A stretch of 48,081 nt of DNA from IMG/VR virus record IMGVR_UViG_3300044712_001627, positions 1 to 48,081 of that record. One strand, written 5' to 3'. The number at the start of each line of letters is the position of its first letter. Positions within the stretch are counted from its first letter, which is position 1. The position numbers were made by a program, and so were the translations under genes. Source of the DNA: a virus. Shown piece after piece: positions 1 through 48,081 of the stretch. The notes under the pieces were generated by a model that did no database searches, had not been told where the DNA came from, and saw only the letters and a program-made list of their open reading frames with translations.

Positions 1-124
1 GCAGTTCCGTATAAAGTATATAGCGCGTAGCTTGTAGTTAATGTCGCAGAAAGGTTTAAGCCATCCCCAAAAGCATAAAATACTGTTCGTGCATTAATGT
101 TAGACTTTAGATAAGCACTGGCTT
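1..124. repeat. Terminal direct repeat, left copy (circular closure)
   Basis: Bases 1-124 are identical to 47958-48081. The repeat lies inside one open reading frame that continues across the junction. It is therefore best read as overlap from a circular or circularly permuted genome, with a unit length of 47,957 bp. A 124-bp true terminal redundancy cannot be excluded from sequence alone. Confidence 0.95.
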
Positions 125-1646
125 TATACTTATGACCAACTGTTAAGGGTGTTTGATAACAGAGTGCCACGCTTGTGCTGCCGTCAACGTCTATTCTACA
201 GGCATATGTTCCTGCATATGGAGCCGTAGTCTCAACATTTATAGTTGAGCTTCCGAGCGCAGAATCCGTCCAGTTCGCAAACGCCGCACTCGCGGTGACG
301 GCTTTTAAACTAACGTCATCGAAGTAGGCTATGCCGGTGTTTGCCGTTGGAGAATAAAAATAAACTATGATGCTTATACATCCCGCTGGCGTGGTAAAAT
401 AAATAGTTTTCTGTGTATATGTTTCACTGCTCACTCCGAGAGATGTATTGGTAATTAATTCAGCCGCATTAGACGAGTCTCTAATTCGGTAATATCCGCT
501 ACGGGTTCCATCACCTTTTGTCCACACTACAAGTTTATATCGTGTAGATGCAGTAACTGTTATTGTTTCTGCGATATAGGTATTACCACTTGCTCCAGCA
601 GTAAGCTTTGCGTGATAAGTTCCGCCATGCGGTCCAGTGTTGTCTTGTGTTATTGCGCCATCACTGGCACTTTCACTCCAACTTCCAAACACATCAGCCC
701 CGCCTCCTCCCGCAGTCTCAAACCCAATATTCGCCGCAAGCTCACTCCCCAATGTCTCCCCTGCACCAAGACTTTCAAAGCCACCGTTGAGCGTTGAACC
801 GTCGATAATATTGACGAATGTCTGCGCGAGGTGATTGGTGGAGTGGGAATCGTATCTCGTGCCGTTCTCTTCGTTGAAGTCCCAGCAGGAAACAAGGCCC
901 ACCTTCATCGCATCGGTGTAGTCGGAATAGATCCTCCCGGCACCGGAATTATATTGCCAATCGAGTTCGGTGCTTGTGAGAACGCGCTTCCAGATGGCTA
1001 GGGTGTCCATTCGGCCATCAAAGTAGCGCATTGGGGTTCCTCCATTCCCGCCAACTATAAAACTTCCCGTGGAATCCTGGGCATAGGTAACTGACGATGT
1101 CGCCACTGGGGTTCCGCGATTAATGTTTAAAGACATTATCCCGGTAGCGGAGTCAAACGAAGCATCGAAGAAATACCACGCACCCGTTGATACCGCCGAT
1201 CCCCACTCAGCACCATACTCTGTAGTGCCGTTGGAGATGTAAAATATCGGTTTCCTGTTCGACTGGATGTAAATTATATACTCATAAGTGCCGGCGGGAG
1301 ATGCACTAGATTCCGCCTTTCCAACCATGTAACGGTTAATCGTCCCAAGAGTATCGGCATAAAACCAGCCAGTAATTGTAAAGCTCACTCCAGACCCCAT
1401 CGACAAAGAGGCGTTATCGGCAATGGATAGATAGGCTTTATCCGATGCTGTGAACTGGACCGCGCTATCCTGCACTACGGTGCCAGGAACGGTGCTGTCG
1501 AGGTAGAGGAGTTGGTTGGGCAGCGTCAGCGGGTTATCGGAATCCCCAAGCGAACCACCATCGGAGTTAGAGCCACTAAGCCGACGCAAGCGGGAAGCAT
1601 CGGCGAAGAGGGAAAGGCACGTAACGAATATGAGCAGGAATCTCAT
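1..1646 (-). CDS. Secreted LamG/carbohydrate-binding fibre-like protein, N-terminal part (crosses the junction)
   Basis: This is the 5' part (about 548 codons) of a 1026-aa gene that starts at 1646, runs to base 1 and continues at 47957 down to 46523. The ATG overlaps the stop of the upstream gene (TAATG), which suggests translational coupling. Residues 1-17 look like a Sec signal peptide (MRFLLIFVTCLSLFADA). Residues about 50-230 form a LamG/concanavalin-like jelly roll with the usual FDGRMDTLAIWKRVLT-type ending. Two beta-rich modules of the carbohydrate-binding CBM4/9 type follow, each ending in a Y(I/F)DD(I/V)(T/S)L motif. Expected role: binding surface polysaccharide as an adhesin or accessory fibre. 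The signal peptide is unusual for a virion protein. Family assignment is by eye from the sequence pattern. Confidence 0.85.
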   Translation of the reverse strand, partial: MRFLLIFVTCLSLFADASRLRRLSGSNSDGGSLGDSDNPLTLPNQLLYLDSTVPGTVVQDSAVQFTASDKAYLSIADNASLSMGSGVSFTITGWFYADTLGTINRYMVGKAESSASPAGTYEYIIYIQSNRKPIFYISNGTTEYGAEWGSAVSTGAWYFFDASFDSATGIMSLNINRGTPVATSSVTYAQDSTGSFIVGGNGGTPMRYFDGRMDTLAIWKRVLTSTELDWQYNSGAGRIYSDYTDAMKVGLVSCWDFNEENGTRYDSHSTNHLAQTFVNIIDGSTLNGGFESLGAGETLGSELAANIGFETAGGGGADVFGSWSESASDGAITQDNTGPHGGTYHAKLTAGASGNTYIAETITVTASTRYKLVVWTKGDGTRSGYYRIRDSSNAAELITNTSLGVSSETYTQKTIYFTTPAGCISIIVYFYSPTANTGIAYFDDVSLKAVTASAAFANWTDSALGSSTINVETTAPYAGTYACRIDVDGSTSVALCYQTPLTVGHKYKASAYLKSNINARTVFYAFGDGLNLSATLTTSYALYTLYGT

Positions 1647-2506
1647 TAGTCAGAAATGCCGCTGAGGTTAAGAAGCGCGGAGGTGGACAAATTCTGTGGG
1701 AAGGTTCCCGTTGGTGTCCCGGCGGTGATAATCGAGATCACCTCTCGATTTGCTCCCGTCGCGCGGATAGGGAAAGAAACCGTTTTGCCAACACAATAAT
1801 TTGTCCCTCGCTTCACGTAATCCGTTGCATAGATAACGATTGGGGCACAAAGGGAATTAAGCGGCCCCGCGGCACTGTTCGTCCAAGCGGTGTTATGGAC
1901 GAAAATATTTGTCTGGGCGGAGAACAGCGAAATATTAACAGGGGCGTTGGTCGAGTTTATCAGCTGGATATATTGCAGGGTCCCTGACCCGCTGGTCAAG
2001 GTTGGCAAGTTATTTGTCGCCCAACCCCAGATGTAATCGGTTGTGAACGAGGTTGAATTTGTCGTGTAAACCGTAGCCGATGAAAACATTTGCCGCGAGG
2101 TGGTGAGAACCGTTTGGCCCTCGTAAGCTACCGTGTTCGTCGCGAGGGCCACGATGCCAAGATTTGCGGTGTTCGTAACGGCAAAACTGTAACCCGCACC
2201 GGTGATAAAGGTTATCGTGTTCGTCCCCACCAGGGTCACGTTCGTAACACCCATCGGCTTGTAGAGGTTGAGGTGGTTATACAGGTTCGTCGTCGAAGCC
2301 CCGATGGAGGCACCGAGAAGGAATTCTCTCGCGGGAAACGATACCGTAGCCACGGCAACGCGGGTATCAAAATTGCCAAAGGCTAGAACATTCCCAGCCA
2401 CTACCGGATTCGTAACAGTAATCGTTCCGGAGATTTGGGAATAAGTGGCAGCGCGAGGAACAATGACCGCGGCTACAAGAAGAAGCACTACTAACAGGGT
2501 TTTCAT
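1646..2506 (-). CDS. Secreted Asn/Thr-rich beta protein, function unknown
   Basis: 286 aa. It starts with a clear signal peptide (MKTLLVVLLLVAAVIVPRAA), followed by a low-charge, Thr/Asn/Val-rich sequence typical of extracellular beta-sandwich proteins. There are two Cys residues near the C-terminus. Its stop overlaps the start of the 1026-aa LamG protein, and TerS lies 40 bp upstream, so it belongs to the late leftward operon. I do not recognise a family. A secreted adhesin or a partner or chaperone of the LamG protein are guesses. It resembles the secreted protein at 38059-38673 in composition but I could not align them convincingly. Confidence 0.8.
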   Translation of the reverse strand: MKTLLVVLLLVAAVIVPRAATYSQISGTITVTNPVVAGNVLAFGNFDTRVAVATVSFPAREFLLGASIGASTTNLYNHLNLYKPMGVTNVTLVGTNTITFITGAGYSFAVTNTANLGIVALATNTVAYEGQTVLTTSRQMFSSATVYTTNSTSFTTDYIWGWATNNLPTLTSGSGTLQYIQLINSTNAPVNISLFSAQTNIFVHNTAWTNSAAGPLNSLCAPIVIYATDYVKRGTNYCVGKTVSFPIRATGANREVISIITAGTPTGTFPQNLSTSALLNLSGISD

Positions 2507-2546
2507 AAGAGCGGATAAAGGATAAACGGAAACGGGGCCGTGGGGT

Positions 2547-3095
2547 TTAATTACCCTTGGCCTTTGTTACGATTGCAGCAAGCTCGTCATCGGAAAGGCG
2601 AGACGGATCGGTATCAGTGGAATGTTCGATTTTCTGGCCGGGCATACCAAGACGGCGGTTGAGAAGGTCGTTCGCCGCTTTACGTTGGACCTCTTGGGAT
2701 TCAGCGTTATCGCGGAGGTCGATCAGCTTTTGCAGGCAAGCCGGCATTTGCTCGTCGAGGATTTCGGTGAGGGACCGGCGACCGGCGTTGCGGATCTCGT
2801 CAACCATGAGCTGTTTGACCCAGGGGAGTCTCTGCGTATTAAACACGGTGTTAACCGCGATACCGAGGATATCCGCAATTTCTTGTTGAGTATGCCCTTT
2901 AAGGGTTAAAAAGCCAACCTCGCGATGCAACGGGGTTTCAGTGATGCGGCCGAAGGTCGGCTTGGACATCCGGTGAAAGGGAGCATCGGCGTGAGATTTT
3001 TCCTCACCGCGAGAAGAGGGGGCGGCGGGGGCTTCTGTAGACACCGGTGCATCGGAAAAAGGGTCCAGCACCGGACACTTTGGTGAAGAGGTCAT
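2547..3095 (-). CDS. Terminase small subunit (TerS), putative
   Basis: 182 aa. The first ~42 residues are Pro/Ala/Ser-rich and probably disordered. A helix-turn-helix follows at about residues 66-90 (TQQEIADILGIAVNTVF), then a helical region (RRSLTEILDEQMPACLQKL) typical of small-terminase oligomerisation domains, and a conserved-looking LLNRRLGMPGQKIEH segment. TerS recognises the packaging site and loads DNA onto TerL. It is the first well-supported gene of the leftward late arm. TerL is about 6.5 kb further along the same strand (43009-44505), so the pair is split by secreted-protein and lysis genes. An internal Met at codon 43 could be the true start, as the ribosome-binding site before 3095 is weak. 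Confidence 0.75.
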   Translation of the reverse strand: MTSSPKCPVLDPFSDAPVSTEAPAAPSSRGEEKSHADAPFHRMSKPTFGRITETPLHREVGFLTLKGHTQQEIADILGIAVNTVFNTQRLPWVKQLMVDEIRNAGRRSLTEILDEQMPACLQKLIDLRDNAESQEVQRKAANDLLNRRLGMPGQKIEHSTDTDPSRLSDDELAAIVTKAKGN

Positions 3096-3143
3096 TTGGC
3101 TTTTTTGAGTTACGAGCAGCGGAGAAACGGAGGCCGTTTTCGG

Positions 3144-3356
3144 CTAACGAACCTGGCGGAGATTCGATAGCGTTACCAGCGTCGGGCGGGCGAGGAAATT
3201 TAATGCCTGGCGGAGGATTAGATTTCTCATCCCGTCGGAAAGCGGAATCGCCTCTCCCTTGCCGGGAACACCGAGTTTGTTTGAACTGGCAAACTCGTTT
3301 AACGCAAGAGAGAGGCCCGAATCCGTTATCGCGGTTTTATGGCTAACCGTATCCAT
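3144..3356 (-). CDS. Small hypothetical protein, first gene after the leftward promoter
   Basis: 70 aa, product unknown. It is the first ORF after the strong promoter at 3368-3396. The ATG at 3356 would lie only about 5 nt after the expected transcription start and has no good Shine-Dalgarno, so translation would be nearly leaderless. The C-terminal half (residues 43-70) is basic and helical. TerS follows after 48 bp. It may be a real small late-operon leader gene or only an open frame in the leader. Confidence 0.45.
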   Translation of the reverse strand: MDTVSHKTAITDSGLSLALNEFASSNKLGVPGKGEAIPLSDGMRNLILRQALNFLARPTLVTLSNLRQVR

Positions 3357-3367
3357 GCTCTGTATCC

Positions 3368-3396
3368 AATATAACGCACCTCCGGGCGGATGTCAA
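3368..3396 (-). promoter_or_regulatory. Leftward sigma-70-type promoter for the late arm
   Basis: On the minus strand, a perfect -35 TTGACA (3396-3391) is followed after exactly 17 bp by TATATT (3373-3368), which matches 5 of 6 bases of TATAAT. The expected start is near 3361. It faces the TerS and virion arm and is the best promoter I found in the window. This implies that late genes use a host-type vegetative RNA polymerase. Confidence 0.8.
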
Positions 3397-3515
3397 ACGG
3401 AATTTTTCGATTAGCGGAGCCACGGGTGCGGATTCCGTTGTTCTCCCTATAGCTCGTTACCCCGCGGCTTCCCAGCACGAGCAGGATTAGTTATTGGCCT
3501 TCACGGCCACAATTG

Positions 3516-3703
3516 TCGTTTATCAGGCTGCGCTGCGCGCATCCCGGCTCGCGGAGCAACCGGCAAAAGACGACATCTGTTTCGTCGTTCAGCAGGCCCC
3601 GCTTCGCGGATCCCGGCTAGCTCTTTCCCATAGCGGAGTTCGGGGTTGGTTTCATCGTTTATCAGGTTGCACTTCGTGCACCCCGGCTTGGCTTGGCGGA
3701 GCC
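3516..3703 (+). repeat. Three imperfect ~40-bp direct repeats with covarying hairpins
   Basis: The units begin at 3516, 3582 and 3655 and share a TCGTTTATCAGG-like head and a CCCGGCT tail. Between these, each unit has a different hairpin whose two arms change together: TGCGC-TGC-GCGCA (3529-3541), CCGC-TTC-GCGG (3599-3609) and TGCAC-TTC-GTGCA (3668-3680). Preserved pairing with changed sequence suggests selection on a stem-loop, either as RNA or as extruded DNA. Confidence 0.7.
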
Positions 3704-3984
3704 CCGACGGATTTTCCCCGTTTTCGCCAGGCGCCTTCATCACGGTGTGCGAGGCACAAACATCACGTAGCGCAAGCGCTCCGCGGCATCGGATGGCGGA
3801 CGCTGATATTTCTCGAGGATTCTTGTTCTAGAGGATTCCGAACTTTTAAAATTGGTGGGGAATGTCGGGGCGCAAGGAACATATAAAAAGATGTGCGGAA
3901 GGGGGTGGTGGCCTGGAGCCGAACCGAGCGATGTGCTAAAGCACATAGCATCCTGGCAAGTCAAGATAAATCTTTAGAATCGTA

Positions 3985-4010
3985 CTTGGGTTAAATGATT
4001 TAATCGAAGG
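3985..4010. repeat. Genome-wide palindromic motif, copy 1
   Basis: The core TTAAATGATTTAA (3991-4003) has the left arm CTTGGG and the right arm TCGAAGG. It lies in the divergent control region and directly abuts the parS-like site (only A4011 between them). Confidence 0.8.
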
Positions 4011-4011
4011 A

Positions 4012-4027
4012 TGTTCCACGTGGAACA
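4012..4027. promoter_or_regulatory. parS: parS-like centromere site
   Basis: TGTTCCACGTGGAACA is a perfect 16-bp palindrome. It fits the bacterial chromosomal parS consensus (TGTTNCACGTGNAACA), the loading site of the ParB/Spo0J CTPase clamp. It is intergenic, next to copy 1 of the phage palindrome and near the AACGATAACG repeats. This phage encodes a ParB-HTH-methyltransferase fusion (16467-17996) but I see no ParA. The site could serve the phage protein, recruit host ParB for segregation, or act as a decoy. Confidence 0.8.
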
Positions 4028-4144
4028 CTCGCCTTGTAGAGTTGATATGGGAAGGGAACCGGGCAATGCGGCAATGCGGGGTCCGATTGAAATTCAGACC
4101 TATTAATATAGCGATAACGATAACGGGAAAACCATGACACCGCA

Positions 4145-4280
4145 ATATGTTGTATTGTCTGGAAATTTTACACTTTTCGGGAGGGGGATTTGCCCATGAA
4201 TAACGATAACGAGGAAAAAGTGTAAAGAATCTTTACCCATATGTTGTGGTATGTCGGAGGATTTTACACTTTTACGGAGG
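4145..4280 (+). repeat. Repeated TTTTACACTTTT operator-like array
   Basis: An imperfect ~40-bp direct repeat starts with ATATGTTGT at 4145 and 4239. Each copy carries TTTTACACTTTT (4166-4177 and 4262-4273). A third copy lies inverted between them (AAAAGTGTAAA at 4216-4226) and is part of the inverted repeat GTAAAG-AAT-CTTTAC (4222-4236). The array sits upstream of the first rightward gene, where repressor or activator sites for the early arm would be expected. Confidence 0.55.
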
Positions 4281-4473
4281 TCCGTGGGACCGGATTCATG
4301 GGGAACCGTTGAAAACAGCCGTAAAAGCCAATGTTTTCAATGTTGGCACAGAGGTTGCTTTTGTATCGGGCAGTTCTTTGAAATATCGGATGCCGGATTG
4401 CGGTGTTACCGCATTCGTGGGCGGACCACGATACCGGATATCCGTTTTAAAGAACGAGAAAGGTTTAAAAATT

Positions 4474-4764
4474 ATGGCATCAAATTTCGATGATAAACGG
4501 AAAGCTCGTTATATCAAGGCGGGGCTCGCAGCGGAACCCAATAAATGGGCAACGGTGAATCAAAAGGCGGCACTCATTCTCTTTTTGACGGATGAGGGGT
4601 TAGACGACCAGGCGAAAGATGAAACGTTCGTGAATAATCTTCTTTGGCTCGTCGCTAATCCGGGCGCGATGCGGAATCTCCTGGTTTCGGCGGGGATGAT
4701 CACGAGCGAAAAGAAACTGTCCGGTTTAGCCGCGGCATTGGCGGCGGAAATGGAGGAGAAATGA
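4474..4764 (+). CDS. Small hypothetical protein, first rightward gene
   Basis: 96 aa, starting at MASNFDDKRKARYIKAGL. This start has an AAAGG ribosome-binding site about 9 nt upstream. The longer open frame from 4246 reads through the operator-like repeats and has implausible sequence, so I reject it. The protein looks helical, with a middle FLTDEGLDDQAKDE segment and an Ala-rich acidic C-terminus. No family recognised. Its stop overlaps the next start (ATGA), so the two genes form an operon. Confidence 0.75.
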   Translation: MASNFDDKRKARYIKAGLAAEPNKWATVNQKAALILFLTDEGLDDQAKDETFVNNLLWLVANPGAMRNLLVSAGMITSEKKLSGLAAALAAEMEEK

Positions 4765-4955
4765 GTCGTTTGAACCCCATCGCGGAACGAATTGTTATTC
4801 GCACTCTTTTGGAGGACTTCTATATGAAAACTCCACCACAACAGATTGCGGGAATGAACGCGATTGCCTTGAAAATGGAAGAGGAACGAAAACTCTTCCG
4901 TGAGGCACAACGGAAGAAGGAATCGGAATTGTTAATGGTCAGCAATTTGCGGTAG
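4761..4955 (+). CDS. Small helical hypothetical protein
   Basis: 64 aa, overlapping the upstream gene by 4 nt (ATGA) and preceded by a strong GGAGGAGAA ribosome-binding site lying in the end of that gene. The C-terminal half (KMEEERKLFREAQRKKESE) is a charged helix or short coiled coil. It is followed by a strong terminator. Function unknown; probably an early protein. Confidence 0.75.
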   Translation: MSRLNPIAERIVIRTLLEDFYMKTPPQQIAGMNAIALKMEEERKLFREAQRKKESELLMVSNLR

Positions 4956-4973
4956 GCTCGGTCGAATAACAAG

Positions 4974-5010
4974 GCGGGGTGGCTCTTTTAACGGAGTCGC
5001 CCCGCTTTTT
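4974..5010 (+). terminator. Rho-independent terminator
   Basis: A 12-bp stem (4974-4985 with 4994-5005, including two G-U pairs) with an 8-nt loop is followed by five T. It ends the two-gene 4474-4955 operon. Confidence 0.85.
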
Positions 5011-5344
5011 CCGTTTTCGTGGGTTCGGGGTTTTAACGATAACGGGACGGATCGTGCGAGCGTTAGCCGATTTGCCGTAAAACAGCGGGAAACGGGGTTT
5101 TCGGCGGGGTCTGTTTGACGACCCGTGGGAATGACCGGCATTTGGTGCCACAATGGGCCACCGTGGCGCCATTTTTATCGGCAAACCGGGTGAACACCGC
5201 ACCCGGGCAAATCGGGCCAACAACGCCCAAATTGTAACGATAACGGCAATGTATGCGTGCGTGCATGGATGCGGCTCGCATAGTCAAACCGGGGTCGGGC
5301 CGCTCACGCGGACACCACGAATACGGATTACACACCCACACTAC

Positions 5345-5398
5345 ACATATATATATCATATATATATATATTATATCCTCTACTACTACTATATTACC
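5345..5398. repeat. AT-rich TA-repeat tract, possible DNA unwinding element
   Basis: A run of alternating TA dinucleotides, then CTACTACTACTATATTACC, stands out sharply in otherwise GC-balanced non-coding DNA. It lies about 100 bp downstream of the last AACGATAACG copy. Low melting energy next to iterons would suit an origin. Confidence 0.6.
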
Positions 5399-5468
5399 TT
5401 GGGATTGGCTAATACGGATATCCGCGTATGGGCGGGGTGGGGGAACCCCGTAGCGGAAATGGCTGGCG

Positions 5469-5490
5469 CATCCATCCATCCATCCATCCA
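5469..5490 (+). repeat. CATC tetranucleotide microsatellite
   Basis: About five and a half copies of CATC in tandem, in non-coding DNA about 70 bp after the AT tract. Function unknown; copy number could vary by slippage. Confidence 0.8.
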
Positions 5491-6130
5491 TTGGAATTCC
5501 ATCCGGGTGAAACCCGTTGGGGTTTGGGGCCGGGATGCTCTTAGCTATCACCCCGCGGTGTTAGAGGAACGAGCTTGGCTCGAACAACAAGCGAACCGTC
5601 TGGAAATGGACTCATTCGAGCGGATTCGGGGAACAAACCGGGAACGAGGAACAAGCCGCCAGACGATGCTCGCGGGGTCGAAAAGCATGGGAATCGTCTG
5701 GAAATGGTCCTCGTAGAGTTCGGGGCTGGAATAAGCCGCCACGCTTGCGTGGATCGCGAGGAGTTAGTCGGGACCAATGGCTGGGAAGCCGTGTGGGGGA
5801 CGAGAAAGAGGATTTGCCTGGAACGGGGTGCCGCGAAGCCACGGACTGGGTGCGATAAATCCGGTTGACAATCGGCGGTCGATATGGTCGAAACGCGATG
5901 GATGTAACGAACATATTTTGCAACGAATGTCAACCAAATGTTGTAACCCGTTGCCGTTCCAATAGTTTGCATCATTAAAATAAATGTTGCATGGGGAGCC
6001 GCGTTCATGGTAATTTGGTGCCGTGAAAAACGAATCCCCATTGAACCACGAATCCATGAATGCGGAATTGTTCCGCAATCTGACGGGAACCGGTTCGACC
6101 GGGGCGGATTCACAAGAGAAAGGAACGAAA

Positions 6131-6385
6131 ATGTTATCAAATAACGAGTTGACAAAAGAGGCTGAAGCCGTCGTTTTGCTGGTCGCAAAGAATCAAATAA
6201 CGTATCGGGAAAGCCAAATGATTAATGAACTAGTACAAACCTGGTTAACAACGAAATCCGCCAGCGACGAGACAAAAATGATTAGTTTTATCGAGGGGGC
6301 GATCAGCATTATGGATTTTGAGACCGCGAAAATGTTGTTTGAACCGAAGTCAGATACGATGGAAATGGAACAAGCCACAAACTAG
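6131..6385 (+). CDS. Small helical protein, paralogue family member 1
   Basis: 84 aa starting at MLSNNELTKEAEAVV, with AGAAAGGAA 7-8 nt upstream. An in-frame GTG at 6023 would add 36 residues of less natural sequence. Helix-rich and acidic. In layout (helix, short acidic turn, two helices) it resembles the following genes at 6417, 6657 and 7248, and it looks like a diverged tandem duplicate. Function unknown. Confidence 0.7.
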   Translation: MLSNNELTKEAEAVVLLVAKNQITYRESQMINELVQTWLTTKSASDETKMISFIEGAISIMDFETAKMLFEPKSDTMEMEQATN

Positions 6386-6407
6386 CGTTAAACGATTTAA
6401 TTGAAGG
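6381..6407. repeat. Genome-wide palindromic motif, copy 2
   Basis: The core TTAAACGATTTAA (6388-6400) has the right arm TTGAAGG, which also places a Shine-Dalgarno-like AAGG 9 nt before the 6417 start codon. Confidence 0.8.
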
Positions 6408-6416
6408 AAAATAAAA

Positions 6417-6623
6417 ATGAACGAAACTAAATTACACCCGCTGGCTCGTCAAGCCATCGCGGACGTTATCGAAAATCGGATGCTCGACGGGGAGCTGTCC
6501 ATTATCAACACTCTTGCAAAGAAATGCGAAGAGCTAGAAACCGATAAAGCGAAAGAAGAGCTTGCTATAGAAATTAAAATAATTATTGAGGAAGCCCTTG
6601 ATCTATCGCTTGATAAAAATTAA
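6417..6623 (+). CDS. Small helical protein, paralogue family member 2
   Basis: 68 aa with an all-helical pattern (LARQAIADVIENRML ... KEELAIEIKIIIEEALDL). It starts 16 nt after the core of palindrome copy 2, whose AAGG arm acts as ribosome-binding site. Its pattern matches the next gene (LLPSARDTIAIYVEQFL), suggesting duplication. Function unknown; likely an early accessory protein. Confidence 0.7.
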   Translation: MNETKLHPLARQAIADVIENRMLDGELSIINTLAKKCEELETDKAKEELAIEIKIIIEEALDLSLDKN

Positions 6624-6649
6624 CTCGGATTAAATCATTTAACCACAGG
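6624..6649. repeat. Genome-wide palindromic motif, copy 3
   Basis: The core TTAAATCATTTAA (6630-6642) is a perfect palindrome around a central C, with right arm CCACAGG. It sits between 6417-6623 and the ATG at 6657, at the same distance from the start codon as copy 2. Confidence 0.8.
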
Positions 6650-6656
6650 AACGAAT

Positions 6657-6854
6657 ATGCCACAAGAATCAAATCTTTTACCATCCGCAAGGGATACGAT
6701 AGCGATATACGTTGAGCAGTTTCTCTCAAATAGTGATATTTGTAGGTTAAACAACGCCGCCGCTAAATACGATTCCAATCCAGCCGACGAGATTGTAAAG
6801 TTTCAATTAAACGAGTTAATGTCGTGTATATGGGACAAGCTAATGGGTGATTAA
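6657..6854 (+). CDS. Small helical protein, paralogue family member 3
   Basis: 65 aa, helical, similar in layout to the 6417 gene (ARDTIAIYVEQFL against ARQAIADVIENRM). The gene and its upstream palindrome appear to have been duplicated as a unit. A terminator follows directly. Function unknown. Confidence 0.7.
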   Translation: MPQESNLLPSARDTIAIYVEQFLSNSDICRLNNAAAKYDSNPADEIVKFQLNELMSCIWDKLMGD

Positions 6855-6862
6855 TAAAACAA

Positions 6863-6895
6863 GGCGGGGTCGAAAAGGCCTCGCCCTTTCCTTTT
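6863..6895 (+). terminator. Rho-independent terminator
   Basis: A 9-bp stem GGCGGGGTC/GGCCTCGCC with a GAAAA loop is followed by a T-rich tail. The 5' arm shares AAGGCGGGGT with the terminator at 4974. Confidence 0.8.
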
Positions 6896-6940
6896 AGCTC
6901 CTCCGCAAAACGTGGGGTGGCTAAAGAAGAAAGGAAGAAA

Positions 6941-7246
6941 ATGCAAAATATTAACGATTGTTTTAAACTGGACACGAAGAATAAAATCTTCGTCTCGACC
7001 GGAGACATCTTCATTATCGCTCAAACGGATGCGGGGCGGTTTAAGGCTATCAGCCTATTCACTGCTGATTTCAATCGGGTGAACGAGGGATGCGAGGCTG
7101 AAGAACACGCAAAGCTTTCCCAAGAAGAATGGCTTCAGGTCAAGCCGTCTTATGCGGATTTCATCGAGGTTTATGACTTAACGAACGCGACCGATCGAGC
7201 CGCGGTGCTCGAAATCCTTGCAAAGCGGTGGCAGATGAAAGGTTAA
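6941..7246 (+). CDS. Hypothetical protein
   Basis: 101 aa starting at MQNINDCFKLD, with AAAGGAAG about 6 nt upstream. An in-frame GTG at 6917 is less likely. The N-terminal half (KIFVSTGDIFIIAQTDAGRFKAISLF) reads as a small beta barrel, followed by an acidic helix region. No family recognised. It is the first gene of a tightly packed operon running to 8230. Confidence 0.75.
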   Translation: MQNINDCFKLDTKNKIFVSTGDIFIIAQTDAGRFKAISLFTADFNRVNEGCEAEEHAKLSQEEWLQVKPSYADFIEVYDLTNATDRAAVLEILAKRWQMKG

Positions 7247-7247
7247 T

Positions 7248-7436
7248 ATGACAAAAGAACTCGCTGGCGCTTTCCTAGCCATTATCGAAAGCACAATGGA
7301 CAGCACGGAACTCGAGCAGTTAGAACAACTAACCCGCCAAGCCACGCTTTCAAAAGACGAGTGCGGACGGAAAAAAGCTAATTTCGACCTCGCCGGGCGG
7401 ATATTCGAGGCACTAACAACGCTGAAAAAGGATTAA
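7248..7436 (+). CDS. Small helical protein, paralogue family member 4
   Basis: 62 aa, starting 1 nt after the previous stop with AAAGG upstream. The predicted helices (AGAFLAIIESTM ... ELEQLEQLTRQA ... FDLAGRIFEALTTLKKD) match the layout of the proteins at 6131, 6417 and 6657. Function unknown. Confidence 0.7.
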   Translation: MTKELAGAFLAIIESTMDSTELEQLEQLTRQATLSKDECGRKKANFDLAGRIFEALTTLKKD

Positions 7437-7437
7437 T

Positions 7438-7779
7438 ATGGAGACCCCAACAAACGTTCGAACATGTCTCGCTTGCAATGCCCCGTTGCTTGGCGACGAG
7501 ATGAACCTCAAATGCGGCGCTTGCGCCGTGATAGAGCGCCGTTTATCTAACGCCGCCGATACCTTTTCCGAAATTGTTACCGAAATCGCTAGGCTCCGCG
7601 GGCAAATTGCCGAGCTTCGAGCGGAGCTTAACCGCTCGCAAAAGGGTGTCGGTGATGCCAAGACCCTCATCGAGCGTGTTTACACTGCTTGGCAGGCCAT
7701 GCCGATCGAGCTCGAGCAAGATGCTATTTGGTTCCTTAACAATGGAAATTTACCAGTCGAATGCCTTCGCTCGTTATGA
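7438..7779 (+). CDS. Zinc-ribbon and coiled-coil hypothetical protein
   Basis: 113 aa. Residues 10-29 hold CLAC...CGAC, a likely zinc ribbon. Residues about 35-70 (FSEIVTEIARLRGQIAELRAELN) form a heptad coiled coil. The end overlaps the next ORF by 19 nt. A zinc ribbon on a coiled coil suggests a small nucleic-acid or protein adaptor, but the function is unknown. Confidence 0.75.
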   Translation: METPTNVRTCLACNAPLLGDEMNLKCGACAVIERRLSNAADTFSEIVTEIARLRGQIAELRAELNRSQKGVGDAKTLIERVYTAWQAMPIELEQDAIWFLNNGNLPVECLRSL

Positions 7780-8036
7780 AAAACAAGCCCCATATCACCC
7801 GTTTATGGCTTTGCAACCTGGCTCGCGGAGGCCATACCGTCGGCATTTATATCACCGCCAAGCGACGAGTCATTGCTCGTTTCTCGAAAATCGAGGACGA
7901 AGGCTTTCAATCCTTATTAACTAAAATGGATCTTTCACAAAAGTGGGACGGCGAGCAATTCGAGCTCGCAGGTGACCCTTGGCCGAAAGAGTTCGTTGCC
8001 CAAATGAAGCCATTCCTCGCGAAGGAGGCCAAATGA
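7761..8036 (+). CDS. Hypothetical protein
   Basis: 91 aa from ATG 7761; the next in-frame ATG at 7776 is an alternative start. Basic N-terminal half (KPHITRLWLCNLARGG...KRRVIARF), no recognised family. It overlaps both neighbours, consistent with translational coupling. Confidence 0.7.
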   Translation: MPSLVMKNKPHITRLWLCNLARGGHTVGIYITAKRRVIARFSKIEDEGFQSLLTKMDLSQKWDGEQFELAGDPWPKEFVAQMKPFLAKEAK

Positions 8037-8230
8037 CAGCCAAGCAATTCGAGCAGATAACCGGTCGTCCGCCAGAACAAGATGATCTCGAGCGAGTAAA
8101 TTGTCCGCAAGCCGGTTCCATCGGGCACGAACATTGCGGCACTTGCCCTGTTTGCAATCTCCCCCGTTTCATGTGTGGGGGGCTCTCCCACGAGCCCGAG
8201 CGTTTTAACGCCAGCCTTTATGAGGAATAA
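8033..8230 (+). CDS. Cys/His-rich small protein, putative zinc binding
   Basis: 65 aa, starting in an ATGA overlap with GGAGG upstream. It contains C-x7-HEHCGTCPVC, with another Cys in FMCGG, a plausible zinc site. One of several Cys-rich small proteins in the early arm. Function unknown. Confidence 0.75.
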   Translation: MTAKQFEQITGRPPEQDDLERVNCPQAGSIGHEHCGTCPVCNLPRFMCGGLSHEPERFNASLYEE

Positions 8231-8273
8231 TTCCCCCCAGCCATCAGTTCAACCTAAAGGAGGCATCTGGAAG

Positions 8274-8337
8274 ATGGCAATGACGAAATAAACCCTCACC
8301 GAGGGGAGCCAATCAAACCTACCCTGGCTCCCCTTTT
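8274..8337 (+). promoter_or_regulatory. Five-codon leader ORF with terminator (attenuator-like)
   Basis: A very strong Shine-Dalgarno AAAGGAGG (8256-8263) precedes ATG GCA ATG ACG AAA TAA (8274-8291, peptide MAMTK). Twelve bases later comes a terminator: GGGGAGCCA (8303-8311) pairs with TGGCTCCCC (8325-8333), followed by TTTT. The 5' CCCTC and 3' GAGGG can extend the stem. This may be a translated attenuator, or a remnant gene before a simple terminator. Confidence 0.55.
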
Positions 8338-8376
8338 GAGGGCTTAACGAAGCCCAAGGAAGAAAGGAAAAAGCAT

Positions 8377-8640
8377 ATGACAACCGTTATCAAAGTCCGA
8401 ATCATCGGTGGCTCTCCGCTCGAGATCCCGGTGCGGTCGGCCTCGTTAATCGAGGACATCTTCGCTGGGGTTAGCGACCCCTTGCGGCTCCGCTATGAGG
8501 CCTTGTCCATCGGCCCCGGCAACCGGGCTACGCTCCGGCTCCGCGAGGCTATCAAACCGCGGGGTGAGAGCTCTAGCAAACGAACGAAATGGATCACCTT
8601 GGCCTCGGCTATCCGTGCCGCCATGCGGGAGGAGGCATAA
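8377..8640 (+). CDS. Hypothetical protein
   Basis: 87 aa, preceded by GGAAGAAAGGA. The N-terminal half is beta-rich (TTVIKVRIIGGSPLEIPV), and the C-terminal half is basic with KRTKWITLASAIRAAMREE. No recognised family. It follows the attenuator-like leader. Confidence 0.7.
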   Translation: MTTVIKVRIIGGSPLEIPVRSASLIEDIFAGVSDPLRLRYEALSIGPGNRATLRLREAIKPRGESSSKRTKWITLASAIRAAMREEA

Positions 8641-8641
8641 T

Positions 8642-8752
8642 ATGGAAGCCTTCGTTATCGCAATTTTCCTCACGATGGGAGCAATTTGCGTAATGGCTTT
8701 CCTTGACGGGACGATAAAGACAATTATCCGCCATTTGAAAGATAAGGATTAG
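8642..8752 (+). CDS. Micro membrane protein (36 aa)
   Basis: MEAFVIAIFLTMGAICVMAF forms a single membrane helix, followed by a basic tail (KTIIRHLKDKD). GGAGG lies 9 nt upstream. Paired with a second one-helix peptide 2 nt downstream. Function unknown; inner-membrane location inferred. Confidence 0.7.
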   Translation: MEAFVIAIFLTMGAICVMAFLDGTIKTIIRHLKDKD

Positions 8753-8754
8753 CC

Positions 8755-8868
8755 ATGAATCGCTTTACAGATTTTATGATGGCCTTAATGTTCGGCGTTG
8801 GCGTAGTTTGCCTCATAACCATCCTCATTTGCATGACCATAAAGATGGTTCAAATGACGTTTGAATAA
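8755..8868 (+). CDS. Micro membrane protein (37 aa)
   Basis: The peptide starts MNRFTDFMMALMFGVGVV and is mostly one membrane helix. It begins two bases after the 36-aa peptide gene, with AAGGA at good spacing. The two may act together. Function unknown. Confidence 0.65.
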   Translation: MNRFTDFMMALMFGVGVVCLITILICMTIKMVQMTFE

Positions 8869-8878
8869 AGGAGTTGTT

Positions 8879-9154
8879 ATGTTACATCTCTCAATCGGCC
8901 ACGTTCTCGTCGAGGGAAGAACCGACGGTTCTTACGGCGAGGTCAAGGGAATCCCTACCTGCCGCGGACAGATAATTGCCCGTTTCGACGGACTCGCGGT
9001 GATGCAAAAGATAACAGGGGAGATTGGTCTCGTGCATCTCTCCTCTTTCGAAAAAGACAAGCCCATTACCGAGCGGGCCGCTGTCCGTCACGCCAAGCGG
9101 GATAATGCTGGCAAGCTCCGAAAAGCTTTTCTCGAACTCCTCGCCGAAGAATAA
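8879..9154 (+). CDS. Hypothetical protein
   Basis: 91 aa, with AAAGGAG 5 nt upstream of ATG 8879. The first half is beta-rich (LHLSIGHVLVEGRT...GQIIARFDGLAVM) and the C-terminus is a basic helix (RHAKRDNAGKLRKAFLELLAEE). No family recognised. Confidence 0.7.
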   Translation: MLHLSIGHVLVEGRTDGSYGEVKGIPTCRGQIIARFDGLAVMQKITGEIGLVHLSSFEKDKPITERAAVRHAKRDNAGKLRKAFLELLAEE

Positions 9155-9246
9155 TCGAAATGAAAATCCTCTTATCGAGTAAAATCCACCAAGCTTTTCT
9201 GTTGGTTAAATAAAAATAAAATTTAACTTTCTTTTGGAGTGAAATA

Positions 9247-9378
9247 ATGAGAGAATACCCTGAAAAAAGTCCGCGCGGGGATTTAGTTATCCGCCTTATC
9301 ATGATCGGCCTTGCCTCATTAGGCCTCGCCGAGGTGATCGCATGGCTTGTCACTCACGTAGAGATTCATTTAAAATGA
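9247..9378 (+). CDS. Micro membrane protein (43 aa)
   Basis: A charged N-terminus (MREYPEKSPRGD) is followed by a hydrophobic helix LVIRLIMIGLASLGLAEVIA. TTGGAG lies about 7 nt upstream. It ends 11 bases before the tRNA-like element. Function unknown. Confidence 0.6.
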   Translation: MREYPEKSPRGDLVIRLIMIGLASLGLAEVIAWLVTHVEIHLK

Positions 9379-9389
9379 ACCCTTTATCG

Positions 9390-9477
9390 ACCAGCATGGC
9401 GGAATGTAGACGCGGTGGGGCCTTGCCCCATGCGAGCCGTTCCTTCGGCTCATCCAGGTGCGAGTCCTGGTGCTGGT
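9390..9477 (+). tRNA. Atypical class-II tRNA-like element
   Basis: It folds as a full cloverleaf with a long variable arm. The acceptor is ACCAGCA/TGCTGGT, the D stem GCG/CGC, the anticodon stem GTGGG/CCCAT, the variable arm GAGCCG/CGGCTC (9434-9451) and the T stem CCAGG/CCTGG. The D arm resembles tRNA-Leu. Key bases are unusual: the anticodon loop is GCCTTGC, giving CUU with C instead of U at position 33; the D loop lacks the GG pair; and the T loop is TGCGAGT, with G at position 55. CCA is not encoded. It may be a degenerate tRNA-Leu, a noncanonical tRNA or a tRNA mimic. Confidence 0.6.
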
Positions 9478-9495
9478 CCCTTTCCTTTTAAGCCT

Positions 9496-9747
9496 ATGAA
9501 AACACCAGGACAAATAGCTTATGAGAAGTGGGCTACTCAAAATGGCAGCCTAATTACTATCGCAGACGCTGAGTGGATATGGAGTAACTTCACCAAACGA
9601 GATAAAGATATTTGGGAAGAGATAGCCAAAGCCGTTATCGCCGCTCAACCGTGCCAGCATCCGTTTGAAAGTGTTGATTGGTGGTTAGATAGTGTTAAAT
9701 CGTGGGAGCGCGTCTATAAATGCGGTAAATGTGGAAAGATATTATGA
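9496..9747 (+). CDS. Small protein with C-terminal zinc knuckle
   Basis: 83 aa from ATG 9496. The upstream in-frame extension lies inside the tRNA-like element and is rejected. The middle is Trp-rich and helical (ADAEWIWSNFTKRDKDIWEEIAKAVIAA), and the end carries CQHPF...CGKCGK, a probable zinc site. Its stop overlaps the next ATG. Function unknown. Confidence 0.7.
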   Translation: MKTPGQIAYEKWATQNGSLITIADAEWIWSNFTKRDKDIWEEIAKAVIAAQPCQHPFESVDWWLDSVKSWERVYKCGKCGKIL

Positions 9748-9827
9748 CCACCATCTTCATCCTCCTCGTTCTTGCCGTCGCTTTCATCTGGATTTTCATC
9801 CTTGACGGAGACGAAGATTGTAAGTAA
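9744..9827 (+). CDS. Micro membrane protein (27 aa)
   Basis: The peptide starts MTTIFILLVLAVAFIWIFIL and has a DGDEDCK acidic tail. It starts in an ATGA overlap with the upstream gene. After its TAA the same frame stays open for 42 sensible codons (see 9828-9956). Confidence 0.55.
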   Translation: MTTIFILLVLAVAFIWIFILDGDEDCK

Positions 9828-9956
9828 AATTTCACCAGCGGGCAATGGTTCGACCTTTCTCCGCGGGGTGTCCTCCCGCGCAACGAAGAGCCTTCTCGCT
9901 GGTATTCCCTTTCCCCGTTCGGAGTCGAGCGGGAAAAATTCATGCGGCGAGCATGA
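9828..9956 (+). pseudogene. Start-less open frame following the 27-aa peptide
   Basis: In the same frame as 9744-9827, immediately after its TAA, 42 codons read as a plausible protein segment (WFDLSPRGVLPRNEEPSRWY ... EREKFMRRA), ending in TGA at 9954-9956. The frame has no ATG, GTG or TTG near its start. It could be a stop-codon extension of the membrane peptide, a decayed gene or chance. Confidence 0.3.
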
Positions 9957-10031
9957 TGAACACCTCGCCAAGGGAACAACGGGCCGCTCCCTCAACCGAA
10001 AGACAAGCCCAATAAAAAGTTAGTTAACCGT

Positions 10032-10688
10032 ATGAAAAATTATCTCAATACCTTCTGCGGAGGGTTCACTTACAACGTTAAAGTTTGCGAGTCCGCCCAA
10101 GAATGGGATACCGTGGCCGCCAAGCCTGGTAGCTGTGTCGAAACAGCCAATACCGCGGAGATCTACAACGCCATCAACCCCGAGGCGAGGGGAATCCTCG
10201 TCTCCCTCCTGGTCGCGGAGACTAAAATCTCCCGCAAGATGGTGCAGGCCAAGAAAGACGGCCAGCCCCTCGTGAAGGACGGCAAGCCGGTTCTCATCCC
10301 AGATGAGACCGAAGCCGAGTACATCAAACGCGCCCTGGCCACGACCGGCAAGAAACCCGCGGACTTCCAGGCTGCCTTCGACAAGGCCGTGGCGGCTGCT
10401 AATGATGGCAAGGGCCTCGCGGTCGATCCGAAAGAAGCTGAGCGGAAAGCCCGGGCTCCTCAGAAATTGCCGGGCGAGTATCTCCAGATGGCGAAGAATA
10501 TGCTGGCCCCCGAGGGTGCGGAGCTCTTCAAGAAGTTCAAGACCACACTCTTCACCAAGATCACCGGTCAGCCGTTCCCGACGCTTCCTGCCGACACCGC
10601 TCAAGTGCCCGAGGCATTGGGCTGGATCATCCGCGAATGGTGGCTGGCGAAGGAAAAGAAAGAAAAGGCTGAAATGTTCGGATCCTAG
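10032..10688 (+). CDS. Hypothetical protein, Lys/Ala-rich
   Basis: 218 aa. The N-terminal part (NTFCGGFTYNVKVCESAQEW) looks globular. The middle, with IPDETEAEYIKRALATTGKKPADFQ and a Lys/Ala-rich helix region, is mostly helical, and it ends EALGWIIREWWLAKEKKEKAEM. No recognised family. It is the longest gene in the early cluster before 12.6 kb and is followed by a terminator, so it may be an abundant early protein. Confidence 0.8.
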   Translation: MKNYLNTFCGGFTYNVKVCESAQEWDTVAAKPGSCVETANTAEIYNAINPEARGILVSLLVAETKISRKMVQAKKDGQPLVKDGKPVLIPDETEAEYIKRALATTGKKPADFQAAFDKAVAAANDGKGLAVDPKEAERKARAPQKLPGEYLQMAKNMLAPEGAELFKKFKTTLFTKITGQPFPTLPADTAQVPEALGWIIREWWLAKEKKEKAEMFGS

Positions 10689-10713
10689 TCTTTCTTGCTG
10701 TTAACTCCACAAT

Positions 10714-10741
10714 GGGGAGGGACTGCCAACCTCCCCCTTTT
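10714..10741 (+). terminator. Rho-independent terminator
   Basis: The stem GGGGAGG (10714-10720) pairs with CCTCCCC (10730-10736) around a 9-nt loop and is followed by CTTTTATT. It ends the 10032-10688 gene. Confidence 0.75.
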
Positions 10742-10751
10742 ATTAAAACTT

Positions 10752-11141
10752 ATGAAAAAAATAACTGATCATAAATTAAATAGTCTAAACGAGTGCTTAG
10801 ATGTTATTGCCACCGACGAGCCCGGTGCTGGTGGCGCTTACCACCGTTATCAAATAACTGGATACGATACAGCTAAAAACCCATCTTCCTCTTCAGGAGA
10901 CGGGGCAACAATAATCCTTTTCCAAAATGGCGGATTACAAGAAGTTGGCTGTGCTAATGGCATCAGTCAAGAAGCCTTGCTAGCCATTCTTATCGACCGC
11001 CTTCGTTCATTTCAGGCTGGTCCCTTTTCGTGCCGCGAAAACGCTTTGGCTTTAACAAAAATGGAAGAGGCTTTAATGTGGTTGCAGAAACGCACTCAAG
11101 ATCGTTTGCGGCGAGGCGTTGAGGGGGTTTCCGTTAAATAA
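10752..11141 (+). CDS. Acb2/Tad1-like domain protein, candidate anti-CBASS/anti-Thoeris sponge
   Basis: 129 aa from ATG 10752, after the terminator; an in-frame upstream extension is unlikely. The N-terminal ~60 residues (YHRYQITGYD...ATIILFQNGGLQEVGCANGIS) form a beta-rich module. The C-terminal part (EALLAILIDRLRSF, then GPFSCRENALALTKMEEALM, ending WLQKRTQDRLRRGVEG) matches from memory the helical hairpin shared by the phage Acb2 and Tad1 families. Those proteins bind cyclic nucleotide or gcADPR signals of CBASS and Thoeris immunity. Similar two-module proteins are common in phages and often unannotated. Ligand binding is inferred and unproven here. Confidence 0.6.
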   Translation: MKKITDHKLNSLNECLDVIATDEPGAGGAYHRYQITGYDTAKNPSSSSGDGATIILFQNGGLQEVGCANGISQEALLAILIDRLRSFQAGPFSCRENALALTKMEEALMWLQKRTQDRLRRGVEGVSVK

Positions 11142-11155
11142 TAAAGGAGCCCTTT

Positions 11156-11686
11156 ATGATTCCTTCAGAAGATCCCAAACTCTTCGAAGCGTTCGAGTCG
11201 ACCATTGCTATGATTGTCAACGCCTGGCCGAACGAGACAATCTTCCAGCCGGAAGAGGCAACCGCGGCCACGTTTGCGGCCCGCTTGCGAGATGCCATGT
11301 ATTACGCTCGTAAGTATCTGCCAAAATCGACAATGTTCGACATCGACGAGTTCGACCGAGTGCGGCCTAAGATGATTATCCAGCTAGATAAACCGCAAGT
11401 CGGCCAAGTTCGCGTCACCGCTAAAACAATGCCGGAGGCTCTTCGCCGTTCTTGTCTCTCCGCCGCAAAATCCTTCTCTCAACCAGCCGCTGGCGACGTT
11501 GGGCTCGGCCCTCTTTCCCTCGTCGAGGCTCGCCTCCTCGCCCGTCTCATCTCCTTCCGCCGAGCGAACGGCCCATTCATCTTCACCCCAGCGGGATCTC
11601 CCCGCGAGGACTTCCTCGCCTTGCAAGAAACCAATGACTGCCTCGTCGAGGACGGTCCTACACCAACAACTATGAAACTCTTATGA
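11156..11686 (+). CDS. Hypothetical protein
   Basis: 176 aa, with AAAGGAGC upstream. Mixed alpha/beta; segments such as ATAATFAARLRDAMYYARKYL are helical, and EARLLARLISFRRANGPFIF may be a second helical domain. No family recognised. Its stop overlaps the next start (ATGA), so it is coupled to 11683-12141. Confidence 0.75.
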   Translation: MIPSEDPKLFEAFESTIAMIVNAWPNETIFQPEEATAATFAARLRDAMYYARKYLPKSTMFDIDEFDRVRPKMIIQLDKPQVGQVRVTAKTMPEALRRSCLSAAKSFSQPAAGDVGLGPLSLVEARLLARLISFRRANGPFIFTPAGSPREDFLALQETNDCLVEDGPTPTTMKLL

Positions 11687-12141
11687 AATTCGAAAATCCT
11701 TATCTTCCGGACTCCGTCAAGGAGCCGGTCACAAAATGCACTCTTCTCATCCCCAACTCGAGGGTGAATAAATTCCGCTCGATCCGTCCGCGGAATGGCA
11801 CCCTCTCCACTGTAGCTAACATCCTTATCGAGAAATTATATGACACCTGCAACAAACGAGGCTGGACCCTCATTACCACCAGCGAATTCGAATGCTTCGT
11901 CTCCCAGTGCGAGCTCATCAACCCCGGCGAATTTGTCGGACCTGAGGCTCATAGATCTCCTGGAGAAACCAATAACTCTAATGACAAAGGAGGAACTGTC
12001 GATGTTCCTGTCGGAAGTCCATCAGAACGCCCTGTCGTCTCAGAGCCGGCAAGCCTCCCTCCGGCGGGAAGCGGAAAAGCTCGACCCGGAAAGCGAAAGC
12101 TCCCAGCCAAAAAAGACCCGCTCGACGAAACCCTCGATTAG
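11683..12141 (+). CDS. Hypothetical protein overlapped by another frame
   Basis: 152 aa. The first ~80 residues (CTLLIPNSRVNKFRSIRPRN ... FECFVSQC) look like a small globular domain with three Cys. The remainder is Pro/Gly/Ser/Lys-rich and probably disordered, and it overlaps a second open frame (11981-12184). The tail could be real, or the gene could be shifted into the other frame near 11930. Unknown function. Confidence 0.6.
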   Translation: MKFENPYLPDSVKEPVTKCTLLIPNSRVNKFRSIRPRNGTLSTVANILIEKLYDTCNKRGWTLITTSEFECFVSQCELINPGEFVGPEAHRSPGETNNSNDKGGTVDVPVGSPSERPVVSEPASLPPAGSGKARPGKRKLPAKKDPLDETLD

Positions 12142-12184
12142 CGTCGAGAAGATGGCTAAAATGATGTCCGCTTTTGAGGAATAA
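11981..12184 (+). CDS. Out-of-frame overlapping small protein
   Basis: 67 aa from ATG 11981 in the +2 frame within 11683-12141, ending 43 nt after it. MTKEELSMFLSEVHQNALSS and the basic SQPKKTRSTKPSISVEKMAK tail look protein-like. The open frame extends upstream with equally sensible residues (DLRLIDLLEKPITL), so a TTG start near 11936 or a frameshift from the upstream frame is also possible. Confidence 0.5.
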   Translation: MTKEELSMFLSEVHQNALSSQSRQASLRREAEKLDPESESSQPKKTRSTKPSISVEKMAKMMSAFEE

Positions 12185-12188
12185 TCTT

Positions 12189-12332
12189 ATGGACCGCGAG
12201 GAAATTATTATATTCGCCATTCTCTCTGTGCTCCTCTCCACTTCCATGTGGTTCACATGGCGGTTAGGTAAAGCACAAGGAGAACGCGATGCGTTTGCTT
12301 CCCTCCGAAAGGATCCCAATGCCAAGCCTTAA
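12189..12332 (+). CDS. Micro membrane protein (47 aa)
   Basis: MDREEIIIFAILSVLLSTSM spans the membrane once, followed by WFTWRLGKAQGERDAFASL and a basic cytoplasmic tail. It overlaps the next gene, whose ribosome-binding site lies inside it. One of five single-helix micropeptides of the early arm; function unknown. Confidence 0.65.
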   Translation: MDREEIIIFAILSVLLSTSMWFTWRLGKAQGERDAFASLRKDPNAKP

Positions 12333-12675
12333 ACCATACCCTCTGCAACAACCCGCACCAGCCCCTTGCGCTTGGTGCCACTACCCTATCGAGGTCCTCA
12401 TTGGCCTCGATCGGGACTCGGTCCCCGTTAAGGGACACCTCGTGCTCTGCATGAATTGTGGCGAAGTCAACCGCCTTAACCTCATCCCGGTGTTCTTCCC
12501 TGGCACTTACACCCTCGATAGGGAAGAATTCGCCCTTACAAAGGTGTCCGAAACGGGCCTTCAAGCCGAGCAAATGACTATCGGCCTCGCCAAGATGCTC
12601 GAAACCCGCGAGATGATTAAACGGAAGAAACTCGACATCCGAAAGGGTCCCAATGATCTCCCTACCACTTCGTGA
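12289..12675 (+). CDS. Zinc-ribbon hypothetical protein
   Basis: 128 aa from ATG 12289, chosen because AAGGAGA sits at ideal spacing; an ATG at 12319 has none. CAWC and CMNC, about 27 residues apart, form a likely zinc ribbon. The C-terminal half is a basic helix (GLAKMLETREMIKRKKLDIR). It overlaps the RecB-like nuclease start. It may be an accessory factor of the recombination module, but this rests on position only. Confidence 0.7.
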   Translation: MRLLPSERIPMPSLKPYPLQQPAPAPCAWCHYPIEVLIGLDRDSVPVKGHLVLCMNCGEVNRLNLIPVFFPGTYTLDREEFALTKVSETGLQAEQMTIGLAKMLETREMIKRKKLDIRKGPNDLPTTS

Positions 12676-13597
12676 AGGTTCTTTCCTCATCGACAATTCA
12701 TTCCTCGAGGTATTCGCCACGTGCCCCCGCGCGTGTCTCTACAATAACCTCTATCGCCGTCAGCTGGCCTCCATTCGGCCAGCCCTCCTCTTCGGCTCCG
12801 CCGGTCACCGCGTATGGGACTGGCGGTATAGCCGCTGTCTCAACGAACCGCCAAGCGAGAAAGTCGAGAACGAACAGAGACGGATTCTCGAATGGTTCTT
12901 CAAGAAAAACGTGTTCCCCGAAGACGACTGGCGGAACCTTAACTGGGCGGTCGAGGTATTCATCAAGCAGTATAATCGCCTTTACACCCTCGAGCCGTGG
13001 AACATTGTCCTCTCCGGCCAGGGAAAACCAATGGTGGAAGTTCCTTTCATCTTCCCCATCTATATGCACCGCCGTCCTAACGGTGACATCCTCCCCGTCT
13101 TTTACACCGGCAAGATTGACCTCCTCGTCCGTTGGGAAGGCCGCCTCGTCGCGGTCGATCATAAAACAACCTCCGTCCTCGGCGACATGTTCTGGGACGA
13201 TAAGAAGGTATCCCCGCAATTCCTCGGTTATTCCTGGGCTGCTTGGAAGATAACTGGCGAGGTTCCCTCCGGCTTTTGTGTCAATGCCGTCCGCTCGAAG
13301 GCAGCCCCTCTCAAACCCAAAGGCGGTATGGACGCCTGGTGGCTTGAGAATTTCGAACGCCAGAAATTCTGGATAACCGAGGATGACCTCCGCGAGTGGG
13401 AACTGAACACCATCGAGCTAATCAAACTCTTCCTCCATATGGCGGAGGGCGAGTCTTTCCCCCAATACCGTTATTCTTGCCGTTCTAAATACGGCAAGTG
13501 TCAATTCTACGACGTTTGCACGACTCCGCCATCTCAGCGCGGCGAGATGCTTTCGTCTGGTAACTTCCAGGATAACACCTGGTCACCGTTAGATTGA
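12653..13597 (+). CDS. RecB/Cas4-like PD-(D/E)XK nuclease
   Basis: 314 aa. The nuclease core has His52 (GSAGHRVW), Asp156 (YTGKIDLLV) and Asp169-His-Lys171 (VAVDHKTT), in the order seen in the RecB/Cas4 superfamily. Cys24 and Cys28 (CPRAC), together with two C-terminal Cys (SCRSKYGKCQFYDVC), could hold a Fe-S cluster as in Cas4 and AddB. Expected role: resection of DNA ends for recombination or replication, together with the ATPase and SSB-like genes that follow. It overlaps the previous gene by 23 nt. Confidence 0.8.
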   Translation: MISLPLREGSFLIDNSFLEVFATCPRACLYNNLYRRQLASIRPALLFGSAGHRVWDWRYSRCLNEPPSEKVENEQRRILEWFFKKNVFPEDDWRNLNWAVEVFIKQYNRLYTLEPWNIVLSGQGKPMVEVPFIFPIYMHRRPNGDILPVFYTGKIDLLVRWEGRLVAVDHKTTSVLGDMFWDDKKVSPQFLGYSWAAWKITGEVPSGFCVNAVRSKAAPLKPKGGMDAWWLENFERQKFWITEDDLREWELNTIELIKLFLHMAEGESFPQYRYSCRSKYGKCQFYDVCTTPPSQRGEMLSSGNFQDNTWSPLD

Positions 13598-13614
13598 GAA
13601 AGGAATACGTATCT

Positions 13615-13989
13615 ATGACTCTGAAAGAATGTTATGAACTGATAATCGAAATGTGGGATTGGCTCGCAGCCAACCCCGATAAAGGGAAGGAGGATTTTCT
13701 CCTCTCCCATCCTGAATATCCGGAATGCGAGTATGACTGTGCCGCTTGTGAGTATATGTGCCAAAAGGATCGGTGGAATGACCTTGAAGCTCCAGCTGCC
13801 CCCGATTGCAAGCTCGAATGTCCGCTGAAAGGCGTCTGGCCTGACGGATGTTGTAACGGCAGTAACTCCCTCTATAACCAATGGAGCGATGCTTGGTATC
13901 AAAGCGATTGGCGGGAGGTTACTGCAATAGCAAAGAAAATCGCTGACCACGCTCGCGAGAAGCTGGCTGAACTTCAACCCCCTCTTTAA
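13615..13989 (+). CDS. Cys-rich protein, tandem duplicate A
   Basis: 124 aa from ATG 13615, with AAAGGA upstream. It starts MTLKECYELIIEMWDWLAAN, has CAACEYMC, and has a second cluster CKLECPLKGVWPDGCC. It ends with a helical AREKLAEL tail. The next gene is a clear paralogue with the same order of motifs. The six or more conserved Cys suggest one or two zinc sites. Unknown function. Confidence 0.75.
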   Translation: MTLKECYELIIEMWDWLAANPDKGKEDFLLSHPEYPECEYDCAACEYMCQKDRWNDLEAPAAPDCKLECPLKGVWPDGCCNGSNSLYNQWSDAWYQSDWREVTAIAKKIADHAREKLAELQPPL

Positions 13990-13990
13990 T

Positions 13991-14374
13991 ATGGAAATGA
14001 CCTTAAGAAAATGTTACGAGATGCTCGCTGAGATGTGGGATTGGCTGGCGGAGAATCCAGTGAAACATAAAGAGGATTGGATAAAGCTTAAAGAAATAGA
14101 TAAATCCTATCTCAAAAATGAATGCCCCGCTTGCCAGTATGTTATAGAACAAGATGAAATACCCGACTCCCATATCGACGGCAAAGATCGTTGCGCTGCT
14201 GTCTGCCCTATGAAAAGTCTCTGGCCTCGCGGATGCTGCACTATTGATAGCCCCTACCAAGAATGGCGGGAGAATAAAAGGCTTGGAGCCAAAACCGCGG
14301 CCTCAATCCGAGCAAGAGAAATTGCTAACCACGCTCGCCTCAAGCTCGCCGAGCTTAACAAGGAGGCCCAATGA
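13991..14374 (+). CDS. Cys-rich protein, tandem duplicate B
   Basis: 127 aa, a paralogue of 13615-13989. The N-termini align (MTLRKCYEMLAEMWDWLAEN), and so do CPACQYV, CAAVCPMKSLWPRGCC and the ending ANHARLKLAELN. It starts 1 nt after the first gene's stop and overlaps the ATPase gene by 4 nt. Function unknown; its place inside the recombination operon hints at a nucleic-acid-related role. Confidence 0.75.
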   Translation: MEMTLRKCYEMLAEMWDWLAENPVKHKEDWIKLKEIDKSYLKNECPACQYVIEQDEIPDSHIDGKDRCAAVCPMKSLWPRGCCTIDSPYQEWRENKRLGAKTAASIRAREIANHARLKLAELNKEAQ

Positions 14375-15183
14375 GATACATTTCCGAACTCCGTTTTGGT
14401 CTCCCCATGACATACAAGACAGGCTCTGTCGTCGGCTCCTATCCAAAGCCAATGCTCGTTCTGCTCTTCGACCGTCACGGCCTTGAGATCTTCGACAAGC
14501 CCATGCAGGCCCTTGCTCCCGTCAACCTCGCAAAGTTCTGCGCCCAACCAGCCGCGGATATCCCTCCGGTAACGTTCATCGACTTTTCCGTCTTTAAAAA
14601 GGCGGATCTCGATTTCCGTTCTATCGGATTCGGTCCCGTGCCAGACTCGACCGGTGCCGAAGCTATCGGCGACACCATCAACGCCCTCCGCAAGATGGGT
14701 TCTAAAATCCCCTTCAAAACGGTCGTCCTCGACTCCCTTACCGAAATGTGCAACGTCCTCCACGAGCATGTCGGCAAGATCGGTGGGGAGAAATATATCT
14801 CCGATGCGAGGAAATGGGCCGGCGCTGTTGGAGGGATGTCGAAGAATATCCTCGACCGCTTCCACCTCCTCCAAGCTCACACGGTGTGCATCGCGCACTC
14901 GGAAAAGATGACAAACGAGTCCGGCGCCGTCATCGGCGAGGAGCCAATGATGTATTCCAAACTCCGCGAGTATCTCCAAGCTATGTTCTCCCAAGTCATC
15001 TACCAACAACATGACGGGAAGAATGCCACTGTCCGAGTGAAACCGTTCGGTTACGTCCGCGGCCTCGGTTGCAAGTGGCCCCATCACGAGAAAGAAGTCC
15101 TTCCAGCCTCCTTCTCCGGCATCTATGGATCTTATAATTTTGGCGAGGAGCCTCTCCCTGCCGAAGAAACAAAACAACAATAA
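14371..15183 (+). CDS. Sak4-like RecA-fold ATPase
   Basis: 270 aa. The N-terminal GLPMTYKTGSV is a Walker A variant, in which Tyr replaces the Gly before Lys. KTVVLDSLTEM (about residue 120) is Walker B. HTVCIAHSEK is sensor-like. Layout and length match the phage RecA-like ATPases of the Sak4/AAA_24 type that promote strand annealing with a partner SSB. Neighbours fit: a RecB-like nuclease upstream and an SSB-like protein downstream. The unusual P-loop raises the question of weak or altered nucleotide binding. Confidence 0.75.
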   Translation: MRYISELRFGLPMTYKTGSVVGSYPKPMLVLLFDRHGLEIFDKPMQALAPVNLAKFCAQPAADIPPVTFIDFSVFKKADLDFRSIGFGPVPDSTGAEAIGDTINALRKMGSKIPFKTVVLDSLTEMCNVLHEHVGKIGGEKYISDARKWAGAVGGMSKNILDRFHLLQAHTVCIAHSEKMTNESGAVIGEEPMMYSKLREYLQAMFSQVIYQQHDGKNATVRVKPFGYVRGLGCKWPHHEKEVLPASFSGIYGSYNFGEEPLPAEETKQQ

Positions 15184-15208
15184 AAACCCTCAAAACAAAA
15201 ACTAAGTT

Positions 15209-15757
15209 ATGTCAGAAGAAATCAAAAACAATAATTGGGCGACTCCAGACGAAGATGCAGTTCCGACGACCGTTGTAAGCGGAGGCACCGCTGATCCGCT
15301 CGACATTGATGTAAACGACATCAAGACTGGCTATCCGATCATCACCGCTGGTCTCTACGACATGGTGCTTGAAGCCACCCTCGAGGACAACAAGGACAAG
15401 ACGGGCAAGAACATCGTCTTGAAACACAAGACCACTCGCGTGGCCAAGACCCCGCAAGGCGAGGAAATCGAACCTGGTCGAGTTGTCATCACCAAGTGGA
15501 TTCCCGTTACGCCCATCTCGCGTCCCGGCAAGACCCCTTACGACGCCTCCTCCATCGCCAGGGCTATTGCTGCTCCCGCCCAGGCCTGCCAACCGCCGAT
15601 CACGGGAACCCCTCGCTTGATCATCGCTAACCCGACAGTCTTCAACGGGAAGGTTGTCCGCTGCAAGGTTGTCATCTCGCCCGAACGGGTTGACAAGGAC
15701 ACCGGTCGCGCCTACGACGAGTCCAACGATATTGTAAAATATCTCAAAGTCTCGTAA
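15209..15757 (+). CDS. SSB-like protein of the recombination module, putative
   Basis: 182 aa. An acidic, probably disordered N-terminus (1-35) precedes a beta-rich domain with GLYDMVLEATLEDNKDKTGK and LKHKTTRV, typical of OB-fold phage ssDNA-binding proteins located beside Sak4 ATPases. TGTPRLIIANPTVFNGKVVR and CKVVISPE complete the barrel. It is followed by a strong terminator, which closes the operon. The assignment rests on context and pattern. Confidence 0.55.
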   Translation: MSEEIKNNNWATPDEDAVPTTVVSGGTADPLDIDVNDIKTGYPIITAGLYDMVLEATLEDNKDKTGKNIVLKHKTTRVAKTPQGEEIEPGRVVITKWIPVTPISRPGKTPYDASSIARAIAAPAQACQPPITGTPRLIIANPTVFNGKVVRCKVVISPERVDKDTGRAYDESNDIVKYLKVS

Positions 15758-15775
15758 CGCGTTCCGAACAAGAAT

Positions 15776-15805
15776 GGGAGGGGTCCTTCTGCCCCTCCCT
15801 TTTTT
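15776..15805 (+). terminator. Strong Rho-independent terminator
   Basis: GGGAGGGG (15776-15783) pairs perfectly with CCCCTCCC (15792-15799) around an 8-nt loop, followed by six T. Confidence 0.9.
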
Positions 15806-15815
15806 AATCTCCCCA

Positions 15816-15842
15816 ACTTGAATTAAATCGTTTAACCGAAGG
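15816..15842. repeat. Genome-wide palindromic motif, copy 4
   Basis: The core TTAAATCGTTTAA (15823-15835) has the left arm ACTTGAA and the right arm CCGAAGG. It lies between the terminator and the exonuclease start, and AAGG serves as Shine-Dalgarno 6 nt before ATG 15848. This is the place expected for a promoter/operator of the replication operon. Confidence 0.85.
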
Positions 15843-15847
15843 CCCCG

Positions 15848-16483
15848 ATGAAAATCCTCTTCTTCGACACTGAGACCACTGGTCTCCATAACCCTCGCCT
15901 CCCACACGGCCACATCGAGCAGCCACACCTTCTCCAACTCGGTTTCGCCGTGTTTGACGAGAACGGAAAGAACAGCCACCGTGCTCAGCTCCTCCGCTCC
16001 GACTGCCCTATCCCTATCCCGCCGCAAGCCACCGCGGTGCATGGGTTGACGGAAGACTATTGCCGCGCCCAAGGATTGTTAATCCATACCATCCTCGACA
16101 TCTTCAACGCCTACGTTGAGGCTAGCGACATCCTTGTCGGTTACAACACCCCTTACGATCTTGCTGTAATCAACCACGAGTGCAAACGGGGAGAGCCCTT
16201 CGCTACTCAAATTGCATTCCCCCCTAACCAACTCGATCTCATGCAAATCTGCACCCCGCTGTGCGCTCTCCCCGGCAAGTTCGGTCATAAATATTCCTGG
16301 CCGAAGCTATCCGTCGCTTGTGAGAGGATCCTCGGCGCCCCTCCTTCGCAATCCCATGATGCCCTCGCTGATGTCCATTATACTGCCAAGTTGTTCTTCA
16401 AACTTCTGGCGGATAAGAAGATTGAATTGCCTGTTCTTGAAACCGCTCCCGCTCCCGTTACCTCGAATGAAAATTCCCATTAA
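15848..16483 (+). CDS. DnaQ-like 3'-5' exonuclease (DEDDh)
   Basis: 211 aa. Exo I is FDTETTG (residues 5-11), Exo II is VGYNTPYDLAVI (about 97-108) and Exo III is SHDALADVHYTA (about 174-185). This is the complete DEDDh set of the DnaQ family. Expected to remove 3' nucleotides, for proofreading or end processing. The polymerase at 19185 has its own exonuclease domain, so this one may act in recombination or degradation. It is the first gene after palindrome copy 4 and overlaps the ParB-methyltransferase by 17 nt. Confidence 0.85.
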   Translation: MKILFFDTETTGLHNPRLPHGHIEQPHLLQLGFAVFDENGKNSHRAQLLRSDCPIPIPPQATAVHGLTEDYCRAQGLLIHTILDIFNAYVEASDILVGYNTPYDLAVINHECKRGEPFATQIAFPPNQLDLMQICTPLCALPGKFGHKYSWPKLSVACERILGAPPSQSHDALADVHYTAKLFFKLLADKKIELPVLETAPAPVTSNENSH

Positions 16484-17996
16484 TCGAATCCTCATCTCCA
16501 ACCGTCTCCGCGACGACAAAGGTTTCCTCGCGGACTCCGGCATGTCCATCCAAGCCCTAGCGGATTCCATATCCCGCTTTGGTCTCTTCAACCCTCCCAT
16601 CGTCACCCCGATTCCTGCCACCCCGGAAGGCCACACCTTCCGCCTCATCATGGGCGAGCGGCGCATCCTCGCTTGCAAGGTTCTCGAATGGGAAGAGATC
16701 GAGGTCAAGATCCAAGAGGACCTCTCCCCTGATGAACTACAAATGATGGAGCTCGAGGAAAATATACGGCGCCTCCCCATGTCCTGGCTGGAAAAGTGCC
16801 TCGGCATTGCGAAGGTTCATTCGCTCCAAGAACGAACCCATGCTATCGCGGGAACCGAGTGGGGCCAGGCTGCTACCGGCGAGCTCTTCGGTGTCACCAA
16901 TGCCTCTGTTAGTTACGCTATCAAGATAGCAGATGAACTCGATCGTGATAAGGAATCCCCGATAAGGAAAATGGATTCCATGAACGCCGCCCTCGATTAT
17001 CTCTTGAAGAAAAAAGAGGACGAGGTTCTTGCCGAACTCGCTCGTCGCCAACAAGCAGCGGCTATCGAGTACGCTCTTCAATCCAATCTTGGTAACGAGG
17101 AGCACTTTAACATCGAGACGTTTCCAGAAGAGCCACCTCCCTCCGACGCTGTCAAGGACGATGCCCGCGAGAAATACCTCCGCAATCCTCACAATGACCC
17201 CGAACAATTCGAGCTCTATTGGGAAGAGAAAAACAAGGCGTCCGCCGAGCGCCAGCGGACCGTTATGATCTCCAACCGGCTGATCAAAGGCGATTGCCGA
17301 GATTACATGGCGAAGAACGAGGGCCTCTTCGACCACATCATCACCGATCCTCCTTACCTCCTCGACCTCGACGAGTTCACCAAAGACGAGGCTGCCGACC
17401 AAGGCACCCTGAAAAATGTCGAATCCATCCTCGAAGAGCATTCGGTCGAAAAAGGCCGTGCCTTTATGGAGACCTTCCTTCCCCTTGCTTGGTCCGCCAC
17501 CAAAGATCGAGCCTTCGTTGCCGTCTGGATGAATTGGGAATACTCCAACGAGGTCTGCCTCCTCGCTAAGAAGATTGGATTCCGCGTCCAGGCTTGGCCT
17601 TTCGTCTGGTGTAAAAATGTTGGCGGTAACAACGCCGCCGAGTACAACATGACCAAGAAGGCTGAGTTCTGTCTCCTCTTCCGCAAGCCGGGTGCTGTCC
17701 TCGCCGAGACCTGTTCGACAAACTGGATCGCCACTGGTGCCGATGAATTTCGCAAGACGATGAAGCATCCGTTCGTCAAGCCCTTCCTCGTTTGGGAGTT
17801 CCTCATCGACCACCTTACCCATATCGGCGAGAAGGTTCTCGAACCCTGTGCTGGCGAGGGTTCTAACGTCATCTCCCTCATCCGTAAAAACCGCGATTAC
17901 ATTGCTTGCGAGTCTAACGAAGGGCATTACAACCGCCTTGTCGAGAACATCAAGAACGAACTCCGCAAGCGTAATCCCGATTATCTATTCGTATGA
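16467..17996 (+). CDS. ParB-HTH-DNA methyltransferase fusion
   Basis: 509 aa from ATG 16467. Residues 1-110 are a ParB/Spo0J N-domain: IQALADSISRFGLFNPPIV, GERR at 63-66 (CTP-binding motif) and ENIRR at 98-102. Residues about 131-157 (WGQAATGELFGVTNASVSYA) form the helix-turn-helix used by ParB/KorB proteins to bind DNA sites. From about 265 on there is an adenine-N6/cytosine-N4 methyltransferase, with DPPY (294-297) before EPCAGEG (459-465), the beta-class order. Such fusions occur in phages. Here the genome also has a perfect parS-like site (4012). Possible roles are site-loaded methylation, protection from restriction or replication marking. Confidence 0.85.
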   Translation: MKIPINRILISNRLRDDKGFLADSGMSIQALADSISRFGLFNPPIVTPIPATPEGHTFRLIMGERRILACKVLEWEEIEVKIQEDLSPDELQMMELEENIRRLPMSWLEKCLGIAKVHSLQERTHAIAGTEWGQAATGELFGVTNASVSYAIKIADELDRDKESPIRKMDSMNAALDYLLKKKEDEVLAELARRQQAAAIEYALQSNLGNEEHFNIETFPEEPPPSDAVKDDAREKYLRNPHNDPEQFELYWEEKNKASAERQRTVMISNRLIKGDCRDYMAKNEGLFDHIITDPPYLLDLDEFTKDEAADQGTLKNVESILEEHSVEKGRAFMETFLPLAWSATKDRAFVAVWMNWEYSNEVCLLAKKIGFRVQAWPFVWCKNVGGNNAAEYNMTKKAEFCLLFRKPGAVLAETCSTNWIATGADEFRKTMKHPFVKPFLVWEFLIDHLTHIGEKVLEPCAGEGSNVISLIRKNRDYIACESNEGHYNRLVENIKNELRKRNPDYLFV

Positions 17997-18193
17997 TCCA
18001 CGTCCTTCGTATAACATACCTCGACAACCTTTACGAAATCCGCATCCGAGACCATTGTATCTATTCCGCAACAAAAACCTTTCTTGATTCTCGCCAAGTG
18101 CGCGAGGTGCAATTCAAGAATCTACCACCCAGAATAAAGTCCGAAGTCTTAAGACAAATCCAAGGAGAATTCACAGATGAAACCGAGAGTTAA
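17993..18193 (+). CDS. Small hypothetical protein
   Basis: 66 aa in an ATGA overlap with the methyltransferase. The N-terminal half is beta-rich (MIHVLRITYLDNLYEIRIRD) and the C-terminal half is a charged helix. No family recognised. It overlaps the next gene by 17 nt; the ribosome-binding site AAGGAG for that gene lies in its end. Confidence 0.65.
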   Translation: MIHVLRITYLDNLYEIRIRDHCIYSATKTFLDSRQVREVQFKNLPPRIKSEVLRQIQGEFTDETES

Positions 18194-18512
18194 ACTTCCC
18201 GATAACTTTTCCGAGACGGTTGCCGAGACCGCTGGAAAACTAAACATCGTCACCTCGCAAGGCCGCGCCGTTCTCGCTGCCGCCATGGAAACCGCTATGC
18301 TTTGCGACTCGAAACAACTTGATTACGGCCCTACGAATATCAAAGCCTTCGGCGAGCAAGGCGTCATCGTGCGGGTTAATGATAAGTTTGAACGGTTGAA
18401 AACCCTTTACTCGAATAAACGGCGCCCTAAGAACGAGCCGATCGACGACTCCTGGTTTGACCTCGCCGATTATGCTCTTATCGCCATCACCCTCCGCCGA
18501 GGCCAGTGGTAG
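18177..18512 (+). CDS. Nmad1 (DUF1599) nucleotide-modification-associated protein
   Basis: 111 aa. LDYGPTNIKAFGEQGVIVRV, DKFERLKTL and the C-terminal DDSWFDLADYALIAI match the DUF1599/Nmad1 pattern. The family is found in phages and is linked by context to base or nucleotide modification; the chemistry is not known. It sits between the methyltransferase and a MazG-like enzyme, which fits a nucleotide-pool or DNA-modification role. Confidence 0.75.
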   Translation: MKPRVKLPDNFSETVAETAGKLNIVTSQGRAVLAAAMETAMLCDSKQLDYGPTNIKAFGEQGVIVRVNDKFERLKTLYSNKRRPKNEPIDDSWFDLADYALIAITLRRGQW

Positions 18513-18522
18513 AAAGGAATCT

Positions 18523-18663
18523 ATGTGGCGTATATATTATATATCCTATAGAAGTGGAGTAATGCGCAACCTCGATACGCTTTACGAAGAGAACATTAGT
18601 GTAGTGCAAAGAGATTTAGGGCGAGTGTTATGCGTAATACAGGTAACCCCTTTGCCTTATTAA
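18523..18663 (+). CDS. Small hypothetical protein
   Basis: 46 aa, with AAAGGA 6 nt upstream of ATG 18523. The sequence begins MWRIYYISYRSGVMRNLDTL. Too short for assignment. It overlaps the next ORF by 34 nt if that gene starts at 18630. Confidence 0.5.
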   Translation: MWRIYYISYRSGVMRNLDTLYEENISVVQRDLGRVLCVIQVTPLPY

Positions 18664-18875
18664 CCATGAATGAACCCCCAGACGAAACCGCCCATTTCTT
18701 CTTCCGCAACGGTGACGGCGAATTCTTTCAAGTTACCGATCTCGTCCGCGACCTCTACGGATTCCTCAACGCAACGCTCGTCGATACCGGTAAGCGTATC
18801 CACTTCCACTCATCCCAACTCAAAACCATTACCGAAAAGAAAACAAAAGTCCAAACGAAAGAAATCAAATTATGA
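18630..18875 (+). CDS. Hypothetical protein
   Basis: 81 aa from ATG 18630, or 69 aa from ATG 18666 (MNEPPDETAHFFFR). HFFFRNGDGEFFQVTDLVRD is a compact alpha/beta segment, and the C-terminus is Lys-rich (KTITEKKTKVQTKEIKL). It overlaps the MazG-like gene by 4 nt. No family recognised. Confidence 0.6.
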   Translation: MRNTGNPFALLTMNEPPDETAHFFFRNGDGEFFQVTDLVRDLYGFLNATLVDTGKRIHFHSSQLKTITEKKTKVQTKEIKL

Positions 18876-19201
18876 CACTAAGCGAATATCAAACCGCAGT
18901 AGGGGCCTGGTCCGCTAAAAACTTTGGCAACCAACCCAGCTACCGTCCGCTCCTCGGCGTTGCTGAAGAGGTTGGCGAGCTCTGCCATGCTCATCTCAAG
19001 GCGGAACAAGGCATCCGCGTGAATGAAGACCACTTCGCCGCCAAGTGTGACGCGGTTGGAGACATCATCATTTACCTTTGCGACTACTGTGCCCATGAAG
19101 GTATCTCCCTCGAGGTTGCCCTCGCTACCGCTTGGGAAGAAGTCTCCGCCCGCGATTGGACGAAGCATAAAGAAAAGGGAACCAATGAACCGCGTTCCTA
19201 A
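18872..19201 (+). CDS. MazG-like nucleotide pyrophosphohydrolase
   Basis: 109 aa. EEVGEL (residues 31-36) and, downstream, CDAVGDIIIYLCDYC (about 58-72) form the metal-binding EExxE...ExxD/GD pattern of all-alpha MazG-like hydrolases. They hydrolyse NTPs or dNTPs, or alarmones, to monophosphates and PPi. A neighbour of Nmad1 and the polymerase, it probably tunes nucleotide pools during infection. It overlaps the polymerase start by 17 nt. Confidence 0.75.
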   Translation: MTLSEYQTAVGAWSAKNFGNQPSYRPLLGVAEEVGELCHAHLKAEQGIRVNEDHFAAKCDAVGDIIIYLCDYCAHEGISLEVALATAWEEVSARDWTKHKEKGTNEPRS

Positions 19202-21989
19202 CGTCCTCCCCTCCATCGAGCTGCCCGTTCGTATCGCTCTGATTGGCGAAGCCCCTGGCCCTGAGGAGGACCAGTTCGGCGTCCCTTTCGTCGGCATGTC
19301 TGGGCAGCTTTTGAATGGCCTCCTATCCAAACTGAACATCCTCCGCGACACTTGCTTCATCGGCAATGTTTGCCAGACAAGGCCGGAGGGAAATAAGATC
19401 GCCTTGTTCGATTGGCACGGCGATGAGTTCACGCAAGGGCATCTCCAACTCAAAGCGGACCTCGCCAAGTTCCGCCCAAACATCATCGTTTGTCTCGGCG
19501 GGGTTGCCCTCAACAAGTTTATCAACCCCGGCCAATCCCCTGGCGTCCGCTATTCCAAGGGCGAGCCGGTGTTTAAACTAACCCATTCGATCGACGCATG
19601 GCGGGGTTCTCTCTTCCTCGCCCATCCAGATTCGCCTTGCCCTGGTGCTAAGTGCATAGCCACATACCACCCCGCTGCTTGCTTCCGCACTTACTGGTGG
19701 CGGAGTATGGTTCTATTCGACCTATCAAAGGCCCTCTCCGAAGCCTCGTGTCCCGAACTGGTCCTTCCCCCGCGGAACCTCCTCTACGAACCGAAGGCTC
19801 CTCGCGAAATCCTCGACCTCATTTCCGAGATCGAAATCCAAGAACTCCCTATCGCCATCGACATCGAAGGCGGCGTTGCCTGCATGACTTGTTGTTCCAT
19901 TGCAACCTCCCCAGGGAATTCCTTCATCGTCCCCTTCCACCATCCCGACGGCTCCCCTTATTGGAAGAATCCAGAAGAGGACCTTTCTATCTGGCGAGCC
20001 TTCGCGGATCTTATGGCGAACCCGCAGGTTCCTAAGATCCTTCAGAACGGATTGTATGATCGCTTCGTCCTCCATTACGCTTATCGCATCCCCGTTCTTG
20101 GCTGCCAAGACGATACCATGCTCATGTGGTGGGAACGCTTTTGCGAATTGGAGAAAGGACTGGCGGTCCAAGCCTCCGTCCTTACCAAAGAACCCTATTA
20201 CAAATTCGAGCGGAAGACGGAGGATGCCTCGATCCTCTACAAATATTGCTGCAAGGATTCCGCTGTTACCTACGAGATCGCAGAGAAGTTGCGCTCCTTC
20301 TTCCTCGCAACGAATATAACTCGCGAGCAGGAAAACCTTCGCCGAGCTTCTTGGTCCCATTATCAAACCAACCATGAGTGCCTCGACCCGTTAATCTTCA
20401 TCGAGCTCTTCGGAGTCCGTTATGATTCCGTCCTCGCCAAGGAACGAGCCGTCGAGTGTTCGTCATCGTTTTACAAGCTTCAATACGAGCTGGATGTTCT
20501 CGCTCACCGTGGGTTGGATTACTCGAAAAGCAACGCCGAGCTGATGGAAATCGTCCGCGAGAAACTCTGTTACAAACGAGACCAGGATATTCCTAAGAAA
20601 TCCTCGGCCAAAGATTACTATCGAATCAAGGAGATCCTCTCCTCCCACCAAGCCATTACGAACGAGCAGCGCGGGTTTATTAACTCCGCCCTCGGTCTCT
20701 CCATGAATATCAAATCGAGGAAGAAATCCGAGGACCCAGATCTCGTCTCCCCCTCGGTGGATTATTATGACGCTGAGGAAGCTGACTTCCGCGACTTCCT
20801 TTACAAGGAACTCCAACTCCCCGTCCAGAAAAAACGGAACGAGGGCACCATCACCTGTGATTACGATGCCCTTCTCAAGCTCTCGAAATGGGTCTCCCGC
20901 CAGATGAAGGCGGACCCCCGCAACGAGCTCCTCTACCACCGCGCCAATCGGGTTCTCGAACTCGCCCTCGACATCTCCGAGCTCCGCACCCGAATGCAAA
21001 TGTTAGAGATCCATTCCGATCCTGACGGGCGCATCCGTTGCGGCTATAACATCACCGGCACCAAGACCGGTCGTCTCACCTGTTACACCTCCCCTACCGG
21101 CAGCGGTTACAATCTCCACACCCTCCCTGACGAGAACCACATGAAGCCGGAAGGGCATGTTCTCCGCAAGGGGATGCACGACCTGTGCCTCGCGGACGAG
21201 GGTTACTTCGTCGCTAAGTGCGATCTAAAAGGTTCCGACGGCTGGACGATCGGCGCGTATCTCAACATGCTTGGCGACCCCACCATGATCGAGGATCTCC
21301 GCGCGGGGATCAAGCCAGCGAACCGTTTATGCTACATGCTCCGCTACGGGAATGCCTCTCTTCAAGGCAAACCGCGGTCCGAGATCAAGTCCCTTCTCAA
21401 GGAAATCAAGAAAGACGATTGGGATTACTTCGCTTGCAAGGTTGCGATATGGGGCATTTGCTACTTGATGGGACCCGATCTCTTGTCCGACCAAATCCTC
21501 AAACTCTCCGAAGGCAAGATCTTCCTCTCTCGCGACGAGGTCAAGCTCTTCCATGACGCCGTGCAAGCCTGTTACAAACCCCGCATCTGGTGGCATTGGA
21601 TGGAACGTAAGCTCAAAGACAAACCCGAACTCGGTTCCTGTTGCGGCTTCACCCGCCGTTTTCGCGGGCGGCCCCAAGAAATTCTCGGTGAGGCTCTCTC
21701 CCACCTCCCGCAAGTCCATACCACATGGGCGACGAACAAGGCTCTCCTTAATCTCTGGAACGACCCAGAGAATTGGTGCGCCGCGAAGCCCCACCTTCGC
21801 ATCATCCCCCTCCACCATTGGCACGACGCCCTTGTCCTCCAATGGCGGGAAGAGGAAACCGATTGGGCTCTCCCCAAAATTCGCCAGTATTTCGATAACC
21901 CCCTCGAGATTGCTGGCCAAAAGATAACCATTCCGTTCGACGGATCTTACGGAAAGAACTGGGGGATTCTTGACAGAGGAACCATATGA
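19185..21989 (+). CDS. Family A DNA polymerase with N-terminal uracil-DNA-glycosylase-like domain
   Basis: 934 aa from ATG 19185, with AAAAGGGA upstream; the longer frame from 19023 overlaps MazG and is rejected. Residues ~15-175 are UDG family-4-like: GEAPGPEEDQFGVPFVGMSG (21-40) and a TYHPAA motif, as in the SPO1 polymerase. The 3'-5' exonuclease has D226/E228 (AIDIEG), NGLYD (~288-292) and YCCKD (~353-357). Polymerase motif A has D680 (KCDLKGSDGW), motif B K752 (KVAIWGICYLMG), and motif C H880-D881-A882, where most PolA proteins have HDE. It is the likely replicative polymerase, and the UDG module may remove or sense uracil. Confidence 0.9.
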   Translation: MNRVPNVLPSIELPVRIALIGEAPGPEEDQFGVPFVGMSGQLLNGLLSKLNILRDTCFIGNVCQTRPEGNKIALFDWHGDEFTQGHLQLKADLAKFRPNIIVCLGGVALNKFINPGQSPGVRYSKGEPVFKLTHSIDAWRGSLFLAHPDSPCPGAKCIATYHPAACFRTYWWRSMVLFDLSKALSEASCPELVLPPRNLLYEPKAPREILDLISEIEIQELPIAIDIEGGVACMTCCSIATSPGNSFIVPFHHPDGSPYWKNPEEDLSIWRAFADLMANPQVPKILQNGLYDRFVLHYAYRIPVLGCQDDTMLMWWERFCELEKGLAVQASVLTKEPYYKFERKTEDASILYKYCCKDSAVTYEIAEKLRSFFLATNITREQENLRRASWSHYQTNHECLDPLIFIELFGVRYDSVLAKERAVECSSSFYKLQYELDVLAHRGLDYSKSNAELMEIVREKLCYKRDQDIPKKSSAKDYYRIKEILSSHQAITNEQRGFINSALGLSMNIKSRKKSEDPDLVSPSVDYYDAEEADFRDFLYKELQLPVQKKRNEGTITCDYDALLKLSKWVSRQMKADPRNELLYHRANRVLELALDISELRTRMQMLEIHSDPDGRIRCGYNITGTKTGRLTCYTSPTGSGYNLHTLPDENHMKPEGHVLRKGMHDLCLADEGYFVAKCDLKGSDGWTIGAYLNMLGDPTMIEDLRAGIKPANRLCYMLRYGNASLQGKPRSEIKSLLKEIKKDDWDYFACKVAIWGICYLMGPDLLSDQILKLSEGKIFLSRDEVKLFHDAVQACYKPRIWWHWMERKLKDKPELGSCCGFTRRFRGRPQEILGEALSHLPQVHTTWATNKALLNLWNDPENWCAAKPHLRIIPLHHWHDALVLQWREEETDWALPKIRQYFDNPLEIAGQKITIPFDGSYGKNWGILDRGTI

Positions 21990-22345
21990 TATACCTAGCC
22001 AGTCCATACTCTCATCCTGACCCCGCCGTTAAACAACAGCGGTATGAATGGGCTCTCCAAGCGGTGGCCCATTACATCTCGCAAGGGATAGCCATCTATT
22101 CCCCTATCGTCCACAACCACCATATCGCTAGCCATATGAAAGTTCCTGGCACCTGGGAAACTTGGAAATCCCACGACATTGGAATGCTTCGCATCGCTGG
22201 CCAGATGTGGGTTCTTACCCTCCCCGACTGGGATAAGAGCGAAGGCATCAAGGCTGAAATTAATATCGCCGCCAGCATCGGCATCCCTGTTATCGCCCTC
22301 GAACCTCATGTCGTCGGTATCTCCCTATGCCCTACAACGCCATAA
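21986..22345 (+). CDS. DUF1937 protein (nucleoside deoxyribosyltransferase-like fold)
   Basis: 119 aa. MIYLASPYSHPDPAVKQQRY, SPIVHNHHIA, SHDIGML and WDKSEGIKAEINIAASIGIP match the DUF1937 pattern, related to nucleoside 2-deoxyribosyltransferases. It overlaps the polymerase by 4 nt (ATGA) and the next gene by 19 nt. A role in nucleotide salvage or modification is inferred from the family. Confidence 0.75.
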   Translation: MIYLASPYSHPDPAVKQQRYEWALQAVAHYISQGIAIYSPIVHNHHIASHMKVPGTWETWKSHDIGMLRIAGQMWVLTLPDWDKSEGIKAEINIAASIGIPVIALEPHVVGISLCPTTP

Positions 22346-23577
22346 ACGCCTTTATCGAGTACAATTCCGGCAACGAGATTCCCCGCAATTACGTTGTCTG
22401 GTCTATGCTTTACGCCCTCACAGCGGCGGTGAAGAAATCCGTTCGAATCGACTGGGGGTATTTTAAATTCTCCCCGGAGATGTATATCTGTCTCGTCGGC
22501 CTCGCGGGTTCGCGGAAGTCCTCCGCAAAGGACATCATCCGCGATATCTTCACCGAGGCCTTTCCCAATTACCCGATCGGGTATTCTCGACAAAGCCCAG
22601 CCGACATGATAAAACGCATGGCATCTGACGAGTGCCTTATGTCCTACACCGATTGTGATGGAGCCCCGGTCGAGGTTCGTCCCCTCGCCCTCTTCCTCAA
22701 CGAAATGTCCTCGCTCCTCACTATCGACATCGAGGGGATGATTGGATTCCTTACCGACATCTATGGTTCTCCTCTCTACGATGGCTCTACCATCTCGCGC
22801 GGCCTTGAGAAGGTCGATAATCCTTGCCTCTCCATGCTCGCCTGCCAGACAACGGGGTGGCTAATCCGCCATCTCAAATCCGAAGAGGTCGACTCCGGCT
22901 TCGCCCGGCGATGTATCTACGTTGTCGAGACGGGCCGCGGTCCTCGCAAGGCATTCCCATCTCCCCCGGCTGGCTGGCAAAAGATGCGCGAACAGCTTAA
23001 GAACCACCTCATCAAGGTGGGCAAACTCGCCGGTGTCTTCAAGATGGAAGCCGACATGCTCGAGTTCTACAAATCCTGGTATGAAGGATTGAAATTCCCC
23101 GAAGATCCACTCATGGAAGCCTGGTATTCCAGCAAGCACGTTCAAGCCTTGAAGGTTGCGATGGCCCTCGAGATGGCCGAGGAAAATCCCAAGCTTGTTC
23201 TCACCCGCGATAACTTTGAGTTCGCGGTAGCCCTCATTGACTCGCTCGAACCAAATATGAGGAAACTAACAGTCGCTGCTGGCCGCAACGAGCTATCCGG
23301 CCCCATGCAAGCCATCATCGAGCGCCTCGCCTCCGCTGGCGGTTGGATGCCAGAGAAACTCGTCATGCGCGATTGTGCTCGTGATATGACCCCTGACGAG
23401 ACATTCCAGGCCATGCGGTTCCTCGAGAAGAAAACCAACGAGATAATCATTTGGGACCACACCTTCTACAACGACGATGGCTCCCAAGCGGTGACGAAAC
23501 GGATGGTCGCCACTCCCCGCAAATACAAAGAGGTCATGCTGGAAGCCCTCCAAAAACAAAAGGCCGCTGGCGGTTAA
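22327..23577 (+). CDS. DUF3987-like P-loop ATPase, putative replicative helicase/primase factor
   Basis: 416 aa. The Walker A region GLAGSRKSSAKDIIRDIF lies at about residues 59-76, with Arg before Lys-Ser. ALFLNEMSSLL (about 118-128) is a Walker B-like strand, and SMLACQTTGWLIRHL is sensor-like. The layout matches DUF3987 proteins found in phage replication modules in place of DnaB-type helicases. There is no other helicase candidate in the genome, so this protein probably fills that role. It is the last gene of the rightward arm; its stop lies in the hairpin loop of the convergent terminator. Confidence 0.65.
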   Translation: MPYNAINAFIEYNSGNEIPRNYVVWSMLYALTAAVKKSVRIDWGYFKFSPEMYICLVGLAGSRKSSAKDIIRDIFTEAFPNYPIGYSRQSPADMIKRMASDECLMSYTDCDGAPVEVRPLALFLNEMSSLLTIDIEGMIGFLTDIYGSPLYDGSTISRGLEKVDNPCLSMLACQTTGWLIRHLKSEEVDSGFARRCIYVVETGRGPRKAFPSPPAGWQKMREQLKNHLIKVGKLAGVFKMEADMLEFYKSWYEGLKFPEDPLMEAWYSSKHVQALKVAMALEMAEENPKLVLTRDNFEFAVALIDSLEPNMRKLTVAAGRNELSGPMQAIIERLASAGGWMPEKLVMRDCARDMTPDETFQAMRFLEKKTNEIIIWDHTFYNDDGSQAVTKRMVATPRKYKEVMLEALQKQKAAGG

Positions 23578-23587
23578 ACCAGCGGTC
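23562..23587. terminator. Hairpin between convergent arms
   Basis: GGCCGCTGG (23562-23570) pairs with CCAGCGGTC (23579-23587). The stop codon TAA of the rightward arm lies in the loop. The U-tail is poor (CTTGAATT), so termination efficiency is uncertain. Confidence 0.5.
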
Positions 23588-23613
23588 CTTGAATTAAATC
23601 ATTTAACCCCAGG
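23587..23613. repeat. Genome-wide palindromic motif, copy 5 (convergence point)
   Basis: The core TTAAATCATTTAA (23594-23606) has arms CCTTGAA and CCCCAGG. It sits in the 40-bp gap between the ends of the two converging arms. No gene starts here, so this copy cannot serve as an ordinary promoter or ribosome-binding site. Confidence 0.85.
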
Positions 23614-23617
23614 GCGG

Positions 23618-26600
23618 TTAGCGTCTTATCGCTTTCCGCCTTGTTGCATTTCTAGATACCCCTGTGCGCTTGATGCCACCGGTTTGAGGGGGTTGGATAA
23701 TCTCCGGCTTGATACCAATCATGCTAAGTGCCGTCTTCTGTGCCTCTCCGGGATACTCTTCCTTCCCTTGCACCGCGTGGTAAACTGTCGGAGCTTGCAT
23801 CGGTATTGGCGCCATGAGGGCGGCCTCCTTCAAAACCTCCGAATCCGTCAACCTCTTCCCCTTCCAATTCTCGCCCGTCCAAAGAAGATCGAGGAACCTT
23901 CCCATGGGTGCCAGTTTAAACGAGACAACATCGTGAACGCCCCGTCGAAGGCTCTGCCGCTTCTCAATTTGTTTCGAGAATTGGTGTGAGATCTCCGCCA
24001 CCAGAGACATTGGATTCAAAAACATCCCCTTGCTTGAACCGAGTTTGTCCGGTATCCAAGCCGAGATCTTCGCATTGATTCCCTCTTCAGGATTCTCCCA
24101 CGTCGGCTTCCCTCGCGTGAGCATGTTGATAAGCTGGTTCCCGATAAAGTAAGCAGCGAACAGCGTGCCCGCACTCTTCATTAACGAGCCAACAACCAGT
24201 CGTCGTTCTGTCACCGCGGAGAGGGCCGCTTTCCCTGTCTGTCCCATCGAGCCAAGCTCCGTTCTCAACAACCCCTCATTCCACTGCGGAGCCAGCAAGA
24301 AGATCCTCATGATATCCGTCATCGTTTTATTCTTCACCCACGATTGATTCATGAGATTCCCAAACCGCTTGTTAAGATCCCGCGAGACGTTCCTCGCGAT
24401 CTCTGCATCCGCCTTCCCTGGGTCCGCCTCTTTCAACCGGCGGAATTCCGACAGGTAAACATTAGCCATGACCCCTCGCTGAAACCGATTAAACAAGAAC
24501 CGGTTGTAAGTTCCGATCCCAGGCAGCTTCTGCAAGAAGGTGGTGTAAAGGTTATCCGAGATCCTCCCAATATTGTAACCCGTGCGGATACCGAGGCCGA
24601 TGATCCTTTTATCTTCAAGGATATTATTCAACCATTTTGCGGGGATCTCTCCTCGCCTTGCCATCTCGCCCAGCGTGGCCTCATCGAAGTCTAGCAACGA
24701 CAGCCCCTTGTTAAACCGCATAGCCTTAAACCCGCCAGTCGATAACCCATAAAATGCGAGGCGCCCCATATGGAAAAGGTCGAATAACAAGATCGTATGC
24801 TTTGTAAACCCGACGCCCTCCATCAAGGCTTTTCCTATAACCGACTCGTTAAAGATGGATTCCCCATTCAACGCCTTGAACAATCCGCTATATTGTTTCA
24901 GCACCGCGACGGGCTGATTCCCAAAGAACGTAGCCACATACCCCTTCGGCACGACGGCTTGCGATCCGCGAGGCCCTGTTGGGGTCATCCTCACCTTTCT
25001 CCCAACATCCGCAAAGATCGGTTGTTTGGTAAAGGGATCATTAACCTTCTTCAGCGAGTCAACGAGTTCAACCTTTCCTGCCATCTTGTTCCCAACACGG
25101 AGTCGATGTTCGAGAAGATCGAAGGCATTCAAGCTAACAGGCTTCAACCCGTTAGCCACCGCGGAGGCGAGTGTATCGTATTTCCTCTGCTTCATAAACC
25201 CACTAGCCCCGCCACCGCCGCTTTCGAAAAGGAGATCAAGCTCTTGCCGCAGGTCCCACATATGCGGAACATACCCCTCGCGGTATATCGTATCTATCCC
25301 GCGGATATTCTCTGCATCAACCTGCCTCCTTGCCTCTTGCGAATACCGCTGTGCGATAGGGAGAAGCTTACCCCATTGCGTGCCAGCTAACTTCAACGCC
25401 GCACGAACCCTATTCGCCTGTTTTGTATTAACTCCAAGAAGGGCATTCCTCATCCGATCGAGATTTTTAATATCTCCATTCGCCTCGACCACCATCGCCA
25501 GTGCCTCCGCTTCTTGCTTATTCAGCTGCCGTCCGAGAGTATCCTTCGCTTTGCTCTCAATCCAATTCCTCGTTTGCTTCGAATAAACATTTGCGGAGTT
25601 ATCAATCGTATCCATCGCAGCGGGAATGGTATCCCCTTTCAACTGCCGGCGTTTATACCAAGAAAGGACATCCGTCGTTATGGCCCCTCGTTCCGAAAAC
25701 CGATTCGGACCCGCTGGCGGAGGGTTCGCTACTTCCCCTCCTGCCAACGTGCTGACTCTACCTAACAACCCTTGCCCTTTTTCTTCGGTTTCTTGTCTCG
25801 CAACATTTCTCCCACCTCCTTTCTTTCCTTGCCACCTTGCAAGGGGATTCCATTCTATCGCTCCTCGTTCGCCGGGACGAGCCGCCGGGGTTCGCTCAAC
25901 ATCCTTCCCGAACAAGGAAAATTGCTTCTCGCGGAGATGAGAGATATCGTAAAGGCGAGCTGTCGCTGTTGTCTTCGGTTTGCCAGAGGCGTCTTTAAAG
26001 ATAAGCCCCTTTCGAGGTTCAATAACGTGTTCTTCTCTGCGATTCCTCCAGTACTCAGTTTGTTCTGGGGTCTCTGTCATACGAGCATAATCCCGTTCAT
26101 CACGAGCCTCTGGCGTTCTAAGTTCTGGATGTAGGTAACGAACGCTCACTGCCCTCTGATGTTCCCCAAAATCCACCGGTTCCCCTTTTCTCCCCGTGAG
26201 TTCTTCCAGGGTCCGTGGAAGGATCTTATCGTAATTGAGGGTCATGCCGGGTTCTTGCGGGATGTAATTACCGCCCTTCTCCGCATATGGCGCTATATCC
26301 CTTGCAATTTCTTTCGCCCGCTGTGAGAAATTAGCTTGCGGTTTATCCACTCGAAAATATTCTCCATTAAACTTTGCAAAGGTTCCATTTCGATAGTCCT
26401 CTCCATAATAACCTCGCATATCTTCAGCGGAGTTACTAGCATCTTTTGCAACCTCTTCAAGTGTGGCCGGTTTAATCTCCGCCGCCACCGCATCATGCCC
26501 CTCACTCATCATTGCCGTTTGTGCATCCGACAAGGCAACAGCGTCCGCCCCATTCTTCCTCGCGTAATCTATTGCCGCCTTGAGGGTTAAACGGGGGTAG

Positions 26601-28204
26601 TCTTTGAGGAGGGGGTGGTTCCCGCTAGCGTAAATGTGTTTAAACCGTTCTCTATACTCTTCTGGTGTAATCCCTTGCCGAGCCGCTCGCTCTTTTATAT
26701 CGGCCTCTATACCTCGTTGCTTCTGTCCCCAATCACTTTGCACCTCGATGATATGTGCTACCTTCTTCCCTTCCGCTGTTTTCTCCCATTGAATCCTCGC
26801 CCAACCGAGGACGTTTTTATCTTCCGCGCCCCAATGGTTGCCTTGGTGAATTACTCCTGATCCCTCAATCCCATATTCCCCTTCTTTAAGTTTTTGCTCT
26901 ACCGCGGGAACCCTCACCATCACCACATCTTGATCGGCGTCCTTCGGTGCAATGGAGCGATATTGATCGGGGTCGAAGGATTGACTGATCGGAGTTTGTA
27001 ACTCCTCCGCCATTTTTGTAGCGCGGTTAATCTTTTCCTGCACTTCCGGTGCAAGAGCAGCGATTTCCGCATCCCTCATCGTTTGCCAGTTAGGGGTAGT
27101 TGTATCCAACTCGTGACGGAGGGTTCCTAATTGTTCAACCGTTTGGCTCCGTAATCCGCTAGACCGCAAAACCTTCACCTCCACTTGCGGTGCCAGTTCA
27201 TCCATTTTATCCGCAATCTCTTTCGTCGTCCTTGGCGCCTCATCGAGAAACGCCGACAACCCCTCCCGATAAGAATTCAATTCCGCGGGGCTTAAATCCC
27301 CCTTCTGTGCCAGGTTATCTAACCGTCCCATAACCTGTTCTTTCTCGAGCTTCTTCCCTTCCAAGAATTTAGATTTTTCCACAATGGCCTTCGGGCCGCC
27401 AAGAACAAACTGCCGGAATCCGCCATGCTCGCCAGCCGTCTCATCAACCCCTGGTGTGATCCCTCGTTCCCCTGGCGTCGCCTGAACAATCTTCCCCTTC
27501 TCGCCGAAATCCTTTACCATCTTTCCAGGCCCAGCACCGAGCATGAGAAGGTTCATTGGGACGTCAACGAGGGATTTACCGATTCGTCCAGGATCTCTCG
27601 CCTTGATCGCTTCTTGCGCTTCCACAACCGCGGGTCCAATCCCACGAGCGCCTTCTGTTGCAAACGCCGCTCCTACCAACCGAGGAGCCACCTTCGCCGC
27701 CTTCAAAGCCCCCAGTCCTTCCAGCGATGTAACAAATGAGGCGGCTTGTAACCCACCGCGGAGGAACCCGTGCAAACCCCGCTCGAAGGCGTCTTCATAT
27801 TTATTCCTCCCACGAACAGGAGCCTGTTCTGGCAAAAGTTGTTCTAGCGGCATTCGCGTTAGGTTGCTAATATCGACCCCTTCGAGGATTCCCATCCCTG
27901 CCTGCCTCGATTGTTCTACCCGCTGATCCTCTGCCGCGCGAGGTGTAAACGCCGGAGCCATTCGCGGGGCCATCCCCACCATCTCCGCATCACTAGCCCG
28001 CGGTTCTGGCGGATTCTGAATCTTGCTAATCCTCTCCCCAAGCGTCCCCGGCTCGTCTATTGCAAAAAGGGGCGAGGGCCCAGGAGCTTCCGCTCCCAAA
28101 CCCCCACCGAAATGTTTCTCCATGACGGAGTGTATCTCGTTCTCCGGCATTCCGTCCGGGAACTCGACAACTGCATTTTGTCCCTTTACATAAACCTCGA
28201 TCAT
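23618..28204 (-). CDS. Very large internal virion/DNA-ejection protein (polyvalent protein)
   Basis: 1528 aa, the last gene of the late arm. The N-terminus (VEFPDGMPENEIHSVMEKHF) is the short module typical of podovirus ejection proteins. Residues ~430-780 carry HIIEVQSDWGQKQRG, as in the LPD-type domains of large phage polyvalent proteins, which often hold host-acting enzymatic modules. The C-terminal third has hydrophobic segments (HTILLFDLFHMGRLAFYGLS, LFAAYFIGNQLINML) and a basic end. Probably packaged in the head and injected, forming part of a trans-envelope channel. I cannot name the enzymatic activity, if any. Confidence 0.8.
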   Translation of the reverse strand: MIEVYVKGQNAVVEFPDGMPENEIHSVMEKHFGGGLGAEAPGPSPLFAIDEPGTLGERISKIQNPPEPRASDAEMVGMAPRMAPAFTPRAAEDQRVEQSRQAGMGILEGVDISNLTRMPLEQLLPEQAPVRGRNKYEDAFERGLHGFLRGGLQAASFVTSLEGLGALKAAKVAPRLVGAAFATEGARGIGPAVVEAQEAIKARDPGRIGKSLVDVPMNLLMLGAGPGKMVKDFGEKGKIVQATPGERGITPGVDETAGEHGGFRQFVLGGPKAIVEKSKFLEGKKLEKEQVMGRLDNLAQKGDLSPAELNSYREGLSAFLDEAPRTTKEIADKMDELAPQVEVKVLRSSGLRSQTVEQLGTLRHELDTTTPNWQTMRDAEIAALAPEVQEKINRATKMAEELQTPISQSFDPDQYRSIAPKDADQDVVMVRVPAVEQKLKEGEYGIEGSGVIHQGNHWGAEDKNVLGWARIQWEKTAEGKKVAHIIEVQSDWGQKQRGIEADIKERAARQGITPEEYRERFKHIYASGNHPLLKDYPRLTLKAAIDYARKNGADAVALSDAQTAMMSEGHDAVAAEIKPATLEEVAKDASNSAEDMRGYYGEDYRNGTFAKFNGEYFRVDKPQANFSQRAKEIARDIAPYAEKGGNYIPQEPGMTLNYDKILPRTLEELTGRKGEPVDFGEHQRAVSVRYLHPELRTPEARDERDYARMTETPEQTEYWRNRREEHVIEPRKGLIFKDASGKPKTTATARLYDISHLREKQFSLFGKDVERTPAARPGERGAIEWNPLARWQGKKGGGRNVARQETEEKGQGLLGRVSTLAGGEVANPPPAGPNRFSERGAITTDVLSWYKRRQLKGDTIPAAMDTIDNSANVYSKQTRNWIESKAKDTLGRQLNKQEAEALAMVVEANGDIKNLDRMRNALLGVNTKQANRVRAALKLAGTQWGKLLPIAQRYSQEARRQVDAENIRGIDTIYREGYVPHMWDLRQELDLLFESGGGGASGFMKQRKYDTLASAVANGLKPVSLNAFDLLEHRLRVGNKMAGKVELVDSLKKVNDPFTKQPIFADVGRKVRMTPTGPRGSQAVVPKGYVATFFGNQPVAVLKQYSGLFKALNGESIFNESVIGKALMEGVGFTKHTILLFDLFHMGRLAFYGLSTGGFKAMRFNKGLSLLDFDEATLGEMARRGEIPAKWLNNILEDKRIIGLGIRTGYNIGRISDNLYTTFLQKLPGIGTYNRFLFNRFQRGVMANVYLSEFRRLKEADPGKADAEIARNVSRDLNKRFGNLMNQSWVKNKTMTDIMRIFLLAPQWNEGLLRTELGSMGQTGKAALSAVTERRLVVGSLMKSAGTLFAAYFIGNQLINMLTRGKPTWENPEEGINAKISAWIPDKLGSSKGMFLNPMSLVAEISHQFSKQIEKRQSLRRGVHDVVSFKLAPMGRFLDLLWTGENWKGKRLTDSEVLKEAALMAPIPMQAPTVYHAVQGKEEYPGEAQKTALSMIGIKPEIIQPPQTGGIKRTGVSRNATRRKAIRR

Positions 28205-28206
28205 AA

Positions 28207-29127
28207 TTATTTCAAGCCTTGCGGGGTGTAGATGTAACGTTTCAGCGCGGGAGCTGGAGCCGGCATATCCTCATCGGGATTGTCCGTCATACCGGAGGGA
28301 TCTTCGTCCTCCCAGTTTTGTTGAGGGGCAGCGGAGGTAACAGCGCGGGAGACGGGAGAAGGATCTTTATCAATCCCCAGAGTATTCCGCAATATTAACG
28401 GATACCGCTTGCTATAAATCTCCCCTTGCAAAGGTGTCATACCGCCCTCTGAATCCTTCGGTATTGGTTGACCGGAGACTTGTGCGGCGGCTGCTTGTGC
28501 AGCAACCTTGGCATCCATTACCTTGTTATTAAGAACCTCACGGTCGTAACGTTTTTGTTCGATGGATTGCGGACCTAGTTTGCCCTGCGCTGTTTGAGCC
28601 GCTATCATTGTCCTTGCTATCGAGGAAATCCCATTCACCCATTTCGTCTTTCCAATACCAACAGCGATATTATACAGTTTCCCTAACGCCGCTGGAGTTG
28701 CCCCTTCCTTCCCTATCTGTGTGAATACGTCTCCCAGCGCTCGCTGTTCTATTGGTTCCAGGTTATCCGATCCCTTCGCAGCCGCGGCCTCTTGTTTAAT
28801 TTGATTAGCCCGATCTCCAAGACGGATCTTCTCATCATAATAGATTTTCTTATCCTGTTCCGCTTGAGACCTCCGTTGCTCCGCTTGCGTAGCAATCTTC
28901 TCTTGCGCTGTGTAATGTTTCCCCATCATCTCTAAACGAGATTGTTCCAGCCCAATTTGCTGCATCCTCATTCCCAGCTCTCGCTCCTTCATCTCCCTCT
29001 CGAATCCCATCTCCGCAATCTTCTGCCTCATCATCGGGAGATCCATAAGAATCCCCGCCAGCTTATCCCCTAACGCTGAAAAAGCGTTCGCCGCATCTGT
29101 TCCGTAACCACGATTTATTAAAGACAT
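28207..29127 (-). CDS. Coiled-coil internal virion protein, putative
   Basis: 306 aa. The N-terminal 120 residues are long charged helices (IAEMGFEREMKERELGMRMQ ... EQRRSQAEQDKKIYYDEKIR), the middle is helical, and the end is disordered (DEDPSGMTDNPDEDMPAPAP). It lies between other ejection-type proteins, so it is probably one of them. It is preceded by palindrome copy 6, with a GAAGG arm upstream of the ATG. Confidence 0.7.
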   Translation of the reverse strand: MSLINRGYGTDAANAFSALGDKLAGILMDLPMMRQKIAEMGFEREMKERELGMRMQQIGLEQSRLEMMGKHYTAQEKIATQAEQRRSQAEQDKKIYYDEKIRLGDRANQIKQEAAAAKGSDNLEPIEQRALGDVFTQIGKEGATPAALGKLYNIAVGIGKTKWVNGISSIARTMIAAQTAQGKLGPQSIEQKRYDREVLNNKVMDAKVAAQAAAAQVSGQPIPKDSEGGMTPLQGEIYSKRYPLILRNTLGIDKDPSPVSRAVTSAAPQQNWEDEDPSGMTDNPDEDMPAPAPALKRYIYTPQGLK

Positions 29128-29138
29128 ATAGTTTTTAT

Positions 29139-29165
29139 CCTTCGGTTAAATCATTTAATGGAAGG
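29139..29165. repeat. Genome-wide palindromic motif, copy 6
   Basis: The core TTAAATCATTTAA (29146-29158) has symmetric arms CCTTCGG and TGGAAGG, the most symmetric copy. It overlaps the stop of 29155-29781 and lies 12 nt upstream of the 28207-29127 start. Confidence 0.85.
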
Positions 29166-29781
29166 TTGAGCCGGGTTTTTGCGGAGCCACCGCACCTGGG
29201 TTTGCCGAGGCCGCTCGATTCAAAGCCCCATACATTCCTGTTAACCCGCCGAGGGTTGTGAAGGCGGAACCAATCGCTTGACCTTGTGCACCGTTCATGG
29301 CAGCCAAGTTTGTTAGGTAAGGCGTCGTTTGGGCGGAGCTAGCCGAGAGATTCGATATCACCCCTAACTGCCTTGCCACCTCCGCATTATTCAACCCTTG
29401 ATCGCTCAAGGCGGATTGAAACCCTTGTAACTCCGCACTCGCTCCAATGGCTTGTTCCGTCTCCGCATCAAGCCTCCCCTGATTTACAGGGCTAAGAGTA
29501 TTTCGTGCAGTCGACGTGGAAACAGGCATTTGTGTAGCTCGACGATAGGCCTCGGCCGCTGAAGCCTTCGCGGCATTCTTAGCAGCCGCGACTTTGTCAG
29601 CTCCGCTCCCCGAAACAGACTCTTCAAAAAGCGGAGTTGCTTGTTTTTGATATTCCTCCTGCTGTGCGATCTGTCGCTTAATGATATCTTCTTGTTCATT
29701 GGCAGCCTGGATGCTAGAGTAAACGGAATAACCAGCTCCCGCGGCGGAGAGGGCGATTCCAAGAGGTAATAAAAATCCCAT
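29155..29781 (-). CDS. Ala-rich internal virion protein with N-terminal hydrophobic helix
   Basis: 208 aa. MGFLLPLGIALSAAGAGYSV is hydrophobic and glycine-rich, then a helical QQEEYQKQATPLFEES region follows, with an Ala/Ser-rich body and the end PGSTFH. The composition is typical of podovirus ejection or core proteins. Its last two residues (FH) match those of the upstream gene (GQPFH). Membrane-active ejection component, inferred. Confidence 0.65.
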   Translation of the reverse strand: MGFLLPLGIALSAAGAGYSVYSSIQAANEQEDIIKRQIAQQEEYQKQATPLFEESVSGSGADKVAAAKNAAKASAAEAYRRATQMPVSTSTARNTLSPVNQGRLDAETEQAIGASAELQGFQSALSDQGLNNAEVARQLGVISNLSASSAQTTPYLTNLAAMNGAQGQAIGSAFTTLGGLTGMYGALNRAASANPGAVAPQKPGSTFH

Positions 29782-29788
29782 AATCTTT

Positions 29789-30424
29789 TTAGTGGAAAGG
29801 TTGGCCTACGTTTTGGTTAAGAGTTCCGCCTCCGCCAGAAGAGCCGAGGCCTGCAACAGAGGGGGTTAGCGAGAACCCACCACCAGCGAATTGCGGCATG
29901 GCATTCCTTATCGAATTCGCCATGTAAACATTAGCCCATTGGGAGAAGAGATTTCCCAGTGGGGCGATAGCTGAAGGGGCTTGGATTTGCGAGGCCGCTT
30001 CGGTGGCGGATTGCGCAGCGAGGGTTGGATTTTGCGACGAGACCAGCTGGTTCGTCACATTCTGTTTTTGCTTGGCGACCTCGCCTTGCAGAGCTTGCCG
30101 CGATTGCAAAGCTTGGTTTGTAACCCCTATCATCTGGCGATTCTTTTCCGCTTCGAGCGAGGTCATATAACGGTTCGCAGCGGAGCTCGATCCTATCCCG
30201 GCATCCGCTAGCGAGGTTGCAAGGTTCAACCGATTCGCCCTGTATTGTTGCCCCACCTGCGGTGTTAACTGTGCCAGCGTTGCCGCTTGCATCGAGTCGT
30301 AAAAAGCAGGGGTGAACCCTTTAAACGCCGTGTCGATCTTTTCCATCCCAGCTGAGATGGCGGCGGTTCTATTTGCCTCTTGTTGCCTGATGGCATCCGA
30401 GGCGTCATTTCCTCCTCCACACAT
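29789..30424 (-). CDS. Ala/Gln-rich internal virion protein
   Basis: 211 aa starting MCGGGNDASDAIRQQEANRT, a start resembling small podovirus internal proteins. Helical and Gln/Ala-rich (NRQMIGVTNQALQSRQALQG), then a Gly-rich end GQPFH. It is part of the four-gene run of putative ejection proteins (30424 down to 23618). Exact role unknown. Confidence 0.65.
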   Translation of the reverse strand: MCGGGNDASDAIRQQEANRTAAISAGMEKIDTAFKGFTPAFYDSMQAATLAQLTPQVGQQYRANRLNLATSLADAGIGSSSAANRYMTSLEAEKNRQMIGVTNQALQSRQALQGEVAKQKQNVTNQLVSSQNPTLAAQSATEAASQIQAPSAIAPLGNLFSQWANVYMANSIRNAMPQFAGGGFSLTPSVAGLGSSGGGGTLNQNVGQPFH

Positions 30425-30427
30425 ATG

Positions 30428-30793
30428 TTAAGCCTGTAAGTTTTTCAAATACAATTTATGGTCTCCCGCGAGGACATAACCGAGGCTCTGCGGGTAAGGA
30501 GCCAACGGGGATTCGTCTCTGACGGGCAGAGTGACAATCGAATGGCCTTGCGCGGAGTAAATGTTCTCCGCGAAATTCAAGGCGTTTAAGGAATCTCGCA
30601 CTTGAGTGCGGTGGGTATCCATCCAGAAGAAAATGGTTGGGGCCGCCCCAATGTAACCAACAATCTGTGGCCCCTTCCGAACAACAAACGCTGGCGAGAT
30701 AATCGCGTGGTCATCTTGCGCGGCGCATTTGGTTAACAAGTCGATATCATCGACTCGACACGGTGAGATTCTCAACATTCTTTCTGTCATCAT
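30428..30793 (-). CDS. GNAT-like small virion-associated protein
   Basis: 121 aa. The order of secondary structure (ISPCRVDDIDLLTKCAA, AFVVRKGPQIVGYIGA, TFAENIYSAQG-like helix, LGYVLAGDHKLYLK) resembles a reduced GNAT acyltransferase fold. Such GNAT-like proteins occur beside podovirus nozzle genes. The acetyl-CoA motif is not clear, so a structural role is as likely. It overlaps the nozzle-like gene by 4 nt. Confidence 0.55.
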   Translation of the reverse strand: MMTERMLRISPCRVDDIDLLTKCAAQDDHAIISPAFVVRKGPQIVGYIGAAPTIFFWMDTHRTQVRDSLNALNFAENIYSAQGHSIVTLPVRDESPLAPYPQSLGYVLAGDHKLYLKNLQA

Positions 30794-32010
30794 AACTCCC
30801 CTTGCATTCGGTATCTTAATATTACCGCGCTGAATATACAGGCGGCGGTTGTTTTAGAGGTCATTTTGACCTTGATATGAGTCGAGACTAGCGAGACTGG
30901 AATAACCCCGTTGTCGAAGGAGCTTCCCGTCTTATCGAGGGCGATAATGGACGAGGTCTCGCTTTTCGTATTCGGCAGGAGCTCGATTAGCCATTCGTTT
31001 GTGCAAGCGGCTTGAATCCCAATCCACTCTTTTGGATTGGCAGGATAGCCAAGATCGAAGAACGGCGTTGTGACAATGGCTCCGCAAAGGCTGTCATAAC
31101 TTCTCCCCGTCGTTCCGCCGTATTGAAAAAGGATATCTTGTGTGTCCCGGATAAAAACTTGACCCTTATAAGATACCATTTTTGCGGGGGCGAAGAATTG
31201 AGCCTCGTCTTCATCATCAACGTAGTAACAACCGTAACGGCTCCAAGCGGTTATCTCGCTCGATAAGAATTTCGATAACACGTAGATATACTGATCTGCT
31301 CCTGGATACATCCAAAAACGCAAGTTCAGCGGCTCGATAACAGAACAAGCGCCCATTCCTAACGGGTTGACGAGAAGAACTGTACGGAGTAATTTATTAA
31401 TCGGACTGCCGATATCATCCACGTAGGCGTTCAACGAACTATCCCGCACTCGAAGGTTGCGAATCCCGGTATAGCCGAGATACATTACATCCATTTCCCC
31501 CAAGGCTTGCACCGAGTTCGCATTCAGCGTTCCCGTATTCGCCATGACTTGTTTGAACTTCCAGTTTGCCACGTTCGTCGAGATCTCGTAGATGAAGATA
31601 TAAGTATCCGTGAAGAACGCCATCATGCCCTGATAATGGCTGGCGGCTTTGAGATTCTCCGCTATCGCCATTCGCGAGGAGAAGTCAATATAACCCGTCC
31701 CTGGCTCGTTCGGGTCGTTCCAAAGAAGGGCCGAACCAATCCCCGATAAATGAGCTCGCGTCCCCTCGAGCAAATAAACCTGATCATTGTAAACCGTTGC
31801 GAAGACTGGAGCCGTTCCGGTTATCTCCCCAGCTCCTAGCTGGAATTCCGTCCCTGACGAGGAATCCGTTATGAGCACATAGAACTTATCGCCCGCGGTC
31901 GGATTCGCTCCGTTGTAAGTGACTCGCGTTTTTTGAGGAGTGCCTGCGGAGGTAGCGGTTCCGCCAGACATCACCTGGGCTGTTGAAACGAGATTTGCGG
32001 TTACAGTCAT
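30790..32010 (-). CDS. Tail nozzle/stabilisation-like protein
   Basis: 406 aa from MTVTANLVSTAQVMSGGTAT; the longer frame from 32067 overlaps the previous gene and is less likely. Beta-rich, with DFSSRMAIAENLKAASHYQG, FFTDTYIFIYEI and QALGEMDVMYLGYTGIRNLR, a beta-propeller-like pattern seen in podovirus nozzle proteins (T7 gp12-like or P22 gp10-like). Together with the preceding 530-aa gene it probably builds the short tail tube. Confidence 0.65.
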   Translation of the reverse strand: MTVTANLVSTAQVMSGGTATSAGTPQKTRVTYNGANPTAGDKFYVLITDSSSGTEFQLGAGEITGTAPVFATVYNDQVYLLEGTRAHLSGIGSALLWNDPNEPGTGYIDFSSRMAIAENLKAASHYQGMMAFFTDTYIFIYEISTNVANWKFKQVMANTGTLNANSVQALGEMDVMYLGYTGIRNLRVRDSSLNAYVDDIGSPINKLLRTVLLVNPLGMGACSVIEPLNLRFWMYPGADQYIYVLSKFLSSEITAWSRYGCYYVDDEDEAQFFAPAKMVSYKGQVFIRDTQDILFQYGGTTGRSYDSLCGAIVTTPFFDLGYPANPKEWIGIQAACTNEWLIELLPNTKSETSSIIALDKTGSSFDNGVIPVSLVSTHIKVKMTSKTTAACIFSAVILRYRMQGEL

Positions 32011-32014
32011 AATG

Positions 32015-33607
32015 TTATTCCCAGATACAGATGAATGGGGCAATCGCGGTGAAGAGACTTCCAGCAACCTCTTTATCCGTTACGGTTATTGTTACACTAC
32101 CAGCAGGGGCGATCCCCTCTCCCTTAGCGCCAAAGATATAGAAGAATGTGCTGGCGGCCTTCGGATCTTCATACTGCGCTTGGTCGCCGCGTTGGATAGC
32201 TTCAGTCCCCCATTGGATATCGTATTTTCCACTGCCACCAGAGATGATAGCTTTCACCTCACCTTGGTAGAGAGTCGTTCCGCTTTGCTCGATCGAGTGT
32301 AACGGCACCGGGCTTGGCACGATCTTAACCGTCAAGTGGCCGGTAACGACCTCGACATTTTCTGTCGCATCAACAACGATAGGAACAGAGGCGTCGGAGC
32401 TCGAGGTTACGATCTTCGAAATATAAAGCCGATTGCCAACATTCATCGAGCAGTAACCATGTGTTGCACTCCCTGCATTGATAGCCGTTGCTACGGTTCC
32501 GAGGAAGGTATCCAAAGTCGTCCCGCCTCCCGATGTAAAACTTTGCGAGGCCCCGAGAATATTAGTTGCTCCCCCAGCGATAATTGAGTTAATCGTAAAC
32601 GATGCTGCGGGGAAGTCGAACGAGCAATCGCCGAGCATGAGTTTCTGCTTGTTCGTATCCGAACTCAACTCAACCGAGACGGCCTTCCCATTCGCAGCTG
32701 TTCCAACGACCTTTGCAAGGATGCGAACGGTATCATCAACGGCCTCCATCGTGTAATTCGCCCCCGCCGAGCAAGCCGCTACAACCGCTGCCGCTGTCGT
32801 CTTCGCATCTGTAACGAAATCAACCGCTCCAGTGAGGATGCTAATCCCATCAACCTTCACTGCAGCTATCGTCCCAGCTCCGACAACACCAGCCACAATC
32901 CGAAACGAGCCCACGGCCTTTTTCCCTACCGAGGGAAGGACTGCATCAACAAGGTTCGAAACGGTAAGATACCAAGGTAACGAGGTATCAGCGGGCGAGG
33001 GGACCAAGGTAAAGGGAAACCCCGGTTTCCCCTCAACATCAATATATGTCCCTAACGGAGGCCAGGTCCCCGTAAAATAATCGCTTTGATTGACGGCCTC
33101 CGCGAGCCCTTCCATCACCTGATATTTCGTCATCGTTGGAAAGACGTAGCCGAGATAGGAATCGGGGATTGCCGTCCCGTCATAGAACAAGCAAACAGTG
33201 TTATCCGACATCAAGGCGATAACAAACGATTTCCCCTTGAAACAGGTCGAGCAAATAACCGAGGACAGGGTTGCCTCTGGCATGTAATTCTGTGGGGAGC
33301 AATAGCGACGAAGGCACTGGTAAAGAACGGCTATACTCCCTTGCGGTGTTACAATATTATACCCCGGCGAGTTGAACTCCGTTGGTTGAGCTCCCGCGCC
33401 GAATACAACGAGGCCTGCAGCTGTCTCTTGCAAACCGAGGGTCCCCGTCGGCAAGGTATACGGTTTAAACATCGCCCGGTTCTCGATCTCCGCACCCTCA
33501 TTAATATGGCCGTCGATGAGATCGAGAAGAGTTCCAATAACGGAGGTGTGTTTCGACCTCCGCAAGTCGATGCCGTAACGAAAATCTTGTATAATTTGGT
33601 ATGGCAT
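32015..33607 (-). CDS. Tail tubular/nozzle-like protein with immunoglobulin-like segments
   Basis: 530 aa starting MPYQIIQDFRYGIDLRRSKH, close to the opening of podovirus nozzle proteins (fixed residues describing the bound region, then ENRAMFKPYTLPTGTLGLQE). The long middle is Val/Ala/Thr-rich beta sequence. The C-terminal segment (SGGSGKYDIQWGTEAIQRGD ... VTITVTDKEVAG) looks immunoglobulin-like. Ends 4 nt before the next nozzle-like gene, so the function of one T7-like gp12 may be split over two genes. Confidence 0.65.
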   Translation of the reverse strand: MPYQIIQDFRYGIDLRRSKHTSVIGTLLDLIDGHINEGAEIENRAMFKPYTLPTGTLGLQETAAGLVVFGAGAQPTEFNSPGYNIVTPQGSIAVLYQCLRRYCSPQNYMPEATLSSVICSTCFKGKSFVIALMSDNTVCLFYDGTAIPDSYLGYVFPTMTKYQVMEGLAEAVNQSDYFTGTWPPLGTYIDVEGKPGFPFTLVPSPADTSLPWYLTVSNLVDAVLPSVGKKAVGSFRIVAGVVGAGTIAAVKVDGISILTGAVDFVTDAKTTAAAVVAACSAGANYTMEAVDDTVRILAKVVGTAANGKAVSVELSSDTNKQKLMLGDCSFDFPAASFTINSIIAGGATNILGASQSFTSGGGTTLDTFLGTVATAINAGSATHGYCSMNVGNRLYISKIVTSSSDASVPIVVDATENVEVVTGHLTVKIVPSPVPLHSIEQSGTTLYQGEVKAIISGGSGKYDIQWGTEAIQRGDQAQYEDPKAASTFFYIFGAKGEGIAPAGSVTITVTDKEVAGSLFTAIAPFICIWE

Positions 33608-33613
33608 AAAGGG

Positions 33614-36244
33614 TTAGTTACAAAGGGGAATGTAATAATTGGTTCCACCAACAGAGATACCGAGGAAGCCTTTTGTACTCTTACCACCAATCGCTGTTGC
33701 GGGGGAGGCACTACCGCTGCCTTGATAACCGAGTTTGACCTCATAAGCTCCAGCGTCACCATTAAAGGAATTAGTGAAGAATATTGTAGCCTTCGCGGTA
33801 AGGTTCGACGTTATCGTGTCGCCGGTTAGGTAGGCATTCTTAAATGGATACGAGGTTGAACCGAGATCCGCTGCGGCGTTGCGAACGGAGAGTTTGCTAC
33901 CATCGTATCCAAGAAATCCCCCAGTCGTGCTCGACATAATCTCGGTTGTCGTGGCGGCGATGGTTAGAGGTTTATATGTTGAGCTTAAACGGGAATGGAG
34001 GTAACCCCCGGCGGAGCTCTCCAAATCAACCTCGTTCGCGGCCCGCCGTTTGAAGGGGCTACTGGCAAAAGCTGAACCCGTCCAATAAGGGACATAATCC
34101 GTTCCAGTCGTGCTCGACAACATACTCGATCCGTTGATGGTTCCGATATTCGAGAGGTCAATAACCGCCTCGCTACCAGAGATATTCTTCGTTGCCCAGG
34201 TAATCCAATCATTCGTCGCCTTGTTAACCACGCGGAGGTTTGAATAATGGTAAATGATGTCTTGCGCGGTAAGACCTCCACCAACACCGAGGGTTCCCGT
34301 AACGGTATAACTCCCCGGAAAGGCTCCATTCGTAATCGTCGAGGCTCCTTGCGTGTGCCCAGGCATGGAGACGGAGACTCCGTTAAGGGTCATCGAACCA
34401 GTGGCATAAACACCGTTAGTAAAGATACCGTAATTGGCAAACAACGGGCCTGTGTGGAGGTTATTAAAGTAACCGTCGTAAAACGGATAGGCTGGCGTGC
34501 CAGCATAGGAGACGTTCGAGGGGAGGATGTGCTCTTTCAAGTAAAGGGAATTCGTAATTGTCGCGGCTCCAGTGGTGATGTCGCCGTGGACGGAGAGATT
34601 GCCGTTAATGTAACCAGGCTTGGTCCAACCGGTGACTTGTAAATTCTGCAATACGTTAGTCAGCGGATCGTAATTAAAAGCGTTCCCAGCTGCATTCAAC
34701 ATTGTTATACAGCCGAGGATTTCAATCCTGTCCAAATATCCTGTTATCATATCGTTTGTGCTGTAAGGGGCCATACCAATAAGGCAATCCCGGAAGGACG
34801 AGTTAAAGGCCCACGAACCGGTTTCGATATGACGAACCTGAGCGCCGATAATACTATTCATCGGAGCGTTAACATAAAAGCGGGTGCCGAAGAGACCACC
34901 AATAAAGTTATTCCGCCAGCTTTGATCGAGGATAGAAATCCCTGGCGTGCCACCGACGTTCTCGACTTCAAGACCATAAAAGTTGTTATTAAAACAGTTA
35001 TTTGTTATTACCAAGGCGTTTGTCGTAACCGCTTCAATCGTGCCGCCAACCCAAGTATTTGCTACGCTGTGATCCATGTAAACACCATTGGTTGAATACT
35101 CGCAAATCGGGTTATCTATAAAGCAGGCCCAAGATTCAAATAACTTCAAATTCAAATTCGGTTTCATCGCGGAGGCGAGACCAAGCTCCCCATAAGACAT
35201 CTTTATATTCTTCGCTCGAACAAGAACATTGCTGTTCAGGGTTAACTGCGCCCCGTTACAGTTAATCAAATACGAGTTGTTAATCGAAGAATGAGCCACA
35301 CCGTCGAAGAAGACAAGGTCTGTAACGTTTGTCGAGCCGATAAAATTAACCCCGTCAATCCTAACACCAGCCAGGAACGTCCGCGAGGCCCCGTAACCAA
35401 GCGGATTCGGTTGCCATATGAAGGCCTTGGCGACATTACTCGTTCCTCCGTAATACAATGAGGCCTTGCCCTCGCCGAGGATATGTTGATAGGCGTTAGT
35501 GAAATAAATCGGTGCGACGACCTTGTAAACCCCTGGCGGAAAATAAAGAGCCTTTAACGTGGCTAGGGCGGAATTCAATCCTGTCGTGCAATCAGTGGAC
35601 CCGTCTCCAACGCAATTATAAGGCGGGTAGGCGATGTTTACAATATTCGAGTTATACATAGCGGCCACCCTCGCCCAAGTATAATACATGTTATTCGCCT
35701 CAGTAACGTTGTCAGTCGTTAGGGGATTGAGGAGGTTCGTCGCCGTCCCCGCATACGTTGCGCTGGTAACGATGCTCGTAACCTGCGTGCCGGGGTGCGA
35801 GTGGGTCGAAGGGTCGAACAACGTCGGTTTATCGAGAACATTTGACCAATAAGGCGTAACAGCAACCGCACCTGTCGAGGTGGCCGATATCGTCAAATCT
35901 CCCGTTCCCCACAAACGGTTGGTTGGATTTCCTGTGATCTCAACATTCGGCCCCGCTACGATTGTGCCGTAGGACAAGCCGGAAAGGTAATTCAAGATAT
36001 TAGCATCCGAGGCATACTTGTTTGTCGATCCTTCTGGAAGAAGATCCGTTGTCGCATCGTTGGTGAGGATGGCGCCTGCCTTATAACGAGCAACACCGCT
36101 CGTATTCGTCCCTATCCGAATATTAGCATAATTCGTTAAATCGGGGAGGTTGGCGGTTGTTTGATAAGGACCGACATTCGTCAGGGCTCCGCGGGTCCAA
36201 CCGCCGAGCGATAAAAAGAGAAAAACAAAAAGGGCTTTTTTCAT
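33614..36244 (-). CDS. Tail spike with pectate-lyase-3 beta-helix and signal peptide
   Basis: 876 aa. Residues 1-20 (MKKALFVFLFLSLGGWTRGA) are a Sec-type signal peptide, unusual for a spike. Residues ~200-420 are a pectate-lyase-3 beta-helix: VGDGSTDCTTGLNSALATLK, LYFPPGVYKVVAPIYF and short N/G-rich rungs. The C-terminal part repeats YPFYDGYFNNLHTG and YPFKNAYLTGDTIT-like strands, as in trimeric fibre tips. Expected role: host polysaccharide binding and cleavage. The catalytic residues are not identifiable by eye. It overlaps the triple-repeat gene by 4 nt. Confidence 0.85.
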   Translation of the reverse strand: MKKALFVFLFLSLGGWTRGALTNVGPYQTTANLPDLTNYANIRIGTNTSGVARYKAGAILTNDATTDLLPEGSTNKYASDANILNYLSGLSYGTIVAGPNVEITGNPTNRLWGTGDLTISATSTGAVAVTPYWSNVLDKPTLFDPSTHSHPGTQVTSIVTSATYAGTATNLLNPLTTDNVTEANNMYYTWARVAAMYNSNIVNIAYPPYNCVGDGSTDCTTGLNSALATLKALYFPPGVYKVVAPIYFTNAYQHILGEGKASLYYGGTSNVAKAFIWQPNPLGYGASRTFLAGVRIDGVNFIGSTNVTDLVFFDGVAHSSINNSYLINCNGAQLTLNSNVLVRAKNIKMSYGELGLASAMKPNLNLKLFESWACFIDNPICEYSTNGVYMDHSVANTWVGGTIEAVTTNALVITNNCFNNNFYGLEVENVGGTPGISILDQSWRNNFIGGLFGTRFYVNAPMNSIIGAQVRHIETGSWAFNSSFRDCLIGMAPYSTNDMITGYLDRIEILGCITMLNAAGNAFNYDPLTNVLQNLQVTGWTKPGYINGNLSVHGDITTGAATITNSLYLKEHILPSNVSYAGTPAYPFYDGYFNNLHTGPLFANYGIFTNGVYATGSMTLNGVSVSMPGHTQGASTITNGAFPGSYTVTGTLGVGGGLTAQDIIYHYSNLRVVNKATNDWITWATKNISGSEAVIDLSNIGTINGSSMLSSTTGTDYVPYWTGSAFASSPFKRRAANEVDLESSAGGYLHSRLSSTYKPLTIAATTTEIMSSTTGGFLGYDGSKLSVRNAAADLGSTSYPFKNAYLTGDTITSNLTAKATIFFTNSFNGDAGAYEVKLGYQGSGSASPATAIGGKSTKGFLGISVGGTNYYIPLCN

Positions 36245-36777
36245 ATTGCGGAGGTTTCGATAATTAATTTCGGGCTGATCGGGTTGCTGTCGGCATCCTC
36301 TGTCGTGCAGTAAACGCGGTGCCAGGCGGAGGTTTCAACATTCTGCAATTTCATTTCAGCGGCGGGTGCAGTGGCGGTAGGGGTATCCTCGATGTTTAAA
36401 TGAACGGTCTCATCTCCCTCGTGGCCGGGGATCTCATCAAGATCGGTGCAATGGCAGTGGTGCCAGGAGCCAGTAACAATATCCTGCACGATTAGCTGTG
36501 TGCCATCCATGAGGCCGGAGATATGGGTGTCCTCGATAACGATATGGGGATCAACGGGGTCGCCGTTAGAATCAAGGGCGGAACAGAATACCCGATGCCA
36601 GAGACCGGTTTCCAAATGCTGCACGAGGACGTGGTCGGTTTCTGGCACCGCGGCAATGTTAAAACGGCGGAAGATTTCGATAAGAGACAACCACTTCTTC
36701 CGCCCCCATTGATCCGTGCCCCAGACCATATCCGGTCCAGGTGTCTGCAAGGGATTGACTAATTGTTCGGGTGTCAT
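36241..36777 (-). CDS. Triple-repeat tail-associated protein
   Basis: 178 aa. After an N-terminal QWGRKKWLSLIEIFRRF segment there are three repeats of ~40-45 residues: VQHLETGLWHRVFCSALDSN, VQDIVTGSWHHCHCTDLDEI and LQNVETSAWHRVYCTTEDAD, each ending in I-E-(D/T)-type strands. The W-H-x3-C signature is conserved in all three and is not from a family I know. It sits directly before the tail spike gene with a 4-nt overlap, so it may be the spike adaptor or an assembly factor. Confidence 0.7.
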   Translation of the reverse strand: MTPEQLVNPLQTPGPDMVWGTDQWGRKKWLSLIEIFRRFNIAAVPETDHVLVQHLETGLWHRVFCSALDSNGDPVDPHIVIEDTHISGLMDGTQLIVQDIVTGSWHHCHCTDLDEIPGHEGDETVHLNIEDTPTATAPAAEMKLQNVETSAWHRVYCTTEDADSNPISPKLIIETSAI

Positions 36778-36803
36778 CTGGGGTTAAATCGTTTAATCGA
36801 AGG
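36778..36803. repeat. Genome-wide palindromic motif, copy 7
   Basis: The core TTAAATCGTTTAA (36784-36796) has arms CTGGGG and TCGAAGG. It fills the whole gap between the adaptor gene and the triple-repeat gene, whose ATG begins the next base on the minus strand. Confidence 0.85.
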
Positions 36804-37511
36804 TTAACCAGCGACAACGACAGGAATGGGTTTGACACGCGGAGGATTCTGGCTGTCACCGCCAATCCGGTAACTGGTGTCGCGCTTGCGGGCCTTGCCT
36901 TTCAAGGAATTCAAACGAGCGACGGCTTCGGAGAGGATAACAGTGGCGTCCGCCGAACCATCCTTCGCGGCTCGTTCGCCCGCTACGAAATAGGCGACCA
37001 GCATGTCATCGAGTTCCACCTTGTCAGTTGAAGGAGCGGCGTAATCCGTTGTGAAAGCCGTGAGGATCTTTTGCCCCGTGAAGAGGATTGTTGTTGCCTC
37101 AGAGGAAATCGGCCACACCTCGAATTGTGTGGAACCGTGGAAATCCCAGCGAGTGATAGGTGCAGAGGGCTCAGCGGCTGTAACATCCCCGGAGGAGAAC
37201 GTATTGTATTCTTCTGAACCGATACCGAAATCAAGGGGGAAATATTGACCGCTCCAATAGACCTCGGCCTTCACCGTGTGGAGCATGTCAATCGTTGTGG
37301 GCAGGGTGAAATAGCGGGTCCCTGCTGTAATGGCTACCGAAGCCGTTAATTTCATAAAAGGAAACTCGTGCTCCCCTGCGAGTTCCCTTTGTTTTAGATC
37401 AATGAGCGTGTAAAGGGACAAATCGTCCGCGGTCCCTACGTTTGTAGCGAGGGAAATCCTTAACTTCGCCTTTACCAGGCGGAGAACAGAAGCTAAAGTT
37501 GCGTTTAACAT
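36804..37511 (-). CDS. Head-tail adaptor (T7 gp11-like)
   Basis: 235 aa. The helical N-terminus (LVKAKLRISLATNVGTADDL ... LIDLKQRELAGEHEFPFMKL), the FTLPTTIDMLHTVKAEVYW strand and a C-terminal helix DDMLVAYFVAGERAAKDGSA match podovirus gp11-type adaptor proteins. Expected to form the dodecameric ring linking portal and nozzle. It sits directly after the small protein at 37515 and is bounded by palindrome copy 7. Confidence 0.7.
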   Translation of the reverse strand: MLNATLASVLRLVKAKLRISLATNVGTADDLSLYTLIDLKQRELAGEHEFPFMKLTASVAITAGTRYFTLPTTIDMLHTVKAEVYWSGQYFPLDFGIGSEEYNTFSSGDVTAAEPSAPITRWDFHGSTQFEVWPISSEATTILFTGQKILTAFTTDYAAPSTDKVELDDMLVAYFVAGERAAKDGSADATVILSEAVARLNSLKGKARKRDTSYRIGGDSQNPPRVKPIPVVVAG

Positions 37512-37514
37512 AAA

Positions 37515-37979
37515 TTATTTCTTCTCGGAAACGACCTTGGCAAATGCGGTGCGTTCGGTGGCAGCCTGGGCAGCACGGCGTTGGACTTCCTCATCGGTTA
37601 ATTCGATGTCATCACCACCTTCAGGGGCGTCTGGCTCAACTGGCGGAACGTAAGGGGCCTCGCGGAGAACGGCAATGTGGGCTGCCTCGAAGGTTTGTGG
37701 CAATTCCGGCGAGGCGCCGGGGAAAAGGTGCGAGGTTACATCGACCGTCTTCCCACCATCCGAAATGCGGAGGTTTTTATATTTCTCCTTCAACCGATCG
37801 GCCTCGGTCTTATTCGATCTCGAGGTCTTTCCTGTAATGAATATCTTGCTCAACGGCTCCCCATTCGCGGCTTGGAAAAAACCCTTTTGTAGGACCATTG
37901 CCTCGGCAGGGGTCAAATTGTGCAACGGCACATCACTGCCCGAGGGGTCGATTCTCAATCTTCCTTCTGCGATTTCCAT
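37515..37979 (-). CDS. Hypothetical late protein
   Basis: 154 aa. The N-terminal half is mixed (PLHNLTPAEAMVLQKGFFQA), then basic (TGKTSRSNKTEADRLKEKYK). The C-terminal half is acidic and Pro-rich with a helical tail (EEVQRRAAQAATERTAFAKV). It is the first gene after the late internal terminator. A head-completion or tail-assembly role is possible from position only. Confidence 0.7.
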   Translation of the reverse strand: MEIAEGRLRIDPSGSDVPLHNLTPAEAMVLQKGFFQAANGEPLSKIFITGKTSRSNKTEADRLKEKYKNLRISDGGKTVDVTSHLFPGASPELPQTFEAAHIAVLREAPYVPPVEPDAPEGGDDIELTDEEVQRRAAQAATERTAFAKVVSEKK

Positions 37980-38011
37980 ATTTGTTTTTCTCTTTCTTTT
38001 TGTTAGTGGTT

Positions 38012-38039
38012 AAAAAAGCCCCGTTATGCGCGACGGGGC
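38012..38039 (-). terminator. Rho-independent terminator after the capsid genes
   Basis: On the minus strand GCCCCGT (38018-38024) pairs with ACGGGGC (38033-38039), and six T follow (38017-38012). It lies just downstream of the secreted protein gene at 38059, separating the capsid genes from the tail genes. Confidence 0.8.
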
Positions 38040-38058
38040 CAGCGCGAGGTAGCGAACC

Positions 38059-38673
38059 TTACGGAACCCAACCGCCAGCTTGGATGCGGTATAACTTCAA
38101 GGTCCCTGCCGCATTGTTGGCTGCGGTTGTAACACTTTGCAAGCGAATCGTGCCATTCCCCGTTAAAAGGAAACTCGGCATATTCGTAATCGTGCAGGCG
38201 GTAGAGGTGGATGGAGTAACTGCAACGCTCCAAGTTGTCGAGGTGTCGTAATAGGTCCCGCCAACGGAGCGCGCGAAGACAAATGTTACTGTATTCGTAA
38301 CGTTAGTATCACCGGCAGCATAGACGAGGGATACGGCACCTGTAGGAACATTTCCATTGACGTCACTCCAAGTAATGATAGGATAAGTCCAATCAGGGTA
38401 AAGCGGCCCGGCATTGGTAATTATCGAGTTGGTAATACCCATCGAGGTATTTGTAGCGAGCGGATAGAAGGTGGACAAGCTCGCCTTATTGCTGACAATG
38501 ATATTCGTATAGAAATTCCCATACGTGAAGGTGGTTCCAGCCGCCGGTGCATACAGGGTAATCGGTGTGCTGTAATGATCCGGCAGGAACGACATGGCTT
38601 TGAACTGAGCGGCCTCCGCGGGAAGGAGGGCGAGACCCAATAAAGCGGTGATGAGGATGATGAAACGTTTCAT
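38059..38673 (-). CDS. Secreted Thr/Asn-rich beta protein beside the capsid gene
   Basis: 204 aa. The signal peptide MKRFIILITALLGLALLPAE is followed by an AA-Q-like cleavage site and a Thr/Asn/Ser-rich beta body (FARSVGGTYYDTSTTWSVAV). It follows the major capsid gene and precedes the terminator. That position usually holds a decoration or head fibre protein. With a signal peptide, it would be exported instead of meeting the capsid in the cytoplasm. Function unknown. Confidence 0.75.
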   Translation of the reverse strand: MKRFIILITALLGLALLPAEAAQFKAMSFLPDHYSTPITLYAPAAGTTFTYGNFYTNIIVSNKASLSTFYPLATNTSMGITNSIITNAGPLYPDWTYPIITWSDVNGNVPTGAVSLVYAAGDTNVTNTVTFVFARSVGGTYYDTSTTWSVAVTPSTSTACTITNMPSFLLTGNGTIRLQSVTTAANNAAGTLKLYRIQAGGWVP

Positions 38674-38715
38674 TATGATAATCCTTTGAAAAGGGTTGCG
38701 GTTTATTATCTCCGG

Positions 38716-39759
38716 TTATTGAATCCCGTAGACACCATTACAGTTTAACTGCGTGCAGACCAGCCCGCCGGTCTTCGTCATGGATTGCAGGAAGACGAAG
38801 TAGTTATACGGACGTTCCGGCTGGCGGCGTTTGTCGTCTTCACCTTCCATCGGAGCGTAGTAAACGCGGTTGCTGTCCAACATGACGCAGCGTTTCGAGT
38901 AACCGAGGTCATCCAGCGTCGGATCATACTCGAAGGTTCCCAGGCCAGTGAGGGTCAACTTGGCAATGCCTAGTTCGTTGGTTTGTTTCTCGAACCCCGT
39001 AACTGTGTATTGACCCTTGGCCTGGTATTCTGCTTCCAGCGCGGCGAGGAAGTCCGAACCGCAGAAGGCATTATCGGGGCGGCCTCCGTAACGGCGGAGC
39101 TGGCGGAGTTCGGCACGCAGGAATTTCGAAAGGGTTTGGTTTTCCTCCGAATATTGAATCTGCGTGTTATAGCGATGACGCCACCAAGTGTTCGTCTCGC
39201 GAGACAAACCGCCAGTCGAGCCAGTGGTCGGGGTATCGGTGAGGAGGGAGGTGATGCCGGGGATACCTTTGGCGTCTTGCGTCCCATCCCGCCAGAAGGT
39301 GGATTGCCACGCCCGAGACCAGGATTCACCATAATCTTCGAGGCGGTTGGTAAGAATATTCGTAATGGTAACCTTCGCGGCTTCCGAGGACTCGCGGGGG
39401 TTCATACGATCGACAATGGAGATGCCGGATTTCTTTAATTCCGTCTCCGTGATCCACAAACCAGCGTGCATTTCCTTCCAAGCGTATTGAACCTGGAGGA
39501 TGTTAGCAGCGGCCGTAAACGAGATGGCATCACCACCGGTAAAGCCAGCGAGGAACCCAGCTGTCTCGGACATAAATGTCCCCTGGACGTTCGTTGCGAT
39601 GTTGCCCTTGCCACCAGGGAAAGAGCGTTTCTTTTTCTGCAAAAGGCGGAGCAGCGGTTTGTCCTGCGTTGTTTGAGCAAAAGCTGCGCCTTTGAGGTAA
39701 TAATCTAACACGGCATACGTGCAGTCTGCCGCTACTGTAACACTAAGTGCGTCGGCCAT
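38716..39759 (-). CDS. Major capsid protein
   Basis: 347 aa. Position after scaffold and portal, size, and composition fit a major capsid protein. The N-terminal arm (MADALSVTVAADCTYAVLDY) is followed by LLRLLQKKKRSFPGGKGNIA and a body of mixed strands and helices (VTITNILTNRLEDYGESWSR), with the C-terminal YNYFVFLQSMTKTGGLVCTQ. HK97-type fold is inferred from context. The head assembles around the acidic scaffold encoded upstream. Confidence 0.75.
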   Translation of the reverse strand: MADALSVTVAADCTYAVLDYYLKGAAFAQTTQDKPLLRLLQKKKRSFPGGKGNIATNVQGTFMSETAGFLAGFTGGDAISFTAAANILQVQYAWKEMHAGLWITETELKKSGISIVDRMNPRESSEAAKVTITNILTNRLEDYGESWSRAWQSTFWRDGTQDAKGIPGITSLLTDTPTTGSTGGLSRETNTWWRHRYNTQIQYSEENQTLSKFLRAELRQLRRYGGRPDNAFCGSDFLAALEAEYQAKGQYTVTGFEKQTNELGIAKLTLTGLGTFEYDPTLDDLGYSKRCVMLDSNRVYYAPMEGEDDKRRQPERPYNYFVFLQSMTKTGGLVCTQLNCNGVYGIQ

Positions 39760-39773
39760 ACAATCCTATCTTT

Positions 39774-40874
39774 CTATTTTCGGTCACAGATCATATCAAC
39801 GACCTTACGAACATCCGTTCGCAGATTATTAATAGACAGGTCCCGTGGTTTTGCGTTTGAAGAACCAGTCGGCTTGAGCTCTTTTCTCGCAGCAGGCTTC
39901 GTTGCTGGGCGGAAGGATCGAACGCGGGTTTGGCATTCCTTGTATGCCTTGTCCGCGATCGCTAGGGCTTGTTCGATATTTTGTGGGAAGGATTGGCGGC
40001 AAAGAATTTCGATCCGATCGGTTACCATTTCTTGAAAGGAACCTTTATAATCAGGATCGTTTTTCTTAACCGTCGCTTCCCATTGCGTAACGGCGGAGGC
40101 GATAGCGTTGACTTGCGTCTTGAACGCTTCTTCCTTCGTTTTGGCAGAGTCCTTTTTAACATCCGCCACCGTTCGCTCCGAGCGGGATTTTGCAAGCCGG
40201 GCTTCTTGGATCTCTTTTGCATCCGCCTCGGTTAGAGTTCCCTCTTCCACTCGCTTGGCGAGGTCCGGGGTTAGCTCTTTCCCAATGTGAACCTTCACGT
40301 TCCGCGTCATGGCTTCAAGGTGCTCGGCAAAAAGTGCCGGATTTTCCTTAGCTTCCGCGGCCAACATGAGGGCTTCTTGCAAATCCTTATCGGATATCGA
40401 ATGTTGCTGGCAGAATTCGTGAAGAGCCATTGCTGGCTCGACAAACGCCTTCTGCTGTTCGAGGGTTGCTTGCAGGGTATCCACCTTTGCAAGGGCCTCC
40501 TTTTTCTCCTTCTGCACTTGCTTCCAACGAGGGTGGGTGTGGAAGGGAGGCTTTTCCTCTTCTTTTTCCTCTTCTCCCTCTTCGGATTGATTCTCTTCGG
40601 CATCAGGGTCTTCCTCTTCGGCCGCCGGTTCTTCTTCCGCGGCCTCGGATTCTTCCTGATCGGTTTCAGAAGATTGCTCTTCTTGGGTCGACTCCTCGGA
40701 AACTGGCGAGGTTTCCTTTTCCTCAACCTCTTCTTCATGCCCAATAGCGGCAATGGTTTCGGCTAAGGTTTTTTCACCGCCTTCCGCTGACGAGGCGGAA
40801 CGCTGCACGTCTGGAGATGCGGTTGACGAAGCCGCTTCTCGGTTAGCTTTTGCGTCTGTTGTTGGTAGGGGCAT
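39774..40874 (-). CDS. Capsid scaffolding protein
   Basis: 366 aa. An extremely acidic low-complexity region (residues ~45-105, mostly E, with D/S/A) is followed by helical segments rich in K/E (KEALAKVDTLQATLEQQKAF), and the C-terminus is basic. This is the typical layout for a scaffold between portal and capsid. It directs procapsid assembly and is lost on maturation. Confidence 0.8.
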   Translation of the reverse strand: MPLPTTDAKANREAASSTASPDVQRSASSAEGGEKTLAETIAAIGHEEEVEEKETSPVSEESTQEEQSSETDQEESEAAEEEPAAEEEDPDAEENQSEEGEEEKEEEKPPFHTHPRWKQVQKEKKEALAKVDTLQATLEQQKAFVEPAMALHEFCQQHSISDKDLQEALMLAAEAKENPALFAEHLEAMTRNVKVHIGKELTPDLAKRVEEGTLTEADAKEIQEARLAKSRSERTVADVKKDSAKTKEEAFKTQVNAIASAVTQWEATVKKNDPDYKGSFQEMVTDRIEILCRQSFPQNIEQALAIADKAYKECQTRVRSFRPATKPAARKELKPTGSSNAKPRDLSINNLRTDVRKVVDMICDRK

Positions 40875-40877
40875 AAG

Positions 40878-43007
40878 TTACTGAACACCCGCCGAGGTTT
40901 GATTAGCTCGGCTGGGAAATTGATTCTGGCGGGTAGGCTGGGCCTCGCCAGATGGGGGAGGGCCGGATGCTTGGGGCTCTTGGCCAGGAGCGGGTGCACC
41001 CATTCCTAGCGCGCCCATAGGCATCTGCATCCCCATAGGGAAGCAATCGTCGATCTCGAGCGTCTCGTCGAGGCGGCGCAGGGTCTCTTGCGCGATGAAC
41101 ATCGGCGAGGCGCCAGCGGCTTGTAAAATCGGTGCGGCTACTTGCCAGTTGGACATTTCAAGCGCCTTGTTCGGACGGCCTGACGAAGCGGCGACGATAT
41201 CGAGATAAACGAGGTTAACGAAATCTTCTTTATTCTGGAAATCGTCAGTCCAAACAGAGCCGGGACCAGCAATCCGCTCAACCGTGGCTTTTGGCAAAAC
41301 CTTTAAGCACATCTCGCCAACACAGTTAGCAACGACGGAGAGGAACGTGTCGAGGTCGTCCACATTCGAGGCGGCGAGGGATACCCGCGATTCCTCGTGG
41401 ATTGTCGCCGCGGTGGCTGTTCCTTTGTTCGAGCCAGGTTTCAGTGGAGTTGGCTCGGAACCGAGGGTGTAATAGAGGTCCTGGCTGAGCGGGGTTGTAT
41501 CGTGGGCGAGTGAGTCGATAGGATCTTTAATCCGCGGGACGAAGATCTTGGTAAGGTCGGTGTTTTGAGGAACCTTTAAGGGGATGACATCACCGGGCCG
41601 GGCGACTTTCAGCTTATCAATATCCTCTTGCGAAAGGCTCCCATCAATCGTGAAATATAATGGCTCGTTCCCCACTCGATGATCCCTCAACGAATCCCGC
41701 GAGCGGTTCCATTCTTTCTGAGCCGGGCGCATGATGTCGATGTCAGAGGGCGGATAAACACTCGCCTTCGATTTGGTGTTCGGATCGACTAGCACCTTAT
41801 TAAACGTCAAGGCAAAGATCGGCCAAACACAATTCGTATCGGGGAAGATAGGTTGAGGTGCCTGAACATAGTCATCGTGACCTTGCATTATGACAAACTC
41901 CGATTTGGAGTCGAGGTCCCACACCTTCCATATCGTTACCGGGAAAGGTGGAGGTAGCTCATTGTTCGTTTGGTTGCCGGTAGTGACCGCAGGCACCTCA
42001 AAAGAGCGCGACGAATCGGAGACATCGGTGCGTTCAATCTCCGTTCCGAAGAAAGCGTTAACCTCGTCGAGGTCCATATTAAATTCCTGGGCGATCCATC
42101 TTGCACCGACGAAGCCTTCGAGGCAGGTGCAGCGCTTGTCGACGATAATAGACAAGGGCGAGGGGAATTGGAAAATAACCCGCTCGTTATCGTTTTGCGG
42201 CTCGCCGAGGAGGAGGCCGTTGTTAAGGCTGGCGACGAGGGACCGCAGATCCTCGACCTCTGCGGAATCGTCATTGATATCTCCAGCAGCAATCTTATCA
42301 ACGAGGACCTTGATCCTCCCGAGCCGTTCCTTTGCAGTGCTTTCCGTATCAAGGCGGGACAGGGTTCCCTCATTCGGTTGCACGAGATCGACCGTCATAT
42401 ACCCCACTCCGCAAATGCAAACTGTTCGAATCAGCTGCTTCATCGAAGTTTTCAATGGCGGTTGCTGGTTATCTTGGAACCATTGGAAAAGGGTCTCGAG
42501 CGTCTGGCCAACCTTATCCAGCATGTCGCGTTGCAACCGCCCCTGCGCGTAATCGGTTAACAAAAGCTGGGAGGCAGCTATGGTCTCGGGCATAGCACCG
42601 GGGAGAGGCATTTGAGCGGCCAGAATAGATTCCATTCTGCCATCCCAGACTTTGAAATCGAGCCGTTTCTTGCGGCGGGCCTTCGTTTTCGGATTGCGGG
42701 CGTAGAGCTGCGCGACCTTCATCTCCATTTGGTGGAGGCAGAAGTTGGCAACGTAACGGGTTTCTTCATGGATCGACTCTTGCCCAACCCATTGCAAGCC
42801 CGCGACGAAATCCATATTAGCAATCATGCGGTCGAACTGCGGCTTGAAATAAGTCTTCGCATCTTCAACGGTGGCAATCCAACGCTTAACGTGGGCGGAG
42901 ACAGAGGCGGCGGGCTCGTCCGATTCCGGCTCGACGGGGGCCACGGCGGTTTCCCCACTTGGGTTAAACGATTTAATTTCAGGATTTTGATCTTCGTAGG
43001 GGTCCAT
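40878..43007 (-). CDS. Portal protein
   Basis: 709 aa, between TerL and scaffold. Residues ~40-110 hold VKRWIATVEDAKTYFKPQFD and a helical stretch ending in ARNPKTKARRKKRL. The middle has PSDIDIMRPAQKEWNRSRDS and the NEPLYFTIDG loop. The C-terminus is Pro/Gln-rich. This size and the motif layout fit podovirus portals that form the dodecameric DNA channel. Palindrome copy 8 lies inside codons ~9-17. The start lies just after TerL's stop (TGATATG). Confidence 0.8.
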   Translation of the reverse strand: MDPYEDQNPEIKSFNPSGETAVAPVEPESDEPAASVSAHVKRWIATVEDAKTYFKPQFDRMIANMDFVAGLQWVGQESIHEETRYVANFCLHQMEMKVAQLYARNPKTKARRKKRLDFKVWDGRMESILAAQMPLPGAMPETIAASQLLLTDYAQGRLQRDMLDKVGQTLETLFQWFQDNQQPPLKTSMKQLIRTVCICGVGYMTVDLVQPNEGTLSRLDTESTAKERLGRIKVLVDKIAAGDINDDSAEVEDLRSLVASLNNGLLLGEPQNDNERVIFQFPSPLSIIVDKRCTCLEGFVGARWIAQEFNMDLDEVNAFFGTEIERTDVSDSSRSFEVPAVTTGNQTNNELPPPFPVTIWKVWDLDSKSEFVIMQGHDDYVQAPQPIFPDTNCVWPIFALTFNKVLVDPNTKSKASVYPPSDIDIMRPAQKEWNRSRDSLRDHRVGNEPLYFTIDGSLSQEDIDKLKVARPGDVIPLKVPQNTDLTKIFVPRIKDPIDSLAHDTTPLSQDLYYTLGSEPTPLKPGSNKGTATAATIHEESRVSLAASNVDDLDTFLSVVANCVGEMCLKVLPKATVERIAGPGSVWTDDFQNKEDFVNLVYLDIVAASSGRPNKALEMSNWQVAAPILQAAGASPMFIAQETLRRLDETLEIDDCFPMGMQMPMGALGMGAPAPGQEPQASGPPPSGEAQPTRQNQFPSRANQTSAGVQ
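42958..42983. repeat. Genome-wide palindromic motif, copy 8 (inside the portal gene)
   Basis: The core TTAAACGATTTAA (42964-42976) has arms CTTGGG and TTTCAGG. The left arm is the same as in copy 1. It is read as part of the portal's early codons (EIKSFNPSG), so the DNA motif is kept within coding sequence. Confidence 0.8.
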
Positions 43008-43008
43008 A

Positions 43009-44505
43009 TCAGCGGTCCAGATAGGCTAGTTGTTTACGTTGAAGGCGGTTGTTGTCACTTTTCTTGAGCCAGTTAAAGGTTGGGGTCCAATTTACGGGAG
43101 GGCCGTCGTTGCCTTGCTTTTCGATTCTCCGATTCGCGGGGATCATCTTATCGAGGCCGAGACCGAGATGCGCCAAAGCATCGACGAAATCATCGTGCAC
43201 TCCCGCGGGGAAACGGAGCAATTCATCGAGGGCATCACCATACCAAGAGGCGAACCGTGGGAGTCGAACCAATCCGAGGGAGAATCGGCCTCGTATGGAC
43301 TGGGCGCGGGTTGGCTTGTCATGGTGGGCAGATGAGCCCTCGATGTAACAAAAGGTATTCCGCTCTTGCATACGCTGGCGGAGAAACGGCCCGATGGATT
43401 TTAATATCTGGCCGTTCTCACCCCACCAGGTGATGGGTTTGTGCGTAGCGATGAGGTCGAGCATCTTTTCAACGACTGTGCCTGTATCAGCTCGTTTCCA
43501 GAAAAGATCGGGAAGAACCCATGTGACTCCATTTTTATCGACCCCGGAGAGGAGGAGACAAGTTGGATCGGACCGCTGTTTCTCGTCGCAAGCGTGGTCG
43601 GAGGCGGCATAGATTCGCAAATCCGCTAGCGGGGGCAACTCGTTCCGATCGTAAGTATTCGGCACAATCCAATTCCGCTGGAAGTAATCACCGTCTTCCA
43701 AAGTCGGCCTCTGCTGGTGCAAGGCGGCGAAGACTTCTGGATTCCGCATGGCGTCTTTATCGGACTTCGAATCAAACCATTCGGGCCAGAGGGACTCGCC
43801 AACGGCTCTTCCCAACGGATCATTTTGCTCCGCAAAGCGGGGGAGGCGGATGACTTCCCATTCACCTGGTTCGTTCTTTAACAACCGCCCCGCGAGGTCA
43901 TCATCGTGCCAGCGCGTCATGATAAGGATAATGGAACCGTTTTTCTCGAGGCGGGTGCGAAGATCAAACTCATACCAGTTCCACGTTTTTTCCCTACAAG
44001 ATTTGGAGTAGGCGTCTTCTTTCGAAGCAACAGGATCGTCGATGAGTATGAGCTGGGCACCGCGGCCAGTCGGTGACCCTCCGACGCCTACTCCGTAAAA
44101 TGAACTCCCATTCGTGGTGCTCCATTCGGCCGCGGCTCTCGAATCCTCGCGGAGGGTGTAGCCAAGAACGGCGTGATGTTCGTTAATAAGGTTCCTTGCC
44201 CGCCGTCCGAAGGATTCGGCTAGATCAGCGCTGTGCGAGGCACAGATGATCGAGGAACTTGGAGATTGGGCAAGGAACCAGGGAGGGAAAATAACGGAGC
44301 AATAGGTGCTCTTGGCCGAGCGGGGCGGCATGAAGACCATTAACCGTTTCCCTTTCTCGACGGCAACACCGCGCAGCTTCTCGAGGAGAAATAAATGATG
44401 CCGAGCTGGCTCGAATCCACACGTGCGAGCCCAGTCGGGAAGGGCTCGACGGGCCTGACGGCGTTCGAGGAGGGCGGCGGCTGCAATTTCCGGGGTAACG
44501 ATCAT
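43009..44505 (-). CDS. Terminase large subunit (TerL)
   Basis: 498 aa. Walker A is the variant MPPRSAKST (59-67), Walker B LILIDDP (152-158), and WHDDDLAGRLL follows as a coupling segment. The nuclease has an ASDHACDE acidic motif (~305) and VHDDFVDALAH (~440). This is the ATP-driven packaging motor and the headful or site-specific nuclease. The ATG overlaps the stop of the small lipoprotein gene (ATGA). The terminus type cannot be called, but circular closure of the assembly fits headful packaging. Confidence 0.9.
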   Translation of the reverse strand: MIVTPEIAAAALLERRQARRALPDWARTCGFEPARHHLFLLEKLRGVAVEKGKRLMVFMPPRSAKSTYCSVIFPPWFLAQSPSSSIICASHSADLAESFGRRARNLINEHHAVLGYTLREDSRAAAEWSTTNGSSFYGVGVGGSPTGRGAQLILIDDPVASKEDAYSKSCREKTWNWYEFDLRTRLEKNGSIILIMTRWHDDDLAGRLLKNEPGEWEVIRLPRFAEQNDPLGRAVGESLWPEWFDSKSDKDAMRNPEVFAALHQQRPTLEDGDYFQRNWIVPNTYDRNELPPLADLRIYAASDHACDEKQRSDPTCLLLSGVDKNGVTWVLPDLFWKRADTGTVVEKMLDLIATHKPITWWGENGQILKSIGPFLRQRMQERNTFCYIEGSSAHHDKPTRAQSIRGRFSLGLVRLPRFASWYGDALDELLRFPAGVHDDFVDALAHLGLGLDKMIPANRRIEKQGNDGPPVNWTPTFNWLKKSDNNRLQRKQLAYLDR

Positions 44506-44615
44506 TTCTGGTAGCGAGCGGCGGGAATGGTATAGGTAACGGTTTTGCCCTCGACTGGCTTATTCGTTTGACAACCGGCGAGGACGAGTAACATTAGACA
44601 AGCAAGAAATCGCAT
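44502..44615 (-). CDS. Small lipoprotein (37 aa), o-spanin-like candidate
   Basis: The ORF is 38 codons long, starting at 44615. MRFLACLMLLVLAGC is a lipoprotein signal with the lipobox LAGC, followed by a short periplasmic tail QTNKPVEGKTVTYTIPAARY. It overlaps the previous gene by 22 nt and TerL by 4 nt. The size is typical of outer-membrane spanin subunits, which would pair with the coiled-coil membrane protein at 45557. Confidence 0.65.
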   Translation of the reverse strand: MRFLACLMLLVLAGCQTNKPVEGKTVTYTIPAARYQK

Positions 44616-45055
44616 GAGTGTAACTCCGCACGGGTAGGGGCGATAACACCGACAGGAATGCCCGTAACTGGATGGGGTTGAGGTTCATACAGGGCAAGGC
44701 GCACTGGATTCAACGAGGTCACAGCGAAATTAACGCAATGTTTCTCGCCCTTCATCGCTTCGGGAAAATACATGAAAAGGCCGAAGGCGGCGGCAGCATC
44801 ATTCTTGCTGGAGAAAGCATGAATCTCATGAGCGTGTTGTTTGGCCAGCCAGGAGAACTTATCGCAATCCCTCCGCGAGGAAAGCCATTTCCGCCAATCG
44901 AGGGCGGCATAGCGTTGAGCAAGACTGGCGGTGAATTCCCCTTCAAGGAAATCGAGTTCAAACGCCTCATACGAGTAATCCAACCAAATCATGTTAGACC
45001 ACTCGACGATCTCAAGTTTCAGAACAGCCTCGGCTATGTCCGTGCGAGAAATCAT
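44594..45055 (-). CDS. Papain/transglutaminase-like cysteine peptidase, endolysin candidate
   Basis: 153 aa. RRDCDKFSWLAKQHAHEIHA (Cys) and HCVNFAVTS (His), followed by LALYEPQ, follow the Cys-His-Asn/Gln order of small cysteine-peptidase/transglutaminase-like phage proteins. It lies in the lysis cassette with holin and lipoproteins and overlaps the upstream lipoprotein gene by 4 nt. No other lysin is visible. The murein target is inferred. Confidence 0.6.
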   Translation of the reverse strand: MISRTDIAEAVLKLEIVEWSNMIWLDYSYEAFELDFLEGEFTASLAQRYAALDWRKWLSSRRDCDKFSWLAKQHAHEIHAFSSKNDAAAAFGLFMYFPEAMKGEKHCVNFAVTSLNPVRLALYEPQPHPVTGIPVGVIAPTRAELHSCDFLLV

Positions 45056-45363
45056 TTTATCGGGTTAAGACCAGCGGCGACACCTTTAGCAATGGCTTCC
45101 GCGAGAAGGGAAACATTCGTCCCCGTAGTTTCTTGGCTTAACTCTCCAACGGAGGCCGATTGACTCTTGTCGGTCTGGATTGCCTTGAATTTCGCAAGGG
45201 CCGAGCGGCCCTCAAAGAACGTGGAGGCCGTGGCTTTCGTGGTGATCGTGCGGGTCGGTTTTCCTTTTTCATCGAGAGTCGAGACATCAGTTTGCGTTGT
45301 GGTGAAACGGGCGCAGCTGGGGAGGGCGAGGATAGCGAGGGCGGTGATGAAGTAGGGTTTCAT
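45052..45363 (-). CDS. Lipoprotein of the lysis cassette
   Basis: 103 aa from MKPYFITALAILALPSCA, with lipobox LPSC; the longer frame from 45408 overlaps the holin and is rejected. The periplasmic part is Thr/Lys-rich with a helical C-terminus (NVSLLAEAIAKGVAAGL). An outer-membrane location is likely. A spanin-like role is possible, though a second lipoprotein (44502-44615) could do the same. Confidence 0.65.
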   Translation of the reverse strand: MKPYFITALAILALPSCARFTTTQTDVSTLDEKGKPTRTITTKATASTFFEGRSALAKFKAIQTDKSQSASVGELSQETTGTNVSLLAEAIAKGVAAGLNPIK

Positions 45364-45560
45364 AATTCTTTGGCTTCGGATACTTTCTTCGCGTTGTTCT
45401 TGCTCCACCAGACGGAGATGGCTAGCATAGCAAGCCCAGCGATACCAGCAATCAACTCTTGGTCGAGTGCGGTTTGCGGAATGATTCCTTTGGCAACCAA
45501 CGAGGCCCCGATAATCGTCAGGGTCTTACGTAAAACCATCGCGAGCATTTCGTTGTTCAT
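45360..45560 (-). CDS. Holin, Pam3 gp28-like
   Basis: 66 aa with two membrane helices (LTIIGASLVAKGII and LIAGIAGLAMLAISVWW) and a basic end. The pattern (VLRKTLTIIGASLVAKGIIP ... SVWWSK) resembles holins of the Pam3 gp28 type. Expected to form inner-membrane lesions that release the lysin. Start and stop overlap both neighbours by 4 nt. Confidence 0.75.
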   Translation of the reverse strand: MNNEMLAMVLRKTLTIIGASLVAKGIIPQTALDQELIAGIAGLAMLAISVWWSKNNAKKVSEAKEL

Positions 45561-45916
45561 TTCTCTCCTTTCGTTGTTTCGGAGTGGGCGATTAGCATTT
45601 CTTTTAAAACATCCATCTTGGACGAGTTCTGGCGGAGGTCCGCTTTGAAATCGGCGTAAGAAGTCACCAGTTGCTGCAATGCCGTTTCCATCTTATCTAT
45701 TCGCTTTTCTCTCTGATTATCCTCGGCCACATGCTTTTGAAGGGTAACACTTCCGGCAAGCTCTATTGCTTGAAGTCGTTTCTCATGGTCGCGGATACAG
45801 GCCGCCTGGTATCCCGCCTGCCAAATGATAGTTCCAATAGCAATAGAACAGGTTACTATCGAGCACACCAGCATGAAGACTTTTATGTCGCGGGAATCTT
45901 TTTCCATAAGGTTCAT
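45557..45916 (-). CDS. Membrane-anchored coiled-coil protein, i-spanin-like candidate
   Basis: 119 aa. One N-terminal membrane helix (VFMLVCSIVTCSIAIGTIIW), then a long charged coiled coil (KHVAEDNQREKRIDKMETAL). It lies directly upstream of the holin in an ATGA overlap. The layout matches inner-membrane spanins or XhlA-type proteins. Its orientation and partner are inferred. Confidence 0.6.
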   Translation of the reverse strand: MNLMEKDSRDIKVFMLVCSIVTCSIAIGTIIWQAGYQAACIRDHEKRLQAIELAGSVTLQKHVAEDNQREKRIDKMETALQQLVTSYADFKADLRQNSSKMDVLKEMLIAHSETTKGEK

Positions 45917-46308
45917 TTCTTACCATCGTCGATGTCGGTTATTTCTACGGTTGGCACTTTCGATTTATCGGAAGTGAATTTGGCCTTATCATTTTCAGGT
46001 TTCTCTTTTACCGCAACCGGCTTTCCTTTGCCCTCGATAACCTTCCCATGATAAGCGCGAAAGTATTCAAGCATTCCCTTAGCAAACTTGGTGTTATTGC
46101 GAGGGATAGTGATTTCGCAATAACCATTCCCAGCGGCGTCAACCTTATTCACGATGAAAGTTTTCTCTCCACCCTCTCTATCAAGATTCGCTTTGACATA
46201 AGCGTTGCACTCATCAATGAGTTCAGCTGGAATGCAAATGCTTTGAAGGTTGTCTTTTCCGGCAAGCAGTGTTACCGATGTTAAAAGCAATGGGATTAAG
46301 GTTTTCAT
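45913..46308 (-). CDS. Small secreted protein
   Basis: 131 aa. MKTLIPLLLTSVTLLAG is a probable signal peptide. The mature part has ICIPAELIDECNAYVKANLD and a Lys-rich tail (VKEKPENDKAKFTSDKSKVP). Two Cys residues lie near the start of the mature part. It overlaps the next gene by 4 nt. Function unknown; an envelope-acting accessory lysis or exclusion protein is possible. Confidence 0.65.
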   Translation of the reverse strand: MKTLIPLLLTSVTLLAGKDNLQSICIPAELIDECNAYVKANLDREGGEKTFIVNKVDAAGNGYCEITIPRNNTKFAKGMLEYFRAYHGKVIEGKGKPVAVKEKPENDKAKFTSDKSKVPTVEITDIDDGKK

Positions 46309-46310
46309 AG

Positions 46311-46526
46311 TTATGCTTTCTGCATCACTTTATTCCATTCAGCGATTGCCTGTTCTTTTGTATCCATCGTAGGGCCTATCCAGTGATAAAGATCTTTCTT
46401 GTTGGCTTGATCCTCCCATCGACTAACTATTTCGCATTCCACCCAGAAACCACAACCGCATTCCTCGATACGAGCGGGATGGCCTTCTTGGCATTTAACC
46501 GCATCAATAATGGCACCAGTTGTCAT
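46311..46526 (-). CDS. Lar-like small zinc protein
   Basis: 71 aa, starting in an ATGA overlap with the LamG gene stop. EECGCGFWVECEIVSRWED followed by TKEQAIAEWNKVM matches the layout of Lar/restriction-alleviation-like and related phage zinc proteins, in which a Cys-rich core is followed by a helix ending in (E/A)-x-W-N. Function unverified; it is placed in the late operon, which is unusual for an anti-restriction protein. Confidence 0.55.
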   Translation of the reverse strand: MTTGAIIDAVKCQEGHPARIEECGCGFWVECEIVSRWEDQANKKDLYHWIGPTMDTKEQAIAEWNKVMQKA

Positions 46527-48081
46527 ATTCCATTCTCCCTCATCAATTGTTTACTCACCGATTGGATTTTCGATTGTGAAAGGATGCCGTTGACGATGAT
46601 TAGCTTTTGGAGCCAACCGTCGAAACCGCGAGCAGTAGTGGAGTTGTTCATTATATAAACCGCTCCTCCTGCTGCTGGAGTTCCGCTATTCTGATTTGCT
46701 GTTCCAGACAAAACACCATTCACATAAAAATTTGCCGTGCCTGATGCTGCTCTAGTAATGGAAACAACGTAAGCTGTATCTAAAGCGATTGAGGAGTTTG
46801 CTGAATAGGTATCGTTAACTGCGCCGGAGGTGAAATAAAGCTTGGTATTGGGTGAGTATACGCTCCATACGAACTTGCCGTTGTCGATTATTCTACCGAA
46901 TCCGCCCCCACCAAATCCCCTGGGTTTAATCACAGCAAAAATGGTAACATCTCCAGTCCCGATAAAATCCGTTGCATAGGAAATATGTTTAAGGCTGTTA
47001 TCACCAACTATGCTATACTTATTCCCAATCGTCGCCCCCGAATAAAGCAACCTGCTCGCAATCGTGGTTTGCGTGAAGGTGCGATTGTTACCGCTGAGAT
47101 CATACCATTTCGATACCGCGCCACCGTAGTAATCGACGCCTTGGCCTGATGGTGTATTGCCAACGCTGGTGAGGTGATTTGCGCCGATGGCATCGCTGCG
47201 GGTGATGTTTGCTGTGCCTGCGGAGTATTCTTCCAGAGGCCAATACGACATGGGATAAGTGGCGGTGTCTGAAGTCATTGAGGATGGCAATTCGCTTGCT
47301 CCGCGAAGGCCAATGCCGTTTGCGAATAGTGCGGTTTTCTCGTCAGCGGTTAATAACCTCTTTTTAAATCCCACTCCCTGAATACGTCCGTTGCAATAAT
47401 TACCGCCGCCGTCCACACTTGCAACCGTAAAAGTAGCAGTGCCTGTGGTTAAACCCGATGAGTGGTTTGCCGATACTGCTGTTCCATTATTGCTCTGGAT
47501 ATAGATTTTGTTGAGCGTTTTATCATGCCACGCAACTATGAAATGCCAGGTGTTTACAGGAGGAGATCCTAAGGTTGTATCGTAAACAGTAGTGACCCCG
47601 CTGCCACCGTCTGGAGATACCGCAAAACTAAATTTGTCCTGGGAGGCATCATAGACAACTTTAAACTCTCTTGCGCTTCCGTATTTCGCTGCAAGAAACT
47701 GGCTTGCAGTTTTCGAGTTCAAATTCGCCCACCCCCAAACCGTAAAATCAATATCCCCGGTTTGAAGACTCGCGCTTGAATTGCAATATAGGTATTGACT
47801 CGTGCCATTAAAACTCGCGCACAAATTTCCGTCTTTCGCCCACCCAGCAGCGATCCCGGCAGCACTGGGGATTTCGGTGCAGATGAGGGTGATGTCGTCA
47901 ATATAGAATGACGCGGAAGGACTCCCTCCATAAATATAAAAATTACCATTTGCTGTGGCAGTTCCGTATAAAGTATATAGCGCGTAGCTTGTAGTTAATG
48001 TCGCAGAAAGGTTTAAGCCATCCCCAAAAGCATAAAATACTGTTCGTGCATTAATGTTAGACTTTAGATAAGCACTGGCTT
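46523..48081 (-). CDS. LamG/carbohydrate-binding fibre-like protein, C-terminal part (crosses the junction)
   Basis: Continuation of the gene that starts at 1646: after base 1, reading resumes at 47957 in the same frame. The first segment ends the second CBM4/9-like module. A LamG module follows, with CASFNGTSQYLYCNSSASLQ and NSKTASQFLAAKYGSAREFK-type strands. A third LamG-like domain ends the protein (FIGTGDVTIFAVIKPRGFGG ... TARGFDGWLQKLIIVNGILS). Total length 1026 aa. Multiple concanavalin-like modules suggest several sugar-binding sites. The stop overlaps the Lar-like gene's ATG. Bases 47958-48081 duplicate 1-124. Confidence 0.85.
   Translation of the reverse strand, partial: ASAYLKSNINARTVFYAFGDGLNLSATLTTSYALYTLYGTATANGNFYIYGGSPSASFYIDDITLICTEIPSAAGIAAGWAKDGNLCASFNGTSQYLYCNSSASLQTGDIDFTVWGWANLNSKTASQFLAAKYGSAREFKVVYDASQDKFSFAVSPDGGSGVTTVYDTTLGSPPVNTWHFIVAWHDKTLNKIYIQSNNGTAVSANHSSGLTTGTATFTVASVDGGGNYCNGRIQGVGFKKRLLTADEKTALFANGIGLRGASELPSSMTSDTATYPMSYWPLEEYSAGTANITRSDAIGANHLTSVGNTPSGQGVDYYGGAVSKWYDLSGNNRTFTQTTIASRLLYSGATIGNKYSIVGDNSLKHISYATDFIGTGDVTIFAVIKPRGFGGGGFGRIIDNGKFVWSVYSPNTKLYFTSGAVNDTYSANSSIALDTAYVVSITRAASGTANFYVNGVLSGTANQNSGTPAAGGAVYIMNNSTTARGFDGWLQKLIIVNGILSQSKIQSVSKQLMRENGI
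47958..48081. repeat. Terminal direct repeat, right copy (circular closure)
   Basis: Identical to bases 1-124; see the left copy. The reading frame of the LamG gene is kept when the two copies are merged, which supports a real circle and not a chance match. Confidence 0.95.

Follow-up and report, generated by a model that had tools for sequence, protein, structure and literature searches.

Organization of the locus

The window, i.e. the whole 48,081-base stretch of DNA analysed, represents a circular or terminally repeated podovirus-like phage of ~47,957 bp, with a perfect 124-bp direct terminal repeat (positions 1-124 are identical to 47958-48081). Its late genes lie on the minus strand in the order small terminase, 1646-2506, LamG, 45913, 45557, 45052, 44594, large terminase, portal, scaffold-like, major capsid, 38059, 37515, tail tubular, 36241, spike, two tail genes, acetyltransferase and internal virion genes. 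The stretch from large terminase to spike holds the following features:

43009-44505, minus strand: large terminase, signal-less
40878-43007, minus strand: portal protein, signal-less
38716-39759, minus strand: major capsid protein, signal-less (phrog_9953, 3.9e-37)
38611-38673, minus strand: signal peptide of the 38059-38673 product, 21 aa, predicted cut between AEA and AQFK
38059-38673, minus strand: capsid-adjacent protein with signal, 204 aa, signal peptide plus beta-sandwich
38017-38040, minus strand: terminator-like hairpin followed by T5, 3' of the 38059 gene
36804-37511, minus strand: tail tubular protein A homologue, signal-less (by synteny and sequence)
36241-36777, minus strand: 178-aa protein without signal, between tail tubular protein and spike
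36185-36244, minus strand: spike signal peptide, ~20 aa, cut uncertain
33614-36244, minus strand: tailspike-like protein, 876 aa, with signal peptide (motifs GDGSTDCT and DLGSTSYPFKNAYLTG)

The small acetyltransferase-like gene amid the tail genes (30428-30793) keeps its position across the family, being an N-acetyltransferase in Microcystis phage Mae-Yong1326-1. A tRNA-Lys (CTT) gene is found at 9390-9480.

Signal peptides on late proteins

The usual expectation, also voiced in the original prediction, is that structural proteins of phages fold inside the cytoplasm; in one study, absence of a signal peptide was taken as support for the phage origin of a protein (PMC6199706). Signal peptides were scored with a simple heuristic of our own (n/h/c rules and lipobox) rather than SignalP, so that cleavage sites are approximate; its check set comprised E. 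coli OmpA, MalE, PhoA, Bla, DsbA, LacZ, GroEL and RecA. A Sec/SPase I signal was defined by a positive n-region, a hydrophobic h-region and small residues at -3/-1, and a Tat signal by an S/T-R-R-x-F-L-K-like motif before the h-region.

By this heuristic, all five late-arm proteins named in the original prediction showed the Sec/SPase I features and scored 19.3-26.9, while the remaining late proteins of the window scored 0, save the lipoprotein-like product of the 45052 gene. Whole-protein shuffles attained the real scores in 0, 1, 0 and 5 of 2000 trials for four of the five (LamG not among them), and the heuristic fired on spurious antisense ORFs in 1/56 cases in the window and 8/507 in relatives (1-2%). 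Moreover, the start at 38673 is supported by an AAAGGA motif upstream, the spike start (36244) and the 45557-45916 gene are each coupled to the preceding gene by an ATGA-type overlap, and the start of LamG (1646) and the stop of the 1646-2506 gene overlap. Chance or a wrong start was rejected as the source of the signals, and all five predicted signals proved convincing. The N-termini of the capsid-adjacent and spike proteins read MKRFIILITALLGLALLPAEA (followed after the predicted cut by AQ) and MKKALFVFLFLSLGGWTRGALTN (precise cleavage site uncertain), respectively. The other signal-bearing proteins and their neighbours are:

1646-2506, minus strand: 286-aa protein with signal peptide, no known domain (N-terminus MKTLLVVLLLVAAVIVPRAAT)
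1-1646, minus strand: LamG protein, N-terminal part with signal peptide (N-terminus MRFLLIFVTCLSLFADA)
46523-48081, minus strand: LamG protein, C-terminal part, two further LamG domains
45913-46308, minus strand: 131-aa protein with signal peptide, no known domain, adjoining probable lysis genes (N-terminus MKTLIPLLLTSVTLLA)
45557-45916, minus strand: single-TM, coiled-coil-like protein
45052-45363, minus strand: lipoprotein-like protein, lipobox ALPSC

LamG is a single 1026-aa gene spanning the circular join (1646 to 1, then 47957 to 46523). A sixth export signal, the lipobox-like MKPYFITALAILALPSC, begins at the inner start 45363 of the 45052 gene, whose product is a possible outer spanin; that of 45557-45916 is possibly an inner spanin or a holin. 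Together with the small signal protein these form a probable lysis-type cluster (45052-46308) upstream of the large terminase, and similar genes follow the spike in relatives. The 45913-46308 protein, which adjoins transmembrane and lipoprotein genes, carries neither an adhesin nor an enzyme domain, so that its role may lie in lysis and not in adhesion.

The capsid-adjacent protein

In the structure model of the 38059 product (pLDDT 68), a helix at the N-terminus corresponds to the signal and a beta-sandwich makes up the remaining fold. Foldseek with this model returned loose matches alone, namely carbohydrate-binding modules and various proteins of the jelly-roll type, and the predicted fold resembles carbohydrate-binding modules as loosely as it does virion proteins; a PDB profile search gave no match. 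An outer-membrane beta-barrel like Lambda Lom was rejected, the model being a soluble-type beta-sandwich. The protein is the founder of a new, clade-wide family.

In the window the terminator-like hairpin lies 3' of the 38059 gene. Among 27 signal-less relatives, by contrast, 11 have a hairpin directly 3' of the capsid gene; a window-type terminator was undetected in the 14 clade relatives. That the hairpin comes after the 38059 gene suggests that this gene belongs to the capsid transcription unit and is co-expressed with the capsid. After the predicted cut, the capsid-adjacent protein carries an [FL][LIV][NSG] motif around mature residue 8 in 11/15 members versus 20/213 control windows; it was picked after viewing the alignment, and its p-value is descriptive.

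Conservation of the signals among relatives

Approximately 200 viral-contig loci were gathered via capsid and portal alignments built from two cultured relatives; when the 38059 protein and the capsid protein were used as single queries against viral contigs, no match was obtained. A signal-bearing gene lies directly after the major capsid gene in 15 related phages: the window and 14 uncultivated phages (L005, L006, L007, L085, L157, L158, L159/L161, L160, L162, L163, L164, L165/L166, L167 and L171). The encoded proteins are homologous across the clade at 21-38% identity, and the signal is present in 15/15. In the major capsid protein tree, 13 representatives plus L186 form a clade with 100/100 support, and the 13 alone lie on one side of a weakly supported branch (71/83). 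L186 is the sole clade member without the post-capsid gene; it also lacks the gene between the tail tubular and stabilisation genes, and no signals were found in its 9-kb fragment. In L085 two tandem signal genes follow the capsid (6582-8711), the first being the closest 38059 homologue (38%) and the second carrying fibre-like repeats.

Outside the clade, the typical order is capsid, a 100-160-aa gene (MQIANC... type) and the tail tubular gene. Since the post-capsid slot is there mostly empty or, in five relatives (EVC08_002 of Rhizobium phage RHph_N65, L019, L065, L196 and L198), holds an unrelated signal-less protein of ~300 aa, it is not essential. Homology between the 38059 family and this signal-less family was rejected (hhalign probability 0.1%).

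Counting late proteins of 100 aa or more, signals were found in 48/228 for the clade versus 12/1028 for other family loci (Fisher p 7e-27). Within 13 clade loci (window excluded), they occurred in 0/83 genes through the capsid gene and in 44/128 beyond it, and elsewhere in four near-complete clade genomes (101 genes) none was detected. Unlike its clade relatives, the window carries three further signal proteins on the upstream side of the large terminase.

Signals recur at a second constant site, the spike position, where the gene comes next after that of a ~240-aa protein encoded behind tail tubular A. The cargo at this site varies: beta-helix (L160, with a tail spike phrog and a Beta_helix match), GDSL/SGNH esterase (L167), LamG (L159, L162 and L166), and FN3 in L171, where the protein (10455-12833) carries alpha-galactosidase (melibiase) domains and a signal peptide. 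The window spike has a single, weak family match (phrog_5413 minor tail, 1e-6), and its single-sequence structure model gave no usable fold (pLDDT 30). No large spike or fibre candidate without a signal was found in the near-complete L005, L006 and L163; long fibre-like proteins without signal are also present in L007, L158 and L160. Several clade phages carry PF00072 response-regulator genes between the spike and stabilisation genes; stand-alone receiver domains lie at L005:16246-16680, L006:15609-16034, L006:16559-17023 and L166:16287-16718, and L159 has a LuxR-type HTH there.

Marks of probable export

Several features bear on the processing of these signals: i) Gln occupies position +1 in 19/48 clade signals (40%) versus 4.1% background (p 1e-14), and in 0/5 of the window's own named signals; ii) Tat-type twin-arginine motifs, absent from the window, precede the h-region in two relatives (PRRKFLGG and SRRQFVKTG; L157 and L166); iii) a few lipoboxes occur in the same stretch as these signals. 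Gln at the predicted +1 position is an independent mark of signal-peptidase processing. It partly fits the Bacteroidetes Q-rule, under which most SPase-I substrates carry Gln after the cut (PMC5837995; PMC10653852; Verrucomicrobia were outside the test set of the former) and thereby suggests Bacteroidota hosts for several clade members. On the host side, the window contained no Bacteroidetes-type promoter motif, two scans of genome contigs for prophages or hosts returned no match, and SD use in relatives showed no clear excess over control. Export of tail proteins by all Bacteroidota phages was rejected, as the tail proteins examined in crAss001, B124-14 and phi40:1 lack signals.

The original prediction had read the signals as export of adhesive or depolymerising proteins, with three fates suggested for them: coating the host surface, digesting matrix, or attaching to virions after lysis. 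Several of the proteins do carry adhesin or hydrolase domains, in keeping with that guess. Its export part stands: with signals kept in 15 genomes at 21-38% identity, Tat-type motifs in two relatives, the Q-rule, and LamG, beta-helix, GDSL, melibiase and FN3 cargo, the signal proteins of the window and clade are very probably exported. The label "adhesive or depolymerising", on the other hand, does not fit the 45913-46308 protein.

A proposed explanation and its rivals

We propose that the signals would route these proteins out of the cytoplasm via the host Sec pathway (in two relatives, probably Tat), where signal peptidase would cut them. The signal-less core virion (portal, capsid and tail tube) would assemble in the cytoplasm, and a second set from the same operon, comprising the capsid-adjacent beta-sandwich protein and the spike, lectin and hydrolase proteins, would be kept beyond the inner membrane. 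At or after lysis the mature proteins would dock onto virions, perhaps via their conserved mature N-termini, and supply the receptor-binding and surface-binding parts of the particle. What is observed are the signals, how they are conserved and where they lie, and the cargo domains; the chain of export, cleavage and docking is deduced from these, and we regard it as a whole as evenly poised between right and wrong. Its generalization, a two-compartment assembly in a tailed-phage lineage in which the core is cytoplasmic and capsid-binding and receptor-binding/depolymerase proteins are exported, cut and fitted from outside at lysis, is advanced tentatively, as somewhat short of an even prospect.

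The rival that survives best, although we consider it rather unlikely, is that the proteins are exported and never enter the virion, acting instead on the surface or surroundings of the infected cell by blocking superinfection at receptors, breaking down capsule or matrix so that progeny are freed, or sticking debris together. LamG, GDSL, melibiase and FN3 cargo is indeed typical of secreted host proteins, and two phage systems offer precedents. Lambda Lom is, like the clade proteins, a signal-bearing protein encoded within the tail region, but it is a single outer-membrane barrel, neither spike nor capsid-adjacent (PMC12309495; L215). Nixviridae of Porphyromonas gingivalis carry genes whose signal peptides likewise obey the Q-rule and which were read by their authors as host-surface modifiers, yet their function is unassigned and nothing ties them to spikes or to the post-capsid slot (PMC10367356). 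Against a purely non-virion role stand the tail-fibre motifs and PHROG minor-tail match of the window spike, and the annotation of proteins of the Cellulophaga homologue type as virion-detected. Moreover, since a tailed phage requires a receptor-binding protein and the three near-complete relatives L005, L006 and L163 offer only signal-bearing spike candidates, incorporation into the virion is favoured.

A quite improbable alternative keeps the proteins inside the cell: the hydrophobic N-terminus would be a propeptide or membrane tether in cytoplasmic virion assembly, either removed by a phage protease or retained. It would place the proteins at the assembly site, where virions need them, and prohead-protease removal of signal-like N-termini has been proposed for P. 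gingivalis phage capsids (PMC10367356); however, the full n/h/c architecture, the Q-rule at +1, the Tat-type motifs and a few lipoboxes in the same stretch point to host export enzymes. Equally doubtful is a moron origin, in which genes for secreted proteins would have been captured from hosts recently, their signals being remnants and their products sharing no role. Cargo domains do differ strongly between members, and the spike, 1646-2506 and LamG proteins of the window have few clade relatives or none; yet the post-capsid gene has been inherited vertically at a single position throughout the clade, L186 excepted, its signal kept despite heavy divergence.

Implications

By the view commonly taught, the cytoplasm is where tailed phages carry out all of their assembly. 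An export signal conserved on a capsid-adjacent protein and on the sole spike candidates of several genomes raises the testable question of whether some virion parts are exported first and attached later. If so, searches for receptor-binding proteins would change, since signal peptides now count toward a bacterial rather than phage origin, and the production of recombinant depolymerases and the proteomic reading of infected-cell surfaces would be affected.

Comparison with known systems

No account of tailed phages that export a spike or a capsid-adjacent protein was found in the literature searched, an absence that is not proof. Among other viruses, filamentous phage coat proteins (M13 pIII and pVIII) take the Sec pathway before assembly. 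M13 thus resembles our proposal in passing virion proteins through Sec, but is an unrelated virus type that assembles at the membrane and does not lyse its host. The nearest cultured relatives, Mae-Yong1326-1 and RHph_N65, share the window's gene order, capsid (38% and 32% identity) and portal (30%); unlike the window, their virion genes lack convincing signal peptides (one marginal match in N65).

A close parallel lies in Cellulophaga phages, which like the clade carry Sec signals on consecutive proteins at the tail end of the virion operon, several of them cut before Q, and in some of which the following gene is annotated as a pectate lyase. In phi19:1 four consecutive proteins, gp101, gp102, gp103 and gp104 (L222), all bear signals, as do gp085 and gp086 of phi18:3; homologues occur in phi13:2, phi46:3, phi19:3, Nekkels_1 and Ingeline_1, and thus across further Cellulophaga phage families. 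These phages belong to other families and no capsid-adjacent signal protein was seen in them, and no paper in the literature searched discusses the signals of their tail proteins. GenBank notes nevertheless describe phi19:1 gp101-gp104 and phi18:3 gp085-086 as structural by virion MS/MS (record annotation rather than re-examined data). Because these records report signal-bearing tail proteins in virions, it is plausible, by analogy, that the window's proteins also join the virion.
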